64,000 bases of DNA from Candidatus Abyssobacteria bacterium SURF_5 (GTDB lineage Bacteria > Abyssobacteria > SURF-5): NCBI GenBank assembly GCA_003598085.1, contig QZKU01000045.1:1-64000 (forward strand), written 5' to 3'. The translations under genes were made by a program, and so were the position numbers. The notes under the pieces were generated by a model, which made no database searches, had not been told where the DNA came from, and saw only the letters and a program-made list of their open reading frames with translations. Each line of letters begins with the position of its first letter. Within the stretch, counting starts at the first letter, position 1. This document shows, piece after piece, positions 1 to 64,000 of this stretch.

Positions 1-1
1 T

Positions 2-127
2 CTGACTGAAAAATTCCAAACCCGTTCCGAAGCCGTCGTTAGAGAAAGGCAGATCAAGAAACGCGGCCCCAGACGCTATGTACAGGACCACTCTCAGTCA
101 GTAGAGTCCCGCGCCTCGCGGGATTAA
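2..127 (+). CDS. C-terminal tail of an unidentified protein (partial)
   Basis: An open frame of 41 codons enters from the left edge and stops at TAA 125-127. It is rich in Arg, Lys, Gln and Ser and shows no recognisable domain. A perfect 7-bp hairpin (107-113 / 117-123, loop CCT) overlaps the stop but has no T-tract. It could be the end of a real gene or chance; there is too little to name it. Confidence 0.25.
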   Translation: MTEKFQTRSEAVVRERQIKKRGPRRYVQDHSQSVESRASRD

Positions 128-221
128 CCAAGGCCCTTCGCTAGAGGCCCCACGGCTTTTCTTCACAACCCGCAGCGCCTCGCAAATCTCTCCCTGCCAT
201 CACAATGAACCTGCAAACACT

Positions 222-2231
222 TCATGAATCCTTCAGCACCCACAGGCGGTAATCCCCAGACATCATTATGGGTCTGTACTCTGTCAAAAAGTACTCGTAG
301 ATCTCGGGCAGGGAATGTGAGAGGTGAATTTCAGATGCATAAGAGGTCACGGCTACTCGGGGCTTCCTTTGCTCCACACTCATCTTGTACTGGATTATGT
401 CAGCCGGCGTCAGCAAAACGGTCTCATAATAAAACCAGCCCGTAGGATTTTGCCTGTCGCTCAGGAAGTAAAACAGAGAGCCGGTTCCGTCAAGGATGTA
501 TTCATCCGGAGATGTCTGTGAAGCTATGAACCTGAGCGCTCCATTCATCCCGTGCGCCTGCTCCTCCGGCATCACGATCCCCGCCCGCGCCGAATCAATT
601 TCATCAAATCTCGCCGGCGCGATATGGGGCGGGAAAAGCTCTATCTTCACAAAAAAATTCAGCATCGGAAGCCCGAAGAAGGCCGCGATAAACAGAGGAA
701 CAATCGAAGCGGAAATACCCCGCAATAGTTTGTCGCCGAAAAAGACTGATGCTTGCTCTTTCCTCCAAAAATCAACCGAACGACTCAAAAAAACCAACAC
801 CAGAATGACCACCGGAATCATGTTCCATATGAGGTGGTAGGCCTCCATTATGGGATAAAAAGTATGAAATGCCGCTATTGAGTAAACCCATAATCCCAGC
901 AGCAGGTGCGTTCTATTGAGCGCATGCGGTTTCTTCGGTTCTCTGAACTCCTTCAACAGGCAGAAAAATATGCCGATATGTGCCGCAAGCGGCACGTAAT
1001 TCACCACCGAAAATCCCCATTTGCTGTAAATCTGCCCTACCGGAAGCGCCTCCGTCCTCAGATAGAACACCAGCTTGTATGCAAGAAGCAACTCCGTCAA
1101 CCATAAAATACCGAAGAACGCCCACTTGCCAATTTTGTTCACCCTTTTCGTCAGGAACAAAAACCCCTGCAAGAGAAAAACGAGCAACAGCAACAAGCCT
1201 TCCGGCGCCGGTAAAGGCATCGGCTGCAGACGGATTTGTGAATACTTCGACAGCCCCCAAAGAAACCGATCAAAAAACCAGTCAGGTCCTAGCCTATTCA
1301 AAAAATAGGCCGCCCATGGAATTGTAACCAGCAGAAACCCCAGTGCCGAATACAGCATCGGCGCTGGCTTTATTCTGATACTGAGCTTCTTCTTCAGTTG
1401 TAAGCCCAGCAAGCATATTCCCGCCAGAAAAACCAAAAATGCGCTTACGAAGAAAACGGCAATATTCCTCAACAACAGGTCATGCCTGATCAAGACGATC
1501 GAGCCGAATGGCAGCAAGAGCAGAAAGCAAATTGCGACTGCAGAGGAGAAAAGCCTTTGCGGTCTTGATTCATTTGCCGCCTCCGAATCAAACATCCACT
1601 CGAACGCCTCGATGCACAAGAGCGCCGAAAAAGCCAGGACGCCATAGTTGATCTTAAACGAGAAGATCAGACCTGCGACGGCGCCGCCCGCAAAGTAAAG
1701 CGCCGCCGATTTCCTTCTCCAGGCAATATGCTCAATCGAAATCATCAACAGACCCAGCGGGATGCAAAACCAACTCGGATAAGGATAATTTATGGAAACG
1801 GGACCCAAGATGAATGCAAACAGCATCCCGGCCACTGCGACACCTATGCTTGTCAGTTTCTTTGTCAGATGGAAGACCAGGAAGGCGGTAGCCATTCCTG
1901 TGAGTGCGAGAGCAATCCTGACAGCTTGAAGATTGTCTCCTAAAACCTGAAAGAGGAGAGTAATGAGATAATGAGAGGCTGGAGTGTATAAGGAAAAGAA
2001 ATCCCGGTACAACATTTCGCCATGAAGGAGCCGCTCACTGATGTAGATCAGTACCCCGTAATCGCCATCCAGCCACGGAGCACTGCCGTCGGCAACGTTA
2101 TATTGTGCGCCTGTCGCAAAAAGATAGGCAAATGAAAGAAAAAACAAAAAAGTGAGAATGTTCGATTTCGAAATGTTGCCCTTTGCCCTGTTGATTGCTG
2201 CAACCAAGCCCTTGCTGCCTACCCGTGTCAT
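222..2231 (-). CDS. GT39/ArnT-like polytopic membrane glycosyltransferase
   Basis: Integral membrane protein of about 669 residues with a dozen or so hydrophobic segments. Near the first loop it has the acidic pattern DGDYG followed by Y(I)SERLLHGEMLYRDFF, the arrangement seen in PMT/ArnT-type (GT39/GT83) enzymes that take a sugar from a polyprenyl-phosphate donor on the outer face of the membrane. Acceptor and sugar are not deducible. The frame stays open to a GTG at 2285, but an extended -10 promoter (2238-2246) lies inside that extension and ends 6 bases before ATG 2231, so I chose 2231. It diverges from a GT2 (2425) of the type that makes polyprenyl-phosphate sugars, which suggests donor and transferase are paired. 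The exact family is inferred from topology and motifs only. Confidence 0.72.
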   Translation of the reverse strand: MTRVGSKGLVAAINRAKGNISKSNILTFLFFLSFAYLFATGAQYNVADGSAPWLDGDYGVLIYISERLLHGEMLYRDFFSLYTPASHYLITLLFQVLGDNLQAVRIALALTGMATAFLVFHLTKKLTSIGVAVAGMLFAFILGPVSINYPYPSWFCIPLGLLMISIEHIAWRRKSAALYFAGGAVAGLIFSFKINYGVLAFSALLCIEAFEWMFDSEAANESRPQRLFSSAVAICFLLLLPFGSIVLIRHDLLLRNIAVFFVSAFLVFLAGICLLGLQLKKKLSIRIKPAPMLYSALGFLLVTIPWAAYFLNRLGPDWFFDRFLWGLSKYSQIRLQPMPLPAPEGLLLLLVFLLQGFLFLTKRVNKIGKWAFFGILWLTELLLAYKLVFYLRTEALPVGQIYSKWGFSVVNYVPLAAHIGIFFCLLKEFREPKKPHALNRTHLLLGLWVYSIAAFHTFYPIMEAYHLIWNMIPVVILVLVFLSRSVDFWRKEQASVFFGDKLLRGISASIVPLFIAAFFGLPMLNFFVKIELFPPHIAPARFDEIDSARAGIVMPEEQAHGMNGALRFIASQTSPDEYILDGTGSLFYFLSDRQNPTGWFYYETVLLTPADIIQYKMSVEQRKPRVAVTSYASEIHLSHSLPEIYEYFLTEYRPIMMSGDYRLWVLKDS

Positions 2232-2237
2232 ACCGTT

Positions 2238-2246
2238 ATTATACCA
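2238..2246 (-). promoter_or_regulatory. Extended -10 promoter of the GT39-like gene
   Basis: On the minus strand the sequence reads TGG-TATAAT (TATAAT at 2243-2238), a perfect -10 with the TGn extension. No good -35 is visible. The expected start of transcription is about 2231, which is the ATG itself, so the transcript would be leaderless. Confidence 0.5.
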
Positions 2247-2321
2247 TTCACCGCCCGTCCCCCGGATTTGCTCACTCGGCGCCACCCGATCAGATTAGAA
2301 GACAACGTGAAAGCTCCCGAA

Positions 2322-2351
2322 TTGAAATGCCAGCCGATCATTTGCTATTAT
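2322..2351 (+). promoter_or_regulatory. Sigma-70 promoter for the GT2-wecD-wecE genes
   Basis: TTGAAA (2322-2327), 18-bp spacer, TATTAT (2346-2351), about 75 bases before the GT2 start codon. It is back to back with the minus-strand promoter of the GT39-like gene. Confidence 0.5.
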
Positions 2352-2424
2352 AACTGTAACAGGTTCATAGGATTCGTAATAGAAGGCAGAATTGCAGAAC
2401 CCTCCCTCTATGGGTATTGATTGA

Positions 2425-3384
2425 ATGAATCTCTCCGTCGTCGTTCCCGTCTTTAACAGTCAGTTTTCTCTTCCCGAACTCGCTCGCCGATTGGCGCCGG
2501 TCTTGGAAGCGACAGGCGAAAAGTACGAATTGATCCTGGTCAACGACGGCAGTCAGGACCAGAGTTGGAACGTGATTAGGAACTTGGTCGAACAGTACAA
2601 ATGGATACGCGGAATCGACCTGATGCGAAATTACGGCCAGCAGAACGCACTTCTCTGCGGTATCCGAAACGCCCGTCACGAATTCATTGTCACCATGGAC
2701 GATGACCTGCAGCATCCGCCTGAGGAAATCCCGAAGCTGCTCGATAAGCTTGCATCCGGCTTCGATGTCGTATACGGCGCACCGGTCGACGAACAGCATA
2801 CGTTCTGGAGGAATCTCGCTTCGCGCTTTATCAAGCTCATGCTTCGCAAGGCAATGAATGTCGATACAGCCCGCGACGTGAGCGCGTTTCGCGCTTTTCG
2901 GACCGACCTCCGAACTGCTTTTGCCAATTATGAGAGCCCGTTCGTTTCCATAGATGTGTTGCTTGCATGGGGAACCACCCGCTTCGCAGCCGTGGCCGTT
3001 CCTCATCATCCCCGGCGCACTGGCGAATCCAATTACACTCTTGGAAAATTAATCACGCACGGCCTCAACATGACTACCGGTTTCAGCACATTACCGCTCC
3101 AACTCGCAAGCCTCGTCGGTTTTTCCTTTACCTTTTTTGGAGTTCTCATTTTGATATATGTCGTCGGACGCTATCTGATTGAGGGCGGCAGCGTGCCCGG
3201 CTTTCCGTTTTTGGCATCGATAATCGCAATATTTTCGGGAGCACAACTCTTTGCGCTGGGCATTATCGGAGAATATCTCGCCCGGATGTATTTCCGGGCA
3301 ATGGGGCGACCCTCAAGCGTCACCAGGGAAACCGTTGCGGTTTCAGCAAGTCCAAAAGAGGAACAGACAGAACATGCCGGCTGA
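2425..3384 (+). CDS. GT2 polyprenyl-phosphate sugar transferase (ArnC/GtrB/DPM1-like)
   Basis: 319 residues. An N-terminal GT-A fold starts with the VVVPVFN strand and carries the metal/nucleotide motifs VNDGS (about residue 40) and MDDDLQHPPE (about residue 90). The C-terminal quarter has two strong membrane segments (about 230-255 and 265-290). Enzymes of this build transfer a sugar from a nucleotide donor to undecaprenyl (or other polyprenyl) phosphate at the inner face of the membrane. The stop overlaps the next start by 11 bases, so it is translationally coupled to the acetyltransferase and probably cotranscribed with wecE. The ribosome binding site is poor. The sugar may be the amino sugar made by the next two genes, but that is inference. 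Confidence 0.85.
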   Translation: MNLSVVVPVFNSQFSLPELARRLAPVLEATGEKYELILVNDGSQDQSWNVIRNLVEQYKWIRGIDLMRNYGQQNALLCGIRNARHEFIVTMDDDLQHPPEEIPKLLDKLASGFDVVYGAPVDEQHTFWRNLASRFIKLMLRKAMNVDTARDVSAFRAFRTDLRTAFANYESPFVSIDVLLAWGTTRFAAVAVPHHPRRTGESNYTLGKLITHGLNMTTGFSTLPLQLASLVGFSFTFFGVLILIYVVGRYLIEGGSVPGFPFLASIIAIFSGAQLFALGIIGEYLARMYFRAMGRPSSVTRETVAVSASPKEEQTEHAG

Positions 3385-4111
3385 TGTAGCTTTGTCCGCC
3401 ATCGATGAGCAGCGCTTCGGATTCAGGGTCGCCCGCGCATCAAACGTAACCGCAGAAGACCTTCACTCCATCCTCGATTTCTGCCATAAAAAGGAGATCG
3501 TCCTGCTCATTGCCCGCTGTGCGACCTCAGAACTTCGAGCCGCGCAAACTATGGAAGCCCAAGGCTTTCTTTTGATGGATACCCTCATGTACTATCAGCG
3601 GAAATCGTCTCCTGATCAAATTCCGTCTAACGTTGCGGGAGATATCGTCGTTCGCCCGTTCGAGGCGGGGGAGGAGGATGCGGTTGCCGAGATAGCGGCA
3701 AAATCTTTTGAAGGCTACCAAGGTCATTATCATTGTGATGAGAGGCTGGATCCGATCAAATGCAACGAGATTTATACCTCGTGGGCGCGCCGCTCCTGCG
3801 TTGTTCCTAATCTGGCGGATCAGGTGATCATAGCAGAACTGGACGGTGTCGCTGCCGGTTTCGCTACCCTGCGATTAGCGAGCCCCGAGGTAGGCGAAGG
3901 CGTCCTTTTCGGAGTTTCCCCTTCGGCGCAAGGCCGCGGCATCTACCGCTATCTCATGATCGAGGGTATGAAGTGGTGCCTGGACAAACGGGCGGAACGA
4001 ATGGTAGTCTCAACGCAGATCACCAACATCGCGGTGCAGAAGGTTTGGTCTCGCCTTGGCTTCGAACCCAGCTACTCGTCCTACACATTTCACAAGTGGT
4101 TTGATAAGTAA
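3374..4111 (+). CDS. GNAT acetyltransferase, WecD-like (TDP-fucosamine acetyltransferase)
   Basis: 245 residues from ATG 3374, inside the end of the preceding gene; the frame is open further upstream but that part overlaps GT2. The C-terminal half is a GNAT fold: a strand, then a V-SPSAQGRGIYRYLM acetyl-CoA binding motif (about residue 190) and NIAVQKVWSRLGF near the end. WecD acetylates the 4-amino group of TDP-4-amino-4,6-dideoxy-galactose to give TDP-Fuc4NAc. I assign it mainly because wecE, which makes that substrate, follows 50 bases downstream, and because the length and split N-terminal region match WecD. The exact sugar is unproven; another nucleotide amino-sugar acetyltransferase is possible. 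Confidence 0.7.
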   Translation: MPADVALSAIDEQRFGFRVARASNVTAEDLHSILDFCHKKEIVLLIARCATSELRAAQTMEAQGFLLMDTLMYYQRKSSPDQIPSNVAGDIVVRPFEAGEEDAVAEIAAKSFEGYQGHYHCDERLDPIKCNEIYTSWARRSCVVPNLADQVIIAELDGVAAGFATLRLASPEVGEGVLFGVSPSAQGRGIYRYLMIEGMKWCLDKRAERMVVSTQITNIAVQKVWSRLGFEPSYSSYTFHKWFDK

Positions 4112-4161
4112 CACGCGCAGATCCGCCGCAAGGATCTTATTGGGACAGGATAAAATCATCC

Positions 4162-5301
4162 GTGCAGCACATTCCGTTTAATCGCCCTTTCTTCGTCGGC
4201 AAAGAATTCGATTATATCCGTGAAGCCATCGCGTGTGGACATATCTCAGGCGACGGGCCCTTCACCAAGAGATGCAACCAGCTTTTGGAGCGGCTGTTGG
4301 GTGCTCCAAAAGTTCTGCTTACCACCTCCTGCACGCACGCACTGGAGATGGCTTCGGTGCTTCTGAATATTCGGCCCGGCGATGAGGTGATAGTGCCTTC
4401 TTTTACCTTCGTCTCTACTGTCAATGCGTTCGTCCTTCGGGGCGCGCACCCGCGGTTCATCGACATTCGGCCCGACACCCTCAATATGGACGAGAGCCGG
4501 CTGGAAGAAACGATCACGCCGAAAACAAAAGCCGTCGTTCCCGTTCATTATGCCGGAGTAGGCTGCGAAATGGATCCCATTCTTCGCATCGCCCAAAGCC
4601 GCGGGCTTCCGGTGGTCGAGGATTGCGCTCACGGCCTGTTCGGAGAATATCGCGGAAAACCTCTCGGATCGTTCGGGAGCCTGTCAGCCCTCAGCTTCCA
4701 TGAAACCAAAAACGTGATCTGCGGAGAAGGCGGCGCTCTCATTATCAATGATCCGCAGTATGTTGAACGCGCCGAGATCATCCGAGAAAAGGGAACCAAC
4801 CGCAGCCGATTCTTCCGCGGAGAAATCGATAAATACACCTGGGTCGATATCGGCTCCAGCTATCTCCCGGCCGATGTCCTCGCAGCTTTTCTCTATGCCC
4901 AGCTTGAAGCGCGGGAGCGGATACAGGCGATGCGGAAGAGGATTTGGAACACCTACTATGATTCCCTTTCCTCCTGGGCACGGCAGACCGGAATCCGCCT
5001 TCCCGTCGTGCCCAGCCACTGCGCCCATCCGGCTCATATGTTCTACTTGATCGCGCGATCTCTCGCAGAGCGCGATGCTATTATCGCGCACCTGAAAACG
5101 CTTGGGATCAACAGCGTCTTTCATTACGTGCCTCTTCATCTGTCAGAAATGGGAACTGGTTTCGGATATGAGAAGGGGGACTTTCCGGTCACCGAAGACC
5201 TCAGCGACCGCTTGCTGCGCCTGCCGTTTTACAATGAGCTGACCGACGAGGACCAGAAAAGGATCATATCCGCCCTCGCCAGCTTCACTTCCAGCCCGTA
5301 A
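4162..5301 (+). CDS. wecE: WecE-like TDP-4-keto-6-deoxyglucose aminotransferase
   Basis: 379-residue PLP enzyme of the DegT/DnrJ/EryC1/StrS family. It transfers an amino group from glutamate to TDP-4-keto-6-deoxy-D-glucose to give TDP-fucosamine. It follows E. coli WecE closely along its length as I remember it: PSFTFVSTVNAFVLRG, VPVHYAGV, SFHETKN with the PLP lysine (about residue 182), EIIREKGTNRSRFFRG, DKYTWVDIGSSY. The start is GTG 4162. A TAAAAT box ends 5 bases before it, so a leaderless message is possible, although readthrough from the upstream genes is likely too. Its last 17 bases overlap the convergent methyltransferase gene. The substrate needs RmlA and RmlB, which are not in this window. 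Confidence 0.88.
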   Translation: MQHIPFNRPFFVGKEFDYIREAIACGHISGDGPFTKRCNQLLERLLGAPKVLLTTSCTHALEMASVLLNIRPGDEVIVPSFTFVSTVNAFVLRGAHPRFIDIRPDTLNMDESRLEETITPKTKAVVPVHYAGVGCEMDPILRIAQSRGLPVVEDCAHGLFGEYRGKPLGSFGSLSALSFHETKNVICGEGGALIINDPQYVERAEIIREKGTNRSRFFRGEIDKYTWVDIGSSYLPADVLAAFLYAQLEARERIQAMRKRIWNTYYDSLSSWARQTGIRLPVVPSHCAHPAHMFYLIARSLAERDAIIAHLKTLGINSVFHYVPLHLSEMGTGFGYEKGDFPVTEDLSDRLLRLPFYNELTDEDQKRIISALASFTSSP

Positions 5302-6289
5302 CCCGCTGCAAAATATTTTGGACGAATTCGGTTGCAGCAACGTCTCTAAAGCCGGCCTCTTCAAGATATCCGGTCACCTCGGCATCACTATGGGCGCGGC
5401 CTTTGCTGCCCAGCAGCGCCTCGTGTATCGACCAGGTGGCGGCAATCAGGGGACCGGTCTTGTCGTCGTTTAAATTCTCGGCAATTATGTGCATCACCCC
5501 GCCCGGCGGAAGCGCCTGATATGCCCGCCGCGCGATCACCCGCACTTCGTCCGGCCCATATTGGGTCAGGTTGCCGTTCAGCATGATCGCATCCACACCC
5601 TCCAGAAATCTATCGCGGGTGAAATCACCTGGATTGGTCTTTATCCGATCCGAAAGCCCCGAATCCGCGATCAGTTCGTCCGTCACCCGGCAAACATCCG
5701 GGAAATCAAATACGATCGCCCGCAACTGCGGAAATCGGCGGCACAACGCCACGCAATATGCGCCCGACCCCCCGCCCAGATCGAGCACAAGCTTATGGTT
5801 GGAAAAGTCAAACTGTTTCGCCAGCTTGTGCCCCGCCCCCAATCCGACGTTGAACATCGCGCGCGTAAGCATCTCGTGCTGCTCGGGCCCCATCTTTTCA
5901 TATATCCCGAGAACCGACGGCGGCTGAGGGCTCGTAAGACGCTCGCACAGGTTGAGCCAATCGCTGAAGTCGGCTCTTCCCATCAGCGACCACGCACCGA
6001 AATACCGCGGCTTCCCCTCGACCAAATATTCCTCGACGTCGGCGGCATTTACATATTTCCCCTGTTTCTTCTCCAGCAGCCCGAGCGCCGTGCAGGCTAC
6101 AACCATCCGCTCTGCATTCAGCGGCGACAACCCGCACGCCGAGGCGATGTCCTGAATCGTACAAGCCCCTTCAGAAACCTTCGTGAACAAACTCAACTCG
6201 ATCCCTGCCCACAAAATCGCCGAGTGCTTGAATCCGTATACGATGTTCTGTATCCGCTCTGTGCCGATTTTCTTCTTACTATCCGCCAT
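5285..6289 (-). CDS. SAM-dependent O-methyltransferase (COMT/hydroxyneurosporene type)
   Basis: 334 residues from ATG 6289, preceded by AAAGGA. An N-terminal winged-helix dimerisation domain (about 1-100) is followed by an O-methyltransferase family 2 Rossmann domain with the SAM motif LVLDLGGGSGAYC (about residue 170), an acidic strand end VFDFPDV and NPGDF. A catalytic-base histidine equivalent is not obvious: the position normally occupied by H reads NLTQYGPDE. Such enzymes methylate small aromatic or polyketide-like hydroxyls, or are adapted to other methyl transfers. It stands alone between convergent wecE and divergent DUF255, so the context gives no substrate. It overlaps the wecE end by 17 bases. 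Confidence 0.8.
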   Translation of the reverse strand: MADSKKKIGTERIQNIVYGFKHSAILWAGIELSLFTKVSEGACTIQDIASACGLSPLNAERMVVACTALGLLEKKQGKYVNAADVEEYLVEGKPRYFGAWSLMGRADFSDWLNLCERLTSPQPPSVLGIYEKMGPEQHEMLTRAMFNVGLGAGHKLAKQFDFSNHKLVLDLGGGSGAYCVALCRRFPQLRAIVFDFPDVCRVTDELIADSGLSDRIKTNPGDFTRDRFLEGVDAIMLNGNLTQYGPDEVRVIARRAYQALPPGGVMHIIAENLNDDKTGPLIAATWSIHEALLGSKGRAHSDAEVTGYLEEAGFRDVAATEFVQNILQRVTGWK

Positions 6290-6618
6290 TTCCTTTGCCC
6301 CCGTCTTTGAATTAACGCGCAGAAGCCTCCCTGGTGTATAATGGCCGATTATATCACAGACTCTAGCAGCCACCTCGCGCTCATAGAAGGTAGAGTAATT
6401 ACTAGATGATATTTCTGGAGGATATTGTTCAAAGAAAGAAGTGAATAGAAGCGGCTACTTACGTTGTCATTCTGAGGAGCTTTGCGACGAAGAATCTCTT
6501 CTCCCTTTAATTTCGCACGCTCATATCCTGCTCTTCCGCCCCTGTTGACGCTTCTTTTCGGCCGGTGCCAGACTTTATTCGAGAGTTGATGTCCTCAGCA
6601 ACGAAAGGAGTTTCTATC
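6290..6618. other. Intergenic region between divergent genes
   Basis: 329 bases between the methyltransferase and DUF255 starts. Two TATAAT-like boxes are present, one per strand (plus 6337-6342, minus 6353-6348), neither with a convincing -35. An upstream in-frame ATG for the DUF255 gene exists at 6565, but it lacks a ribosome binding site. I see no RNA gene or repeat. Confidence 0.4.
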
Positions 6619-8394
6619 GTGGATAAGATACAGTGGCTGGAGTGGTCGCCCGAGGCCTTTGAGAAGGCGCGCAGGGAGGATAAACTCATCCTGCTTGATA
6701 TCGGCGCCCCCTGGTGCCACTGGTGTCATGTCATGGACGAAGAAGCCTACGGAAATCATGACATCAGAAAGTTGGTTGAGCAACTGTACGTCCCGGTTCG
6801 GGTCGAGTGCGACAAACGGCCGGATATCAATGAACGCTACAACCAGGGAGGATGGCCTACAACAGTCATCATGTCGCATGAGGGATTTGTGGTGCATGGC
6901 GCCACCTACCTGCCGTCCCCCGCACTCAAGGAACTCCTCAAGCAGGCAAAAAACTGGTACGACCAGAACAGAAAGCGGATATCGGAAGCGGCCGGAGTTC
7001 TTGCGACAGAGGCCGCCCGTGTCTCCCCTCTGGCGGCTCCTGAGCCCCATCAAGTGAAAGAGCTTACCAGCGAAATCATCGAAGACATATTGAAAAATTC
7101 CGATCCTGTTCACGGCGGCTTCGGCGACAGCGCAAAGTTCCCGCAAGCCGGTCCGATTTCCCTGGCCTTTGCTCAGTTCTTCCGTACGGCTGACGAGCGT
7201 CTGCTGGCTTTTGCCGAGAAAACCCTGCAAAACATGAGCGCGGGACTCCTGGACAAGGAGGCCGGCGGATTGTTCCGCTATTCGGTGTCGCCTGAGTGGA
7301 ATGAGCCTCACTACGAGAAAAACCTGATTGTAAACGCCGAAAGCCTTCAGAATTACCTCGATGCCTACCGCCTGACAGGCAAAAAAGAGTATGCGGTGAC
7401 CGCGGAGAATATCATTCGGTTCATCACCGAAAAACTCCTGAATCCCGACGGAGGCTTCTCCAACAGCCAGGATGCCGACATCTTTGACGAGCACTCTCTC
7501 CGGATCATTATGGAGGGCGAAACATATTATTCACTGCCTCTTTCAGAACGGCAAAAATACGGCGAGCCGGTTATTGATCGAACGGTATATGTCAATGCGA
7601 GCGCTCGCGCGATTTCCGCTATCCTCGAAGCCTACCACCTTCTGCAAAACGAGAATCTCCGCGAAATAGCCCTCAAAAGCCTGGACTATCTCATGAAGAA
7701 CGCGTTCGACAAAGACAGCGGCGCCCTCCATTACCCGAGCGATGGGAGAAAGGGTACGCCGGCATTTCTTGACGATGCCGTCAGTCTCGCTCGAGCCAAT
7801 CTCGACGCTTATGAGACAACGGCGGATCATGGATACCTCGAAAGCGCAAAAAAGCTGATGGAGGTCGCCCGCGCCAGGTTCGCGGCGCCTGACGGCGGCT
7901 TCTACGATGCCACGCTTGACAGCGATATGCCGCCAGCCACTCAAATCCGGCACAAACCGCTTCACGAAAACATGGCCGCCGTCGAGACTTTCGGCCGCCT
8001 CTATAACTACACCGCAGATTCCGCATATCTCATGATTGCTGCCTCCACTCTTATAAGTTTTGAGCAAAATGTACGCAATTTGCTTGAAAAAGATCTCGGT
8101 TACATGGCAGCCGAATACGCTCTTGCCTTCCAGTTTGCAAGCGACAGATCAACAAAAGTAACCATCGTCGGCTCCGCCAAAGAGGCAAAGGCCCGCAAAC
8201 TTCTTCATGAAGCAAAGCGCCTGTACCGGCCGGCGAAAATTGTGCAATTACTTGATCCATCTAAGGATATACAGCTTATCAAGGCAATGAGATATCCGGT
8301 CGAAGATATTCCTGCGGCACATGTCTGCACAGAAAAGGGATGCGCTCCTCCAATCAGAGACATCGACGAGCTGGCAAAATTGATGATATCCTGA
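6619..8394 (+). CDS. DUF255 thioredoxin-fold / six-hairpin protein (YyaL/SPATA20 family)
   Basis: 591 residues. GTG 6619 is chosen because a strong AAAGGAG lies 8 bases before it; the ATG at 6565 has none. The N-terminal thioredoxin-like domain (about 1-140) carries the diagnostic APWCHWCHVMDEEAY with a CxxC pair. The rest looks like an alpha/alpha toroid of N-acylglucosamine 2-epimerase type, with repeated segments such as GGFSNSQDAD and GGFYDATLDSD. The family is widespread from bacteria to humans and its biochemical role is not established. At roughly 590 residues it is a little shorter than many members (about 650-700). It appears to be a single-gene unit; the next gene has its own promoter. 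Confidence 0.85.
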   Translation: MDKIQWLEWSPEAFEKARREDKLILLDIGAPWCHWCHVMDEEAYGNHDIRKLVEQLYVPVRVECDKRPDINERYNQGGWPTTVIMSHEGFVVHGATYLPSPALKELLKQAKNWYDQNRKRISEAAGVLATEAARVSPLAAPEPHQVKELTSEIIEDILKNSDPVHGGFGDSAKFPQAGPISLAFAQFFRTADERLLAFAEKTLQNMSAGLLDKEAGGLFRYSVSPEWNEPHYEKNLIVNAESLQNYLDAYRLTGKKEYAVTAENIIRFITEKLLNPDGGFSNSQDADIFDEHSLRIIMEGETYYSLPLSERQKYGEPVIDRTVYVNASARAISAILEAYHLLQNENLREIALKSLDYLMKNAFDKDSGALHYPSDGRKGTPAFLDDAVSLARANLDAYETTADHGYLESAKKLMEVARARFAAPDGGFYDATLDSDMPPATQIRHKPLHENMAAVETFGRLYNYTADSAYLMIAASTLISFEQNVRNLLEKDLGYMAAEYALAFQFASDRSTKVTIVGSAKEAKARKLLHEAKRLYRPAKIVQLLDPSKDIQLIKAMRYPVEDIPAAHVCTEKGCAPPIRDIDELAKLMIS

Positions 8395-8536
8395 TCGCGC
8401 CCTATATTTGCTCCGTTGAAAGAAAGGAGGCTAAAGAATATGGCAAAATCAAAGCCCGCTGTAGCCTTTCCTCCTCTCCCGTTACGATAAAAACCACATA
8501 CTGTAGCTCTTTGAACCGCCGAGGGTGGAAATTCTC

Positions 8537-8566
8537 TTGACAAAAGAAAGCCGTTTATGCTATCCT
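8537..8566 (+). promoter_or_regulatory. Sigma-70 promoter of the CarD-family gene
   Basis: TTGACA (8537-8542), 18-bp spacer, TATCCT (8561-8566). Just downstream, AACCCG (8572-8577) and CGGGTT (8586-8591) form an inverted repeat at the predicted transcript 5' end. It could be an operator or a 5' hairpin affecting translation. Confidence 0.6.
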
Positions 8567-8613
8567 AAACCAACCCGAAACGGGACGGGTTAGTGGGGAA
8601 ATGGATCAAACGG

Positions 8614-9102
8614 ATGCTGTCTCAACTCAAGAAGGGCGACATCGTCATTCATCCTGCCCACGGCGCTTCCGAAGTTGTCGCTATTGAGAGAAAAGAGTTC
8701 TCAGGCCAAAAGCGGAAGTTCCTCGTCCTGAAGCCGATAATGTTCGACATGACCGTCTATATCCCTGAGGAAAACGCGGATCATGCCGGACTGAGGCGGC
8801 CGGTTAAGCGCCAGCACTTCGGCGAAGTTTTGAAAGTGCTCAAGCAAAAGGAGTCCAAAAGCTCCGACAACTGGCAGCGACGGTTCAGGGCCTACAACCG
8901 CAAGATTCAGAGCGGCGATTTGTGCCAGGTGGCTGAGGTTGTCCGCAATCTGGATCGAAAGAACCGGACGAAAGGCCTCTCGACAACTGAAAACATATTG
9001 CTGGAACGGGCGTTCACTATCCTGGCCAGCGAATATGTCTGCGTGAAAAACGTGGAAAAGGAAGCTGCCTACGCTTTCTTTACGAGGGCTCTAAGCCTGT
9101 AA
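8614..9102 (+). CDS. CarD/CdnL-family transcriptional regulator
   Basis: 162 residues from ATG 8614; a GTG at 8593 is in frame and would add seven residues. The N-terminal RNA-polymerase-interacting domain is recognisable from LKKGDIVIHPAHGASEVVAIE, followed by a Tudor-like beta region and VYIPEENADHAGLRRPV. The helical C-terminal part (about 85-160) contains a conserved-looking KxSGDLCQVAEVVRNLxxRxxxKGLSTTE stretch and ends in a Tyr/Ala/Phe-rich helix. CarD proteins bind the RNA polymerase beta subunit and stabilise open promoter complexes. Its own good promoter precedes it. Neither possible start has a strong ribosome binding site. Confidence 0.85.
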   Translation: MLSQLKKGDIVIHPAHGASEVVAIERKEFSGQKRKFLVLKPIMFDMTVYIPEENADHAGLRRPVKRQHFGEVLKVLKQKESKSSDNWQRRFRAYNRKIQSGDLCQVAEVVRNLDRKNRTKGLSTTENILLERAFTILASEYVCVKNVEKEAAYAFFTRALSL

Positions 9103-9448
9103 TCGCACATCTCGACTCAGACGGTTGAACCCAAAACTCTGGGTTTTGCCGACCGAACGTGCGGTGCGTATCGAAAGCTGGGGGATTCTTGCCTGCTCGC
9201 GAAATAAGCAGGCGAATATCCTGCAGGGGAATTGCTGCCAAAATCCATCTAATGCCGGCGTCTTATGCTGGTATCCGTTCCAAAGCATATGCAGGCTCGC
9301 CCAAAATGGCGGCCTGATTTTTTTGTCTTTATTCCCGCCACCGCATTTATTGTGAAATGTTCGGCGCTGCCCATAACGACTTGCATTCGCTTCTCATCCC
9401 GTATATCATCTGAATGTGCAGGGAAATTGCTGGCTGAGAGATCCTGAA
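9103..9448. other. Non-coding stretch between carD-like and rluD genes
   Basis: 346 bases with no convincing gene. One clear hairpin is present: GCCTGCT (9191-9197), a 9-base loop and AGCAGGC (9207-9213). It is not followed by a T-tract, so I do not call it a terminator. Confidence 0.4.
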
Positions 9449-10411
9449 ATGTCTGAACAAGAACAAGTTCTATATGTTATGGCCGAAGATGCGGGCATGC
9501 GCCTGGATCAGTATCTGCCCTCCTGCCTCTCGCACCTCTCCCGCGCTCGCGCACAAGATCTGATTCTATCAGGCTGCGTCTTGGTCAATAAGCACCCGGC
9601 CAAACCCAGCCATAAAGTGCGGGAAGGGGAGATCATCACCGTTTCCATTAAACCCCCCGAACCGCCGGCGGTGCAGGCGGAGCGCATTCCACTTGACATC
9701 GTTTTCGAGGACGCGCACCTCATCATCGTGAACAAACCGGCTGGAATGATCGTGCATCCTGCCGCCGGAGCAAAATCTGGCACGTTAGTAAATGCACTTA
9801 TGGCCCATTCGCCCTTTCTCTCGCGAGCCGGCGGCGCCGATCGGCCCGGCATCATTCACCGGCTCGACAAAAACACATCCGGCCTTCTCATCGTGGCTAA
9901 GACCGACGCCGCACATCGACTCCTTGCCAAGCAGATCGGCGCGCGCGAAATCAAGCGGCAGTACCGCGCGCTCGTTTATGGAGAGTTCTCCGAATCGAGC
10001 GGAACCATCGACGCCCCCATCGGACGCAGCCCATCCGATCGAAAGAGAATGGCCGTTACCGGCACGGCGAGCCGGCATGCCCTGACTCATTTTGCCGTCA
10101 TCGAAAATTTCACCGCTCTCTCACATCTGCGGATTATACTCGCCACCGGAAGAACTCACCAGATTCGCGTTCATATGGCCTACATCGGCCATCCGGTCGT
10201 CGGAGACGCGGCCTATGGAACAAGGCCCAAGCGATTTCTTGAACAAATGGAACCCAACGTGATTGACGCAATCACGAATCTACGCCAGCACATGCTTCAT
10301 GCGGAAACGCTAGGCTTTCAACACCCGGTTACCGGTGAATCTTTGGAGTTCACCGCCCCGCTCCCGGACGAGTTTAGCCGCCTTCTTAAGCTCCTCAAAG
10401 CCAGTCATTGA
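9449..10411 (+). CDS. rluD: RluD-family 23S rRNA pseudouridine synthase
   Basis: 320 residues. An N-terminal S4 RNA-binding domain (about 15-75; RLDQYL...LSRARAQDLI) is followed by the RsuA/RluA catalytic domain with motif HRLDKNTSGLL, the catalytic Asp being about residue 140, then RQYRALVYG and GRTHQIRVHM. RluD-type enzymes convert uridines in 23S rRNA helix 69; RluC-like activity cannot be excluded from sequence alone. ATG 9449 gives the normal family N-terminus; a GTG at 9416 in the same frame adds 11 unrelated residues. It stands alone, followed by a repeat-bearing gap. Confidence 0.88.
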   Translation: MSEQEQVLYVMAEDAGMRLDQYLPSCLSHLSRARAQDLILSGCVLVNKHPAKPSHKVREGEIITVSIKPPEPPAVQAERIPLDIVFEDAHLIIVNKPAGMIVHPAAGAKSGTLVNALMAHSPFLSRAGGADRPGIIHRLDKNTSGLLIVAKTDAAHRLLAKQIGAREIKRQYRALVYGEFSESSGTIDAPIGRSPSDRKRMAVTGTASRHALTHFAVIENFTALSHLRIILATGRTHQIRVHMAYIGHPVVGDAAYGTRPKRFLEQMEPNVIDAITNLRQHMLHAETLGFQHPVTGESLEFTAPLPDEFSRLLKLLKASH

Positions 10412-10460
10412 TGCGTTACTTGGCAACGGTTTCAATCATTCCGTCATTGCATCCTAACCT

Positions 10461-10563
10461 GTAGGGGCGGGTTTCAAATCCGCCCCATACAACTATACCT
10501 GTTACCCATGTGGTGGCATACCTGTTGCCTGTGTCGCGCCATTTAACAACGCCGTGCCCCTAC
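10461..10563. repeat. Short palindromic element with GTAGGGGC terminal inverted repeats
   Basis: It begins GTAGGGGC (10461-10468) and ends GCCCCTAC (10556-10563), an exact inverted pair. The left part is itself a hairpin: GGGGCGG (10464-10470) and CCGCCCC (10480-10486). It belongs with the GTAGGGGCGG palindromes near 14290-14465 and 61174. It looks like a non-coding dispersed repeat (REP/MITE-like), not a terminator. Confidence 0.55.
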
Positions 10564-10623
10564 AATCGATGATGATTCGTGTCATTCGTCAAATTCGGGC
10601 AATTCGTGTTCCGACTATTTTGG

Positions 10624-10651
10624 TTGCGGCTTTGCCGCCTTGTGATACAAT
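10624..10651 (+). promoter_or_regulatory. Candidate promoter of the T2SF gene
   Basis: TTGCGG (10624-10629), 16-bp spacer, TACAAT (10646-10651). The -35 lies inside a small palindrome (TGCGGC / GCCGCC) that recurs at 43084-43099. Confidence 0.4.
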
Positions 10652-10696
10652 AGAAAAAGGCCATTGTAAACACGTTGATCATCGGTTGAGGTTCGC

Positions 10697-11737
10697 ATGA
10701 CTTCCACAAAAGACGCACCCGTCTCCAAAAAAACTCAACTTTTTGCGGGATCGGGACGGATCAAACTGAAATCGCTCGCCAATTTCTCGAAACAGGCAGC
10801 GATTTCCATCCGGGCCGGACTTACTTTGACCCGCGCGCTCCCGCTCCTTGCAAGGGAATCAAAGGACAGGCGCCTGAAAAACGCGATAAACGGAGTGCAG
10901 GCCGACATCATGCAGGGCTCAACCCTCCGTGAAGCGCTCCAGAGGCGGGCGTCCATGTTCCCCCCGATGTTCATTGAAATGGTCGGGGCCGGCGAGCGGT
11001 CGGGTCATCTGGAAGAGGTTTTCTCGCGCCTGGCAAGCTACTTTGACATGCGACTAAAACTCAGAAGAGCGGTCGTGCGAGCTTCGATTTATCCGGCAAT
11101 ACAACTAACAATGGCTTATGCCGTCCTTTGCCTGATACTGATCTTGTTCAGCTCCAGCAGGTGGGCAACCGCCATGACGATTGCCACATATACAGTTGCC
11201 AGCGCGGTTTGTCTCGGGGCCGCCTACTACTTCTTCGCGCGCACCCGCTTAGGTCGTGCCGTCTGGGACAGAGTGCTTCTTTCCCTGCCGCTGCTGCGTT
11301 CAATTACCCTCAAGCTGTGCATGGCCCGCTTCTCTCGCTCGCTCGCGATGCAGATCGAGAGCGCGATTCCAATGACCGAGGCGATCGAGCGAGCGGCGCT
11401 GGTGACCGGTAACGGCGCGGTCGCGGCCAGCCTGAGCAGGATTTCACTTCCGGTGCGGCAAGGGGCAAGCCTGGCGGAGGCCATCCAGTCATCACGCCTC
11501 GTCACCCCGATGGTCCGCGAGGTACTGACGATAGGGGAGGAGACCGGCAGCTTTACCGAATCGCTCGAACGAGTTGCCGGTATCTATGAGGAAGATTCGA
11601 TGGTCTTCCTCGAATCGATCCCGAAATTCATTGCGCCCATCGTCGCCATCATCGTCGGAATCGTTGTCGTCTATCTCTACTATCAGGTTTACTTCGTCCA
11701 CTACCTCAAACCGCTGCTCGAATCCGTGGGGATCTAA
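10697..11737 (+). CDS. Type II secretion / type IV pilus inner-membrane F protein (GspF/PilC family)
   Basis: 346 residues with two T2SF domains. The first is about 25-145 (FSKQAAISIRAGLTLTRALPLL, GSTLREALQ, MVGAGERSGHLEEVF). The second is about 205-325 (FSRSLAMQIESAIPMTEAI, GASLAEAIQ, LTIGEETGSFTESLERVA). Three membrane segments (about 133-155, 160-180, 315-340) match the family. F proteins are the platform at the base of type II secretion and type IV pilus machines. No other secretion or pilus gene is nearby, so this is an orphan here and may work with components encoded elsewhere. At 346 residues it is shorter than canonical GspF (about 400), lacking most of the N-terminal extension. Confidence 0.85.
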   Translation: MTSTKDAPVSKKTQLFAGSGRIKLKSLANFSKQAAISIRAGLTLTRALPLLARESKDRRLKNAINGVQADIMQGSTLREALQRRASMFPPMFIEMVGAGERSGHLEEVFSRLASYFDMRLKLRRAVVRASIYPAIQLTMAYAVLCLILILFSSSRWATAMTIATYTVASAVCLGAAYYFFARTRLGRAVWDRVLLSLPLLRSITLKLCMARFSRSLAMQIESAIPMTEAIERAALVTGNGAVAASLSRISLPVRQGASLAEAIQSSRLVTPMVREVLTIGEETGSFTESLERVAGIYEEDSMVFLESIPKFIAPIVAIIVGIVVVYLYYQVYFVHYLKPLLESVGI

Positions 11738-11799
11738 AACACGCGGGATTGAAGGGAAAACCGGCTATTTCCTCTCCGATTGAGTCTGCCTCCCGAACC

Positions 11800-12258
11800 T
11801 TATCCGCGAAGCTCCGACGTACAGTTCGGGCAACGCGTCGCTTTCAGCGAAATGGCAGAAAAGCAGAACGGACATTCTTTCGTCGTCGGTTGTGCGGGCG
11901 CAGCCGCTTCTTGGCGTTTCAAATTGTTGATGCCCTTGACCAAAAGAAAAACAGCGAATGCAACAATCAGAAAGCTGATGATCGAGTTGATAAAAAGGCC
12001 GTAATTGATCGTTACCGCCCCCGCCGCCTGCGCGTCTGCCAATGTCAGATAGGGGCCGCTCGTTTGCCCGTCCTTCAGCGCAACAAAAAAGTTGGAGAAA
12101 TCGACTCCCCCCATGAGCAGCCCTATCGGCGGCATGATCATGTCCGAAACTATGCTTTTGACAATCGACCCGAATGCGCCGCCGATAATAATGCCGACCG
12201 CCATATCGACAACGTTTCCGCGCACCGCAAATTCCCTGAACTCCTTCATCATCCCCAT
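11800..12258 (-). CDS. mscL: Large-conductance mechanosensitive channel with C-terminal zinc ribbon
   Basis: 152 residues, start ATG 12258 after GGGAGGA. The MscL core (about 1-115) has [25 protein letters not shown], the pore-lining TM1 and its amphipathic N-terminal helix, a periplasmic loop, and TM2 (about 85-107; [19 protein letters not shown]). It opens under membrane tension to release solutes on hypo-osmotic shock. After the usual cytoplasmic helix start there is a short zinc ribbon, CPFC(x12)CPNC (about 129-146), in place of the E. coli-type C-terminal helix. It converges on the T2SF gene with a 62-bp gap and diverges from leuD. Confidence 0.92.
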
Positions 12259-12405
12259 TGCTTATCCTCCCGGTGACTCGGCACCCGTTAAACCGCATCA
12301 AATCGGCACAAACAGCCGCTGCGCTTCGAAATGCCGACTGCCCTTTACAGACATTCAATTCTAGTCCCGCCCCCTTAGCCCTGTCAACGTCATCGGTTCG
12401 CCCAG

Positions 12406-12434
12406 TTGAAAAATCCCGCAAATTCCGCTATAAT
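12406..12434 (+). promoter_or_regulatory. Sigma-70 promoter upstream of leuD
   Basis: TTGAAA (12406-12411), 17-bp spacer, TATAAT (12429-12434): near-consensus. It leaves a leader of roughly 90 bases before the leuD ATG. I see no leader-peptide attenuator or T-box. Confidence 0.65.
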
Positions 12435-12530
12435 CTGCAAAATTCATAAACGCCGAATTCTTCCGGGGATACAAAGACTATCTTGTTTCCCCGGAACTTT
12501 TCAAATGGCAAATACGCAGGGGCATGACCA

Positions 12531-13046
12531 ATGGCCATTAAGAATCTTTCGCGCGGCAAAGCCTGGAAGTACGGCGACAATATCGATACCGACGCCATTA
12601 TCCCGGCGCGGTACCTGACATCAAGCGACCCAAAATTTCTTGCCGAACACTGCATGGAAGATGCCGATACCGAATTCGTCAAGAAGGCGCAAGAGGGGGA
12701 CTTCATCGTTGCCGGACAGAATTTCGGCTGTGGGTCATCGCGTGAACATGCTCCGATCGCGATCAAGGCTGCCGGGATCTCGTGCGTAATCGCAAAAAGT
12801 TTCGCGCGCATCTTTTACCGGAACGCCTTCAACATGGGGCTGCCCATTCTCGAATGTCCCGAAGCGGTCGACGGCATCAGCAATGGCGACGAAATCGAGG
12901 TCGACTTGGGGAGCGGCCTTATCCGAAACAGAAAATCAGGAAAGGAATTCCACGCGCAGCCCATCCCTCCTTTCATGCGCGAACTGATCGACGCCGGCGG
13001 ATTAATCAATTACGCAAAAAGAAAGGTGAAGAAAACATCAAAGTGA
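12531..13046 (+). CDS. leuD: 3-isopropylmalate dehydratase small subunit (LeuD)
   Basis: 171 residues, the length of the short archaeal/HACN-type small subunits rather than the ~200-residue E. coli form. Motifs: [16 protein letters not shown] near the N-terminus, [11 protein letters not shown] (about residue 65) and [15 protein letters not shown]. With LeuC it isomerises 2-isopropylmalate to 3-isopropylmalate; the short form can also serve in 2-methylmalate or homoaconitate pathways. No large subunit is in this window. leuB follows 48 bases later on the same strand, so the two are probably cotranscribed from the promoter at 12406-12434. Confidence 0.9.
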
Positions 13047-13094
13047 ATAAGGGGGATTTCCTCAGGCTGAAAATCCTCGTATTTGGGGTTCGAC

Positions 13095-14150
13095 ATGTAC
13101 AAAATCGCTGTTATTGCCGGTGATGGCACCGGCCCGGAGGTTGTCGCCGAAGGACTCAAGGTCCTCGGTGCCGCCGCAAAGAAATTCGGGTTTCAGTACG
13201 AAACGACCGCCTTCAGTTTCGGCGGAGAAAACTATCTCAAAACCGGAGAGACGCTTCCGCCGGGCGCCGTAGACGAATTGCGCCGGTTCAACGCCATCTT
13301 CCTCGGCGCCATCGGACATCCGCAGGTCAAACCCGGAATCCTCGAGCAGAATATCCTGCTTAACCTCCGATTCTCGCTCGACCAGTACATCAACCTGCGC
13401 CCGGTCAAGCTGTTCCCGGGAGTCCAATCGATTCTCAAGGGGAAAGGACCCGAGCATATCGACTTCGTCGTCGTCCGGGAGAACACCGAAGGCTTGTACG
13501 CAGGCGCGGGCGGCTTTCTGCGAAAGGGGACACCGGATGAGGTGGCCATCCAGGAATCCATCAACACGCGGCGCGGCGTCGAACGCTGCATCCGCTACGC
13601 CTTCGAGTTCTGTCGCAAGCGCGACAAGAGAAAAAAGCTCACCCTGTGCGGAAAAACCAACGTGCTGACCTACGCGTTCGACCTGTGGGAACGCACCTTT
13701 AAAGAAGTGGCTCTCGAATATCCCGACATCCAGACCGATTACGCCCACGTCGATGCCATCTGCATGTGGATGGTCAAGAACCCGGAGTGGTTCGACGTGA
13801 TTGTCACCGACAACATGTTCGGCGATATCATTACCGATCTCGGCGCCATGATCCAGGGCGGTATGGGCGTCGCCGCCGGCGGCAACATCAATCCGCAGGG
13901 GACCTCCATGTTCGAACCCATCGGCGGATCCGCCCCGAAATACACCGGCAAAGGCGTGATCAATCCTATTGCCGCCATCTGCGCCTGTCAGATGATGCTC
14001 GATTTTCTTGGCGAACCCGCTGCCGCCAAAAAGATTGAGGAGGCGGTCATCCATACGATCACGACCAAAATGAAAAGCCTGAACGCTGGCGAAATGGGAT
14101 ACTCCACCAGCCAAATCGGCGACTTGGTGGCCGAATTTGTGGTAAAATAG
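13095..14150 (+). CDS. leuB: 3-isopropylmalate dehydrogenase (LeuB family)
   Basis: 351 residues from ATG 13095; a TTG four codons upstream is less likely. It is an isocitrate/isopropylmalate dehydrogenase family member: [17 protein letters not shown] at the N-terminus, the substrate loop [35 protein letters not shown], catalytic K/Y region, and [37 protein letters not shown] with the metal-binding Asp residues. [16 protein letters not shown] is the NAD-binding loop. It oxidatively decarboxylates 3-isopropylmalate to 2-oxoisocaproate in leucine synthesis. IPMDH and tartrate-type substrates are hard to separate by eye, but the leuD neighbour supports LeuB. Confidence 0.87.
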
Positions 14151-14188
14151 GAACAATTGGATTCGGTATCAGGCAGGGCAGGCAGGGA

Positions 14189-14209
14189 CGCCCCGCCGCC
14201 TGCGGGGCG
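14189..14209. repeat. GC-rich hairpin after leuB
   Basis: CGCCCCGC (14189-14196), 5-base loop, GCGGGGCG (14202-14209), a perfect 8-bp stem 39 bases after the leuB stop. No T-tract follows. It is probably another dispersed palindrome, possibly also a 3'-end stabiliser. Confidence 0.45.
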
Positions 14210-14258
14210 GTTCCGTTCAGAATATTCTGCGCTGAGGTTTACGGAAACATAACATGGT

Positions 14259-14436
14259 GTTGCAGAGGATGGTGTAGAAATCAATCGCCGTAGGGGCGGC
14301 CGCGCCGCACCTGAATTCTCAGAAATTCCGTAGGGGCGGCCCCATGTGGCCGCCCGCGAAAGATATGTCTCACGAGCTTTCGTAAGGTGCCATATGAAAC
14401 AACAAGCGTTGCAGAGGATAGTGTGAAGATCATTTC
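14259..14436 (+). repeat. Repeat unit: GTTGCAGAGGAT block plus GTAGGGGCGGCC palindromes (copies 1 and 2)
   Basis: GTTGCAGAGGATGGTGTA lies at 14259-14276. It is followed by a partial palindrome CCGTAGGGGCGGCC (14288-14301) and a full one with stem GGGCGGCC (14334-14341) / GGCCGCCC (14348-14355). The second block, ACAACAAGCGTTGCAGAGGA, begins at 14399. The pattern of palindrome, spacer and GTTGCAGAGGAT block then repeats at 14437-14532. Confidence 0.6.
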
Positions 14437-14532
14437 CCGTAGGGGCGGCCCCATGTGGCTGCCCGCAGAGGATTCCCTCTTACACGGGTTTGCGCAAACA
14501 CAACAAGCGTTGCAGAGGATGGTGTAAAGTTT
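14437..14532 (+). repeat. Third repeat copy, abutting the asd start codon
   Basis: CCGTAGGGGCGGCC (14437-14450) with stem GGGCGGCC (14443-14450) / GGCTGCCC (14457-14464), then a variable spacer, then the block ending CAACAAGCGTTGCAGAGGAT (14501-14520). The ATG of asd lies 12 bases further, so the repeat supplies the leader and the only purine-rich candidate ribosome binding site (AGAGGAT) of asd. Confidence 0.6.
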
Positions 14533-15540
14533 ATGTCACGTGGATACAAAATCGCAATCGTGGGAGCAACCGGCGCGGTCGGCGAAGAAATGCGCCGCAT
14601 CGTCGAACAAAGAAATTTTCCGGTGGCCGATTTGAGGCTGCTTGCCTCCAGTCGCTCCGTCGGTAAACAACTCGATTTCAAAGGCGAGAAGATCAAGGTC
14701 GAGGAACTCACCCCCGCCCATCTCGACGGAACCGAGATAATCCTCTCTTCGCCCGGCGCCACCGTGAGCAAGCAGTACGTGCCCGAGGCAATCAAGCGCG
14801 GTTGCGTCGTCGTCGATAACACCAGCGCTTTCCGCATGGAGCCCGACGTCCCGCTCGTTGTGCCCGAGGTCAACCCGCACGCCATCAAGCGGCACAAGGG
14901 CGTGATCGCAAACCCGAATTGCTCCACGATTCAAATGGTGGTCGTCCTGAAACCGCTGCACGACGCCGCCAAAATCAAGCGCGTCGTCGTTTCCACCTAT
15001 CAGGCGGTTTCCGGCACCGGCATGAAAGCCATTATCGAGCTGCGCGAGCAAACCAAGGCGCTGATGAACGGCGGCAAATACCCGCCGAAAGTGTATCCTC
15101 ACCAGATCGCGTTCAACGTGCTCCCGCACATCGACGTGTTCCTCGAAAACGGATATACCAAAGAAGAAATCAAAATGGTCAACGAGACCAAAAAGATCAT
15201 GGAGGACGATTCCATAAAAGTTTCGGCCACAACCGTGCGCGTGCCCGTTTATCGCGGACATTCCGAATCGGTCAACCTCGAATTCGCCGCCGAGATAACA
15301 CCCGAACAGGCGCGAAAAATACTTGCGAAGGCGCCCGGCGTGACAGTGGTCGACGACCCCTCAAAGGCGCTCTACCCGCTCGCCATCAACTGCGACGGCC
15401 GCGACGATACCTTCGTCGGGCGTATCCGCCGCGACGACACCATCCCGCACGGCCTCAACATGTGGATCGTCTCCGACAACCTGCGTAAAGGCGCCGCCCT
15501 TAACGCGGTCCAGATTGCAGAAAAGCTGATCGGCTCCTGA
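14533..15540 (+). CDS. asd: Aspartate-semialdehyde dehydrogenase
   Basis: 335 residues from ATG 14533; the open frame extends upstream into repeats and is ignored. N-terminal NADP motif KIAIVGATGAVGEEM, catalytic cysteine in NPNCSTIQM (about C130) and catalytic histidine in RVPVYRGHSES (about H243). It reduces beta-aspartyl phosphate to aspartate semialdehyde, the branch point to lysine/diaminopimelate, threonine and methionine. It follows leuD-leuB on the same strand, but 382 bases of repeats intervene, so the operon link is uncertain. A strong terminator follows immediately. Confidence 0.93.
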   Translation: MSRGYKIAIVGATGAVGEEMRRIVEQRNFPVADLRLLASSRSVGKQLDFKGEKIKVEELTPAHLDGTEIILSSPGATVSKQYVPEAIKRGCVVVDNTSAFRMEPDVPLVVPEVNPHAIKRHKGVIANPNCSTIQMVVVLKPLHDAAKIKRVVVSTYQAVSGTGMKAIIELREQTKALMNGGKYPPKVYPHQIAFNVLPHIDVFLENGYTKEEIKMVNETKKIMEDDSIKVSATTVRVPVYRGHSESVNLEFAAEITPEQARKILAKAPGVTVVDDPSKALYPLAINCDGRDDTFVGRIRRDDTIPHGLNMWIVSDNLRKGAALNAVQIAEKLIGS

Positions 15541-15555
15541 TCCCTCCGATTTCCC

Positions 15556-15590
15556 GCCGCGGCAGGTTCTCCCTGCCGCGGCTTCTTTTT
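15556..15590 (+). terminator. Rho-independent terminator after asd
   Basis: GCCGCGGCAGG (15556-15566), loop TTCTC, CCTGCCGCGGC (15572-15582), then TTCTTTTT. A perfect 11-bp stem with a T-tract, 15 bases after the asd stop. Confidence 0.92.
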
Positions 15591-15620
15591 CCACACATAT
15601 CTTCCACAACATGAACAGGT

Positions 15621-15649
15621 TTGACTTACCGAAATTGATGGGATAAAAT
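15621..15649 (+). promoter_or_regulatory. Sigma-70 promoter of the sulfatase-like gene
   Basis: TTGACT (15621-15626), 17-bp spacer, TAAAAT (15644-15649). The start codon is at 15657, where transcription should begin, so the message is probably leaderless; there is also no Shine-Dalgarno sequence. Confidence 0.65.
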
Positions 15650-15656
15650 CTGCGGA

Positions 15657-16691
15657 ATGAAAAAGCATTTGATAATATTTGCCGCTGTTTTCGCCGTCAC
15701 AATCGCCGCGCCCATATTATTCTGGCGCTCCAAAAAACCGAATATTGTTCTCATCTGCATCGATACCCTCCGCGCCGATCATTTCACGGCCGAGCACATG
15801 CCGTTGACCTACCAATGGGCAAAGGAAAACGCTGCAATATATAATGCCGCGTATTCCAATTCGACCTGGACGCTTCCCAGCCACGTATCCATGTTTTCCG
15901 GCCTCTTGCCGTCTGAACATAAAGTCGCGAACCAGGGCGATAAGGTTGCGCCCACCTTTGATCTCTTGCCGGAAACGCTGCAGAAAAAAGGATACACAAC
16001 AGCCGGTTTCGTTGAAAACCTGTGGTTGTCTGCGCCCTTCGGCTTTAGCAGGGGGTTTCACGAGTACATTTACAATGCTGCTCCGCAATCGGCATTCGCA
16101 AATGCCGAAAAGTTTCTCGAATCAGCCAAAACGCCCTATTTCATCTTTATAAATACCATGACGGTTCATGAGTGGTGGGCTACTCTGCGAAGTTATCCGA
16201 TAACCGATGAAGGCTTTGTCGCCGCCGTCGATAATCCGGCAAGCGGGTCTCTTTACGCCGAAGCCGTCAGCGCATCCGACAAACAGGTTTTCCAGTTCAT
16301 TGCCGCCGTCCTCAAGCATGACCCTGAAACGCGGATCATTCTCACGTCCGACCACGGCGAAGGTCTCGGAGAATCCGAGTACGGCTATGTCTCAAAGGGT
16401 CATCATACATATCCCGTTCCATCGCAAACTCGCGTTCCGTTGATTATTTCCGGCAAACCCCGGACCGAAGGAGCGCTTTTCGACTTGCGAAGCCTCAAGT
16501 CCCTCATAATTGGCGAGCCATTTCCGGCCGGCGCCATCGTGTCCGAAATCAATTACAAAGACATCCATTACACAGCCACAATCTCAGAACGTCAGTATGC
16601 AATCAAGGAGTCCGATGCCAAGCCGTCAAACGCTGACGACATTCCCCCCGACATCGCCGCCCAATTAAAAACCCTGGGATATCTGAATTAA
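15657..16691 (+). CDS. Membrane-anchored sulfatase-like hydrolase (alkaline phosphatase superfamily)
   Basis: 344 residues. One N-terminal membrane anchor (about 5-23) is followed by an extracytoplasmic sulfatase-fold domain. Metal-binding motifs are visible: NIVLICIDTLRADHF (Asp about 36) and ILTSDHGEGLGE with a later GHHTYPVPSQTRVPLII. The position of the formylglycine Cys/Ser in true sulfatases (C/S-x-P-S-R) reads TLPSH (about 72-76), so there is no formylglycine precursor and the nucleophile is probably Thr. That fits phospho- or phosphoglycerol-transfer type members rather than an active arylsulfatase. It is shorter than most (usually 450+), lacking much of the C-terminal subdomain. It stands alone between a terminator and the island. 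Confidence 0.75.
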   Translation: MKKHLIIFAAVFAVTIAAPILFWRSKKPNIVLICIDTLRADHFTAEHMPLTYQWAKENAAIYNAAYSNSTWTLPSHVSMFSGLLPSEHKVANQGDKVAPTFDLLPETLQKKGYTTAGFVENLWLSAPFGFSRGFHEYIYNAAPQSAFANAEKFLESAKTPYFIFINTMTVHEWWATLRSYPITDEGFVAAVDNPASGSLYAEAVSASDKQVFQFIAAVLKHDPETRIILTSDHGEGLGESEYGYVSKGHHTYPVPSQTRVPLIISGKPRTEGALFDLRSLKSLIIGEPFPAGAIVSEINYKDIHYTATISERQYAIKESDAKPSNADDIPPDIAAQLKTLGYLN

Positions 16692-16787
16692 GAATCTTCC
16701 GCGACTCTTGTCTGAAATAATTCTTTTGGTCTTGGACAGTGCTCAATCAAAGTGAAAACTGTTGGCGGATACTGAAAATTTCATTAA

Positions 16788-16885
16788 ACCGCAAAGGCGC
16801 AGAGGCCGCAAAGACAGGATAAAAGGAGGATTCAAAAGGTCTTGTTGTGCATTGTCTTTCTCTGCGCTCTTCGCGTCTCAGCGGT
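16788..16885. repeat. 98-bp inverted-repeat element (MITE-like)
   Basis: The left end ACCGCAAAGGCGCAGAGG starts at 16788. The right end, read on the minus strand, is ACCGCTGAGACGCGAAGAGC, ending at 16885. The two arms are imperfect inverted repeats of about 25-30 bases enclosing a short A-rich centre. No coding capacity. It looks like a non-autonomous dispersed element. Confidence 0.5.
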
Positions 16886-17011
16886 GAAAAAAAGCTTTAT
16901 AAAAACAGCCTAAAACCAGTCACTCCAATCGGCTCTGCAAGATATGGGTTTTCGAGAATCAAAAAACCGTATCAGATATTGGACAGCAGTGTTTTTTCAA
17001 TCCAAAGCATG

Positions 17012-17050
17012 TCCCGGACCTTGCCCCGGGATCGAAAATCCAAAATCCAA
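17012..17050. repeat. CCCGG palindrome plus AAAATCCAAAATCC repeat
   Basis: TCCCGG (17012-17017) pairs with CCGGGA (17026-17031), followed by two AAAATCC units just outside the island's left repeat. The same combination, or parts of it, recurs at 25165-25185, 30911-30943 and 43041-43081. Confidence 0.45.
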
Positions 17051-17104
17051 AATAAAAAAGAGCGCCCGACTGGACTCGAACCAGCGACACGCGGTTTAGG
17101 AAAC
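17051..17104 (-). repeat. Left attachment site: tRNA-Arg 3' fragment
   Basis: Identical over 54 bases to 24823-24876. Bases 17062-17104 are the last 43 bases of the tRNA-Arg (whole anticodon loop, variable loop, T arm, acceptor 3' strand). The match ends at 17105. The fragment lacks the D arm and 5' acceptor strand, so it is not a functional tRNA. Confidence 0.9.
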
Positions 17105-17130
17105 GAGACCGTTAAAAACGGCTGATGTGC

Positions 17131-17178
17131 AAACGGCTCGGAGGCTTATAAATAAAGGCTTCTGGGCCGTTTCTTTTT
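17131..17178 (+). terminator. Terminator at the island's left end
   Basis: AAACGGCTCGGAGGC (17131-17145) and GCTTCTGGGCCGTTT (17158-17172) pair along all 15 positions if G-U is allowed, followed by TTTCTTTTT (17170-17178). It would block plus-strand transcription entering from the flank, or from the island's other end when circular. Confidence 0.75.
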
Positions 17179-17216
17179 GGTTTGCGTCGTGTCGTGTCGG
17201 CTCGTGTCGGCGTTTT

Positions 17217-17252
17217 AAGCACACTCACAAGCACACTGGCATGCACACTACT
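17217..17252 (+). repeat. Three tandem 12-bp repeats inside the left end
   Basis: AAGCACACTCAC, AAGCACACTGGC and ATGCACACTACT begin at 17217, 17229 and 17241, exactly 12 bases apart, 113 bases inside the left attachment repeat. Two further units in the same orientation lie inside the right end (24738-24761). Candidate recombinase arm-binding sites. Confidence 0.65.
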
Positions 17253-17361
17253 GGACACATTTTGCAGTTGATTATGGGGTTGATCCATGATAGATTATTT
17301 CTTGTAGTGCTCGGTTCATCAAGCTCCATACATCTGACCAGAAGGGAGAAATCTACTCGGC

Positions 17362-18501
17362 ATGCCATTTGAAATTAAATTTGAACAACTGCCGGGTGGA
17401 TATGTAGTAACTTCCGCTCGTCCTGGCGAGGAATGGGAGATGGAGCTTCGGGGTTTCGTCTCCTCTGAAGATGGCGATGAGCTTGTGGCCAAACTCGAAA
17501 AATTACCTCAGCAGATTCTCTCTATGCTTCCATTCAAGCCGCCTATTCTGCCATCCATGGTAGATTCACTTTTGGCCGTGATTCGGAAGGACAGGACGGC
17601 AACCATATACCTAAATGAGGCGCAATCGGTTATCTTAATTCGCATAAAAGGCTCTTGTGAGAAAGGGGAATTAATAACAAAAAATCGTGTGTTGGATATG
17701 GGGAAAATGAGATTCCCTGGGGTAGATATTCCTCCAGACGCGGCCATCATATACGTCTTTTCTGTAGGTTGGCGCAAAGGGTTCTTCTACGACCTTGAGC
17801 CTCTATATGGAGAAAAAGCCGAACCGCGCGGTTATGACCTTGAGGATGTTCTTGGAAGTCTCTACTCATATCTATCCTTCCAGGAACGGTTCAAGATTGA
17901 CAATAAGACCTGGCAGACCTTCTTTGCGCAGAAATGGTTTCCATTCGTTTACCTCGATGATCAGCTAATCCGCGACATGATATCGCACGCAAGGGCGGGG
18001 TGGCAGATCGATGAACTGCTTCCAAAGGTATCGGCCAACGTGGGACGGCTGCTTGAAACGTCCCCCTTGATTGAGAGGAAGGACTTGGTTTTTGCTGAAC
18101 ATATCGAGATGCTCAAGACATCTGTTGAAAGATATCTCGCAGGCGACCACATTAGCTGCGCTTCAATTCTATACCCGCGCATCGAGGGATTGCTTCGGTC
18201 ATTCCAACGGACCTCTGGATGCACATCCTACCCAACGGCAAAGACGTTGAGCAAAACTGCCGTGGAACACCATCAAACGGCAAGGATATCAGCTTCCCTT
18301 CTTCTTCCGTCGAAATTCAACGAATATCTGGACAATGTCTACTTCGCCCATTTTATACCCGGCTCTGCGCCCGATGTTGGGCGACATTCCGTAGCACATG
18401 GTGAGGCCCGAACGGACGACTTCTCTCTTAAAGCAACTACTGTTGCATTTCTCATCATTTATCAGCTATCGCTGTTCTTCTCGGACGAAAAGAAGAAATA
18501 G
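17362..18501 (+). CDS. Uncharacterised island protein with C-terminal HEPN-like RX4H motif
   Basis: 379 residues; I do not recognise a named family. The N-terminal ~200 residues are mixed alpha/beta with no familiar motif. The C-terminal ~120 residues are helical, with IEGLLR about residue 270 and a FIPGSAPDVGRHSVAHG region. R341-HSVA-H346 fits the RX4-6H motif of HEPN ribonucleases and resembles the NRHxxLHG motif found in many prokaryotic abortive-infection-type proteins. It is the first gene inside the left end of the island, followed by the TIR-like gene in the same direction, so a role in defence is plausible but inferred. The ribosome binding site (AGGGAG, 13 bases away) is weak. A 222-base gap containing a repeat and a promoter separates it from the next gene. 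Confidence 0.6.
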   Translation: MPFEIKFEQLPGGYVVTSARPGEEWEMELRGFVSSEDGDELVAKLEKLPQQILSMLPFKPPILPSMVDSLLAVIRKDRTATIYLNEAQSVILIRIKGSCEKGELITKNRVLDMGKMRFPGVDIPPDAAIIYVFSVGWRKGFFYDLEPLYGEKAEPRGYDLEDVLGSLYSYLSFQERFKIDNKTWQTFFAQKWFPFVYLDDQLIRDMISHARAGWQIDELLPKVSANVGRLLETSPLIERKDLVFAEHIEMLKTSVERYLAGDHISCASILYPRIEGLLRSFQRTSGCTSYPTAKTLSKTAVEHHQTARISASLLLPSKFNEYLDNVYFAHFIPGSAPDVGRHSVAHGEARTDDFSLKATTVAFLIIYQLSLFFSDEKKK

Positions 18502-18542
18502 TGGATTTTCTTTCGGCTCACCTTAATGCGAAGGCCACGGCC

Positions 18543-18649
18543 CCTCCGAACGATGACAAAATCTGCACGAACCATGAAGAAATATGCAGGAAAAATCACG
18601 AAATATCAAGGGGTTGTCGGGGAGTAGGGTTATTGGTCGGTTTTCTGGA
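18543..18649 (+). repeat. Island repeat copy A (about 107 bp)
   Basis: It aligns over its whole length with 20657-20765 at roughly three identical bases in four. Both begin CCTCCGA and end with a GTTATTGGTCG stretch followed by TTTTC. This copy sits after the first gene and directly before the promoter of the TIR-like gene. Confidence 0.7.
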
Positions 18650-18661
18650 ATTCGACCAATC

Positions 18662-18670
18662 TGGTATAAT
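18662..18670 (+). promoter_or_regulatory. Extended -10 promoter of the TIR-like gene
   Basis: TGG-TATAAT (TATAAT 18665-18670), a perfect extended -10, about 50 bases before the start codon and 12 bases past repeat A. The -35 is weak (TTTCTG at 17-bp spacing). Confidence 0.6.
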
Positions 18671-18723
18671 TACGTGCGTTCCGCCTCAGAGCTTTTCAAT
18701 TTGCCAAAGGTAAAGGAGTCATC

Positions 18724-19836
18724 ATGCTTGGCAAAAACGATCTTCATCTGGAGTTGCTTGAGGTTGCCGAGCGCTTGGAACAACTAGCTCAGGAAGGTCA
18801 ACTGCCGGATGTAAAGACACCGTTAGAAGAATTGGAAGGAGCAGCAAATACAGTTGGTAAAGCTTGGAGCGGTTCATGGATCGGATATCAATCGCGTATT
18901 TACTACTCCTACTTCAAGCCTCCGCCACCGGGGGACCATTTTAATTCATGGGCGGGAAGGGCTGATACCGACAATTGGAAAGAAGTCGATAATGAAAAGG
19001 TACAAGAGCGAATTTACGAAAAGGCTGGTAATCCAGACCTTCAGAAGGCCGAAAGAGTTGCAGAAAGGGCTAGAAAGGCCTTTGAAAGCGATAAGCTTGA
19101 AGTCATGTCACTTTTGAATCATGCATTACTGGAGCAAGAGGATTCTTTTCTTGCTCAACTGAAAGATCGAGTTGAAAAAACAAATATCACTTCAAGAATG
19201 GAATTCATTCACGCGCTTCAACCCTCTAAATTTTCTACGCTTGATGTAGTTGCAGGACAACAGGGCATTCAAATTCCTCCTCATTTATCTATACTGTCTT
19301 TAGTTTACTACTTGCGCAATACGATAGAATCATGTGCGAAATTAGGACAATTTGCGCGGAAGGCCGGGTCGCATCTGGCACGGCTACAGCGGCAAACCCG
19401 TCGCTCGCTCGAAATAGGCACCAACGTTTTCATTGGTCATGGTCGTTCTCCGGTCTGGAGGGAGTTAAAGGATTTCGTCCAGGACCGCCTCCACCTCCCT
19501 TGGGATGAGTTCAACCGCATTCCAGTTGCTGGAGTAACCAATGTGGCTCGCCTGTCCGAATTGCTTCAATCGGCGGCAATGGCATTCCTGGTTATGACGG
19601 GTGAGGATGAGCAAGCTGATGGTACTATGAACGCACGGATGAATGTAATTCATGAAGCAGGATTGTTTCAGGGCCGTCTGGGTTTTAACCGGGCAATCAT
19701 CTTACTGGAGGAGGGTTGTGAAGGATTCAGCAACATAGAAGGGCTGGGACAGATACCCTTCCCGAAGGGGAATATCACTGCGGCCTTTGAAAAAGTGCGA
19801 GAAGTCCTCGAAAGGGAAGGATTAATTGTGTCATGA
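18724..19836 (+). CDS. TIR-like domain protein (CAP12/Pycsar-type), probable defence effector
   Basis: 370 residues, good AAAGGAG 5 bases before ATG. The C-terminal ~138 residues match the TIR-like nucleotide-binding domain (PF10137 type): VFIGHGR (235-241), a helix, AMAFLVMTGEDE, then MNVIHEAGLFQGRLGFNRAIILLEEG with E311 at the expected catalytic glutamate, and a final LGQIPFPKGNI. Such domains cleave NAD+ or sense nucleotides in anti-phage systems. The N-terminal ~230 residues have a W(S)GSWIGYQSRIYYSYFKPPPPG motif (about 47-72) and a helical middle; this part is of unknown function and may be the sensor. No cyclase is nearby, so I do not call it CBASS or Pycsar. It is 39 bases from the next gene, so the two form an operon. 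Confidence 0.8.
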   Translation: MLGKNDLHLELLEVAERLEQLAQEGQLPDVKTPLEELEGAANTVGKAWSGSWIGYQSRIYYSYFKPPPPGDHFNSWAGRADTDNWKEVDNEKVQERIYEKAGNPDLQKAERVAERARKAFESDKLEVMSLLNHALLEQEDSFLAQLKDRVEKTNITSRMEFIHALQPSKFSTLDVVAGQQGIQIPPHLSILSLVYYLRNTIESCAKLGQFARKAGSHLARLQRQTRRSLEIGTNVFIGHGRSPVWRELKDFVQDRLHLPWDEFNRIPVAGVTNVARLSELLQSAAMAFLVMTGEDEQADGTMNARMNVIHEAGLFQGRLGFNRAIILLEEGCEGFSNIEGLGQIPFPKGNITAAFEKVREVLEREGLIVS

Positions 19837-19875
19837 GATTTCTGCATTTTAGATAAAAAAGGGCTGAACAAAGAG

Positions 19876-20571
19876 ATGGCGGGTTCCAAGAAATATGAAC
19901 CACCGAAGGCCACAGCAGGGGATTATACGCATACGGTTGTTCGTGCAGGTCTCGGTGCGATTCCTTTAGTGGGCACTGCCGCGACAGAGCTTTTCCGTCT
20001 TGTCGTCGAACCTCCATTGGATCGGCGTCGCCAGGTATGGATGGAAGAGGTCGGGGAGAGTCTCCGAAAGCTGGATGCTGAAAAGGGAGTGCGCCTGGAG
20101 GACCTCCGGGAGAATGATACTTTTATCGATATTGTCCTTCAGGCGAGCCAGGCTGCCATGAGGACCAGCCATGAAGAGAAGCGGAAAGCTTTACGAAATG
20201 CAATCATGAATTCGGCCCTCCCTCATTCGCCCGACGAGGCGCGACAACACTTTTTCATCCGACTAATTGACGAGCTTTCGGCACGGCATCTGCAGGTTTT
20301 AAAAATCTTCCAGGACCCCTTGGAATGGGCAAAAGCAAATAAGCACGATACTCCGATAATAGTGGGTGACAACGAAGATGCGGATTTGGCGCGAAGACTT
20401 GCCTTTCCTGATATGGGTGACGAACGCCCCTATGCTGAGCAAATATGGCGGGACTTGCATGTTCGGGGCTTGGTTAAAAGAGATTCTTTTCAAAGGGTTT
20501 TCGGTCCCGCAAAGAACGAAATAACTGTTATCGCCCATGAATTTCTCCGGTACATCAAGGAGCCGGTCTAA
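19876..20571 (+). CDS. Uncharacterised island protein with hydrophobic Gly-rich N-terminus
   Basis: 231 residues. After a short basic leader there is a hydrophobic stretch AGLGAIPLVGTAATELFRLVV (about 22-42) followed by EPPLDRRRQVWMEEVGESLRKL and FIDIVLQASQAAMRTSHEEKRKALRNAI. I recall this arrangement from uncharacterised bacterial proteins but know no function. The hydrophobic segment could be one membrane-active helix; the rest is helical, with a C-terminal ~70 residues that could be winged-helix-like. It lies 39 bases after the TIR-like gene in the same direction, so the two are likely expressed together, as effector and partner or as two effectors (inference). Its ribosome binding site (AAAGAG touching the ATG) is poor. 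Confidence 0.65.
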   Translation: MAGSKKYEPPKATAGDYTHTVVRAGLGAIPLVGTAATELFRLVVEPPLDRRRQVWMEEVGESLRKLDAEKGVRLEDLRENDTFIDIVLQASQAAMRTSHEEKRKALRNAIMNSALPHSPDEARQHFFIRLIDELSARHLQVLKIFQDPLEWAKANKHDTPIIVGDNEDADLARRLAFPDMGDERPYAEQIWRDLHVRGLVKRDSFQRVFGPAKNEITVIAHEFLRYIKEPV

Positions 20572-20656
20572 TACACAGAAACAGCATTTCAAGCCTCTGT
20601 CCTTTGCAGCCTCCCTCTTGCCGTACTCCCGGTATACTCGAAAGCCAGTCAGGACG

Positions 20657-20765
20657 CCTCCGACCAGTGACGAAATCTCCTCGAATCGTGAAGAAAAAGG
20701 CAGGAAAATTTACGGAATATGAAGGGCTTCTCGTGAAATGGTGGTTATTGGTCGATTTTCCAGGA
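20657..20765 (+). repeat. Island repeat copy B (about 109 bp)
   Basis: The counterpart of 18543-18649 in the same orientation, lying between the ends of the convergent 231-residue gene and the subtilase gene. It is not followed by a promoter, unlike copy A. Confidence 0.7.
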
Positions 20766-20767
20766 GG

Positions 20768-23296
20768 TCAGCCTCTCTTTCGTCTCGCTGGAATTTCAAT
20801 AGTGACCGGTAGCCCAATCTGAACCGCGACGGGTGTGTAAATATCAATATCCTCTTGCGGGGTATAGATAGACACAATCAAGGTGTAACGAGTCCGCCTG
20901 CTCCACCTGTTCAAATGATGCCGTTCCCGCCACCATCCTACAGACGGATAAACAGCGATTAGATTTGATCCGGCTAAATCCGCGGCTCTTCCGTGCCAGA
21001 TATCGGAGTGAATTGAACCTACATTTCTTGCCGCTCCAATGAGCCAATTTCCCCCAATACCTTCCGTGCCAGGATGCTCGCCATCGTCGCGAGCTTGTTC
21101 ATTCACTCGCTGAACAAATTCGCTTTCTGATTCCCCAGGTCCATTCACCTCAAAGCGAAGTCCATGTGAGGCATATCTATATCGATCTTCCCACCCCACC
21201 TCACCTGGACTGGGCTCAATGAAATATGAGAGAGTTATCCGCATCGTAACCTGCATTGCCCCAAGTTCCGTGAGAGTATCCTTGGGCCAAGGAAGGTTGT
21301 AGAGATGCATCTCTCGGGATATGTAGCGGCTTGCTAATTTCCTCGTACCATCACGCCCTATGGATTCCTGAATCTTCTTCTCAAAGGGTGTCAATTCTGC
21401 CTGTGAAATCAAAGTCAAAGAATTAGATAAACAATACAAAGCATCATTTAGCTTGGGTACACCATACCCACAAATTCGCAGGAGTCTTGCGTAATCACTC
21501 TTTGATCCAGCTCCGAGGAACTGCCGCTTAAGAGTGCCTGTCCAACCTGCCGAATGAACAATCAGAGCGCGAATGGTTTCTGGCCAAGCATCCGGATATT
21601 GAGCCTGAATTTGTGCAGCCATCCATGCAGCTTGTGCGCAAGCAGCGCTCGTAGCGCAAAAAGTAGCGAATTGGGCTTCTTGTGGCTTGTAATACGTTGA
21701 AAATAGTTGCAGATCATCCGGACCCATTGCGGAACCATCCGGGCTGCGCGCAACGTTCCCTCCTTCAAAAACAACCTCAGGTTTTATTGGCCATTTTCGA
21801 CTAGGCCATGCGGTCGAAGTAGTACTATAAGGAGATAGTCCTCCAGATGGTGCAATTGGCTTGTAGCCTTTATATGTAGGATCACTGATCCATATCTTTT
21901 CAGTAAACGCTCCAATAGTCAAGGCGTTCCATGCCTGCCCTGGATCATGGACCTCATTTGACAGATTCGCGTCGGAATAGTTTCGCCAATCATCGGAAGT
22001 GCTAACGTTTCCGGCGCTGATTAAGATAAGACGTCGAGTATCATCTTCGTATCCAGAGGCTATCTCGTCCAATTTGGCTGACCAAGAAGATGGCTTGCCC
22101 TGGTCACGGGTTTGCTCGGAGGTGACAGCAATACACCCGATGCGCTTTCGAGTTGGCGCTTGAATCTCTGCAAGACTTATCCCCTGGGCCGTAAAATATC
22201 CCCATAACTCCTTGGCATTCCTGTCAGGCGGTGGTGGCAGTATTTTTGCCGACTCTATGCAATGGGTGATGTTCACGGGAACATCGTGATCAAGAAGAAG
22301 CGACAAATCACCATACGCAGCAGTTCCCGCCATAAGAGTTCCATGACCATCATCATCATTTGTGCCCCAATGTCCACGAACAGCGTGAAGGTCGTCGGGG
22401 TTGAGAACCGGCTGAATCAGCAAGTGCCCATTATTCACACCTGTATCAAGAATACAGACAGCCACATCTGAGTCTCTGTCAACAATTGTACGCGCCAACA
22501 GTCTTTGCACCAACACCAACTGATCGCGGTTATCCATCTGGACGTAAAAAGAAGCTATCTTCTTGGCCCCCCTAAATTCCGCAATGTCGTCCGAGCATTC
22601 AACTAATTGTTTCAGTTGGCTGCGATTCGCCCGAATAAGCATAACTGTTCTCTCTGGAAACTTAAGAATACCTTCTTTCAATTCGCACTTCACACTTCTC
22701 AACAACGGCTCAAAATGAGAGACAACTTGATCTTGGTCGCTGCTCAGCCAGACCTCGACCCAATCGGGGGAATTACCCGGTATAAGAGATCGCTCCTCTG
22801 GACGCCAGAAAGATTCCAAGACGGCAAGGCGAATGTCGTCAATGCTATTCACCAGATTATAATTTTTTGGTCTCTTGCTGCGCTCGTTAATCTCAGTCGC
22901 ATATGCTCTAATTTTACTTAGGAAGTAGCGGCGCTTGTTATTTGGAACGTAGACCGTTGCCAGAGTCCGCTCCAGACCTTGCTCGTCTTGCTTTCGGACA
23001 TTCTGGAGACGAATTCCAGACCGTAACACATCAAGGCTCTGGACAATCAAGTCGAAACCTGGTGTACTTTGAAATTCAATGTATGTACCTTGGCGTTCCA
23101 CGTAAACGGCTGTTCGACGTTGACGTTGGTCAGCTTCAGCCCAAGTCTCATTGAGGCGCTCCTGCAGATGAGCGCTATGCTGTTCTCGGTTTCGTGGTGG
23201 AATCTTTGGAGAGCGGCCCCCTTTATTTGGGCTAGTAAATCCTTGTGTGTGGGTTGGCCCTGCCAAGAATATGTGCCTGTATCGCTCACCAGCCAT
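20768..23296 (-). CDS. ietS: Subtilisin-like serine protease of an IetAS-type system
   Basis: 842 residues, no signal peptide, so cytoplasmic. A ~270-residue N-terminal region of unknown role precedes an S8 peptidase domain with all catalytic elements visible: Asp284 (VCILDTGVN), His318 (DDDGHGTLMAG), oxyanion Asn430 (ISAGN) and Ser550 (CATSAACAQAA). The Ser motif has ATS-AA in place of the usual GTSMA/GTSFA. The C-terminal ~200 residues are beta-rich. The AAA ATPase gene ends 6 bases upstream on the same strand. An AAA ATPase next to a cytoplasmic subtilase is the published layout of IetAS, a plasmid stability/toxin-antitoxin-like locus also reported as an anti-phage system. Naming rests on domain pair and order, not on an alignment. 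Confidence 0.78.
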   Translation of the reverse strand: MAGERYRHIFLAGPTHTQGFTSPNKGGRSPKIPPRNREQHSAHLQERLNETWAEADQRQRRTAVYVERQGTYIEFQSTPGFDLIVQSLDVLRSGIRLQNVRKQDEQGLERTLATVYVPNNKRRYFLSKIRAYATEINERSKRPKNYNLVNSIDDIRLAVLESFWRPEERSLIPGNSPDWVEVWLSSDQDQVVSHFEPLLRSVKCELKEGILKFPERTVMLIRANRSQLKQLVECSDDIAEFRGAKKIASFYVQMDNRDQLVLVQRLLARTIVDRDSDVAVCILDTGVNNGHLLIQPVLNPDDLHAVRGHWGTNDDDGHGTLMAGTAAYGDLSLLLDHDVPVNITHCIESAKILPPPPDRNAKELWGYFTAQGISLAEIQAPTRKRIGCIAVTSEQTRDQGKPSSWSAKLDEIASGYEDDTRRLILISAGNVSTSDDWRNYSDANLSNEVHDPGQAWNALTIGAFTEKIWISDPTYKGYKPIAPSGGLSPYSTTSTAWPSRKWPIKPEVVFEGGNVARSPDGSAMGPDDLQLFSTYYKPQEAQFATFCATSAACAQAAWMAAQIQAQYPDAWPETIRALIVHSAGWTGTLKRQFLGAGSKSDYARLLRICGYGVPKLNDALYCLSNSLTLISQAELTPFEKKIQESIGRDGTRKLASRYISREMHLYNLPWPKDTLTELGAMQVTMRITLSYFIEPSPGEVGWEDRYRYASHGLRFEVNGPGESESEFVQRVNEQARDDGEHPGTEGIGGNWLIGAARNVGSIHSDIWHGRAADLAGSNLIAVYPSVGWWRERHHLNRWSRRTRYTLIVSIYTPQEDIDIYTPVAVQIGLPVTIEIPARRKRG

Positions 23297-23302
23297 TTGG
23301 CA

Positions 23303-24271
23303 TTAACCTTTGTGTTTTCCGTGCGAGCTTTGTCGTTCCTTCAACATTTGTAGTAGCAAGGTTGCCTTCACCTTTCCCAAATCAGCAAGGATAACTTCTT
23401 TAATGGCGTCTCGGCAGGCTTGGTCAATCTCTGCATGACTCAACCCTTCACTTTCGGCAAGCACGCTCTTCCACGCAAATCGTGAAGCCAAGAAACTTCC
23501 CAGTACGTTTTGCATCAAACGTCGCCGTTCGTTTTCTTTTGGCTGGTCATAGTAAAGAACGTCATCGAAACGTCGAAACAATGCTCGATCCAAGAGTTTT
23601 GGGCTATTCGTAGCGGTAATGATTAGGCTATCAGAAACATCCTGCTCGATGAATTGCAGAAATGAATTCAGAACACGGCGCATCTCTCCCACATCATTTT
23701 CTAAAGTCCTCTCACCGCCAATCGCATCGAATTCATCGAATAAGTACACCCCAAGGTCCCTCTGAACCAAGTCAAAAATCTGGCGGAGCTTTGCACTTGT
23801 TTCTCCCATAAATTTAGTTACCAGTCGATCCACCTGAATTGTATGGAGCGGCATGCGAAGCTCGTGTGCCAATACGCGCGCAGACATTGTCTTTCCCGTT
23901 CCTGGCGGGCCAACAAGCATAATTTTCCGGCGAGGCATTAGACCGTGCTCTTTGAGTTTCTGCCTTTGCCTGTACTCGTGGATTATTCGTTTTATTCGCT
24001 TCTGTAAGGCAAGGGGTAAAACCAAGGTCGCCTGAGAAACGTCCGGTTCCCCCGACAGGACAAGTCCCCGCAAATCTTGCGGAAACTTTAAAAGTGTGAG
24101 CCTATTTTCGCTGCGCGCTTCATCAACCATTTTGCGGATATCATGAGCCAGCGCGCCATGTCCCTGCTGAGCCTCGTATGCTGCAACCTGAAGTGCAATA
24201 GTGTAAAAACGTTCCGGGTCCTCACTGAAATGACACCTTATCAATGACTTGATCTGTTCCGCAGTTGCCAT
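23303..24271 (-). CDS. ietA: AAA+ ATPase of an IetAS-type system
   Basis: 322 residues. A helical N-terminal region (about 1-90) is followed by an AAA+ core: Walker A GPPGTGKT (121-128), pore-loop-like KFMGET (about 153), Walker B YLFDEFD (176-182), sensor 1 TATN (219-222) and arginine finger region LFRRFDD (about 231). A short C-terminal lid carries SEGLSHAEIDQACRDAIKE. It belongs to the family of single-AAA proteins that pair with subtilases. The likely role is ATP-driven control or substrate feeding of the protease encoded 6 bases downstream. It is transcribed inward from the right end of the island. The upstream 90 bases show no clear consensus promoter. Confidence 0.82.
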   Translation of the reverse strand: MATAEQIKSLIRCHFSEDPERFYTIALQVAAYEAQQGHGALAHDIRKMVDEARSENRLTLLKFPQDLRGLVLSGEPDVSQATLVLPLALQKRIKRIIHEYRQRQKLKEHGLMPRRKIMLVGPPGTGKTMSARVLAHELRMPLHTIQVDRLVTKFMGETSAKLRQIFDLVQRDLGVYLFDEFDAIGGERTLENDVGEMRRVLNSFLQFIEQDVSDSLIITATNSPKLLDRALFRRFDDVLYYDQPKENERRRLMQNVLGSFLASRFAWKSVLAESEGLSHAEIDQACRDAIKEVILADLGKVKATLLLQMLKERQSSHGKHKG

Positions 24272-24822
24272 AAGATTCTCCGAATTTCTTTTCGCTAGCT
24301 CATGCGCGACTGCAAATGTCTATGTTCAAAGTGTACTTGATTTGCTGAAGATTATCAAATTATTAGAGGTACAGGCGAATGGAATCATTTCATACGGCTC
24401 CTACACCCCACCTTCCTGATGCCTATGCATCATCCATTGTGAATTGGATCAGGTTCTGCTATCTTCTCCGCAGATGGACACGACGCCTTATAGAAGACAT
24501 CCGACCACCTCGATGCAACATAAGCGGCTGTGTCAGCAGCGGCTGTGTCAGCATCAGCCTTCACATCTTCCTCTGTCGGCTCCTGTGCCCACAGGCGGAC
24601 ATTCTGCACCCTTGCCTCTCTCTTTGCCTCTAGGAAGTCCTCCTGATACTTCATTCGGCGGGAATGTTCCGCGATGCCGGTCTGAAGACGGCTGCACTGA
24701 AGCAAGGGGTTTATTCAGAGAGGCTTGGAAATGAAACAAGTACACTGACAAGCACACTCGTCCATTTTCCCACCAACCAAGAAAAATCTGCCGAGCTCAC
24801 AAATAAAAATAGGGCAAAGAAT
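24272..24822. other. Right end of the island, no convincing gene
   Basis: 551 bases between ietA and the right attachment repeat. It holds a 15-bp tandem duplication of GCGGCTGTGTCAGCA (24524-24538, 24539-24553) and the 12-bp units listed separately. A 91-codon minus-strand frame (24705-24430) starts with TTG and has no ribosome binding site; I do not call it. An integrase would normally be expected here; none is recognisable, though a decayed remnant cannot be excluded. Confidence 0.5.
24738..24761 (+). repeat. Two tandem 12-bp repeats inside the right end
   Basis: AAGTACACTGAC (24738) and AAGCACACTCGT (24750) have the same 12-base period and orientation as the units at 17217-17252, and lie about 61 bases inside the right attachment repeat. 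Confidence 0.65.
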
Positions 24823-24876
24823 AATAAAAAAGAGCGCCCGACTGGACTCGAACCAGCGACACGCGGTTTAGGAAAC
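24823..24876 (-). repeat. Right attachment site overlapping the tRNA-Arg 3' end
   Basis: The 54-bp copy identical to 17051-17104. Bases 24834-24876 belong to the tRNA gene; 24823-24833 are the A-rich tail downstream of its 3' end. Confidence 0.9.
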
Positions 24877-24906
24877 CGCTGCTCTATCCTTCTGAGCTAC
24901 GGGCGC
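24834..24906 (-). tRNA. tRNA-Arg (anticodon CCU)
   Basis: Read on the minus strand, a complete cloverleaf: acceptor GCGCCCG / CGGGCGC, D arm GCTC...GAGC, anticodon arm GCGGT-TTCCTAA-ACCGC with anticodon CCT, a 5-base variable loop, and T arm with TTCGAGT. 73 bases without a discriminator base; CCA is not encoded. The base after the acceptor would be T, unusual for a bacterial tRNA-Arg discriminator, followed by CTTTTTT, which may end transcription. The integrated island lies against its 3' end. Confidence 0.93.
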
Positions 24907-25294
24907 TTACATGTGCCGCCGAAGCGGCCGCTTTTTCCTTGAGAAAGCGCGAATCCATTGCATCCGCGCTTCCAAACTCTTCTCTATTTATACAGGAAAT
25001 CCGGGCGAAAGTAAAGCCCACACGAACATTTGTACGGGAAGAAAAGGAGCAGGATTATGAGGCGGCAATTGGAAGAAATATGATAAAGACAAGAAGGTGA
25101 GAGATGCCCGGTGAGAATTGTGAACCCTTGAATCTATCAATTCTTCAGTCCAAAATTCAAAAACATCCCGAATCCGATCCGGGATTGAAGACCCTAATTC
25201 AGTTGTAGCCGTGCCGCAACGTTTAAGTCCGTGCCCGTCGGTGTGCGTCCGTGTTAGTCCATGTAGTCCATGCCAGTCCGTGATTCAACCACCT
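24907..25294. other. Intergenic region with low-grade repeats
   Basis: 388 bases. It contains a palindrome ATCCCG (25165-25170) / CGGGAT (25180-25185) beside AAATTCAAAAA, of the dispersed type seen at 17012. It also holds a cluster of GTCCGTG/GTCCATG direct repeats at about 25229-25282. No gene seen. Confidence 0.4.
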
Positions 25295-25813
25295 TCAATA
25301 CTGGATCAAGGTGAAAATATCATAGCCCTGCAATTTGTCGCGGCCGTGCAGGTCGGTCAACTCGATCAGAAAATCGACTGCAACCACCTTCGCCTTGAAA
25401 TTGTTCACGAGATCGATCGTGGCCGCGGCCGTTCCGCCCGTCGCGAGAAGGTCGTCCACGATAATCACGTTCTCTCCCCGCTCGATCGCGTCCTTATGAA
25501 CCTCGAGATGATCCACGCCATATTCGAGCTCGTACTTAGCGCTGTAGGTTTCGGCCGGCAGCTTCCCCTTCTTTCGAACCGGCACAAACCCCGCCCCGAG
25601 CAGATACGCCAGCGGCGCTCCAAGGATGAATCCGCGCGACTCCATGCCGACCACCTTGCCGATGTCTTTCCCTTTATGCCGGGCGGCAAGCGTATCAATC
25701 GCCTCGGCGAAGGCGGCCTTGTCTTTCAAGAGAGTGGTTATATCGCGAAACAGGATGCCCTTCTTCGGGAAATCGGGAATGCTGCGGATCGCCTCTCTCA
25801 GTCGTGCGTTCAT
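25295..25813 (-). CDS. apt: Adenine phosphoribosyltransferase
   Basis: 172 residues from ATG 25813, which has GGGAGGA at good spacing; six codons upstream are also open. Type I PRTase fold: SIPDFPKKGILFRDIT at the N-terminus, VVGMESRGFILGAPLAY, and the PRPP-binding loop VIIVDDLLATGGTAAA. It salvages adenine to AMP. It lies 14 bases after the sigma factor gene on the same strand, with sppA before that, so the three may be one transcript from the promoter at 27722-27750. Confidence 0.95.
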   Translation of the reverse strand: MNARLREAIRSIPDFPKKGILFRDITTLLKDKAAFAEAIDTLAARHKGKDIGKVVGMESRGFILGAPLAYLLGAGFVPVRKKGKLPAETYSAKYELEYGVDHLEVHKDAIERGENVIIVDDLLATGGTAAATIDLVNNFKAKVVAVDFLIELTDLHGRDKLQGYDIFTLIQY

Positions 25814-25827
25814 CGTTCCTCCCGTTC

Positions 25828-26724
25828 TCATAGCTCCTCGAAATCGATGTTGTTCGCTGCGATGTATTTCCTCAATTTCTTGATCGCCTTCGCCTCGATC
25901 TGCCGGATGCGCTCGCGGGTGAGGCTGAAGCGATCGCCCGTTTCCTTTAATGTATGCGGGTCGCCGTCGGTCAGGCCATACCGGAACTGCAGGATGTCCG
26001 CCTCGCGCTGCGTCAATTGATCCAGCATCTGCATCAGTTTCTGGTCCCGGAAAACCTTGGCGACGATATCGACCGGATCAATCGAGTGAGTATCCTCAAT
26101 CAATTCGCCCAACTCGATGCCTTCCTCCTCGCCGACTATCGTTTCGAGAGACGCGATCTTCTGCGAGTACCTGTGCAATTCCGCCACCACTTCCGGTGTC
26201 ACCTCGAGCTCGATCGCTATCTCCTCGACCGTCGGCTTGCGCCCCCATTGCTTATACAGGCGCTGCGTCGCCTGCTTATATTTGATGACCTGCTCGGTCA
26301 TGTACACCGGAATCCGAATCGTCCGCCCATAATTCGCGAGAAAGCGGGAGATCGCCTGCCGAATCCACCACGTGGCGTACGTGCTGAACTTGTATCCCTT
26401 GGAATAATCATATTTATCCACAGCTTTGATAAGACCAAGATTGCCTTCCTCGATCAGGTCCAGCAGCGGGAGCCCATAATGAAGATATTTGTTGGCAACG
26501 CTCACCACCAGCCGCAGGTTGGATGTGATAAGACGCTTCCGCGCCTCCTGATCCCCCTTCTCCATCCGCTTGGCCAGATCGATCTCCTCCTCGTATGAGA
26601 GGAGATTCTGCCGGGAGATCTCCTTGAGGTACGCGCTCAGATTCTCGTTGTAGTGCCGAAAACCTGAACCCTTTCGCTCGGGAGCGGACTCGGGAGCGTC
26701 GTCTTCGTATTCAATTTGATCCAT
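25828..26724 (-). CDS. Sigma-70 family factor, group 2 (RpoS/SigA-like)
   Basis: 298 residues. An acidic N-terminus (about 1-20) is followed by region 1.2 ([26 protein letters not shown]), region 2 ([52 protein letters not shown]), region 3 and region 4 ([29 protein letters not shown]). It has no region 1.1 and no long non-conserved insert, unlike RpoD at 43170-44924. That makes it an alternative housekeeping-like factor, as in stress or stationary-phase sigmas. Regulon unknown. It sits between sppA (10 bases away) and apt, all minus strand. Confidence 0.88.
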
Positions 26725-26733
26725 AACAACTTC

Positions 26734-27624
26734 TTAGCGGAAAAGGTACTGTACCGGAGGGCGCATCCCCTGCGATGCCGGAAGGTACAGTTGCAGCATG
26801 TTCTCGACAAATTCCCCGAATGGAAATCGTCTTTTGTGCTTCCGTATGATTTGAGGCTCGCCCTCGATGCCGGCGAGAGAGGCCGCCCGCATGACCGCAT
26901 CGTACTGCGTGCCCAACGCATCGACAAATCCGTATTCCAGGGCCTGCCGCCCGCTGAATACCCGGCCGTCCGCATACTGTCTCACCTGTTCAACCGGCAT
27001 ATTGCGCCCTTCGGCCACAGCCTCCACAAACTGGTCGTAGACATCCATCAGCATCTTCTGAATCAGATCCTCTTCTTCGGGAGTCATCGACCTGAACACT
27101 GAGCCGGTGTCTTTGAATTGTCCCGTCTTTATGATGTCAAACTTTATGCCGATCTTTTCCATCAGCCCCTGAATATTCGGGAATTCGGCAATCACCCCAA
27201 TGCTGCCGGTGATCGTACCGGGATTCGCGTATATCTCATCGGCCGCGCATGCGATGTAATACCCGCCCGACGCCGCAACCGAGCCCATCGATACAACTAC
27301 TTTCTTCCCCTGAGCCTTCGCCCGCTTCAGTCCCTCGTAAATCTCCTGAGACGGCGCCACGGCTCCACCCGGACTGTTTACCCGCACAACAATCGCTTTC
27401 GCGGCCGGATTCTCAATATATTCCTTCAGTTGTGTCAGCGTCTCTTCCCCGTCGAAGATCGGACCTTCCACCTCGAGCAGAGCCACGCTCTCGCCGGCTC
27501 CTCCAAATCGCCAAGCTCCGCCGTCGCCATACGAGACGAAAATCAGGATGGCCAGCAGCCCCATCCCGAAAATGAAACTCACGAGCACGCCGATCAGCAC
27601 GCTCGTCCGACAGCCCTTATTCAT
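26734..27624 (-). CDS. sppA: Signal peptide peptidase SppA (short, membrane-anchored)
   Basis: 296 residues from ATG 27624, which has AAGGAGAG at good spacing; the frame is open 42 codons further, but that part contains a promoter. One N-terminal membrane anchor (about 10-31), then a single S49 (ClpP-like fold) domain: VRVNSPGGAV, the nucleophile Ser119 in GSVAASGGYY and the general-base Lys171 in TGQFKDTGS. The S-K distance of 52 matches the Bacillus-type SppA dyad. It degrades cleaved signal peptides in the membrane. First gene of a probable sppA - sigma - apt transcript. Confidence 0.93.
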   Translation of the reverse strand: MNKGCRTSVLIGVLVSFIFGMGLLAILIFVSYGDGGAWRFGGAGESVALLEVEGPIFDGEETLTQLKEYIENPAAKAIVVRVNSPGGAVAPSQEIYEGLKRAKAQGKKVVVSMGSVAASGGYYIACAADEIYANPGTITGSIGVIAEFPNIQGLMEKIGIKFDIIKTGQFKDTGSVFRSMTPEEEDLIQKMLMDVYDQFVEAVAEGRNMPVEQVRQYADGRVFSGRQALEYGFVDALGTQYDAVMRAASLAGIEGEPQIIRKHKRRFPFGEFVENMLQLYLPASQGMRPPVQYLFR

Positions 27625-27721
27625 GAACTTTCTCTCCTTGCGTAGTCCCCGATGAGTTTCCGTGAGAAACCGGGCCGAATGAGGTACCGCAGGTGAAAAT
27701 ACTCTTCCGACAACGAATGGT

Positions 27722-27750
27722 ATTATAACAACAGCGGAAACCCTTTGCAA
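27722..27750 (-). promoter_or_regulatory. Sigma-70 promoter upstream of sppA
   Basis: On the minus strand TTGCAA (27750-27745), 17-bp spacer, TATAAT (27727-27722): near-consensus. It leaves a leader of about 90 bases before ATG 27624. Confidence 0.7.
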
Positions 27751-27787
27751 ACCCTCTGTTGTTCCATCTCCGCATTTCCTCGAATCT

Positions 27788-30199
27788 TCAAAAAGCCGTT
27801 CTTCTACATGCGCTCACCCGCAAAGAATCGTTTAGTATCTCGATCACCACCGCCCCGTCCCGCTCCGTCGCGAGCACGCGCCCGCTATACGGAGCATATC
27901 GAATGATCCTTCTCTGTATGCTGTCGTTCACACGAAATGCCCTGCCCGAAATTATCGCCAGCTCCGGTTCCACCTGTTGCATGAAAGGCCTGCTGAAGCT
28001 GCTTGCGAGCCCGTGGTGAGGAACTTTTAAAATCGTGCTCCGCAGCGTCTTCCCGCAATTTTGCATGTCACGAAGAGACCCCTCTTCTGCATCTCCCGCC
28101 AACAGAAAAGAAAAGTCGCCGCAGCTTATTCTCATGACAAGCGAAATCTCATTGGTCGAATAGCGCTTCTGAGAAACCGACTTCGAGGGGTTGAGAACCT
28201 CCGCCCGCGTCACCGAATCCACCTCGAACACATCGCCCGCAGCCGCATACTCTATACGTATGCCCCGCTCTCTCGCGCGCTCCACGATCTCCAGAAATGC
28301 CGGCGGCCACTGAGCGATATCAGGCAATAGCAACTTTCCCACTTTGAAATGCTCCAGAATGAAGCCGGCGCCGCCGTAATGATCCGCATCGGGATGTGTA
28401 AGCACAAGCGTATCGATTTTCCTGATATTCTTTCTCCAGAGGAACGGCGCGATCAACTGCTCGCCGCAATCAAGAGACGGCGTCGAAAAACCGCAATCCA
28501 CCAGCATCGTTTTCCTCTCGGGCGATTCGATGAAGCATGAATCCGCCTCGCCCACATCAAAAACCGTCATTCGGAAAACTCCGTCCGAAAGCAGCCTGCC
28601 GCTGGAGGCGCTCATTATCCCCACAGCGGCGCAACAGCCAAATACGACAAGCTTTCTCCTCCATCCGGTCCTCCACCACGCAATCAGGATGCCGAGCATC
28701 GTCAAAACCAACACCCAGTAAGGAGGCGACCCAATACGAGCGAAACTGAAAGGTAAGCCTGAAAAGAACCTTACAATCCCGAACATTATCTGTGATATGA
28801 TTTCTGCGCCAAATCCGGGTACCGCGGCGGCTTGAATCGATATCGATCCGACTGCAAGCGTGGCGAACCCGAATGCCAGCAGAAAAGAAAGAAGCGGAAC
28901 CACGAGCAGGTTTGCAAATGGGAACACAAGTGATACCTGGTTGAAATGATACGCCACAATCGGCGTGAGACCGATCCCAACAATAACCGACGCATACAAC
29001 GTGACAACGAGCTTGTGCAGAATCGGCGATAACGCCCAGGGAAACCGTTCCTGTAACGCCGGATAAAGCCTTCCGCTGAAGAGCGGCTCGGAAACGCACA
29101 GCAGGATGACAGCCGTGAAGGATAGTTGAGAACTGACATCATCGATCGATAGGGGATCCATAAGGAACAGAACAAAGGCCGCCGCCGCCACCGCTGTGAG
29201 AAAATCGCCCTCCCGGTCCAGCAAATAGCCCGCAAGCACGAGCGTGAGCATGAGCGACGCCCGCATCACCGGCACACCCGCTCCCGTTATCAGTGCATAT
29301 GACCAGACAATCAACAGCGCAAGCGCCGTCCGCCATTTTCGATCGAATCGAAGACTTGTCAGTCCCACCGACACAAGAAGATATACCAGTCCCACATGGA
29401 GTCCGGAAATCGCCAAAATATGAAATGTCCCGGTCTGCTTGAACCAATCCTTCATCTCGTCCGTCAAGAGATCACGATCCCCGAGCAGAATCGCAGAAAG
29501 AAAAGCTGTCGTTTCCTTCGTCCAAACGGAATCCGAAAGTATGACCGACGCCTGCCGGCGCAGGAAATACCTCCAACCCGCGGGAGAAGACAGATCAATC
29601 CGCTCAACCAGAGAAACCGCGTCCGGCCCTCTCGCTGACATTCTGGTATATATCCCGCGGCGATGCATGTAGCGCTCATAATCGAAAACCCCGGGATTCT
29701 TGAACCCCTTAAGCAATCTTAACTTGCCGAAAACCTCCACCTGATCGCCTTCTAATACTCCCTCCCCGCCTTCATACCAGTTCACCATCGTGCGACCATT
29801 AATCGAAACCCACGAGGGATTATCATCACACCTGCTCGCAGCATCCACATCAAGGAGAAGACTAGTCCGCTCGCCTTCTCCTCTTGAACGGCTGTATTCG
29901 ACTATTCTCCCCTTCAACCGCATTGCTGCCGGTCGATCAAATCCGAATTGCAGGGCCAGCGGGTCAAGCGCCTGTACTTCAAATGATTTCTTTTGGTAAA
30001 GGGCCGCGCCTAAAAGAAAACAACATACAAGAACGAGGAATACCGCCGGTATGCGTTTTCCGCAAAGAATAAATATCAGTCCGCTAATCCACAGGGCAAG
30101 AAAAACGAAAGGAAGGAACATGATCGGAAGCGGTAGGAGTGAGGCAAGACCGGCTCCGCCGATCAGGGATGCTGTCGTCCATACAAGAGGTCTTTGCAC
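27788..30199 (-). CDS. comEC: ComEC/Rec2-family DNA uptake membrane protein
   Basis: 803 residues. N-terminal membrane segments and a DUF4131-type OB-like region (about 60-190) precede the polytopic Competence domain (about 220-490; ILLGDRDLLTDEMKDWFKQTGTFHILAISGLHVGLV is the family hallmark). The C-terminal metallo-beta-lactamase domain (about 530-800) carries THPDADHYGG (the HxDxDH metal site) and a later KVPHHGLASSF. ComEC forms the inner-membrane channel for single-stranded DNA in natural transformation, and the MBL part is thought to be a nuclease. The response regulator gene ends 10 bases upstream, so the two are likely cotranscribed. No other competence gene is in view. Confidence 0.92.
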   Translation of the reverse strand: MQRPLVWTTASLIGGAGLASLLPLPIMFLPFVFLALWISGLIFILCGKRIPAVFLVLVCCFLLGAALYQKKSFEVQALDPLALQFGFDRPAAMRLKGRIVEYSRSRGEGERTSLLLDVDAASRCDDNPSWVSINGRTMVNWYEGGEGVLEGDQVEVFGKLRLLKGFKNPGVFDYERYMHRRGIYTRMSARGPDAVSLVERIDLSSPAGWRYFLRRQASVILSDSVWTKETTAFLSAILLGDRDLLTDEMKDWFKQTGTFHILAISGLHVGLVYLLVSVGLTSLRFDRKWRTALALLIVWSYALITGAGVPVMRASLMLTLVLAGYLLDREGDFLTAVAAAAFVLFLMDPLSIDDVSSQLSFTAVILLCVSEPLFSGRLYPALQERFPWALSPILHKLVVTLYASVIVGIGLTPIVAYHFNQVSLVFPFANLLVVPLLSFLLAFGFATLAVGSISIQAAAVPGFGAEIISQIMFGIVRFFSGLPFSFARIGSPPYWVLVLTMLGILIAWWRTGWRRKLVVFGCCAAVGIMSASSGRLLSDGVFRMTVFDVGEADSCFIESPERKTMLVDCGFSTPSLDCGEQLIAPFLWRKNIRKIDTLVLTHPDADHYGGAGFILEHFKVGKLLLPDIAQWPPAFLEIVERARERGIRIEYAAAGDVFEVDSVTRAEVLNPSKSVSQKRYSTNEISLVMRISCGDFSFLLAGDAEEGSLRDMQNCGKTLRSTILKVPHHGLASSFSRPFMQQVEPELAIISGRAFRVNDSIQRRIIRYAPYSGRVLATERDGAVVIEILNDSLRVSACRRTAF

Positions 30200-30209
30200 G
30201 GGGCCGAAA

Positions 30210-30581
30210 TCAGGCGCCCAGGTATCGATCCACCAGCGCCTTCACGTCGTCCATACTCAGTGGCTTTATGAGATAATCAGTCGCTCCTGCTGCCATTGCC
30301 TTCTGTATATGCTTGTCGGAACCGACAGCCGAAACAAAGATGACCGGCGTCAATGAAGTTTCCCCGCGCGAGCGCAACGACTTGCAGATCTCATATCCAT
30401 CCATATCCGGCAACATGACATCAAGCAGTATCAAATCCGGCTTATGGTCCTTCGCCCTCGCAAGCGCCACTTTCCCCGTCAACGCGGTAAATACTTCCAA
30501 CCCCAGTTTCGCCAGGGTCACCTGAAGGAATTCCCGGAAAGAAGCCTGATCCTCGACCACCAGCACTTTCTTCTGCGGCAT
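30210..30581 (-). CDS. Single-domain response regulator (CheY-like receiver)
   Basis: 123 residues from ATG 30581, which has GGAGG at 7 bases; longer forms lack a ribosome site. A stand-alone receiver: acidic pocket E10-D11, phospho-acceptor Asp54 (LILLDVMLPDMDG), Ser84 in the switch position and Lys106 in LIKPL. There is no output domain, so it must act through protein contacts. It overlaps into the comEC transcript (10-base gap). The nearest kinase is the PAS/GAF histidine kinase at 36152-38998, but they are 5.5 kb apart; the pairing is not demonstrated. Confidence 0.92.
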   Translation of the reverse strand: MPQKKVLVVEDQASFREFLQVTLAKLGLEVFTALTGKVALARAKDHKPDLILLDVMLPDMDGYEICKSLRSRGETSLTPVIFVSAVGSDKHIQKAMAAGATDYLIKPLSMDDVKALVDRYLGA

Positions 30582-30945
30582 ATCAAACCTCCACCCAACG
30601 CCCTCATGGCTAAGCGCGTCGGGCATATGCTTCGTAGACGGCACTAGATTTGTATCACATGGCCGCCCTATTTTCAAGAAAAAAGCCCTTATTGAAAAAA
30701 CCCACTATACAAACGCATGAACTTCTTTTGGTCGTTTTATTACAAATCTGTCATTGTCGCTCCGGCAGAAATTTTCCTCGACACCACGCTCTACTCGCTT
30801 CTTCAGCATTTGAATTTCTAACCCTTCAAAACCTCTTTCTCTGTCGTGATCTGCAAAATATTGTATTCTAAGCTCTATCGTTCCAAGGCCTTATGAATCA
30901 TTCGACCTGTAATCCAAAATCCAAAATCTAAAATCCAAAATCTCG
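30582..30945. other. Intergenic region with AATCCAAAATC repeats
   Basis: 364 bases, no gene. The end near the ABC permease stop holds four imperfect AATCCAAAATC/T units (about 30911-30943) of the dispersed type also found at 17035 and 43070. Confidence 0.4.
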
Positions 30946-31818
30946 CTACATCTTCATTCGCGGGTCCAGATAATCCCTCAGCGAGTCCCCGAGCAGGTTC
31001 ATCGCCATGATAGTAAGAGCAAGCGCGATGCCAGGGAAAACGCTGATCCAGGGAGCCACGTGCAAAAAATTCCGGCCATTACTGATCATCGCGCCCCACG
31101 ACGCTGCCGGAGGTTGAACGCCCAGGCCCAGAAAGCTTAAAGCGGCCTCTCCAAGCATGAACCCGCCCAGCCGGAGGCTTACGGCAACGATCAACAGCGG
31201 GATGCAGTTGGGCAGCGCGTGCCCCAGGATCAAACGAGGCCCGGAACATCCCGTCGCCAGCGCCGCTACATAAAATTCACTCTGTTTAATGGATAAGAAA
31301 ATGCTTCGGCTCAATCGCGCAAACGTGGGCCAGCCTACGAGCGAGAGAGCAACGAACACCGAAACCATTCCGGGGGGAATAATGACGCTTATTGCGATCG
31401 CAAGCAGAAGGCTCGGAAAGGCAAGCGCAATATCAATTATACTTACCGCGAAAGAATCTACCGGCCCTCCCGCAAATCCCGCAATCAGCCCGATGACCGA
31501 TCCCAGCAACAGCGAAATGATTGCTGCTGCGACGGCGATTCCGAGGGAAATACGGGCGCCCGTGAGCGTGCGCGCCAGGATGTCGCGCCCCTGATTGTCC
31601 GTCCCGAGCGGATGTGACATCGAGGGCGACTGCAGCGCTTCATCCAGATCTATATCGTTCGGTTGATATCTCCAGACAAGCGGCCCGATTATCGCCGCCG
31701 TCACAATAACAACCAAAAGAATTCCCGCAATCGCGGCAAATTTGTCGCGCCGGAAAAACGCGCGAACAGATCTGATAAGTGACGATCTCTCTGAAGGCAT
31801 TATCAGGACGTTCTGCAC
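30946..31818 (-). CDS. Peptide/nickel-type ABC transporter permease (DppC-like)
   Basis: 290 residues from GTG 31818, which has AAAGGGG 8 bases before; ATG 31800 is an alternative. It is an OppC/DppC family membrane protein: an N-terminal membrane segment (about 18-40), the DLDEALQSPSMSHPLGTDNQGRDILAR signature, five further membrane segments, and the EAA loop region (EFYVAALATGCSGPRLILGHALPN) that docks the ATPase. It ends in MNLLGDSLRDYLDPR, typical of the family. It is the second permease of the transporter whose other permease is fused to the binding protein just upstream (49-base gap). No ATP-binding subunit is encoded in this window. Confidence 0.9.
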   Translation of the reverse strand: MQNVLIMPSERSSLIRSVRAFFRRDKFAAIAGILLVVIVTAAIIGPLVWRYQPNDIDLDEALQSPSMSHPLGTDNQGRDILARTLTGARISLGIAVAAAIISLLLGSVIGLIAGFAGGPVDSFAVSIIDIALAFPSLLLAIAISVIIPPGMVSVFVALSLVGWPTFARLSRSIFLSIKQSEFYVAALATGCSGPRLILGHALPNCIPLLIVAVSLRLGGFMLGEAALSFLGLGVQPPAASWGAMISNGRNFLHVAPWISVFPGIALALTIMAMNLLGDSLRDYLDPRMKM

Positions 31819-31867
31819 GTCTGTTGCCCCTTTCTGAAAGATTGTATTATTCCATCCAAAACTTTCG

Positions 31868-34483
31868 TCATTTTTCCTTCTGCAGCTCAATCCGCGGATC
31901 GATTGCCGCATAGAGCAAATCGACCAGTAAATTTACGGCGACAAAAACAGCGGCTCCGAAAAGCACCGTTCCCAGAATTACCGGATAATCGTGCTTCAGA
32001 ATACCCGTCATCGCATACCGTCCAATGCCATCCCACCCGAAAATTGTTTCCGTCAGAACCGATCCGTTCAGGTAGCTGCCCATATCGATCCCTATCAGAG
32101 TCGTGATCGGAATGAGCGCATTGCGCAACGCATGCTTAATTGCCGCCGTCAACGGAGTTAATCCTTTCGCCCTGGCCGTCGTTATGAACGGCTGAGAGAG
32201 AATCTCCAGCATGCTCGAGCGCGTCACTCTGGCAATAAAGGCCGCCGAATTTGTTCCAAGCGCAATTGCGGGCAACACAAGATACGCAAGCTCTCCCCGG
32301 CCCATACCCGACGGCGGCAACCAGTTCAACGTGTACGCGAATACGAATACCAGTAACAGCGCGAGCCAGAAAACAGGCGTCGAAATCCCCGCTACCGAGA
32401 TCATCCCCAATAATTTGTCGGTCACGGTATTGTGCTTGAGAGCCGAAACGACCCCAAGTGTCACGCCGAACAGGATCGAGATCGTTATGGCCGCGCCCGC
32501 CAGCCGCAGCGTATTCGGAAATTTTTCCATGAGACTCCTGGCGACCGGCCTCTTCGTGTAATACGAGCGGCCCAGTTCGCCCTTGCAGATGAGTCTGAGG
32601 TAATTTGCAAACTGCGCCGCCAGCGGATCATCCAGCCGCAGCTCGCGCCTCAACTGCTCGATCGTCTGCGGATCGGCCCGCTCGCCCACCAGCGCAAGCG
32701 CGGGATCGCCCGGCGCCATTTTTAAAATCATGAATACAATCAGCGCCACACCGATCAAAGTCGGTACCGCAATCAGCAGTCTCCGCGCGGCGTAGGGGAG
32801 CAGCGATGGCCTCACCAGGGGATATCCGATTCCAAAAGCAAAAATACCGGCGATTGGCGCCAGAAAAAGGAGCCCCGCCAGACCGGGTCGGCCATTATTG
32901 TCCTCGGCGCCCGCCACCTCTACCCCGGTTCCTTTGTCCGCATGAGGAATAGCTGCCGGCTCGAAACCCTTCACCCACGGCTGCGCCAGAAAATGATCCG
33001 TCCGGTGCCACAGAAAAACCCACGGCGCCTCGTCGATCACTACAGTCTCGGCCTGCGCATATAGCGCCGCGCGCTTCCGCTCGTCCGGCTCACGCTGGGC
33101 TCTCTCTATGAGCGAATCAAAAACCGGATTGCGGTAAAATGAGCGGTTTCCCGAAGCGCCCCAGTTGGAGGAATGAAATACCGGATACAGAAAATTCTCC
33201 GCATCCGGATAATCTGCATACCACGAGAGCAGAAACATGTCCGCAAGGCCGTCGTTCACCGCCTGCTTGTATGCCGTCCATTCCAATTGAACGATCTCAA
33301 CGTCAACCCCTGCTCTCCTCAAGTAATACTGAATCGCCTCCGCGACCTCCAGCGTGCGCTGATCGGCGCTCTGATACAGTTTCAGTGGGCGCTGAGGCCG
33401 CCTCTCCGATGATAACTCGGCGCGCGCAGTGACCGGATCATATTTGAGCGCACTATCCCTGTGGCTGTGCCCGGGCAACTCCGGCGGAATCGGGCCCCCC
33501 GCCACCTGTGCGCGCCCCTGGAGGATAACCTCGACAATTTTTTGCCGGTCGATCGCCTGTGAGAGCGCCCGGCGAAACGACGCATCGTTCATCGGCGGCT
33601 TCTGGCAGTTAAAGCCGAGATAGTACGTGTTCAGCCCGCCGCGCACCTTCATCTGTTTCTGACGGGCGCGATCGGCCGATATTCGCGCGTATTCGGCCGC
33701 CGGGATCTCAAGAATATCCAGATTGCCCGCCTCGAATTCGGCCACTCGCGTGAAATCTTCCGGAATAACCCTGTATTCCATTTCATCCACGCGCGCGTGT
33801 TCGGCGTAGTAAGCATCATTGCGCGCGAGCGTCAAGCGCTCGTCGTGACGCCACTCCTTCAGAATGAACGGGCCCGTGCCTGCCGCATGATCCGAAAAAT
33901 CGTTCCCCCATCGCTCGACCTCTTCACGCGGCACAACATATGCATTTGGCATTGCCAGAAATTGGAGGAATACGGCAAGCGGACGGTCGAGTTCGATCCG
34001 AATGGTATAATCGTCGACCACCTGCAGGCCGGATACTTCGCCGGCATCGCCTTCCATGAATGTGCGCGCGCCCCGTATCGGATCGAACAACCATTTCCTC
34101 CTCGATCCCGAGTCCGGCGACAACACGCGCTCGAATGAATACTTGACGTCGTGTGCGGTAAGACGGCGTCCATTATGAAAGAAGATGTCGCGGCGGAGCG
34201 TAAAGATATATGTTGTCCCTGCGTCGGAAATATCCCACCCCGAGGCGATATCCGGCGCCACGCTCATGCGCTCGTCAAACCTAACCAGCCCATTGTAAAG
34301 CTTTGCCGCAACCGATCCGCCAGTCACATCGACGATCATGGCCGGATCGAGACTGGTCGGGTCCTGCGGAAGCGCCATCGCCAGGCGCCTCACATTCTTG
34401 TCCTGCTCTTTGGAACATGAAGCGGAGATGAAAACAACCAAGAAGAGAAGAAGGAGGAAGGCTGTCGCACAATTTTTTTTCAT
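31868..34483 (-). CDS. Fused ABC solute-binding lipoprotein and permease (DppA-DppB fusion)
   Basis: 871 residues. ATG 34483 overlaps the upstream stop (ATGA). Residues 1-25 are a signal/lipoprotein-like leader (FISASC). About 30-530 is a family 5 (peptide/nickel/oligopeptide) binding protein: LAMALPQDPTSLDPA, YIFTLRRDIFFHNGRRLTAHDV, YNPVF-like C-terminal lobe. A membrane segment at about 545-570 then leads into a complete DppB permease (about 575-871): YAARRLLIAVPTLIGVALIVF, LRLDDPLAAQFANYL, TARAKGLTPLTAAIKHALRNA, DPRIEL end. These two parts are normally separate genes. The linker membrane helix brings the chain back to the cytoplasm, so the topology works. Substrate unknown; a gamma-glutamyl hydrolase-type gene is coupled upstream. 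Confidence 0.88.
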   Translation of the reverse strand: MKKNCATAFLLLLFLVVFISASCSKEQDKNVRRLAMALPQDPTSLDPAMIVDVTGGSVAAKLYNGLVRFDERMSVAPDIASGWDISDAGTTYIFTLRRDIFFHNGRRLTAHDVKYSFERVLSPDSGSRRKWLFDPIRGARTFMEGDAGEVSGLQVVDDYTIRIELDRPLAVFLQFLAMPNAYVVPREEVERWGNDFSDHAAGTGPFILKEWRHDERLTLARNDAYYAEHARVDEMEYRVIPEDFTRVAEFEAGNLDILEIPAAEYARISADRARQKQMKVRGGLNTYYLGFNCQKPPMNDASFRRALSQAIDRQKIVEVILQGRAQVAGGPIPPELPGHSHRDSALKYDPVTARAELSSERRPQRPLKLYQSADQRTLEVAEAIQYYLRRAGVDVEIVQLEWTAYKQAVNDGLADMFLLSWYADYPDAENFLYPVFHSSNWGASGNRSFYRNPVFDSLIERAQREPDERKRAALYAQAETVVIDEAPWVFLWHRTDHFLAQPWVKGFEPAAIPHADKGTGVEVAGAEDNNGRPGLAGLLFLAPIAGIFAFGIGYPLVRPSLLPYAARRLLIAVPTLIGVALIVFMILKMAPGDPALALVGERADPQTIEQLRRELRLDDPLAAQFANYLRLICKGELGRSYYTKRPVARSLMEKFPNTLRLAGAAITISILFGVTLGVVSALKHNTVTDKLLGMISVAGISTPVFWLALLLVFVFAYTLNWLPPSGMGRGELAYLVLPAIALGTNSAAFIARVTRSSMLEILSQPFITTARAKGLTPLTAAIKHALRNALIPITTLIGIDMGSYLNGSVLTETIFGWDGIGRYAMTGILKHDYPVILGTVLFGAAVFVAVNLLVDLLYAAIDPRIELQKEK

Positions 34484-35217
34484 ATGCGAGAGGCGGAGAA
34501 GCGCTCGCAAGCTTCTGTAAACGCGGAAAAAATGTTCCGCCGATTCTGATCGGCTGCTTTCTCCGGATGCCATTGAAGCCCGAGAATGAAATGGTCGTTC
34601 TGTGACTCGATTGCCTCAATTACGCCGTCCTCACATTCGGCTGAGAGGGTGAGGCCTGCCCCAACATTACGAACCGCCTGATGATGGCTCGAATTCACTT
34701 CAACGCTCTCCCTTCCCATGATCGACAGTAATCGACTGCCCCGCTTTATTTGCACCCGGTGCCGATACACGAGGTTGCCCGGCTTGTGAATGCGCGATCC
34801 CGGCAGTTGATGGGCGATATCATAAAAAAGTGTGCCGCCGAAATGAAGATTGATGAACTGCATCCCGTAGCAGATTCCCAAGAGCGGCATGCGCCGCTCG
34901 AGCGCCCCCATGAGCAGCGCGCGATCCTGTGCCATCCGCTTCTCAGGAGCAAGGACCAACTCAACCTCCGCTGCTTCATTTGGAACGTTGGTGGGGAGAT
35001 CCTCTCCGCCGGTCAATAACAGGCCGTCGATCCTCTTGAAGATATCTTCATACAAATTCGACTGCAGGTAGGAGATTATGCAGGGAACCGCGCCGGCCTC
35101 GGCGACGGCTTCAGCATATGAGATTTCCAGAAACTGATACGTTCGGTCCGGATTGATCCTTGCCCCGACATCGATGCACGTCGAAATGCCAATCAGCGGT
35201 TTCACCGTCTTCTTCAT
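34480..35217 (-). CDS. Class I glutamine amidotransferase-like hydrolase (peptidase C26, PuuD-like)
   Basis: 245 residues. Triad-type GATase fold: LLLTGGEDLPTNV, nucleophile Cys in LLGICYGMQ (about residue 116), His-Glu in LQWHPEKA (about 218-221). C26 enzymes hydrolyse gamma-glutamyl bonds, as in gamma-Glu-GABA (PuuD) or poly-gamma-glutamate tails. Its stop overlaps the next start (ATGA), so it is coupled to the transporter fusion, which suggests the transporter imports a gamma-glutamyl compound or small peptide (inference). truA lies 13 bases upstream on the same strand. Confidence 0.85.
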   Translation of the reverse strand: MKKTVKPLIGISTCIDVGARINPDRTYQFLEISYAEAVAEAGAVPCIISYLQSNLYEDIFKRIDGLLLTGGEDLPTNVPNEAAEVELVLAPEKRMAQDRALLMGALERRMPLLGICYGMQFINLHFGGTLFYDIAHQLPGSRIHKPGNLVYRHRVQIKRGSRLLSIMGRESVEVNSSHHQAVRNVGAGLTLSAECEDGVIEAIESQNDHFILGLQWHPEKAADQNRRNIFSAFTEACERFSASRI

Positions 35218-35230
35218 TTGCCGTTACCAA

Positions 35231-35989
35231 CTAATACTTGACCGAGACCAAACATAATCCTTGGGCGGGAGCGGTTGGACCGGCTAAGCCGCGGTCCCTC
35301 GCCTCCAGTATTGCCGCCATACTCTGCGCCGGCAGTTTGCCGCGGCCGGCTTCGACCAGCGTCCCAATAATATTGCGCGCCATCTTATAAAGAAAACCGT
35401 TCGCCGTGATATCGAAATGAAAAAGACCTTCATTCCCAACGCACGAATTCAAAATCCCGCCTTCACCAAACGAAATCCCGTGTATCGTCCGCACATGTCC
35501 TTTTTCTCCGCCGCCGGCCGCAACAAAAGAGGAAAAATCATGTTCACCCACCAAATAGTTCGCGGCCGCTTGCATCGCCTCTAAATCGAGTGGCTCATGA
35601 ATGTGCCATGCATACCGCCTCTGGAACGGACTGAGATAAGCCCCCAAAGCAAAAGCATAACGATAAGTTTTCTCCCGCGCGTATCGCGGAGCGAATCCGG
35701 CTTCGACTTCTCTTGCATCCGTCAGTCGGATATCAGGCGGCAGAATCCCATTCAGTGACCGCCGAAGCTTCTCCATCGGAATCTCTGATTCCGTTGTAAA
35801 AGCGGCTACCTGCCCGAGCGCATGCACGCCGGAATCGGTCCGGCTCGCACCTGATACCCGGATTCGTTCCCTGAGTATCATCGAGAGCGCTCTCTCGACA
35901 AGCTCCTGAACTGTGACGGCATTCTCCTGTATCTGCCAGCCCGCGTATTCCGAACCGTCGTACTGGAGGTCGAGCCTGATCGTATGCAT
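35231..35989 (-). CDS. truA: tRNA pseudouridine(38-40) synthase
   Basis: 252 residues. TruA fold in two related halves: IRLDLQYDGSEYAGWQIQ, catalytic Asp52 in SGASRTDSGVHALGQ, GEHDFSSF, and FLYKMARNIIGTLVEAGRG near the end. It modifies U38-U40 of the tRNA anticodon arm. It is the first gene of a minus-strand run truA - C26 hydrolase - ABC fusion - permease with tight spacing, so the transporter may depend on a promoter upstream of truA. Confidence 0.95.
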   Translation of the reverse strand: MHTIRLDLQYDGSEYAGWQIQENAVTVQELVERALSMILRERIRVSGASRTDSGVHALGQVAAFTTESEIPMEKLRRSLNGILPPDIRLTDAREVEAGFAPRYAREKTYRYAFALGAYLSPFQRRYAWHIHEPLDLEAMQAAANYLVGEHDFSSFVAAGGGEKGHVRTIHGISFGEGGILNSCVGNEGLFHFDITANGFLYKMARNIIGTLVEAGRGKLPAQSMAAILEARDRGLAGPTAPAQGLCLVSVKY

Positions 35990-36151
35990 GTATTCGCGGC
36001 GAAACGGCGGCTTCTAACTGGTACTGCGGGAAACATTTCATCTGTATCTCGTTTCACTATACAGCGCCGAAAGCAGAAAAATCAAGATAAGCGGACGCAC
36101 CTGAGAATCAGTAAATGGCCGGGAGAGACCTGGGATGAGCGCCAGCTGGAT

Positions 36152-38998
36152 TTAATCAGTCGCCGCTTGCGCAGGCAGGAAAATGTCTACTATGGTACCT
36201 TTATTCTTTTCGCTCGTGAATTGCAGCCTCCCGTTATGCGCTTCAATAATTTTTCTGCAAATGGTAATCCCGAGACCGGTCCCGTGAGTTTTCGTCGTGA
36301 AGAAAGGCTCATCAATCCGTTCCAAAGTCTCACTGTCAATTCCGCAACCCGTATCCGCAATAGACAGATTCAGGTACGGCAAGCCCTCGACCGAGCAGAA
36401 GCGTGAGGAGATGATCAGGTCGCCGCCGCCAGGCATGGCTTCCACCGCATTATTTATGAGATTTACCAGCACTCGCGAGATCTTCTCCAAATCAAGCTGT
36501 ATCTTCTTTTCCGATTCCTCGAGCCGCTTGGCTACATTTACGTGCGCAAGGCGCTCATGGAGCAGGCTCAGGGTGTGCTCGACTGTTTCCTCCACCGACC
36601 ACCCAGAATACATCAGGTTCACCGGCTTCGAATAATCCAGCAGTTCCCGCACGATCGCATCCAGGATCCGGACCCCCTTGGAGATCTCCTCCAGAATCTC
36701 TGCTTTTTCGTGGTCGTTCTTCAGCTCCTTTCGAAGCGCGTCGGTTCCCATGTAGATATTCTGGAGCGGATTCCGTATCTCGTGCGCCACGACCGAAACC
36801 ATCTGACCGAGCGACGCCAGCGTTTTTGCCTGCTGGAGTTCCGCCACCTTCTTTTTTACGGTCGCCTCAAGTCCCGCCGATAACCAGCGGTAACGGGCCT
36901 CCGACCGCTGCACTGCGAGTAGATATTTGCTGTTGCGCAATGCGACCGCCGCATGACCCGCAAACGCACCGGCAAGCTGCACGTCTTCCTCTGAAAATCC
37001 ATTGTGCTTGTTATATAAAGTCAACAGGCCGACCGCACACTCGTCAAGCAGGATCGGAACGATCAGAACCTCTTGCGCCTTTAACGAGAGAGGCGATAAT
37101 TCAATGTCGGCGCCCGCATTATTCTTGCATATCGGTTTTGCCGTAGTGTATGCCGTCATGCGTGTCCCGCCCGGATCAAGCCGGCTCTTCTTTTTTCCGC
37201 CGCCGCTGCTGTGCGCGCCGTCGCCATCGACTATTATCAGCTCCTCGCAATCAGCGTTCTCCTCGTCTCTTAAAGTTATGCTCCCCGCCGAAGCACCGAT
37301 CACTCTTCTGCATGAAGCAATGATTGCCGCCGCCGTTTTCGAAAAATCCTGATACTCCTGTACCGCCTTCGAGCTCTCCAATAGCGCCGACGCCTCCGCA
37401 ACCTTCCGCCGCGATAAGTCGAGAGCCTGCCTCACCGTCTCGTTCATCTGTATGCGCACAATCGCCGTCCCGATATGGATGACAGCTTGTGTCAATACCC
37501 TCAGCGTCTTTTCCTGAACGGTCTTCTGATCTCGAGCGGCCACTTGAATAAGCCCAACGAGGCGGCGCTCAATCCGAACAGGCACGGACGCAATCATCTG
37601 AAAACCGAGACTCTGACATTGCGGAATCACGTCGCCTCCGCTCTTCGTCGATACATGGGGCGACGTCTGATTGCCGCCAAGATTAAAGATGCCCGTTGAA
37701 CCTTCCGCCGCTATCCGGCAAAGACACCATTCATCCGCGGTTGAAAGCGGACACACGTTCTCGAAGAACCCCTTGTTGAATCCAATCTGCACTTGCTTGG
37801 AAATCGTTTTGCCGGGTTCAAAAACCCGGATGCCGACCGCGTCGCAGCCCGTGAACGCATGGATTATCCGCACAAAGTCCTTCAGCAGAGGCTCCATTTG
37901 GGTATGTTCATTGGCCACCTGAAGAAAAAGATTCGTCAGGTGCAGGATTTCCTCCGCCTGCTTCCGGTCTGTTATATCCAGAGCCGTAGAGTGAAAACCG
38001 ATCGGCTCACCCCGGTTCTTCAACAAAGTGACGCTGCTTTCAAGCGTTCTTCGTTCCCCGGCCTTTGTAATGACATCGTACTCGAAACTGCTGACTCCTT
38101 CGCCCGTCCGAAAAACCCTGTTGTACTCGCCAAATACTCTTTCCACGGCATCGGGGGCGACGTGCTCCCGATAGCTTTTTCCCACGACTTCTTCGGGTGA
38201 CTGTAACCCGAGAACGTTCAGCGCAGCGGTGTTTATCGAAGTGTAATTCCCCCGCAAATCCATCGAAAAAATTCCCATGAGCGAATTTCCGAAGTGGGCT
38301 CGATACTTCTCCTCGTTCTGAAGAAGCGCTTCCTCGGCTTCCCTCTGCTTCGTTATGTCCTGTATCATCCAGTGGATTCGGCGGTTCCCATCTTCATCCA
38401 GCGAGGAGGCGGCATGTAATGCGGCGGGAAGCAAAACTTCTCTCTTCGGCTGCAGGCGCACCTCCCAGCCCGACACCCCCTGATCCTGTCTCAAATGCTG
38501 AAGCGCCGTGTAGAAATCGAGCCTATTCTCCTTCGAAAGAGAACTGAGCAGTGGTCTTCCGATCAGCTGTTGCTCCGAAATGTCCAGAAGCGAGAGCGCA
38601 GCCTTGTTGCACTCGAGCACCATACCGGAATTGTCTGTGATAAGATACCCGCTGGGAGCGAAATCAAAAAAATCCTTGTAGCGCCTGCGCTCGCCCTCGA
38701 TTGTGCTGAGCACGCCCTGGAGTATCTCGTTCTGCTCCTTCAACTCCTCTCCGGCAAGCGCCAATCCCTCCTGCGCCGATAGCAGGGCTTGATGCTCTGA
38801 AGGAAAATTGGCCACAGGGTTCGCAAGGCGCGCCTCGAATTCCTGCATCCGCTTTTTCAACTCATTGAATTCGTCCGTCATTTTCTTCAGGTGACGTCGA
38901 TACCGGTCTATCGCCAGGTCGGACTTCCTCTTTTGTGCGAATAGAAAGTCCTTGTCTTTGGCAGGTTTCGTATGAGATATGTCGGTCTCTTTTCGCAT
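36152..38998 (-). CDS. Multi-sensor histidine kinase (PAS-PAS-GAF-GAF-HisKA-HATPase)
   Basis: 948 residues, no membrane segment, so cytoplasmic. Order: N-terminal coiled coil (about 15-105); PAS 1 (about 105-220; FDFAPSGYLITDNSGMVLECNKAALSLLDI); PAS 2 with PAC (about 228-345); GAF 1 (about 355-520; it contains several Cys, CDAVGIRVFE, CLCR, CQSLGFQ); a linker helix; GAF 2 (about 555-690); dimerisation domain with phospho-acceptor His739 (VVAHEIRNPLQN); ATPase with N box NLINNAVEA, G1 DTGCGI and G2 GTGLGI. It has no receiver domain and no adjacent regulator gene. Ligands for the PAS/GAF domains cannot be told from sequence. Confidence 0.92.
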   Translation of the reverse strand: MRKETDISHTKPAKDKDFLFAQKRKSDLAIDRYRRHLKKMTDEFNELKKRMQEFEARLANPVANFPSEHQALLSAQEGLALAGEELKEQNEILQGVLSTIEGERRRYKDFFDFAPSGYLITDNSGMVLECNKAALSLLDISEQQLIGRPLLSSLSKENRLDFYTALQHLRQDQGVSGWEVRLQPKREVLLPAALHAASSLDEDGNRRIHWMIQDITKQREAEEALLQNEEKYRAHFGNSLMGIFSMDLRGNYTSINTAALNVLGLQSPEEVVGKSYREHVAPDAVERVFGEYNRVFRTGEGVSSFEYDVITKAGERRTLESSVTLLKNRGEPIGFHSTALDITDRKQAEEILHLTNLFLQVANEHTQMEPLLKDFVRIIHAFTGCDAVGIRVFEPGKTISKQVQIGFNKGFFENVCPLSTADEWCLCRIAAEGSTGIFNLGGNQTSPHVSTKSGGDVIPQCQSLGFQMIASVPVRIERRLVGLIQVAARDQKTVQEKTLRVLTQAVIHIGTAIVRIQMNETVRQALDLSRRKVAEASALLESSKAVQEYQDFSKTAAAIIASCRRVIGASAGSITLRDEENADCEELIIVDGDGAHSSGGGKKKSRLDPGGTRMTAYTTAKPICKNNAGADIELSPLSLKAQEVLIVPILLDECAVGLLTLYNKHNGFSEEDVQLAGAFAGHAAVALRNSKYLLAVQRSEARYRWLSAGLEATVKKKVAELQQAKTLASLGQMVSVVAHEIRNPLQNIYMGTDALRKELKNDHEKAEILEEISKGVRILDAIVRELLDYSKPVNLMYSGWSVEETVEHTLSLLHERLAHVNVAKRLEESEKKIQLDLEKISRVLVNLINNAVEAMPGGGDLIISSRFCSVEGLPYLNLSIADTGCGIDSETLERIDEPFFTTKTHGTGLGITICRKIIEAHNGRLQFTSEKNKGTIVDIFLPAQAATD

Positions 38999-39526
38999 TG
39001 TTCGCCTCTGCTCTCGCCTGTATAAAAGAGGGACCCGACTTGAATCATGAGAGGCAACAGCGGGAATTCTCTGACGTGAAACTTTAAAAAGAATAGACTG
39101 CAGTTACGGGTTTTCTTGATCTACCGCAAAGGGTGTGGGTCTTAGCGAAAAACTCCCGTCTCTCTCATCAGATGCTTCAGCCTTGGGGAGATTGTACAAG
39201 AGGAAAATATTATTGTCAAGCAAAAAAATAATCCTCACCATGCCCCCTTTTTCGGCGCGATAAAATAGCACTTTGCTTTTTATTTTCCGCGTTTTCCGCT
39301 GTCTAATGACGCTTTTTTTGCGATAGGTTTTGCCAGCATTGCCGGGGGACTATTTTCTTTGCTTTTTCCGTTCCTGATAGCTTTGCCCGCACCATTTCCT
39401 CCTCGCTTTCGATGCGGTTTGGTCCGGGAACCCCCTGAAGTGTTGACAATCCAGCGAACTCTCGGATAGTCTAGGTGAACTCGCAGGAGCCTTTGCCGCT
39501 TGTCATCAATACACATGAGGAATGAA
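38999..39526. other. Intergenic region between divergent kinase and aldo/keto reductase genes
   Basis: 528 bases with A+T-rich stretches. It includes the candidate promoter at 39443-39472. A 100-codon lysine/arginine-rich frame on the minus strand (39594-39280) has no ribosome site and is not called. No RNA gene seen. Confidence 0.4.
39443..39472 (+). promoter_or_regulatory. Candidate promoter of the aldo/keto reductase operon
   Basis: TTGACA (39443-39448), 18-bp spacer, TAGTCT (39467-39472). Perfect -35, poor -10, about 55 bases before the start codon. Confidence 0.4.
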
Positions 39527-40477
39527 ATGAAACGAGTACTGCTTGGAAACAGCGGAATCGAGGTAACGGAGCTCTGCTTCGGAACGTTGACCATGAGCTG
39601 CCTTCAAACAGATATGCCTTCCGCCGAGGGCGGCAGAATTATCGCTCATGCACTGGAACTCGGCGTTGATTTCATCGATACCGCGCAGGCATATCGCACC
39701 TACGAACATGTCGCCGCGGCCATCAAGCGGAGAAAGAACAAACCAGTCATCGCAACAAAATCACATGCCCGCACATACGAGGAAATGAATAAGGCTGTCG
39801 AGCAGGCCCTTGAAATCATGGGACTCGACCGCCTGGACATTTTTCTGTTCCACCTGACTCGCTCCGAGGAGGACTATCTCGACCGCCGCGGCGCCATCGA
39901 CTGCTTGCTCGAATACAAACAAAAAGGACTGATCCGCGCGCTCGGACTTTCCACACACACGCTCGAGGGGCTGAAACCAGCCTTCAATCACACCGAGATC
40001 GAGATCGTCCTCGCATGCATCAACAGCAAGGGCCTCGGGATTAATGACGCCTCTCTCGATCAGTTCCTGCCCGCCCTCCGCAAATTGCATGCGCAGGGCA
40101 AGGGGGTCTATGCAATGAAGCCGCTCGGAGGCGGCCATCTCTTCCATGACGTCGCCCCCTCGCTCAACTTCGTGCGGCGGCTCGACACGGTTGACGTTCT
40201 CGCTGTCGGCATGAAAAGTGTCGCGGAAGTAGAAATGAACGTGTGCATCTTTAACGACCAACCCGTGCCCGCGCAGGTCCAGGAGCGAGCAAAACAGGTG
40301 TCGAAGCAATTGAAAATTTACACCCACATCTGCCAGGGGTGCGGCAGTTGCGTCGCGCACTGCGATCAGGGTGCGCTTTCTCTTCAGGACGAGAAAGTCG
40401 TTGTTGACCAGAGTAAGTGCATTCTCTGCGGGTACTGCGCCGAGGAGTGCCCGGTTTTTTGTATTCGAGTTATCTGA
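39527..40477 (+). CDS. Aldo/keto reductase with C-terminal 2[4Fe-4S] ferredoxin domain
   Basis: 316 residues from ATG 39527, which has GAGGAA; an ATG at 39515 is also in frame. An AKR TIM barrel (about 1-250): LGNSGIEVTELCFGTLTM, FIDTAQAYRTYEHV with the catalytic Asp/Tyr, VIATKSHA with the Lys, DIFLFHL. Then a short ferredoxin module (about 262-316) with CQGCGSCVAHC and CILCGYCAEECPVFC, enough Cys for two [4Fe-4S] clusters. This combination is known in the YdjG/MocA-like AKR-ferredoxin group and implies electron exchange with a ferredoxin-type partner in place of, or as well as, NAD(P)H. It lies 36 bases before a zinc dehydrogenase and a sugar symporter in the same direction. Confidence 0.9.
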   Translation: MKRVLLGNSGIEVTELCFGTLTMSCLQTDMPSAEGGRIIAHALELGVDFIDTAQAYRTYEHVAAAIKRRKNKPVIATKSHARTYEEMNKAVEQALEIMGLDRLDIFLFHLTRSEEDYLDRRGAIDCLLEYKQKGLIRALGLSTHTLEGLKPAFNHTEIEIVLACINSKGLGINDASLDQFLPALRKLHAQGKGVYAMKPLGGGHLFHDVAPSLNFVRRLDTVDVLAVGMKSVAEVEMNVCIFNDQPVPAQVQERAKQVSKQLKIYTHICQGCGSCVAHCDQGALSLQDEKVVVDQSKCILCGYCAEECPVFCIRVI

Positions 40478-40513
40478 TCGGGTCCGCGGGAGAATTCACG
40501 CAAGGAGTTTTTC

Positions 40514-41512
40514 ATGAAAATCGCCGCTTACATCGATAAAGGCATCATGGAGATCAAGGAGATTCCTGTCCCAAAACCGAACGACGACGAGCTTCTCGTG
40601 AAAGTTTCTTATTGCGGCATCTGCGGCTCGGACATTCATCAGGTGCAGTATGGCATGGAAGAGCCCGGCGACCTCATGATGGGACACGAAATCACCGGAA
40701 TCATTGCAGAAGTCGGCAGGAACGTCCAGGGATGGAACGAGGGCGACCGCGCAATAGTCTCGCGCGTCTGGCGATGCGGCGCCTGCTGGTATTGTCATAA
40801 TCATCTCCCCCAGCTCTGTCCAAACAAGCACGCTACCAGCAACGGCGGCTACGCAGAATATCTCACGTGTACTCCCGAGCACCTGTTCCCGATTCCGAAC
40901 GAGGTCTCCCTCGAAGCGGCCTCCCTGTGGAATCCGATGACCAACTCGATCCACGGCGTGCAGCTTTCACGCCTGAAAATGGCTGACTTCGCGATTGTGC
41001 TGGGCGCCGGCCCCATCGGCCTTTTCACCATTGCGGCCGCCAGACGCGCAGGAGCGTTTCCCGTCATTGCCGCCGAAATCCAGCCGAAACGAGCCGAGGC
41101 CGCTCGAAAACTGGGCGCGCATGCGGTCCTGAACCCGCTCGAGGACAACCTCCTTCAAGCATGCCAGCACGTGCAGGAATACGGGGCCGACCTCGTTTAC
41201 GATTGCGCCGGCGGCGCCGAAACACTACAGGAAGCGATTCAACTTGTCCGCTGCGGAGGCCAGGTCATCCTGCTCGGTATCCACATGGAATTCTTCTCCT
41301 TTAGCTCGATTCTGTGGGTGATGAAAGAGGTCGACGTGCAGGCCGCTTTCGGCACGACCAACCAAATCCCGATCGTTATCGAGATGTTGCGGGACGGCGC
41401 TGTTAATGCAAACGATGTTGTAAGTAATATCATCTCTCTCGACGACTTGCCCGTAATGATGAAAAAGCTGTTCGGACAAAACGATGAGATTAAAGTCCTC
41501 GTGCAACCATGA
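40514..41512 (+). CDS. Zinc-dependent medium-chain alcohol/polyol dehydrogenase
   Basis: 332 residues, start after AAGGAG. MDR family: catalytic zinc ligands in CGICGSD (Cys about 34-37) and GHE (about 57), structural zinc Cys cluster CGACWYCHNHLPQLC (about 88-103), and Rossmann motif VLGAGPIGLF (about 160). It is similar in build to sorbitol/threonine/L-iditol dehydrogenases. Being sandwiched between an AKR and a GPH symporter suggests oxidation of a sugar, polyol or uronate taken up by the symporter (inference). Confidence 0.88.
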   Translation: MKIAAYIDKGIMEIKEIPVPKPNDDELLVKVSYCGICGSDIHQVQYGMEEPGDLMMGHEITGIIAEVGRNVQGWNEGDRAIVSRVWRCGACWYCHNHLPQLCPNKHATSNGGYAEYLTCTPEHLFPIPNEVSLEAASLWNPMTNSIHGVQLSRLKMADFAIVLGAGPIGLFTIAAARRAGAFPVIAAEIQPKRAEAARKLGAHAVLNPLEDNLLQACQHVQEYGADLVYDCAGGAETLQEAIQLVRCGGQVILLGIHMEFFSFSSILWVMKEVDVQAAFGTTNQIPIVIEMLRDGAVNANDVVSNIISLDDLPVMMKKLFGQNDEIKVLVQP

Positions 41513-41593
41513 TTTTTTGCAGTAACCAGCATCCGAAACAAACCACCGGAAAAGTTTTCTCTCCTCCTACAACGGCCTCTTATTTTCAGAATA

Positions 41594-42997
41594 ATGGCGG
41601 AAATACAGTCCGGTAAAATTCATGTCGCCGCACCTTCATTGGAAGCACGCGAGAAACTACGCCTCAGCACTCATGTCTGCTACGGCGTTTCCCAGTTCGG
41701 CCTCAACTGTATCGGCACCGCCTTCGGAATCAATGCCCTTTTCTTTTACACCACTGTCCTCAGGTTCGATAGCGTCCTCTTCGGAATTATCATGCTCATC
41801 GGACAGGCCTGGGACGCAATCAGCGACCCCCTCATGGGACACCTCTCCGATAATACGAACTGGAAACGCGGCAGGCGGCGCCCCTTTATCATTCTCGGCG
41901 CCGTCCCGTTCAGCGTCGCCTTCTTTCTCGTATTCTCACCGCCTGCCTTGAGCAGTCAAAACGTGATCTTCATCTACCTGCTCGCGGCCGTGCTCCTGAT
42001 GTTCACCGCCAGAACCGTATTCGAAACCCCCTATAATGCGCTTGCACCGGAACTGACGCCGGATTATGACGAACGCACGAAACTCTCGGGGTTCAGACAA
42101 TTCTTCGGTACCATCGGCGACGCGCAGGGGGCAATCCTTCCTCTCCTGCTTGTAAGCCTCTTCCACGAACACCGAAAGCCGGCTCACTTTGTCTACGGGC
42201 TTTTCGCCGCCCTGATCACGATCATTCTCGCAGAAATTACCCGCCGGGGAACGTTTGAAAAGCCGAGCCGCATCCACCGCTCGCAGGTAAGCGTGGTCGA
42301 TTCATTTATCGCCATGTCTCGAAACCGGCCATACCTCATCTTCATCTTCTCGAGTACCGTCGCCCAGATGAGCAACAACATCGTGACGTACCTCGTGCTC
42401 TTCGTAACCAAATACTGGTTCCTCAACGAGGCGCTCGCCACACGATTCTTCGCCTTCTTTTTCATCGGCTGTGTTCTGGCGGTCCCGCTATGGGTCAAGC
42501 TGTCGAATCTGCTCGGCAAGAAATGGACCTACATCCTCGATCTCACCGGCTACGGCGTCCTTCTCTCAGGCATCCTCTTCCTGTCGAAGGACGCTCATCT
42601 CGCCGCCACAGTGGTGATGTTCTTCGCCGGTATGTTCAACGTCGGCCTCTGGATTCTTTCGGGCACCATTGCGCCCGATATCATCGAGTGGGATGAATAC
42701 CACACCGGCAAACGGCGGGAAGGCGTCTACGCCGGCGTGTGGACCTTTATGTACAAGGCGGGAATCGGACTTGCCCTCATGATCGTCGGATTCGCCTTGA
42801 AACTCATCGATTTCAACGCCGACCTGCCGGCTCAGTCCGCCTCCACACTCTTTAAATTGAGAATCCTCTTCGGGCCGATCCCCGCACTCTTCCTCATCGC
42901 CGGCGCTCTCGTCTTCCTCCTGTACCCCATTACCAAGTCAAAGCATCAGGAAATTCGCCGGCTGATCCTGCAACGCCGGCAGAACGAGCAACCGTGA
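41594..42997 (+). CDS. GPH-family sugar:cation symporter (MFS)
   Basis: 467 residues, about 12 membrane segments. Glycoside-pentoside-hexuronide:cation symporter hallmarks: LIGQAWDAISDPLMGHLSDNT (the conserved D-D-P-x-G-x-x-x-D loop after the second helix), RRRPFI, FETPYNALAPELTPDYDERTKLSGFR, and APDIIEWDEYHTGKRREGVYAG. It imports a sugar or glycoside with Na+ or H+. It is the third gene of the probable AKR - dehydrogenase - symporter operon. The substrate is not deducible. Confidence 0.9.
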   Translation: MAEIQSGKIHVAAPSLEAREKLRLSTHVCYGVSQFGLNCIGTAFGINALFFYTTVLRFDSVLFGIIMLIGQAWDAISDPLMGHLSDNTNWKRGRRRPFIILGAVPFSVAFFLVFSPPALSSQNVIFIYLLAAVLLMFTARTVFETPYNALAPELTPDYDERTKLSGFRQFFGTIGDAQGAILPLLLVSLFHEHRKPAHFVYGLFAALITIILAEITRRGTFEKPSRIHRSQVSVVDSFIAMSRNRPYLIFIFSSTVAQMSNNIVTYLVLFVTKYWFLNEALATRFFAFFFIGCVLAVPLWVKLSNLLGKKWTYILDLTGYGVLLSGILFLSKDAHLAATVVMFFAGMFNVGLWILSGTIAPDIIEWDEYHTGKRREGVYAGVWTFMYKAGIGLALMIVGFALKLIDFNADLPAQSASTLFKLRILFGPIPALFLIAGALVFLLYPITKSKHQEIRRLILQRRQNEQP

Positions 42998-43040
42998 GCC
43001 TGCTTCTCCGTGTTTCCATAATTGATTCGGTTCTTCAATC

Positions 43041-43099
43041 AAAAATCCAATCCCGCCTGGGCGGGACTAAAATCCAAAATCGGCTGCGGCTCCGCCGCC
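43041..43099. repeat. Dispersed palindromes with AAAATCC motifs
   Basis: AAAAATCCAA, hairpin TCCCGCC (43051-43057) / GGCGGGA (43060-43066), AAAATCCAAAATC (43070-43081), then the small palindrome GGCTGCGGC-TCC-GCCGCC (43082-43099). Both parts recur elsewhere in the window (17012-17050, 10621-10638). Confidence 0.45.
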
Positions 43100-43116
43100 T
43101 CGTTTCTTCTCCCCAT

Positions 43117-43152
43117 AAAAAAAGCCGGACCACGCACCATGCGTGGCCCGGC
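43117..43152 (-). terminator. Rho-independent terminator of rpoD
   Basis: On the minus strand GCCGGGCCACGCA (43152-43140), loop TGG, TGCGTGGTCCGGC (43136-43124), then seven T (43123-43117). A 13-bp stem with one G-U pair, 17 bases after the rpoD stop. Confidence 0.92.
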
Positions 43153-43169
43153 GCCTGTTGCCTCTCCTC

Positions 43170-44924
43170 TTACTGCTCCTGAACGGTCCAGTCAAGGAAG
43201 CTCTTCAGCTTCCGGCTGCGGGTGGGATGCCGCAGCTTGCGGATGGCCTTGGCCTCGATCTGGCGGACACGTTCACGCGTCACGTTGAAAACGCTGCCGA
43301 CTTCCTCCAGCGTTCTCGGGTAGCCGTCGCCGAGTCCGAAGCGCAACCGAAGCACCTTCTCCTCGCGCTCGGTCAGCGTCTTGAGGACTTCCTCGAGTTT
43401 CTCCTGGAAAACGGTGAAGGCGGCCGTGTTGATCGGCGACTCGATTGATCTGTCCTCGATGAAATCGCCGAATGTGCTGTCGCCTTCTTCGCCGATCGGC
43501 GTCTCAAGTGATATCGCCTCCTGGGCGATCTTCAGTATCCCGCGAACCTTCTCGACGTCCATGTGCATCGCTTCGGAGATTTCCTCGGGAGTCGGTTCCC
43601 TCCCGTACTCCTGCACCAATCTCCTCGAGGTGCGAATCACCTTGTTGATCGTCTCGATCATGTGCACCGGAATGCGAATCGTGCGCGCCTGGTCCGCAAT
43701 AGCGCGCGTTATCGCTTGCCGAATCCACCATGTTGCATACGTCGAAAACTTGTAACCGCGGCGGTATTCAAACTTGTCAACGGCCTTCATCAGACCGATG
43801 TTGCCTTCCTGGATCAGGTCGAGAAACGACATCCCGCGATTGGTATACTTCTTGGCAATGCTGACCACCAATCGCAGGTTGGCCTCCACCAGGTCCATCT
43901 TCGCGCGATAAATGCCGGCTTCGTTATTCTCGATCCGCGAGATGAGCCCGAAGATACCCTGCTTGCTCAAACGCGTATCGTGATAAATCGTGTTCAATCT
44001 CCGCTGCGCGTTCTGCAGTTTCCGCTCCAACTCCACAAATCGGGCCAGCGGCACCGGAATCCGTTTCGCCAACCGCTTCGAATCGATCTGGCGCGATCGC
44101 AGTTTCCTGCCAAGCGCCTCGATCCTGGAGGCATCCATCTTCAATTCGTCTTCGATCGACTTGATTTCGTTCTCGGCCGATTTTATCTTATGGCGCAGAT
44201 TCTTGATCCTCGTCGCGATCCTGCTCGCTTCTTTAACCTTTATATCGATCTCGCGCAGCGTCGCAATCTGCTTCGTCCGGATGGAATTGATCTCGCTTCG
44301 GATTTTCTTCTTCGTGCTGTCGGCAATGCGAGGGCGCTGCAGAGCGCGCTCGAGCCGTCCTATCTGAGCTTCGCTCTTGTTCAGAAAATCGATTATCTTG
44401 GGGACCCGCTCTTCGAGTTGCTTCAGTTTTCGCTCATCGTCCTCGCGGCTGATGCTCTCGATCGAAGCTTTTCCCCTGACTATCTTCTGCAGGATCGGAA
44501 GGATTTCTCTGACCGCGAACGGAGTGCGAATAACCGTCTCACGCAACGCATTTTCCGCTTGCTCTATATTCTGAGCTATCCGGATTTCCTCTTCCTTGCT
44601 CAGCAGCGGAACGCGCCCCATCTCCCGCAGGTACATGCGCACCGGGTCATCCGCCCGGTCGACGCGCGAGGGAGCAAACTCCTTCTCTTCTTCTTCCTCC
44701 TCAAGCGCTTCCTCCCCCTCTTCAATTCTCAATGTGTCTACGACATCGATGTCATGATCACCGAGAGTGAGGAGAATATCATCGATCTCGCCTGCGGAAA
44801 CAACATCGTCAGGAAGCATGTCGTTGATCTCTTCGAAAGTCAGTTGTCCCTGCTTCCTTCCTTTTTCGATCAAGTCCTGAACGACGTCATGTTCGTTCAG
44901 CTTTTTTTCCAGCTCTTTTTCCAC
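43170..44924 (-). CDS. rpoD: Primary RNA polymerase sigma factor RpoD
   Basis: 584 residues, GTG start with AAAGGGTG 5 bases before. A degenerate acidic region 1.1 (about 1-90, with an E-run [12 protein letters not shown]), region 1.2 ([21 protein letters not shown]), a long helical, highly charged non-conserved region (about 130-340), region 2 ([62 protein letters not shown]), region 3, and region 4 ([31 protein letters not shown]). Recognises -35/-10 promoters like those noted here. It follows dnaG by 104 bases, the usual dnaG-rpoD pairing, and ends in a strong terminator. Confidence 0.96.
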
Positions 44925-45028
44925 ATTATCACCCTTTGCGCAGCTAAATTTTCGCGGTGGTTTTCGGGACCCAGAGGTGTGTTGCCGTTTCCATCAAAAA
45001 ATTTTGGGTTTACCTCCTTTTTCGAGTC

Positions 45029-46990
45029 CTAAAACGGTACCTCCCAATTTGGTCTCCCTTCTTGTCCCCCTTGCTTCTGTACCTCTAAAAGTTGCTTCCA
45101 TGCCCGCATCGCGGCATAATCTCCCGTCTTTTCAGCCCGAGCCAATTCTCTCGGACCTATTTCGAACACGAGCGAAGCGAGTTCCTCCTGCTTCCGCCCC
45201 TCAACGAAAACCGAGATGCCGGCAAGTTCTTTTCTTGCTTGCTCCAACTCTCTCCGCGCCGCCACCTTCTGCGCTACCAACCGCCGAAATCGCTCCGTAT
45301 CGCCGGCGCGCTCAGCCTCCGCTATCTCAGCCGTAAGCGTGCTCAGCATTCTCTCGCTCTGCCGGTTCTTGAATATCGCCAGCCACCACTCAACCGGATA
45401 TATCAGCTCCGGACCTGCCTTTTCAAAACTCAATCGGGACAATAACTTCTGCGCTTCTTCATTCTGGACCGCGTCGAGCAGCTTGCTCTCGAGAAGAGCG
45501 ACCTCTTTTACCTCCAAACCGACTGTCAACAATTCCCTGAGCGCCTCGTTCTCGATCATCGATAAATCCAGATTATCCTTTAATATCTCCCGGCATTCCG
45601 GCCGCTCGGTCAGCGCCTTAATCAGCCACAAGCATTGCTGCTCTTCGTGCCGCAACCGCTTCTCGTACTGTCTGGCCTCTATTTCTATTCTGTCTGTAAA
45701 ATTGCTTTTTTGCGAGGCTTTGAGCAGCGTGTCCGGCTGAAGACCAAGTTTTCCCGCAAGTAACCTCAGGTACTCCTCTTTCTTGATCGGATCCGGCATC
45801 CTGCCAACCAGCGAAGCGAGAACGTTTGCGGTCCTTACCTTCGTCTCCAGATTCCAGCCGCTGTGGCCGTGAGCACTGTCAATATGATGATCAATGAAAT
45901 TCTTCGCATCCTTTGAATGGTGCACGAAGGCCTCAGACCCGTGCTCCAGCAGAAACTCGTCCGGATCTTTTGCCGAAGGAAGCGTTAAAACGCGCACGTC
46001 GAGGTCCTCGCCCAAAAGCACCTCGATTCCGCGCCCCGTCGCCGCCTCTCCCGCCACGTCCGAATCGAAGACGAGCACCACCTCCGATGCATACCTGCGA
46101 AGAAGCCGCGCCTGCGCCTGCGTAAACGCGGTCCCCAATGACGCCACTACATTCTCGAATCCATTGACAGCCAATCTGATTGCATCTACGTAACCTTCGA
46201 CGACGAAAACCGAATTCTTATTCGAGATCGGCCGCTTCGCCTGGTGCAGATTGTACAGGGTCTCGCCCTTCCTGTATATCGGCGTCTCCGGCGAATTTAT
46301 GTACTTCGGCTGGTTCTCCTCGAGCGAGCGTCCTCCAAAAGCTATCGCTTTCCCCATGATATCGAGAATCGGGAACATCACCCGGTTCCGAAATGCGTCA
46401 TACACCCGGCCCTCGACGCTCTTCTTTGACAATCCTCCCTGGATCAATACGTCATGGGAAAACCCTTTTTTTGACGCTTCGGTGGTAAAAGCGTCCCACC
46501 CGGCCGGCGCAAAACCCAGAGAAAATCGCTGGGCAGGCTCGCCAAGCAGGCGCCGACGCTCGAGGTAAACACGCGCATGCTCGGCATCGGGCGATCTGTG
46601 CAGCTGCCGGCTGTAATACCCGCGCGCGAATTCGTACAGGTCGAACAACTGCTCCCGAAGACGTTGTTGCTCCGGAACAAAATGCGATTCCTTTATCTCG
46701 ATTCCCACGCGCCCGGCAAGATGTTTGACGGCCTCCGCGAAGCTGAAACCCTCCTGCCGCATGAGAAAACCGAATACGTTGCCGCCGGCCCCGCACCCGA
46801 AGCAATAAAACATCTGCTTCTGCGCGCTTACGGTGAAGGATGGCGTCTTTTCCGTGTGAAACGGGCAACATGCCTTGTAATTGGCCCCCGCTTTCTTCAG
46901 CGCCATGTACTCGGAGATAACCTGCACGATATCTGTCTGAGATCGGACGTGCTCAACTGTCTCCGGGGGAATCCTGTAAGATGATGCCAT
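45029..46990 (-). CDS. dnaG: DNA primase
   Basis: 653 residues from ATG 46990; a GTG at 47020 adds 10 residues. CHC2 zinc-binding domain at the N-terminus with C42-H45-C63-C66, the same spacing as E. coli DnaG; TOPRIM RNA polymerase core with VFVVEGYVDAIRL (about residue 255) and VVLVFDSDVAGEAA (about residue 300); C-terminal DnaB-binding helical region. It makes RNA primers for lagging-strand replication. It lies between nif3 (73 bases upstream) and rpoD on the minus strand, and is probably expressed from the promoter at 48059-48087. Confidence 0.95.
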   Translation of the reverse strand: MASSYRIPPETVEHVRSQTDIVQVISEYMALKKAGANYKACCPFHTEKTPSFTVSAQKQMFYCFGCGAGGNVFGFLMRQEGFSFAEAVKHLAGRVGIEIKESHFVPEQQRLREQLFDLYEFARGYYSRQLHRSPDAEHARVYLERRRLLGEPAQRFSLGFAPAGWDAFTTEASKKGFSHDVLIQGGLSKKSVEGRVYDAFRNRVMFPILDIMGKAIAFGGRSLEENQPKYINSPETPIYRKGETLYNLHQAKRPISNKNSVFVVEGYVDAIRLAVNGFENVVASLGTAFTQAQARLLRRYASEVVLVFDSDVAGEAATGRGIEVLLGEDLDVRVLTLPSAKDPDEFLLEHGSEAFVHHSKDAKNFIDHHIDSAHGHSGWNLETKVRTANVLASLVGRMPDPIKKEEYLRLLAGKLGLQPDTLLKASQKSNFTDRIEIEARQYEKRLRHEEQQCLWLIKALTERPECREILKDNLDLSMIENEALRELLTVGLEVKEVALLESKLLDAVQNEEAQKLLSRLSFEKAGPELIYPVEWWLAIFKNRQSERMLSTLTAEIAEAERAGDTERFRRLVAQKVAARRELEQARKELAGISVFVEGRKQEELASLVFEIGPRELARAEKTGDYAAMRAWKQLLEVQKQGGQEGRPNWEVPF

Positions 46991-47063
46991 TTTCTTAATC
47001 GAACCGTGCGCGCCAGCCACCCTGAAGGCTCAATCCTTCATCCCTGAGCCTCTGAATCCGGCC

Positions 47064-48053
47064 TTATCTTCCTTTTTTCACTCTCGAAACCCTGCTGAAA
47101 CCCGAGCAGGTCAATATCTCCACTGGACCGTGCCGCCGGTTAAGCTCGTCAAGAAACAGGTTCATCCCAAGCGCGTCGCTCGACATATGACCGGCAATTA
47201 TCACATTCACGTGATGCTTCTTCGCCTCTTTCAGATGATCCTCTCCTATATGCATCCCGACGACCGTGCCGACTCCGGCCTGAACAAGCTTCTCAAAGGC
47301 TTCTTTTGAGCCCCCCGTTCCGCCCGTCATATCCACAAACGTCTTGCCCGCCCTGTTCGTAGGCGAACCGGCAACTATCCTTGGACCCGCATTCTGCTTT
47401 GCGCTGTTCTGGTATTCCGGAATCTCAAGCAGAAGATCAATTATATCTGAAAGAAAAACCGGCTTGTGCCGGTCAAACTTTTTTTGTAGAAACTGGTTTA
47501 CCCCATTGTCGGCCGGGGTGTGGACGCACACAAATGAAAGATCAAGCAGTCGCGCAGCGTCCACTGCACGGGTGTGATTTACTGGAAGAACTCTTCGCTC
47601 GACCTCCTTAATGCGCTCCTCTAGTATCCCCTCCGCAACATTTATCGGTACCCCAAACTTGTTCAGGATATCCGCCTGCATCTCCATGACCTCATAAAAA
47701 TTGGCCATCGCCCTGCCTTCCGGGTGATGGGCCACTATGAGATCAATCGGCTTGCCGTTCGCTCGCATCCGATCTGCCAGCAGAACTTCCGATATCTCTA
47801 TATCGATCCCGACAAAAAGAGACTTTATCCGCTGATTGGCGCTCCCATGAAGAATTCGAGTGTCCGCGTAGGGGTTTGAGAATTTCTCTCTATCGAAAAA
47901 ATCTTTCTGCTTCTGAGTTAGTTTTTCGAAGTTTTTCCGCTGCTTCTGGAGGAGAGCATCGAGAGCCTTTCTTCCCCTGGGATCATTCCGTATCCCCCAG
48001 TCTATCGCAAGCTTATAGAATTCACCCAGAGTGAGAAAGCCTTTGTCTTGCAC
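47064..48053 (-). CDS. NIF3-like dinuclear metal-centre protein
   Basis: About 329 residues. NIF3 family features: metal-ligand motifs IVAHHPEG (about residue 107), a central NHTRAVDAARLLDL, MTGGTGGSKEAFEKLVQAGVGTVVGMHIGEDHLKEAK and IIAGHMSSDALGMN. Members bind two metal ions; the molecular role is unsettled. The frame is open to a GTG at 48068, but a consensus promoter has its -10 across codons 2-3 of that version, so GTG 48053, at the predicted transcript start, is preferred. NIF3 homologues next to dnaG and rpoD/sigA occur in other phyla, which supports an old association. Confidence 0.82.
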   Translation of the reverse strand: MQDKGFLTLGEFYKLAIDWGIRNDPRGRKALDALLQKQRKNFEKLTQKQKDFFDREKFSNPYADTRILHGSANQRIKSLFVGIDIEISEVLLADRMRANGKPIDLIVAHHPEGRAMANFYEVMEMQADILNKFGVPINVAEGILEERIKEVERRVLPVNHTRAVDAARLLDLSFVCVHTPADNGVNQFLQKKFDRHKPVFLSDIIDLLLEIPEYQNSAKQNAGPRIVAGSPTNRAGKTFVDMTGGTGGSKEAFEKLVQAGVGTVVGMHIGEDHLKEAKKHHVNVIIAGHMSSDALGMNLFLDELNRRHGPVEILTCSGFSRVSRVKKGR

Positions 48054-48058
48054 ACGGA

Positions 48059-48087
48059 ATTGTACCACATGATGGGTTTTTTGTCAA
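48059..48087 (-). promoter_or_regulatory. Sigma-70 promoter of nif3-dnaG-rpoD
   Basis: On the minus strand TTGACA (48087-48082), 17-bp spacer, TACAAT (48064-48059): near-perfect. It separates this block from the heat-shock run upstream. Transcription would begin at about 48052, at the GTG start codon. Confidence 0.72.
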
Positions 48088-48117
48088 ACAGACCGGCCGG
48101 TATGTTTTGCCGCTTTT

Positions 48118-48462
48118 TTAGGCAAATGTCGAGCTCAGGGCGCGACCCCCTAACACATGCGCATGAAGATGAAACACCGCTTGACCAGCGTCTCTGTTAC
48201 AGTTTATTACTACCCGGTATCCTGAGGCTGCTACGTTCTCGGCTCGCGCCACAAGCCGGCACGCCTGTAGGAGAGCGCCGATCTCGGCCGGATCGGTCGC
48301 AGAAATGTCATTCAGCGTCGGTATATGCTTCCTCGGAATAACAACCACATGGACCGGCGCCTGCGGCTCGATATCTCGAAAGGCAAAATATGCAGCATCC
48401 TCATAAACTTTCTTGGATGGTATCTCGCCATCCGCTATCTTGCAGAAGATGCAGTCGGACAT
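48118..48462 (-). CDS. hinT: HIT-family nucleotide hydrolase (HinT-like)
   Basis: 114 residues. CIFCKIADGEIPSKKVYED at the N-terminus and the histidine triad FHLHAHVLGG (about 97-106). HinT enzymes hydrolyse purine nucleoside phosphoramidates and adenylated aminoacyl compounds. The gene starts 13 bases after mtaB on the same strand and is probably the last gene of the hrcA transcript. Confidence 0.93.
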   Translation of the reverse strand: MSDCIFCKIADGEIPSKKVYEDAAYFAFRDIEPQAPVHVVVIPRKHIPTLNDISATDPAEIGALLQACRLVARAENVAASGYRVVINCNRDAGQAVFHLHAHVLGGRALSSTFA

Positions 48463-48475
48463 TCTCAGTCTCCTC

Positions 48476-49771
48476 TCATGGCTGCTGTACCGCCGTCCCC
48501 AAGGCCACGCCGCTCACTTCGTCAATTTCCTCGATCTGAACCGGCAAAATCTCGTTGATATAGTCGCCGCCTGCCTCCAACCTCACCCGCATATAGTTGG
48601 GGGTCAGGCCCCGGCAGAATCCGCCGCGCCGGTCATACGCCTCAATCAGCACCGGCAGCGTCTTCCCCATGAATCGGCGTTTATAGCGAGCGGCAGTATC
48701 ATTTCCCACCCGGATCAGACGGCGGGCGCGCTCGCTCGTCACGTTCGAAGGGACCTGCGGCCGAAATGAGGCAGCGCTCGTGCCGGGCCGATTCGAATAC
48801 CTGAACACGTGGATCTTCACAAATCCGACCCTTTCCACAGCTTCACACGTCTGCCGGAAATCCTCTTCGCTCTCGCCCGGAAAACCAACAATAATATCTG
48901 TTGTCAAGCCGATATCGGGAAGTTTCTCCTTGATCCGGCTGATTCTCTCCGCATAAAACCCGGCTGCGTACCTGCGATTCATCTTCTGTAGTATCCTGTC
49001 ACTACCGCTTTGCAGGGGCAGGTGGAGGTGGCGGCACAGCTTTTTCGAGCCGGCCATAAACTCAATCAGCTCATCCGTAACTTCATTGATCTCAATCGAG
49101 CTCAGTCTGATACGGTCTATCCTGCATTTCACCTCGATCTGCGACAGGAGAGCAACCAATGGGATTGGCTCTCGCATCGCGCCTGCTTCACCGGCTTGCC
49201 GCCCATAAAACCCGAGGTGGATGCCGCTGAGAACGACCTCCCTGTATCCTTGCCCCGAAAGCTCGTTTATCGTCGCCAGAACCTCTTCCGGCTCTCGGCT
49301 CCATAATGTAGGGCGCACGAATGGGATGATACAGTACGAGCAAAAGCACGTGCAGCCGTCCTGTATCTTCAAAAATGCTCGCGTATGCTCCGCAAAAAAG
49401 GACTGGCGCACTTCCCGAAGGATTCCGCCATTGATCAAGTTGCGCCCGCGCAAAAATTCAGCCAGCGCGCCCGGACTATCGGGAGAAAATACAAAATCCG
49501 CGCTCGGCGGCGCATTTGAGGATCGGACCCGATTGACAAAACAGCCGGTCAGGCCAATGAGCGCGCCCGGATTCTCCCGCCGAATCTTGCGCAGAGCCTT
49601 TCGGAATTTTGCGTCCGCGCCGCCAGTAACCGTGCAGCTGTTGACGATGACCAGATCACACTGCTCCGTCTCGGATTCCGCCAATCCCCACGAAACCAGT
49701 GTCTCGCGAAGAACCTGTGAATCGCATTGATTCACTTTACAGCCGAATGTGAGGATGCGAAAGGAAGACAC
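48476..49771 (-). CDS. mtaB: tRNA (N6-threonylcarbamoyladenosine37-2-methylthio) transferase MtaB
   Basis: 431 residues, radical SAM methylthiotransferase. N-terminal UPF0004 domain with the three auxiliary-cluster cysteines (FGCKVNQ, NSCTVT, LTGCF); radical SAM motif KIQDGCTCFCSYCIIPF (CxxxCxxC, about 138-145); C-terminal TRAM-like region. Converts t6A37 to ms2t6A37 in ANN-decoding tRNAs. FGCKVNQ and the short length separate it from MiaB and RimO. The start immediately follows the rsmE stop. Confidence 0.92.
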   Translation of the reverse strand: MSSFRILTFGCKVNQCDSQVLRETLVSWGLAESETEQCDLVIVNSCTVTGGADAKFRKALRKIRRENPGALIGLTGCFVNRVRSSNAPPSADFVFSPDSPGALAEFLRGRNLINGGILREVRQSFFAEHTRAFLKIQDGCTCFCSYCIIPFVRPTLWSREPEEVLATINELSGQGYREVVLSGIHLGFYGRQAGEAGAMREPIPLVALLSQIEVKCRIDRIRLSSIEINEVTDELIEFMAGSKKLCRHLHLPLQSGSDRILQKMNRRYAAGFYAERISRIKEKLPDIGLTTDIIVGFPGESEEDFRQTCEAVERVGFVKIHVFRYSNRPGTSAASFRPQVPSNVTSERARRLIRVGNDTAARYKRRFMGKTLPVLIEAYDRRGGFCRGLTPNYMRVRLEAGGDYINEILPVQIEEIDEVSGVALGTAVQQP

Positions 49772-50515
49772 CTACAGTTCCCCTAATTCATAAAGCACAA
49801 GCGCCGCGGCAACAATGGCGGCGGTTTCGGTCCGCAGTATATTCTGGCCCAAAGAAAATTCCCGCGCCCCATTTCGCGCCAGCAGAGCCAACTCGTCTTC
49901 GGAGAATCCGCCCTCGGGTCCTATAAAGACGCTTATCGGGGCCGCCGCGGGCGCCGCCGACAAAACGTTTTGAAGACGCTTATCCTTCACGTTTTCGCTG
50001 GCCGCCAGGCAGATACTCCCCTCACTCAAGTCCGTTAGCGCTTCTTTGATATTCTTAGCCGCCCTTATCCAGGGAATACATCGGCGCCCGCACTGCTTTG
50101 CGGCGGCCTCTGCAATCGATTCCAGCCGCTGCAGACGCCTCTGCAGGCGCTCATACGCGTCCGTGTACGGAGAACGCGCCATCGAAACAAACGTGATTCC
50201 GCCCACTCCCAGTTCGGTCAGCTTTTGCACGATCAGGTCTGATTTCGGGAGGCGGGGGATACCTTGCACAACGCTTACGCGCGCTTGCTCGGGAATGCAC
50301 GGGGGCATCTCATCCAGGGCGACCAGGACTGCCTTGGCGGAAACTTTTCTTATGGTGCCGGAATAGAGTTGCTGCGTCTCGTCAACCAGTTTGATCCGGC
50401 TTCCCTTTTTCAGACGAAGCACCTGGGAGATGTGCCGTGCATCCTGTCCCTCGATGGTCACCATGCGGCTCTTATCGATCCGGGACTGCTTGATGAAAAA
50501 CTGATGGGTCGTCAT
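49772..50515 (-). CDS. rsmE: 16S rRNA m3U1498 methyltransferase RsmE
   Basis: 247 residues. SPOUT (alpha/beta knot) methyltransferase: an N-terminal PUA-like domain (HISQVLRLKKGSRIKLVD) and a knot with IPRLPKSDLIVQKLTELGV, and ISVFIGPEGGFSEDELALL (about residue 190) plus FSLGQNILRTETAAIVA near the end, both diagnostic. It lies 26 bases after dnaJ and zero bases before mtaB, so it is firmly part of the chaperone transcript. Confidence 0.95.
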   Translation of the reverse strand: MTTHQFFIKQSRIDKSRMVTIEGQDARHISQVLRLKKGSRIKLVDETQQLYSGTIRKVSAKAVLVALDEMPPCIPEQARVSVVQGIPRLPKSDLIVQKLTELGVGGITFVSMARSPYTDAYERLQRRLQRLESIAEAAAKQCGRRCIPWIRAAKNIKEALTDLSEGSICLAASENVKDKRLQNVLSAAPAAAPISVFIGPEGGFSEDELALLARNGAREFSLGQNILRTETAAIVAAALVLYELGEL

Positions 50516-50541
50516 CAGGCTGCACGCATCCCTGCGGGTTA

Positions 50542-51645
50542 TCAGGTGCCGAAGACTTCCTTGAATTTGTCAAGGAATTTCTTAGTGAGAGGCTGAGTTT
50601 CTTCGCCGCTGATTTTGGCGAATTCCTCGAGGAGTTCTCGCTGGCGATCGTTCAGCTTTGTCGGAGTCTCGATAACCGCCCTGACAAAAAGGTCGCCCCG
50701 CCCATGACTGCGAAGGCCGGGCATCCCTTTGCCCTTTACTCGAAAAATGTGGTGGGATTGCGTGCCTTTCGGAATCTTCAGTGAAATCTTGCCGTCCAGA
50801 GTGGGTACCCGAATCTCGGCTCCGAGGGCGGCCTGAGGAAAGGAAACGGGAACTTCACAAATCAAATTATCGCCTTCACGCTTGAAAAAGTCATGTTCGC
50901 GCACATTTATCATGAGATAAAGGTCGCCATTGGGACCGCCTCTTGCGCCGGCCTCTCCTTCTCCGCGATACCGGATGCGGGAACCGTTATCGACTCCCGC
51001 CGGAACCGTTATCCGCAGCTTCCGCGTGGTCCGAATGCGGCCTTCTCCCTTGCACTTTCTACACGGATTCTCGAGGACCGCCCCCGCGCCCATACACCTG
51101 TGGCATGTGCGCGTTATGCTGAAAAATCCCTGCGTCTGCCTGACGCGGCCCGCGCCCCTGCACACCGGACAAACCGCTTGGCCGCTCCCAGGCTCGGCGC
51201 CCGTGCCCCCGCAGATGTCGCAATTGTCCAGGCGGGGAATCGATATCTCGCGCTCGAATCCTTCAAAGGCCTCTTCCAGCGTGAGGTCCAGGTTATATAC
51301 AATGTCGTCTCCCTTTTGAACCCGACTGCGGCGGGTATCGGTACGAGCGCCGAAGAAGTCCTCGAAAATGTCGCCGAAGATATCGCCGAACGACCCAAAA
51401 CCAAAATCGTTCATTCCTGCCCCAACGCCGGCATGTCCGAATTGGTCATAGTTCGCCCGTTTCTCCGGGTCAGTCAGAACGGCATACGCTTCCGCAATCT
51501 CCTTGAATTTCTCCTCGGACTCCTTATCTCCCTGCGTTCGGTCAGGATGATGCTTCATCGCCAGCCTGCGATATGCTTTGCGAATATCATCCTCGGTCGC
51601 TCCCCGCGGGATGCCGAGCACCTCGTAATAATCCCGTTTTCCCAT
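50542..51645 (-). CDS. dnaJ: Co-chaperone DnaJ
   Basis: 367 residues from ATG 51645; the frame is open 12 codons upstream without a family match. J domain with HPD ([10 protein letters not shown], about 32-34), a Gly/Phe region (about 75-110), four CxxCxGxG zinc repeats ([32 protein letters not shown]), and the C-terminal substrate-binding domains. It stimulates DnaK's ATPase and delivers substrates. It starts 63 bases after dnaK. Confidence 0.96.
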
Positions 51646-51708
51646 AGCTCTTGAGCTTAAGCAAGAGGACCATCTTTGCAAGACGGCCCTCTCAGTGCAA
51701 TGCTGTTC

Positions 51709-53613
51709 TTATTTGTTTTCTTCTTCCCCGGAAACCTCGTAATCAGCATCTGTCGCGTCTTCGGAAGGGCCTTCCTGATTCGCTTCTCCCGCCTGCGCTC
51801 CCGCCTGGGCCTGGCCCGCCTGCTGGTAAAGGCGCTCGGCAAATTGATGAGAGACCCGCGTCAGCTCTTCGATCGCCCTCTCGATCGCGGCGGTATCTTC
51901 TCCGGCCATCGCCTGCCGCACCTTCTCGATCGCTTCGTTCGTCTGCTTCCGCTCGTCATCCGTCACGCGGTCAGCCAGGTCCTTCATCGTCTTCTCGGTG
52001 GAATAAATGAGCGAGTCGGCATGGTTGCGCACCTCGGCAAGCTTCCGCTTCCGCTTGTCCTCTTCTTGATGGGCATCCGCCTCCTGTACCAATCGATCTA
52101 TCTCCTGCTCCGAAAGTCCGCCGGACGCCTCAATGCGTATCTTCTGCTCTTTCCCGGTGCCCAGGTCCTTCGCCGAAACATGCACGATGCCGTTAGCGTC
52201 GATATCGAACGTTACCTCTATCTGCGGAACGCCGCGCGGGGCCGGCGGTATCCCGACCAGGTCGAACCGGCCCAATGTCCGGTTGTTCGCCGCCATCTCG
52301 CGCTCGCCCTGCAGTACATGAATGCTCACAGCGGTCTGCCCATCGGCCGCGGTGGAAAATATCTGGCTTTTCCTCGTGGGAATCGTGGTGTTCTTCTGAA
52401 TCAGCTTCGTGCAGATGCCTCCGAGTGTCTCGATCCCCAGCGACAGCGGCGTTACGTCGAGCAGCAATACGTCCTTCACCTCGCCGGACAGCACCCCCGC
52501 CTGTATCGCAGCGCCGATCGCAACCACTTCGTCTGGGTTGACCCCTTTGTGCGGCTCTTTGCCGAACAGGTTTCTCACCAGGTTCTGAACGGCAGGCATG
52601 CGCGTCTGCCCGCCCACGAGGATCACCTCATCGATATCTTCAGCCTGCAGCTTCGCATCTTTGAGCGCTGTCAGGCACGGCCTCTTTGTGCGCTCGATCA
52701 GATCGTCTACAAGCTGTTCGAGTTTCGATCGTGTCAGCGTCGTACTCAGGTGCTTCGGACCCGCGGCATCGGCCGTTATGAAGGGAAGATTGATTTCCGT
52801 CGTTTGCGACGTGGATAATTCGCATTTTGCCTTTTCCGCCGCCTCTTTCAGGCGCTGCAGGGCCATCCGATCACTGCGCAGGTCGATGCCTTGTTCTCTC
52901 TTGAATTCATCCGCGAGCCAGTCGATAACGCGCTGATCAAAGTCGTCACCGCCGAGATGGGTATCGCCATTGGTGGATTTTACCTCAAAGACGCCCTCAC
53001 CCAGTTCAAGAATGGAGATATCAAAAGTTCCCCCGCCAAGATCGTACACCGCGATCTTTTCATCCTTCTTCTTGTCAAGTCCATATGCAAGGGAGGCCGC
53101 TGTTGGCTCATTGATGATGCGCAAGACCTCGAGACCCGCGATTCTGCCCGCGTCCTTTGTCGCCTGACGCTGTGAATCATTGAAATAGGCCGGCACCGTT
53201 ATGACCGCTTGCGAAATTTTCTCTCCCGTATAATCTTCAGCGGTTTCCCTCATCTTTTGAAGAATCACCGCCGATATCTCCGGCGGCGTAAAGGACCTGC
53301 CGCCCGCTTCCACCACCACATTGTCGCCTTCACCGCTGCGTACTTTATACGGGACCAGCTTTTCCTCAGCGAGGACCTCATTGTGCCTGCGTCCCATGAA
53401 ACGCTTGATGGAGAAGATCGTGTTCTCCGGATTCGTGATCGCCTGCCGCTTCGCAACCGTACCCACCAGGCGCTCCCCGGTCTTCGCGAAAGCGACAACC
53501 GAAGGCGTTGTGCGTCCTCCCTCAGCATTCGGAATGACCGTCGGCTCGCCCCCTTCCATAATGGCGACACATGAATTCGTGGTACCCAGGTCAATGCCTA
53601 TGACTTTTGCCAT
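51709..53613 (-). CDS. dnaK: Hsp70 chaperone DnaK
   Basis: 634 residues, full length. Nucleotide-binding domain with [54 protein letters not shown] and [11 protein letters not shown]; linker [13 protein letters not shown]; substrate-binding beta domain; helical lid; a Gln/Ala/Gly-rich tail (about 605-620) ending in acidic residues. It folds and disaggregates proteins with DnaJ and GrpE. Third gene of the CIRCE-controlled transcript. Confidence 0.98.
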
Positions 53614-53729
53614 TGATTATAATGCCTCCACGTTCTCTGGTGTTTTTGTGCTGATTTGCTGTTTCGAAGTCCGCAAAACACACCCATCCCGCGCTTTGGC
53701 AGCGGGGAATGACTTCATAAGGGCAAGCC

Positions 53730-54347
53730 CTAAGAATCGCCCACCTGTTCATGCGTGCCCACTGTCACCTGTGCCGGCCGAAGTACCTTGTCGTGCAGAT
53801 AATACCCTTTACGGATTTCATCCACCACGACTCCTTCGGGGGCATCGGGCGCGTGAACACGAATAAGAGCGTCATGTTTGTTGGGATCAAACGGCGCACC
53901 GACGCTCTCCACAGGCTTCACTCCCAACCTTCCCAAAGTCTCGCGCAATTGAGCCAGAACCAGTTCGATACCCTCGCGAAGCTGGAAATTCGAATCGCCA
54001 TGCTTTCTTGCTGAATCGACGGCGCGTTCCAGGTTATCGACAACGGGAAGAATTTCGCGGAGAACATTCTCCGCCCCATATTTGATCAGGCTGGCCTGCT
54101 CCTTTTGAATCCGCTTGCGATAATTGTCGAAGTCCGCCTGCGTGCGCAATAGACGATCGTAATATTCTTCCTTTTCCTGAGCGATTTTCGCGACTTCCTC
54201 CGGAGTCATCCCCATCGTCTCGACCTTTGCCGGTTCAGAAGACTGCAACTCCTCGGGCGCACCTTCGGCCCCAACTGCCGGCTCTTCTTCTTGTTCTCTC
54301 TCGATATGGGCCCCCTGATCTTCGGGAAAGGTATCCTTATTTTTCAT
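53730..54347 (-). CDS. grpE: Nucleotide exchange factor GrpE
   Basis: 205 residues. An acidic disordered N-terminus (about 1-55, Glu-rich) is followed by a long dimerising helix (YYDRLLRTQADFDNYRKRIQKE, about 68-90) and the C-terminal beta domain with GVKPVESVGAPFDPNKHDAL and YYLHDKVLRPAQVTV. It releases ADP from DnaK. It lies 6 bases after hrcA and 116 bases before dnaK. Confidence 0.95.
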   Translation of the reverse strand: MKNKDTFPEDQGAHIEREQEEEPAVGAEGAPEELQSSEPAKVETMGMTPEEVAKIAQEKEEYYDRLLRTQADFDNYRKRIQKEQASLIKYGAENVLREILPVVDNLERAVDSARKHGDSNFQLREGIELVLAQLRETLGRLGVKPVESVGAPFDPNKHDALIRVHAPDAPEGVVVDEIRKGYYLHDKVLRPAQVTVGTHEQVGDS

Positions 54348-54353
54348 CTATTA

Positions 54354-55415
54354 TCAGCCTCCACTCAAAACCGTCAAAATGTGGCCGAGCTTGTCGGCGA
54401 CAACGGCCACGAGCGAGGACGCCCGCGCATAATGCATTCGGGTCGGCCCGATCACTCCAATTGCGCCCATCGTTCGTCCCCCAATGTGATAGGGCGACGC
54501 AATAACGCTGCAACTCGTGATACCGTCGACCGGATTCTCTCTCCCGATGCGGATATACACTCCAGGTGTCATCTCCCCGCACAAAAACGTCTCGAAAAGC
54601 TCGTTCAATTGCTTCTTTTCGTCCAGCACCTTTAATAATGGCCTCAGGCGCTCGACATCCTGAAATTCCGGCTGCGAAAAAATGTTCTCCATTCCGACCA
54701 GAAATACCTCCCTCGGTGTCTCGTCGAAAAAAAGGCCCGCCATCACTTCAATCGCCAGTTGGCTGAGCAGATAATCCTCGCTCGCGCTACTGAGCTTGTG
54801 GTACGACTCCAGATGCGAGCGCGCGCCTGCAAACGATAAAGAACAAAACTCACGGTTGAGATAAGCCGAAAGCTTCTCGATTTCTTCGTCAGCCAATCTG
54901 GCGGGTCGCGAAAAAACCCTCTTTCGCACCTCGCCGAGATTGGTCACCAAAATCGTCAATATCTTTTCCGAGGTCAAAGAGACAATCTCTACATGCCTTA
55001 TCGTCTCCGTCTCCACCTTCGGGGTCTGGACCACTGCCGTGTACTGCGTGAGGAACGAAAGAAGGCGGCACGCCAATCCCATTAGCTCCTCAAGCCCGAC
55101 AACTCCGGGCCCTAAAGATTCCTCAATGCGCAAAAGCTCGTCAAGTGCCAACTCGTAAATGTCCATCAGGTCATCTACATAAACCCGATAACCCACATCC
55201 GTCGGAACTCGCCCCGCCGAGGTATGCGGCTGGCGGACGTAACCTTGCTCCTCAAGGTCCGCCATCACGTTCCGGATGGACGCCGGACTCAGCTTGAATC
55301 CCATCTTTTTCGCCACCGTGCGCGACCCGACAGCAGAAGCTGTCATAATATGCGTGGTTACAACAGCTTGTAAAACATCCTTCTGCCGATCGTTCAGGGA
55401 CGCATCCTGCTTCAT
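54354..55415 (-). CDS. hrcA: Heat-inducible transcription repressor HrcA
   Basis: 353 residues. An N-terminal winged helix (LNDRQKDVLQAVVTTHIMTASAVGSRTVAKKMGFKLSPASIRNVMADLEEQGYVRQPHTSAGRVPTD, conserved in the family; shown here by its SPASIRNVMADLEEQG core) precedes a GAF-like dimerisation domain and ISCSVIASPYHIGGRTMGAIGVIGPTRM-type C-terminus, key core GAIGVIGPTRM. It represses heat-shock genes by binding CIRCE and needs GroEL to fold. A CIRCE element lies 20 bases upstream of its own start, so the hrcA-grpE-dnaK-dnaJ run is autoregulated. Confidence 0.96.
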   Translation of the reverse strand: MKQDASLNDRQKDVLQAVVTTHIMTASAVGSRTVAKKMGFKLSPASIRNVMADLEEQGYVRQPHTSAGRVPTDVGYRVYVDDLMDIYELALDELLRIEESLGPGVVGLEELMGLACRLLSFLTQYTAVVQTPKVETETIRHVEIVSLTSEKILTILVTNLGEVRKRVFSRPARLADEEIEKLSAYLNREFCSLSFAGARSHLESYHKLSSASEDYLLSQLAIEVMAGLFFDETPREVFLVGMENIFSQPEFQDVERLRPLLKVLDEKKQLNELFETFLCGEMTPGVYIRIGRENPVDGITSCSVIASPYHIGGRTMGAIGVIGPTRMHYARASSLVAVVADKLGHILTVLSGG

Positions 55416-55434
55416 TTCTTTTACGCTCTCATGT

Positions 55435-55461
55435 TTGGCACTCGATTGTAAAGAGTGCTAA
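55435..55461 (-). promoter_or_regulatory. CIRCE operator (HrcA binding site)
   Basis: Plus strand TTGGCACTC (55435-55443), 9 bases, GAGTGCTAA (55453-55461). One mismatch to the consensus inverted repeat TTAGCACTC-N9-GAGTGCTAA. It lies between the hrcA promoter and start codon, just past the expected transcript start. Confidence 0.96.
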
Positions 55462-55471
55462 TCCACAACGA

Positions 55472-55501
55472 AGTTTATCAAAATTCTCCCGCCGTTGTCA
55501 A
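55472..55501 (-). promoter_or_regulatory. Sigma-70 promoter of the hrcA heat-shock operon
   Basis: On the minus strand TTGACA (55501-55496), 18-bp spacer, TAAACT (55477-55472). CIRCE starts 10 bases downstream of the -10, the position expected for repression. Confidence 0.75.
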
Positions 55502-55713
55502 GTTCGCCCTTTACCCTAATCAGCATACAATATTGTTATCCGCTCCGCATAAAAGGTTCCTTCTCGTTGATTACAGCATCGACATAATCTCGTTCTATCA
55601 CTTTATCTCACAAAGATTTACAAATTGAACTGGCGCCAGCTTGAAAAAGGGCACAGATCTTGCTCATCCTTCCGGGACGGCTGGAATTGGAACTTGCGGC
55701 AAAGGAAGATAAC

Positions 55714-56508
55714 ATGCATATTATTTTAGTATTTCAAAAACTTGCGTATTTCTGCTCGACATTCTATGCGGGCAAACCCGCTGATGCGGCAAAGAAAAGA
55801 AGGCGAACCACGCGCGATTTTATCGAAAACACAGCGTCCGACCAAAGAAGACTCTGGATCATGTACATATGCGCCGGCCTCTTTATCGTGGGCACGGCCG
55901 CTTTTTCGATATCCTCCATCCTTGGCACCCGGGAAATGAAGGGATTGGATGCCGATCAACCATCCGTTTCTGCCCCGGCCGAACCGACTCCTGAAGAGAC
56001 AAACCAGAAGAAAAGCGCCCTCTCTGTTCCGAAAACACATATTCAGAAAATGACCAGTGCGTGGACGGGGGCCGAAGCGGAAGCGGCAATAGAACCGGCG
56101 CCCTTCACGACCTCAACCACCAATATGAAGTCAAGGCTGATAACGCGGCCAGAGATAACACCGCTGACTGGCGAGATCGAAGCCTTGCTCATGATGTTTC
56201 AAGGCGCATGTGAAAACGAGGATAAAGAGGCGCTTGTGGCTCTGATCGACGACCAGGATCAGGATTTTCATTCCCGCTATATCCGGACCGCCGAAAGGTT
56301 GTTCCGTCGGTTTAATGGAATAGACGTCTCTTTCTCGGATATCGAGGTTACCCCATTGAACGAAGACGAGATCCTCGTCAATTTGCACGTCCGCGTTGAG
56401 GGCGAATTCTCCATCACCGGCAAGTGGATGGTTCTCAAAAATTCAGACCAGAGCTTTACCCTGCGAAAACCGAATGGGTCGAACTGGAGGCTGTGCTCTA
56501 TAAATTAG
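55714..56508 (+). CDS. Unknown single-pass membrane protein with NTF2-like C-terminal domain
   Basis: 264 residues from ATG 55714, chosen for AAAGGAAG 8 bases upstream; the frame is open to 55660. A basic N-terminus (RRRTTR, about 29-34) precedes one membrane segment (about 48-70), a Pro/Glu/Thr-rich low-complexity linker (about 78-140), and a C-terminal ~110-residue domain with the feel of an NTF2/SnoaL-type fold (LLMMFQGACENEDKEALVALIDDQDQDF, VNLHVRVEGEF). Topology suggests the C-terminal domain is outside the cytoplasm. Family and function unknown. It is transcribed away from hrcA with about 298 bases between. Confidence 0.7.
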   Translation: MHIILVFQKLAYFCSTFYAGKPADAAKKRRRTTRDFIENTASDQRRLWIMYICAGLFIVGTAAFSISSILGTREMKGLDADQPSVSAPAEPTPEETNQKKSALSVPKTHIQKMTSAWTGAEAEAAIEPAPFTTSTTNMKSRLITRPEITPLTGEIEALLMMFQGACENEDKEALVALIDDQDQDFHSRYIRTAERLFRRFNGIDVSFSDIEVTPLNEDEILVNLHVRVEGEFSITGKWMVLKNSDQSFTLRKPNGSNWRLCSIN

Positions 56509-56673
56509 TTCCTGCCACCGACCTGCACCAAGCCTTCCACATCATTTCTTCATTCCACATAAATCTTCTTGGCATTACCGCGCCGTTTGGGGAGCCGCCG
56601 CCGGAAAGCCGTCTTCAATTTTCCCGGTTGTTAAACTTTGAATGATTCGGCTCGAGTCTTAAGGAAGGATGAC

Positions 56674-57489
56674 TTAATTGCAGGCGCCGGCTCTTTCAGA
56701 AGTCTCGTCGGCAACGCGATAATATGAATCTTCAAACAATCTTCTCCCGCCTTCATTGAAGATTCTGAACTTGACGAGCCGCATTTTCTGCAGCCGGAAT
56801 TTCAACGAGGTGATCACGCAGCCAAACCCGTACTTGATGCTGCGTGAAAAGTTGATGCTGGAGGCCTCCGGAAAATATTTGGTCGGACAGGAAATCTCTC
56901 CGATCTTGAATTTCCAGAAGATAACCTGCGCAAGCATCTCATTATCGAAAAGGAAATCGTCCGAATTCTCCAGGAGCGGGAGCGATTCGAGCACCTTCCT
57001 CGAAAAGGCGCGATAGCCGGTATGGTACTCGGAAAGCTTGAAAAAAAGCATTAGATTCTCAAACAGCGTGAGACAGCGATTGAAAATATATTTGTAAGGC
57101 GGCATCCCACCCTTGAGTGCCCCGACCCCGAGAATACGGGAGGCTATTACCACGTCGTATTCTTGCGCGGCTATGAGAGAAGCCATAGCGGTTATTAGCT
57201 TCGGCGAGTACTGGTAATCCGGATGAAGCATCACGACGATGTCGGCTCCCGTCTTGAGCGCCTCGCGGTAGCAGGTCTTCTGGTTACGGCCATAGCCGAA
57301 ATTGCGCTCGTGAATAAATGTCTTTATCCCAAGCTGCCGCGAAAGTTCGATCGTCTCGTCGTGACTGCCGTCATCGACCAGCAGGATCTCATCGACGATC
57401 TGCTTCGGAACCTCGTCGTATGTCTTCTTCAATGTCTTTGCCGCATTGTAGGCGGGCATTACAACAACGATCTTGTGCCCCTCGAGCAT
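56674..57489 (-). CDS. Soluble GT2 glycosyltransferase (DPM1-like)
   Basis: 271 residues. GT-A fold: [22 protein letters not shown] (about 38-45), [13 protein letters not shown] in the place of the catalytic DxD (HPD), and [16 protein letters not shown] (about 153-168) typical of dolichol/polyprenyl-phosphate mannosyltransferase-like enzymes. It has no C-terminal membrane segments, unlike the GT2 at 2425. The donor and lipid or other acceptor are unknown. Three minus-strand genes upstream (TIM barrel, gshA, 176-residue membrane protein) point the same way. Confidence 0.85.
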
Positions 57490-57643
57490 GACAAAAATCT
57501 TTCTCTCACCATGCCTTTTTTCAATTTAGTTCATGCTATCAAAAAAAGAGGAAAATAGCAATCCAAACGGGCATGCGGCAAGCCCTTGCGGCGCCGGTAT
57601 TGGCGGCTCCGGCAGGCACTCGTTCGTGTTTCCGCCTTGCTTC

Positions 57644-58474
57644 TCAGCGGAAGGCTGACAGCAGGTCGCCCTTCATCAGGTAGTCCAGACTCGTCCCGAA
57701 TTTGTCGGACGTCATCTCGAGGGTGAGGCGGGGGAAAATGCGTCGCTCCGATAACTTCCTGAAGACTTCGGAAAAACGTATGTGTCCTGCTCCTAAAGCC
57801 AGGTGCTCGTCGTCTTCTCCAAGATTGTCGTTCAAGTGCATCTCGATGATATCGCTTCCCAGGGATTCCAGCCACTGATCGAGTGTAACCGAGCTGTAAA
57901 CGTTGAAATGGCCGATGTCGAAGCAGAATTTGATCGCATTGGAGGCGAGCCCGCCTTTCAATGTGACCATAAATTTCGGGGTGGGAAGGAACATGTTCTC
58001 AAGTTGGATCGTGATCTGCAGCTGCTCGGCAAGATCCACGATAGGGGCCCACGTGCGCACACTGCTTTCGAGCCATTTATCCAGTGCGCTCTCGGGCAGC
58101 AGCGGATTGATTCCCAGATGGAGCACGAGATTCTTTGCACCGAGCGCCTGGCAAATCGCCAGCGTCTTGAAAAAGCAGTGCTGCGTGTAATCCCGGATTA
58201 CTACGTCCAGACTGCCCGGGTTCAGGTCGTGCACCGGACCGTGCACCGAAACATCTATACCGGCCTCGCGCAGTTGGCGCCCGATTACAGTAACCTTATC
58301 CTTCGGCCAGCTGCAGATCCAGTTCGTATCATACAGCATCACTTCCACCCCGAGTCCACGCGCCTGAAGGAACGGTATCCGGCGGAGCACCATTCGCAGA
58401 GGAAGGGCCACGGCGACTTTCAGCATGCTCTCCTTCCAAATATCCGGAAGCTTCTTTTCTTTCCTTTCCCGCAT
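57644..58474 (-). CDS. Xylose isomerase-like TIM-barrel protein
   Basis: 276 residues; ATG 58474 has an excellent AAGGAGGAG. AP endonuclease 2 / sugar phosphate isomerase family: VHGPVHDLNP, LVLHLGIN (about 118-125), IQLENMF with the metal Glu (about 160), FCFDIGHFNVY (about 185-195), IIEMHLNDNLGEDDEHLALGAGHI and a late TLEM. The set of His, Glu and Asp residues is that of the divalent-metal barrel enzymes (isomerases, epimerases, endonuclease IV). Substrate unknown. It lies 28 bases after gshA on the same strand. Confidence 0.8.
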   Translation of the reverse strand: MRERKEKKLPDIWKESMLKVAVALPLRMVLRRIPFLQARGLGVEVMLYDTNWICSWPKDKVTVIGRQLREAGIDVSVHGPVHDLNPGSLDVVIRDYTQHCFFKTLAICQALGAKNLVLHLGINPLLPESALDKWLESSVRTWAPIVDLAEQLQITIQLENMFLPTPKFMVTLKGGLASNAIKFCFDIGHFNVYSSVTLDQWLESLGSDIIEMHLNDNLGEDDEHLALGAGHIRFSEVFRKLSERRIFPRLTLEMTSDKFGTSLDYLMKGDLLSAFR

Positions 58475-58502
58475 ACACCGCTCCTCCTTCAGGAGGAAAG
58501 CC

Positions 58503-59774
58503 CTAGTTTTCTTTGTCCTGCAGCACCTCGGGGCATAACTCCAGGCTCTTCATCTCGTGCCCCATCGCCAGACATGAAATCCGCGCAATCGTGTAATAGA
58601 GGTCAAAAGAACAGTGCCCGCGATAACAAGCCAGTGCCTCGTCGAATTCATCCGCTTCCCTCAGGCACAATTTGGCGAACTTCGTGCCGGGTGAATTCAG
58701 GTTGTCGATCTCCGATTTGCTCTCGCTGTAACGGAAAAACCCCCCCAGCACCTGATCGCCGATCATATGAACCACCGGTTCCCCCGGCTGGCCGATGAAA
58801 TAGTCGGAAGTGGGAATGCCCTCTTGAATAATGACTGAGCGGATATCGGCGCCGCTCTTCCCTCTCGACATCTTCTTGCGCTGGTTTCGGTTCAGGCTGA
58901 GCACCTGTTCCCCGGAAGCCACCGTGATAATACCCATGCCGTAAGTGCCCGCATTATCCTTTATAAAGATCACCGGCTCCCGATCAATTTCATATTCCCG
59001 GTATTTCGCAACCACGGCTTCCCTGACGTGGTCCACCTTCTTCGCCACACGGTCCAATCCTTCACCTGTCTTGAAAAGAATATTGCTCTCGAATTCCGTC
59101 ACCGGCGACAACAGCCATGGATCCACTGAAAGGATATCCGCAAATTCCTGAACCAGCGACATGTAGAATTGGGTGTGCTCCCATTTCGAGCGAATAAACC
59201 AGCCCATCTCCGCAGGAGGACTCACTGGCTGATCCAGATCGACCAGTTCCTGCGGTTTCCCATCCGAAAAATCGTTGTTAATAAGGATGAGCTCCGGGAT
59301 GAATCCCTCCGATACCAGCGCGTTTGCCTCCCTGAATAGCCGGTGAATGTGGATCTTCTGACCCTCAACAGTCTCCAACTCAGTGACGGGAGGGGAAAAT
59401 CGCGGGTCGGCCGTTGCGATAATGGCTTGAAATCCGGATTGCTCCACCAAAAACTTCAGCGAGTGAAGATTCTGTAAATAAAACTTGTTGCGAGTGTGAC
59501 TCTCCGGATAAATCGCCACTCGTTCTATGTCCCCAAAATTCTGCTTGACATATTCCCGAAAAAGAGTTGCCCCCTTTTCGAGGAACGATCTACACAAATT
59601 GTTGAAACCGGCGGGGAAAATATTGGCATCGATAGCGGATATCTTGAAACCGGCATCGCGCAGATCAACGGAACTGTAGATGGGAAAACATACTTTCTCG
59701 GCGTGCCGCTTTATCCAGACCTCCACAGAGGATCTTTTTTCCTTGAGTTTCTGTTCTATTCCTGATACATCCAC
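58503..59774 (-). CDS. gshA: Glutamate-cysteine ligase, ferrooxidans type (GshA, PF08886-like)
   Basis: 423 residues, the family's length. It matches the alternative GCL group described from Acidithiobacillus ferrooxidans rather than the E. coli GshA fold: FPIYSSVDLRDAGFKISAIDANIFPAGFNNL at the N-terminus (core DANIFPAGFNN), YPESHTRNKFY, PELILINNDFS, VIFIKDNAGTYGMGI (ATP-grasp-like) and QEGIPTS. It makes gamma-glutamylcysteine, the first step of glutathione. No gshB is in the window. Assigned from memory of the family's motifs; a profile search would settle it. Confidence 0.8.
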   Translation of the reverse strand: MDVSGIEQKLKEKRSSVEVWIKRHAEKVCFPIYSSVDLRDAGFKISAIDANIFPAGFNNLCRSFLEKGATLFREYVKQNFGDIERVAIYPESHTRNKFYLQNLHSLKFLVEQSGFQAIIATADPRFSPPVTELETVEGQKIHIHRLFREANALVSEGFIPELILINNDFSDGKPQELVDLDQPVSPPAEMGWFIRSKWEHTQFYMSLVQEFADILSVDPWLLSPVTEFESNILFKTGEGLDRVAKKVDHVREAVVAKYREYEIDREPVIFIKDNAGTYGMGIITVASGEQVLSLNRNQRKKMSRGKSGADIRSVIIQEGIPTSDYFIGQPGEPVVHMIGDQVLGGFFRYSESKSEIDNLNSPGTKFAKLCLREADEFDEALACYRGHCSFDLYYTIARISCLAMGHEMKSLELCPEVLQDKEN

Positions 59775-59808
59775 ACATTTTCTCCCTTACCAACCTTTGG
59801 GCAGTCAT

Positions 59809-60339
59809 TCAGAAAGACGACAAGCCGATATTGACAAGTTCCGCATGGAAAAGTTCCGGCTCAAGAGCATCCGGAAAATCTGCAACTCGCGCCGAAAATC
59901 TCCTCGTCGAGAATGGGTCGAGCGGCCTTGCCTCAAAACCATCCAACCGGCTATCGACGATCAACGGAATCTCCATGCAGGCTTCCCTGCCCTCGCGTGT
60001 CTTGAAATGGCATTTCAAGTCCGCTGTCTCAACAGCCGACGGGCCGGAATTTCTGACAACTCCGGTAATCTCCAGCTCCGCAATTCCCGCCGCATTCGTC
60101 AAAAACCTATCGTTTAACCGCTCGATCGTAAGAAATGTCTGACCGCCTCTTTTATCTCCGGCGGCAGCGCTCCATTGCGGGGCTCTCGCCGGGACGGATT
60201 GCCGAACGGCGTGAGCCATTAAAAAAAGAACGACCGCCAACGCGCCCGTGGCGGCGACCACTCCTATCACAAACCCGTTCTGCGTTGTCCTGAGGCCCTC
60301 TTGTTCCTGCCTCTCCTGTCCTGATTCCGTCTCCTGCAT
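59809..60339 (-). CDS. Unknown membrane-anchored protein
   Basis: 176 residues. A charged Gln/Glu-rich cytoplasmic start (about 1-20), one membrane segment (about 22-44), then an extracytoplasmic beta-sandwich-like domain with GIAELEITGVVRNSGPSAVETADLKCHF, the pattern of FxLYD/DUF3426-type domains (a strand, V-x-N-x-G/S turn, next strand). No function can be named. It lies 34 bases before gshA on the same strand, so probably cotranscribed. Confidence 0.65.
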   Translation of the reverse strand: MQETESGQERQEQEGLRTTQNGFVIGVVAATGALAVVLFLMAHAVRQSVPARAPQWSAAAGDKRGGQTFLTIERLNDRFLTNAAGIAELEITGVVRNSGPSAVETADLKCHFKTREGREACMEIPLIVDSRLDGFEARPLDPFSTRRFSARVADFPDALEPELFHAELVNIGLSSF

Positions 60340-60568
60340 ATCGCTGGCCCGGCTGGTTCGTCGTTCCTGGTTCTTCCGACAATCTTAACACAAAGCCCAA
60401 AATACCGTCAATTAAACTTCGCCGCCACGCCCGGCGAGGTGACATGATCCCGCATTAAAGGCCGGCGCTTTATAAAAACCTCAAGTTCGGCTGAATAAGC
60501 GCCTTCCTCCTCCGTCTAATGCGTGAGAGCGGAGAATCCCGGTAAACCAAAAGAGGGAGGAGATTCAA

Positions 60569-60946
60569 ATGAAGAAACTGATTCTGGTTGTGACGCTGGC
60601 GCTCCTCATGATCGGTATGACAACCGCTTCAGCGCCTGCAAAAGACGAATTTGAAAGCGGCTTCAAAACAGAACTCGGAGCGATTGCAGCACGATCCGCT
60701 GTCGGAGTAGGTGTCGGAGTATTCAATGGGATTTTCGGCGGGGGAGTTGCCTATAACGGTGTCTACGCCACGCCGGTTCCCGTCTATCGTCCCTATTACC
60801 AGGAAAGGATAGTCTACGCACCGCCGCCTCCACCTCCGCCCGTCTATTATCGGGTTGAACGACGCCACTATGTACCCTACGGCCCCCCAGGGCCGCCTCC
60901 GCGGCGGGTAGTGCATCATCACGAACACCACCACTACTACCATTGA
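60569..60946 (+). CDS. Secreted Pro/Tyr/His-rich small protein
   Basis: 125 residues, with GGGAGGAG at ideal spacing. Sec signal peptide (about 1-24, cut after SAPA). A short Gly/Val-rich hydrophobic stretch (VGVGVGVFNGIFGGGVAY, about 45-62) is followed by a tail dominated by Pro-Tyr (PVYRPYYQER, PPPPPPPVYYRVE) and His (HHHEHHHYYH at the end). The tail is a likely metal-binding or surface-adhesive polyproline segment. No family recognised; similar low-complexity YXPP proteins occur in many environmental Gram-negatives. Single-gene unit followed by a terminator-like hairpin. Confidence 0.8.
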   Translation: MKKLILVVTLALLMIGMTTASAPAKDEFESGFKTELGAIAARSAVGVGVGVFNGIFGGGVAYNGVYATPVPVYRPYYQERIVYAPPPPPPPVYYRVERRHYVPYGPPGPPPRRVVHHHEHHHYYH

Positions 60947-60973
60947 ACAATCCGGCAGCTTCGTATCCAGGAT

Positions 60974-61008
60974 GCCGGAGCCCTCTTCCCGAGGGCTCCG
61001 GCTGCTTC
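60974..61008 (+). terminator. Probable terminator of the Pro/His-rich protein gene
   Basis: GCCGGAGCCCTC (60974-60985), loop TTCCC, GAGGGCTCCGGC (60991-61002): perfect 12-bp stem. The tail TGCTTCCTT is only weakly T-rich. Confidence 0.7.
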
Positions 61009-61173
61009 CTTGCTCCTCTGCAAGAGAATTTCGACTATGTTTGTCGGAACAGCCTCCACTTGCGATGTCTTTCCCTTAAGATGACCGGAATTTTGATCAT
61101 CTTTCCCCCCTAACCACCTGGTCAGGATGCACCCCCATATTCCTCTATGCTTATCACAATCATTCCGTCGTGG

Positions 61174-61194
61174 GGGCGACTCGGCGAGTCGCCC
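61174..61194. repeat. Palindrome of the GGGGCG dispersed type
   Basis: GGGCGACTC (61174-61182), loop GGC, GAGTCGCCC (61186-61194), preceded by CGTGG and followed by GCCGC. Similar in plan to the CGTAGGGGCGGCC palindromes near asd. Confidence 0.5.
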
Positions 61195-61413
61195 GCCGCA
61201 AACCAACTCCAGCGTGCCCAAAACAAGATCGCTCGCGCAAGGACGCAGAATCTGTTATGATGGAATCTGAGATAAGTTGCAGAATCCCTCGGAATAGCCG
61301 CCGCTTTAGACTGCCAGCAAAAATGATGTGCCCGGAACTAAAAGAGAATAGGGGAGGAAAAGGGTTTGGTTAGTCTGACTGCGTCCTTTCCAGGTCATTG
61401 AGGAGAAGAACGA

Positions 61414-62280
61414 GTGAAAACCCTGCTTATCGGAGCCGACGGACAACTCGGCAGTGACTTGAAGAAAGTCTATCCGCCGGATGAGCTGATTCCGCTTAAC
61501 CGGCCTGATCTCGATATCTGCGATTATGCGGCCGTCGATGACATCCTGGCCGAGCACCAGCCCCATATCGTCATTAACACAGCCGCATACCATCGCGTAG
61601 ATGAATGTGAGCAATATCCCGACCGCGCTCTGCAGGTCAACGCGCTGGCCATCCGCAATCTTTCCCTTGCCTGCAGCAAAGTCGGCGCCGTCCTCGTCCA
61701 TTTCAGCACCGACTATGTCTTCGATGGCGAGTCCGACCGGCCCTACACCGAGCAGGACGCGCCTCGCCCGCTGAGCGCCTATGCCATCTCAAAAGTCGCG
61801 GGCGAATTTTTCATTCGTTCGCTATTCGACAAATATTTCCTTATTCGCGTGTGCGGGCTTTTCGGCATTGCGGGCAGTAGGGGAAAGGGAACGAACTTTA
61901 TTGAAACCATGCTCAAACTGGCGCGTGAGGGCAAGAAGATAAAAGTGGTCGACGACCAAGTGCTGACGCCGACGTATACGCGCGCGCTCGCCCCTCGCAT
62001 CAAGGCCCTCATTGAAACCGGGCGCTTCGGTCTCTATCATATGACGTGCGAAGGACGGTGCTCATGGTATGAATTCGCTCGCGCCGTCTTCGATCTTGCC
62101 GGCGTCAACGCCGACCTCGCGCCCACTGCTTCGGATCAGTACTATACTCCCGCCAGGCGGCCGCGCTTCTCCGTCCTCGAAAATGAGAAACTCAAGCGAT
62201 TGCCTTCCATCCCGCCGATGCCCCATTGGAAAGATGCGCTCGCCGACTACCTCGAAGAGCGAAAGCACACCCGCCGCTGA
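61414..62280 (+). CDS. rmlD: dTDP-4-dehydrorhamnose reductase (RmlD family)
   Basis: 288 residues, GTG start with GAGGAG 7 bases before. Extended SDR: LLIGADGQLGSDL at the N-terminus, VINTAAYHRVDECE, HFSTDYVFDGE, and the catalytic YAISKVAGE (Y-x3-K, about 132-136). It reduces TDP-4-keto-rhamnose to TDP-L-rhamnose for cell-surface glycans. The other rml genes are not in view; rmlA and rmlB products would also feed WecE at 4162. A closely related NAD-dependent epimerase role cannot be excluded. Confidence 0.87.
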   Translation: MKTLLIGADGQLGSDLKKVYPPDELIPLNRPDLDICDYAAVDDILAEHQPHIVINTAAYHRVDECEQYPDRALQVNALAIRNLSLACSKVGAVLVHFSTDYVFDGESDRPYTEQDAPRPLSAYAISKVAGEFFIRSLFDKYFLIRVCGLFGIAGSRGKGTNFIETMLKLAREGKKIKVVDDQVLTPTYTRALAPRIKALIETGRFGLYHMTCEGRCSWYEFARAVFDLAGVNADLAPTASDQYYTPARRPRFSVLENEKLKRLPSIPPMPHWKDALADYLEERKHTRR

Positions 62281-62442
62281 TCGCGTTGAAACAGCCGTTG
62301 GCGGCAATAACCGAATGGTTTGTCACCCGCGAAACCTGCCCTCCGCTTTTCGACGGAGCGGGAATTCATCTTCAGACTTTTGCTGCCCGTAACCCTTGCC
62401 TGTCCGGGTTCGAATATGTAAAGGACTATCAGGCGCCGCTTT

Positions 62443-62991
62443 CTAGGGGCGTTCCCTGTAGTGACTGATAAATTGCTCGTAGGCTGGCAGCGCCCGGTTG
62501 AGCCCATCCTCAGTCTTCGAGCTAACCGTGAAAATCAAAAAAAAGTCTCCCTCTTCCCCATATGACACGCGCTCCCAGTTCCCGCTGTTCCCCGGAATGA
62601 ACGCAAATGATCTCAGATCCTGTCCGTCTCCTGTCGTTTGCGAAGCAACTCGTGTAATAATGATAGACGGATCCGTCGAAAGAAATTTCTCCTTATCGTT
62701 CTCTATCAGCATCTCCATGGATGCGATATCGGGAATTCTCGGTTTGTAAAGAGCGTTTGCGTATATAACCGCCTCCGCATTAACAAAACTGTAACCGTTC
62801 GGGGCCTGTGCATTTACCTTATACGTCAAGCAGGAGTCTCGGTCCTGGTGCCACCCGTTCACAGCCGGTAATTTCGGCCACCAGAAGAGACACATGCCCT
62901 CGTCGCATGGCACAGCCACCTTTTCTATTTCAGCAAACGCCGGCGTTGACAGAACCAATAAGGCAAGAACTAAACTGGTAAGCGTTCTCAT
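62443..62991 (-). CDS. Secreted protein of unknown function
   Basis: 182 residues from ATG 62991, which has AAAGGGG at 6 bases; the frame is open 37 codons further. Sec signal peptide (about 1-19, cut after AFA). The mature part begins with a CDEGMCLFWWPKL segment (two Cys, close together) and a third Cys in DSCLTYK. The rest is alpha/beta with no motif I know. Periplasmic or lipid-free exported protein, single gene, converging on rmlD and diverging from the radical SAM gene. Confidence 0.7.
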   Translation of the reverse strand: MRTLTSLVLALLVLSTPAFAEIEKVAVPCDEGMCLFWWPKLPAVNGWHQDRDSCLTYKVNAQAPNGYSFVNAEAVIYANALYKPRIPDIASMEMLIENDKEKFLSTDPSIIITRVASQTTGDGQDLRSFAFIPGNSGNWERVSYGEEGDFFLIFTVSSKTEDGLNRALPAYEQFISHYRERP

Positions 62992-63158
62992 CTTTTTCCC
63001 CTTTGCGATCTGGATAATTGACTGCACCTGCACATCATACCGCCTCCCGGCACGAAAAGAGCAAAGAATATGCCATTTGCACGTCTGCTCACCGCTTAAC
63101 ATCTATTTGTCCCAGTTCGCCTCCCCCAACGCCGGGGGATGAAATCTCCAGAAATTAC

Positions 63159-63187
63159 TTGTACACGACCCTGTTTTCCAGTATAAT
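63159..63187 (+). promoter_or_regulatory. Sigma-70 promoter of the radical SAM gene
   Basis: TTGTAC (63159-63164), 17-bp spacer, TATAAT (63182-63187): perfect -10 and spacing, 64 bases before ATG 63251. Confidence 0.65.
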
Positions 63188-63250
63188 ATGTATAGTTATC
63201 CTCTTGTAGGCACCGGATTCCCACACTGAGTTCCCGATTAGGAACCTTCC

Positions 63251-64000
63251 ATGCATGTTTTTCTCGCGTATATCCGCGACGACAATTTTTATCACCTGCT
63301 CCCTGAAAAAATCAGGCGCCGCACGCCGGATAATGGTCGCGTTAAAGTCATGGCTTTCCCGCCGCTTGGAATACAAACGCTTGCTCCCGTTTTGCGGAGG
63401 CATGGACACCGTGTCCAGATGTTCGATTCCTGCCACCCGCAGATGAAAGCGGCTGATATCGCGCAGGCGGCCAGAAAAAATCGGCCGGACCTGATTGCAC
63501 TATCCAGTCTCTCTACCACCACGTATCCGGCTGTCAAGGCGACGGCGAATCGACTAAAGATCGAAGCACCCGACATTCCCATTATCCTCGGCGGTGTCTT
63601 CCCATCAATGAATCCTGTCCACATATTACGGGATTGCCCGGATATCGATTGCATCGGAGTAGGCGAGGGGGAGGAGCTTCTGCCGGAATATTTGGACCAT
63701 CTTGCTGACCCCGGCGCGGTCGCCGGCCTCGTATGGCGAAAGAACGGGGACATTATCCAAAATGATCGCCGCCCGCTTATACAGGATCTGGACCGTTTCC
63801 CGTATCCGGACCGCTCGAGTCTGCCCATCGATTATGTCGAATCCTTGCCAATGGATGTGCCTGCAGTCCTTTCACTCGACAGGTTCTGCACGATGCAAAC
63901 CTCGCGCGGCTGCCCCTACAACTGCAGCTACTGTAATATCTCCGTCCTCTTCGGCGGAAAATGGCGCCACCGGTCAGCGGAACACGTGCTGGGAGAAATG
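63251..64000 (+). CDS. B12-binding domain radical SAM protein (5' part, truncated by window end)
   Basis: 250 codons are visible with no stop. An N-terminal cobalamin-binding-like domain (about 30-170; MAFPPLGIQTLAPVLRRHGH, IILGGVFPSMNPVHIL, CIGVGEGEELLPEYL) is followed by the start of a radical SAM domain with C221-C225-C228 in TSRGCPYNCSYCNIS. The N-terminus lacks the DxHxxG loop of base-off B12 binding, reading DSCHPQM there, so cobalamin may be bound base-on or not tightly. Enzymes of this class are often methylases or cyclases on lipids, natural products or peptides. Substrate unknown. Confidence 0.87.
   Translation, partial: MHVFLAYIRDDNFYHLLPEKIRRRTPDNGRVKVMAFPPLGIQTLAPVLRRHGHRVQMFDSCHPQMKAADIAQAARKNRPDLIALSSLSTTTYPAVKATANRLKIEAPDIPIILGGVFPSMNPVHILRDCPDIDCIGVGEGEELLPEYLDHLADPGAVAGLVWRKNGDIIQNDRRPLIQDLDRFPYPDRSSLPIDYVESLPMDVPAVLSLDRFCTMQTSRGCPYNCSYCNISVLFGGKWRHRSAEHVLGEM

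Follow-up and report, generated by a model that had tools for sequence, protein, structure and literature searches.

The 7.8-kb block at positions 17051–24876 of the window (the whole 64,000-nucleotide stretch of DNA analysed here) is most probably a decayed, CIME-like integrative element that has retained its att ends and is immobile unless a matching integrase arrives. An ancestor carrying its own tyrosine integrase would have inserted site-specifically into the anticodon-loop/3′ half of tRNA-Arg(CCU), thereby rebuilding the tRNA while an orphan fragment remained at the far end. In this ancestor the integrase gene would have adjoined the tRNA, and the right-hand arm sites would have overlapped the 3′ end of that gene, as they do in an element of a sister genus. 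We infer a deletion event and a loss of mobility: the deletion would have taken the integrase except for roughly the last 45–55 codons, perhaps together with replication genes, so that two att ends would now enclose an IetAS, TIR, HEPN-motif and Abi-like cargo. The host would now inherit the block vertically as a defence island, and movement would be possible only if a matching integrase were supplied, either in trans or by a kin element that inserts in tandem.

Boundaries and composition of the island

Perfect direct repeats of 54 bp are located at 17051–17104 and 24823–24876, exactly where the earlier note had placed them. The copy at 24823–24876, the att core on the tRNA side, consists of the 3′ 45 nt of tRNA-Arg(CCU) followed by 9 nt downstream. 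The tRNA gene itself, the integration target, is intact at 24832–24906 on the minus strand as called by ARAGORN, and has orthologues beside the same APRT gene in the sister-genus genomes G001 and G002. The copy at 17051–17104, the orphan-side core, is a tRNA 3′ fragment in which ARAGORN calls no gene, in agreement with the claim that one repeat completes the tRNA and the other is an orphan. No third copy was found in the 5.1-Mb host genome. An exact repeat of 54 nt is not attributable to chance.

The G+C content is 47–50% inside the block and about 54% outside, consistent with the A+T-richer segment that had been described. The GC3 values of the five cargo genes (0.44–0.52) are the five lowest among 43 window ORFs tested, showing that codon use is not uniform. 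Nor is the cargo universally present in the lineage: searches of two sister genera returned no match to genes 1 and 2, and for IetA nothing but generic AAA ATPases of 30–33% identity. The cargo is foreign in composition and patchy in distribution. ARAGORN also called a 98-nt tRNA-Ile(GAT) at window nt 50574–50671, inside a 367-aa ORF on the opposite strand; this call is probably a false positive.

Arm-type sites at both att ends

Each att core is accompanied by an array of short arm-type sites. Three sites of the form AWGCACACT lie at 17217–17249, and two of the form AAGYACACT lie at 24738–24758, all on the plus strand. The left and right sites share the pattern AWGYACACT, the 12-bp spacing and the orientation. 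Across 386 genomes the paired pattern was found three times, always in the two ends of this island. A hairpin with a T-run, probably a terminator, lies beside the orphan core at 17131–17172 on the plus strand (z −6.8), and is retained with compensating base changes on contig C90 of G002. With 54-bp cores and arm-type arrays on each side, both att ends appear intact.

These arrays bear on the notion that the repeats arose by a chance or unrelated duplication or reflect an assembly artefact, the block then being ordinary chromosome. It is true that tRNA fragments are common in genomes and that the assembly is a draft. The paired arm arrays already contradict such an origin, and the matched arrays on both sides, the conserved hairpin, the integrase remnant described below, the same architecture in G002 and the foreign GC3 of the cargo make it extremely improbable.

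An integrase-bearing element at the orthologous tRNA

In G002, probably Ca. Abyssobacteria SURF_17, the orthologous tRNA-Arg on contig C79 lies beside the same APRT, sigma-factor and SppA genes, and is accompanied by an intact 370-aa tyrosine integrase ending about 20 bp from the tRNA. The last codons of this integrase gene hold two arm sites, GGGCACAAT-TTC-GGGCACAAT, read as GTISGTI. On contig C90 an orphan core is followed by the hairpin and then by three sites, GGGCACAAT/GGGCACAGT/GGGCACACT, with 11-bp spacing. The shared arm sequence suggests that C79 and C90 hold the two ends of one element.

The C79 element and the present island use the same tRNA-Arg site and agree in the order of tRNA, two arm sites and integrase tail, in strand and in spacing. 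They differ in that the C79 element has an intact integrase, a Prim-Pol/DnaB-like gene and another arm sequence (GGGCACAAT versus AAGCACACT in the island), whereas the island has neither gene and carries other cargo. The two-end plan of the island also appears in G002. Contig C79 covers the integrase-bearing element from 512 to 7462, including the Prim-Pol/DnaB-like gene and two genes without a Pfam match, and stops before the far end. On C90, two tRNA-Arg fragments (3068–3117 and 4042–4109) enclose a 0.9-kb MNT/HEPN-like toxin–antitoxin pair beside the arm-bearing att end; this segment looks like a mini CIME in tandem.

Arm sites encoded within the 3′ end of an integrase gene look recurrent among the sequences compared. 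A [GS]Txx[GS]T tail is present in 7 of a pool of 76 integrases of this broad family, compared with 0.08 expected after shuffling, some of the 7 being near-identical.

A close relative with an empty site was sought through the neighbouring SppA gene. Its nearest relative is on QZKI01000097.1, and from the lineage only G002 was returned; neither a full-integrase relative nor an empty tRNA-Arg site was found. G001 keeps the tRNA-Arg orthologue adjoining the same APRT gene, on a contig that stops 300 bp past the tRNA and is thus uninformative here.

Probable remnant of the integrase at the right end

The earlier note had found nothing for mobility in the block and had proposed 24272–24822 as the place to look for a tyrosine recombinase. 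The cargo indeed carries no recombinase domain. However, a putative remnant of a tyrosine integrase C-terminal tail lies within that interval, together with the arm-type sites, in the plus-strand frame 24664–24822. The frame reads MFRDAGLKTAALKQGVYSERLGNETSTLTSTLVHFPTNQEKSAEL onward, and its aligned part (24673–24795) matches residues 326–366 of the G002 integrase (DADLRVAAEKHAAYLGEKVTPTGTISGTIAVFPAKRENHAQ) with 34% identity in tblastn (E 3e-5 for a search within the 24664–24822 stretch). The alignment is ungapped over 41 aa, extending through and past the arm sites. Strand, distance from the tRNA and frame through the two 12-bp-spaced arm-type sites all agree with the intact G002 integrase.

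The remnant scores 63, whereas the highest score among 1000 dinucleotide-preserving shuffles was 46. When the window was cut into 1796 six-frame fragments, none matched the G002 integrase better (E 0.03), and a reverse search with the remnant across all of G002 has the tail of that integrase as its sole match (E 0.15). No integrase similarity was detected upstream in 24272–24640, indicating that the catalytic domain has been lost along with its tyrosine. Profiles built from more diverse integrase tails did not single out the remnant, because integrase tails diverge fast, and searches of phage and plasmid collections returned unrelated matches only, or none. The case for the remnant is cumulative, built on position, strand, frame, arm sites and score together. 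The integrase was probably deleted to roughly its last 45–55 codons. Of the two possibilities left by the earlier note, loss of the integrase gains support from this remnant, which is in the right place, strand and frame.

The residues in front of the arm sites are weak when taken alone: their score is reached by 9 of 1000 shuffles against the last 60 aa of the integrase and by 116 of 1000 against the whole protein. This weakness would suit a different history, in which the island never had its own integrase but was captured when recombination with the ends of another element left it between two tRNA fragments. The tail-like frame would then be a chance reading of arm-site DNA; arm sites, as DNA elements, could yield similar residues in the same frame. 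Such a capture is very unlikely, as the ungapped 41-aa alignment runs beyond the arms at an equal spacing from the tRNA and none of the 1000 shuffles reached its score. Moreover, taking the ends of another element would still amount to a loss of that element's integrase.

Search for a helper in trans

The other possibility, that the island is moved in trans like a satellite, finds no support in the host genome. The only tyrosine recombinases found there are an XerC-like gene (after topA), an XerD-like gene and a frameshifted XerA-like gene, none of which resembles a cognate integrase. The arm sites have no further occurrence in this genome, nor any outside this element in the 386 genomes. The host genome is a draft of 5.1 Mb in 145 contigs, 98.5% complete, so that an integrase elsewhere in it is still conceivable. 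The frameshifted XerA-like gene occupies nt 81–937 at the end of contig C132, with a fragment of a DNA methylase nearby.

The exact arm pattern had no match in IMG/VR viral contigs. A looser pattern was found in 41 viral contigs, three of which have a distant integrase nearby. Two of these three seem to be duplicates of a single locus in which the site runs opposite in sense to the gene, and therefore no inference was drawn from them.

Mobilization in trans is possible, as both att ends look intact and would serve as substrates, but no enzyme for it is visible. On this basis the island could be an att-only hitchhiker kept by selection, moved by kin integrases at the same tRNA-Arg, be it in trans or, once accretion has placed the elements in tandem, in cis, with the tail kept as an attachment site. 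The coherent arm sites at each of the two ends, the presence at the same tRNA, in a sister genus, of an element with an integrase and the tandem tRNA fragments on G002 contig C90, of the kind that accretion leaves, are consistent with this. Against it, no cognate integrase was found in the host, the arms of the G002 element (GGGCACAAT) are not those of the island (AAGCACACT), and the island is the single such element in 386 genomes, with no exact arm match in viral contigs. We consider the hitchhiker unlikely, and give an equally small chance to its fuller form, an actively maintained, integrase-free defence carrier in a candidate phylum, which would draw its recombinase from kin elements at tRNA-Arg and keep tail and arms as its att site. 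If true, defence cargo could be exchanged without an enzyme of its own.

Relation to known kinds of element

A CIME is an element without integration and transfer genes that has kept attL and attR (PMC5704250). CIMEs of Streptococcus salivarius measure 1.2–13 kb, and are thought to be mobile only after accretion of a helper (PMC7563491). A decayed element of the preferred kind resembles them in several ways. It retains attL and attR, in the form of the 54-bp cores and the arm-type arrays at both ends; these ends flank cargo at the 3′ end of the target gene, and its size is within the classical 1.2–13 kb. Its integration/excision genes are gone, the C-terminal integrase tail alone remaining beside a cargo without a recombinase domain. 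None of the five cargo genes has a relaxase or transfer domain, and any transfer genes of the ancestor would have gone as well. In contrast, CIMEs have been described mainly in streptococci, whereas the island belongs to a candidate phylum and carries defence cargo; no conjugation genes are known in its relatives, and no accretion partner was seen in the genome. Descent from a conjugative ancestor (an ICE or IME) and movement by accretion, two further marks of a CIME, would be hypothetical for the island, and it is therefore called CIME-like, not a CIME proper.

With phage satellites (PICI and others) and tycheposons (PMC11389934, PMC10872708) the island shares its small size, its cargo, its place in a tRNA gene and a possible dependence on a helper. 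Yet satellites and tycheposons carry their own recombinase together with regulatory, replication or packaging genes, and no recombinase, regulator, replication or packaging gene was recognised in the cargo of the island, which does not qualify as either. Gene loss followed by dependence has been proposed as a route to hitchhiking elements (PMC11389934).

The island most probably represents a known kind of stranded, decayed mobile element. What is added is the integrase tail with its overlapping arm sites, which decides most of the question of loss versus movement in trans. It shows one origin of an integrase-less defence island: a deletion can reduce the recombinase to a stretch that also serves as attachment-site DNA, since its gene overlaps the arm sites at the 3′ end. 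In any genome, a search for such tails next to orphan tRNA fragments offers a simple test of whether an island has decayed or lacked an integrase from the outset. The findings also document tRNA-Arg(CCU) as an integration hotspot in, probably, Ca. Abyssobacteria.

Cargo genes

The cargo comprises five genes, the number given in the earlier note, which had ascribed defence-type domains to all of them. For IetA, IetS and TIR the assignment is solid; gene 1 shows a motif only (R-x4-HG) and gene 3 a sub-threshold Abi_alpha similarity. Judged by these domains, the cargo would serve in defence.

Genes 4 and 5 are adjacent on the minus strand. Gene 5 (23303–24271) encodes a 322-aa IetA-like AAA ATPase (PF00004, 8e-29; PADLOC IetA, 1e-72), and gene 4 (20768–23296) an 842-aa IetS-like subtilase (PF00082, 3e-59; PADLOC IetS, 2e-26). 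The known IetAS anti-phage system (PADLOC, NCBIfam) has an IetA AAA ATPase next to an IetS S8 peptidase, and in this the two genes resemble it. They differ from it in falling far below the NCBIfam equivalog cut-offs, with 64.7 of 900 and 210.6 of 510 bits, and hence represent a divergent IetAS.

Gene 2 (18724–19836, plus strand) encodes 370 residues with a C-terminal TIR domain of the CAP12/Pycsar type (PF10137, 66.7 bits, cut-off 24.7). Gene 1 (17362–18501, plus strand) encodes a putative HEPN-type protein of 379 aa that has no Pfam match above the cut-off and fits no database family. Homologues in Rubrobacter, rhizobia and further genomes share a C-terminal EIEG...sR[HN]sxxHG pattern, in which the R-x4-HG motif is conserved across other phyla; its R-x4-H motif resembles that of HEPN nucleases, which suggests the assignment. 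Single-sequence structure models of genes 1 and 2 reached mean pLDDT values of 35 and 39, too poor for a structure search.

Gene 3 (19876–20571, plus strand) encodes a 231-aa protein with weak similarity to Abi_alpha (E 0.03, below the cut-off). Neither gene 1 nor gene 3 has relatives in viral contigs. Genes 2 and 3 are bracketed by direct repeats of 104 bp with 79% identity, at 18543–18645 and 20657–20760 on the plus strand, of which G000 (the host genome), G001 and G002 hold no other copy. The repeats are possibly the scar of a two-gene module (TIR plus Abi-like) inserted into the island. They were also considered as integron attC sites, a reading rejected in view of the only two genomic copies and of the lack, by eye and by folding, of attC core boxes or a shared palindrome.

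Homologues of gene 3 occur on plasmids of several phyla. The one on pVEu of Vibrio europaeus (nt 2956–3585) lies amid DUF3265 reading frames of the kind that mark integron cassette arrays, indicating that the Abi-like gene also travels as a cassette.

Follow-up and report, generated by a model that had tools for sequence, protein, structure and literature searches.

In importers of the Opp/Dpp/Nik class, D and F ATPases with oligo_HPY are usually encoded in the importer operon, although they are not strictly defining. The best described system close to the locus presented here is DppABCDF of E. coli (PDB 8z1v-8z1z; PMC12136057), whose five genes lie together and whose binding protein, DppA, is free in the periplasm. 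The scoop of DppB (E41, R42) enters the cleft of DppA, where its charged partners are R383, the carboxylate-binding arginine, and the peptide-anchoring D436 (PMC12136057). Covalent tethering of the binding domain to the membrane part of an ABC importer is known from other classes, as the original prediction had stated, namely from GlnPQ and OpuA (PMC8025302, PMC11065425) among the amino-acid and osmolyte importers. In these importers the permease is a homodimer, and therefore at least two tethered binding domains are present (two or four); GlnPQ carries two SBDs in tandem on its chain, and its tethering is considered to make delivery faster (PMC8025302). Free binding proteins, according to PMC9045158, are normally made in excess. 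Regarding energy supply, the multitask ATPases MsmX and MsmK energise importer operons that lack an ATPase of their own (PMC7658222).

The window (the whole stretch of 64,000 nucleotides that was analysed) comes from a member of the Abyssobacteria, a poorly known group of uncultured bacteria from the subsurface, which have been described in PMC6121073. It contains a gene that resembles the E. coli system in its solute-binding protein (SBP) family 5 domain (28% identity to DppA), in its DppB fold (41% identity, Z 29.2), in the glutamate and arginine of the scoop and in having a separate DppC. In contrast to E. coli, SBP and DppB form one chain with an extra helix, the locus has no ATPase and R383 of DppA is missing. 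Compared with GlnPQ and OpuA, the SBP and permease families are different (PF00496 and the DppB family) and, since DppC is separate, the gene content predicts a single binding domain per transporter. With MsmX and MsmK the locus shares the operon without its own ATPase; however, those serve sugar importers and are homodimeric, whereas sharing of an OppD/OppF pair is proposed here from genome content. No report of a fusion between SBP family 5 and a permease was found in the literature searched, which did not extend to most subscription papers or to domain-architecture databases, and this negative result is consequently weak evidence of novelty. This is a genuine fusion whose tethered design is known in other importers and, as far as found, is new for peptide importers.

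One uninterrupted gene for a binding protein and a permease

The original prediction placed a family 5 binding protein and a DppB permease in a single chain of 871 residues, and this is borne out by the open frame and the Pfam domains (Table 1). The minus-strand frame is translated through all 871 codons without a stop or a frameshift. ATG 34483 is the best candidate for the start and overlaps by 4 bases with the stop of the upstream peptidase C26 gene; another in-frame ATG (34573) lies further upstream, inside that gene. Pfam located SBP_bac_5 (PF00496) at residues 75-442 (E 8e-94), BPD_transp_1_N (PF19300) at 564-662 (E 5e-14) and BPD_transp_1 (PF00528) at 673-866 (E 2e-39). In NCBIfam, DppA/OppA-like models cover residues from about 40 to 508 and Opp2B/NikB/GsiC-like models cover 562-870, all of these matches being under the equivalog cut-offs. 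The hydropathy profile showed the signal (1-23), a segment between the two domains (531-558) and then the segments of DppB. The lipid-anchor signal is weak in the window genome, with a serine at position -3.

Table 1. Features of the fusion locus in the window (G001 and G002 are the other two genomes sampled in the phylum).
Feature	Position	Strand	Basis
Fused gene of 871 aa: signal of lipoprotein type, SBP family 5, linker helix, DppB permease	31868..34483	-	Open frame and Pfam; kept in G001 and G002
Signal sequence, residues 1-23, ending in a lipobox-like Cys23	34415..34483	-	Hydropathy; Cys23 invariant in 3/3 fusions
Solute-binding domain, residues ~30-524	32912..34396	-	Pfam; AlphaFold model; alignment
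Insert, residues 525-560, with predicted membrane helix 535-557; not in unfused relatives	32804..32911	-	Alignment, C-termini of relatives, hydropathy, fragment model
DppB permease, residues 561-871; scoop E601/R602; EAA loop FITTARAKGL	31871..32803	-	Pfam; fragment model against 8z1y_A
DppC-type permease, separate partner subunit	30946..31797	-	Pfam OppC_N and BPD_transp_1; Opp4C/Opp2C-like
Class I glutamine amidotransferase / peptidase C26	34480..35217	-	Pfam
Stand-alone response-regulator receiver domain, downstream of DppC	30210..30677	-	Pfam

A predicted additional helix at the junction

In the unfused relatives, the binding protein stops just after a DKGT-x-V/I-like motif, at a point that corresponds to about residue 524 in the fusion; the methionine at which DppB starts is aligned with residue 561. 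Hence, both proteins are intact and the insert has been added between them. Its 36 residues (525-560) are present in the fusions only and consist of a variable stretch and a hydrophobic segment. Variability within the fusion is highest at about 521-533 (23-31% identity), and the hydrophobic segment is retained in the three genomes despite a drift of its sequence to approximately 40% identity. Segment 531-558 reaches a Kyte-Doolittle peak of 2.16, is absent from every aligned unfused relative, and is followed by Arg558, Arg567 and Arg568, in agreement with the positive-inside rule. Binding proteins anchored at their C-terminus were also sought among the relatives as a step toward the fusion, and neither a hydrophobic tail nor a membrane anchor was found at the C-terminus of any of them.

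For folding, the alignment included rows read through the stop between in-frame neighbours, which had no other use. The full-length AlphaFold model gave both domains with good confidence (mean pLDDT 85.5) and the linker 526-557 with a pLDDT below 50. When the fragment 505-871 was modelled, a 23-residue helix appeared at 535-557 (block means pLDDT 63, 67 and 74), followed by a break and by the first transmembrane helix of DppB from residue 559. DppB and OppB structures can be aligned only with the part of the fusion from about residue 561 onwards (residue 1-2 of their chains), which makes the preceding helix an extra one. Judging from the hydropathy and the moderate confidence of the fragment model, helix 535-557 may span the membrane. 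The topology would then be coherent, with the signal leading out, the helix leading in and the first DppB helix leading out again. The segment that had been proposed to return the chain to the cytoplasm exists, is specific to the fusions and is what such an out-to-in return would need. The related proposal, that the fusion is not merely a lost stop, agrees with the approximately 36 added coding residues, whose hydrophobic pattern is shared by the fusions and occurs in no relative.

Conservation and distribution of the fusion

The phylum was sampled with three genomes, one per genus: the window genome (G000), G001 and G002. The same fusion is present in 3/3, without stops, with 70% identity to the window copy and with a linker whose length varies by an indel of one residue only. 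A frameshift or misassembly, or absence from every relative, had been named in advance as what would speak against the fusion; the gene is uninterrupted and shared by both other genomes, so it is neither misassembled nor absent from relatives. Public MAG contigs with the fusion are those of Candidatus Abyssobacteria SURF_17 (QZKI01000097.1) and of NC_groundwater_1808 (JACRIR010000270.1), the latter filed as Poribacteria. Between G000 and G002, the codon differences at positions 1/2/3 are 109/85/296 in the SBP and 60/24/167 in DppB. Third positions are the most variable in all domains of the fusion, as expected of a translated protein under selection.

Outside the phylum, the two genes are separate in the close relatives that were read. 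When the junction region was scanned across GTDB, 80 loci were returned, with a fused frame only in the two Abyssobacteria loci, and across 386 genomes of the domain only the three Abyssobacteria cross the junction without a stop, among the matches listed. In the nearest phylum sampled (44 genomes), a locus of which matches that of Tritonobacter lacicola (Ca. Auribacterota), SBP and DppB are separate in all nine new loci read. At least 13 close relatives have both genes in the same frame with a single stop between them. The best unfused matches to the SBP half and to the DppB half share loci (e.g. L148, L076 and L079), which indicates that the two genes already formed a cognate pair when they were joined. 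As far as sampled, the sequences point to a fusion confined to one phylum, and other groups may have independent fusions.

Several further candidates were rejected. A second fusion in the window genome (contig C104) and fusions at several loci of other phyla have stops between the two halves in the DNA, and tblastn matches on plasmids of Rhizobium, Shinella and Fusobacterium, appearing as single or joined pieces, correspond to two genes each.

In the binding domain of the G001 copy (L006), about 38 residues consisting of HSEPPPR/HSERSEES repeats are inserted after the residues aligned to position 345 of P0001, and the upstream part of this copy's frame also reads HSEPFAVILSKAKN, like a translated genomic repeat. 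In the closest Gemmatimonadota relatives (L064-L074, other loci), SBP and DppB are adjacent and a DppC was not recognised nearby; the gene that comes next in L069 is class A beta-lactamase-like.

Class, docking residues and substrate

By its domains, the fusion belongs with the Opp/Dpp/Nik importers, as it has an SBP family 5 domain, a DppB-type permease with the N-terminal domain and the scoop, and an adjoining DppC-type second permease. The D/F ATPases that are usual in the operon are lacking beside the fusion in the three genomes. They are also lacking from the loci of most relatives, and for this reason the locus is treated as a variant inside the class. The AlphaFold model of the binding domain matches the PDB structures of MppA, DppA and OppA, and the fragment model of the permease superposes on E. 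coli DppB (8z1y_A) with Z 29.2 and an rmsd of 2.2 over 301 residues.

In the alignment, E601 and R602 of the fusion correspond to E41 and R42 of DppB, and D424 to D436 of DppA. R383 is replaced by Q371, within a shortened loop, and the relatives lack this arginine too. The substrate may therefore not be a dipeptide. From these residues, the docking geometry is probably kept and the substrate is probably a different or longer one than the classical dipeptide. A peptide remains the presumed substrate, and the peptidase found directly upstream in 3/3 genomes (C26 in the window genome and G002, M20 in G001) is in keeping with peptide use.

Gene neighbourhood and ATPases

The open frame of the DppC-type gene extends to 31911, its probable start being at 31797, and the gene has no binding domain. 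A receiver domain is likewise found downstream of DppC in G001. Scans for promoters and terminators gave numbers of hits no better than chance. Elsewhere in the window, a subtilase (IetS-like, E 2e-26) adjoins an AAA ATPase (IetA-like, E 1e-72) at 20768-24271 (minus strand), a pair that resembles the IetAS anti-phage defence pair. Moreover, a protein with a C-terminal CAP12/Pycsar-type TIR domain (PF10137, E 2e-18) is encoded at 18724-19836 (plus strand), with no PADLOC matches among its flanking genes.

In none of the three phylum genomes does an OppD/OppF-like gene lie close to the fusion. Each of them has exactly one oligo_HPY ATPase pair, located in a separate, complete and unfused operon (G000:C104, G001:C60 and G002:C130), and this motor is thus probably shared, as judged from genome content. 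At 77 of the 78 other scan loci there was no strong OppD/OppF match either (flanks of up to 6 kb, some contigs ending early); L120 has one weak match. All eight of the checked genomes of ATPase-less relatives have oligo_HPY ATPases elsewhere. Since most loci of the relatives lack the ATPase as well, its absence is a trait of the wider clade and not a consequence of the fusion. Sharing of an ATPase has a precedent among the sugar importers in MsmX (PMC7658222).

In every Abyssobacteria genome, the one OppF-type ATPase has at its N-terminus a domain of roughly 150 residues, in which around four membrane helices are apparent (L043:8213-9703 in G000:C104, with equivalents in L060 and L061 that show 52-53% identity to the copy of the window genome). 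This domain has no Pfam family match, and only two weak, stop-containing matches were found elsewhere among 290 genomes.

Proposed mechanism and alternatives

Taken as a whole, the locus is best explained, with reasonable though not high confidence, as encoding an importer subunit that combines a tethered binding protein with one half of the permease, the ATPases acting in trans. The chain would be exported through its signal sequence and likely lipid-anchored too at Cys23, the binding domain would fold in the periplasm, and the chain would re-enter the membrane through the fusion-specific helix (approximately 535-557), leaving the rest as a normal DppB with a cytoplasmic N-terminus. The fusion and the separate DppC would form a 1:1 heterodimeric channel with exactly one binding domain, which would dock on its own permease by the usual scoop motif. 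ATP would be hydrolysed in trans, the most likely motor being the single OppD/OppF pair of another operon. The original expectation that two copies per transporter do not occur agrees with this gene content, DppC being separate and devoid of a binding domain.

An unlikely alternative is that the chain is made fused and then cut in the linker, giving a free or lipid-anchored binding protein and a DppB with an extra N-terminal helix. The variability of the stretch at 521-533 and its low predicted structure would suit such a cut; nevertheless, the fusion-specific helix is kept in three genera when relatives with separate genes manage without it, and no protease site was recognised. Slightly less likely still, the locus could be a peptide sensor and not an importer, with the tethered domain on an ATPase-less permease pair signalling through the adjacent receiver-domain protein. 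The operon without ATPase, the receiver-domain gene downstream in the window genome and in G001, and a PAS/GAF histidine kinase nearby in this window speak for it. However, the scoop and EAA-loop residues for transport coupling are intact, and the unfused relatives of other phyla are also without local ATPases and have D/F pairs elsewhere in their genomes.

The joining of two genes by a sequencing or assembly error is extremely improbable. A single base error could mimic a fusion, since only one stop separates the two in-frame genes in the close relatives counted above, but the same fusion occurs in three MAGs of different genera, and in all three the added coding residues share one hydrophobic pattern.

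Implications for peptide uptake

A broader reading, tentative and with somewhat less than an even chance of being right, is that peptide uptake in the Abyssobacteria was rebuilt on the basis of two unique fusions, SBP-helix-DppB and the membrane-anchored OppF, with one motor pair for both importers, the tethered importer being heterodimeric with exactly one tethered domain. The tether would fix the ratio of binding domain to transporter at 1:1. If this is true, such a heterodimer, with its single tethered domain, would offer a clean natural test of whether one docking site is enough for efficient import, and the cost of tethering could be asked too, given the excess of free binding proteins mentioned above. 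Furthermore, the fusion represents a topologically forced route of gene fusion, in which the genes often share a frame and are parted by a single stop, yet joining them needs a new membrane helix.
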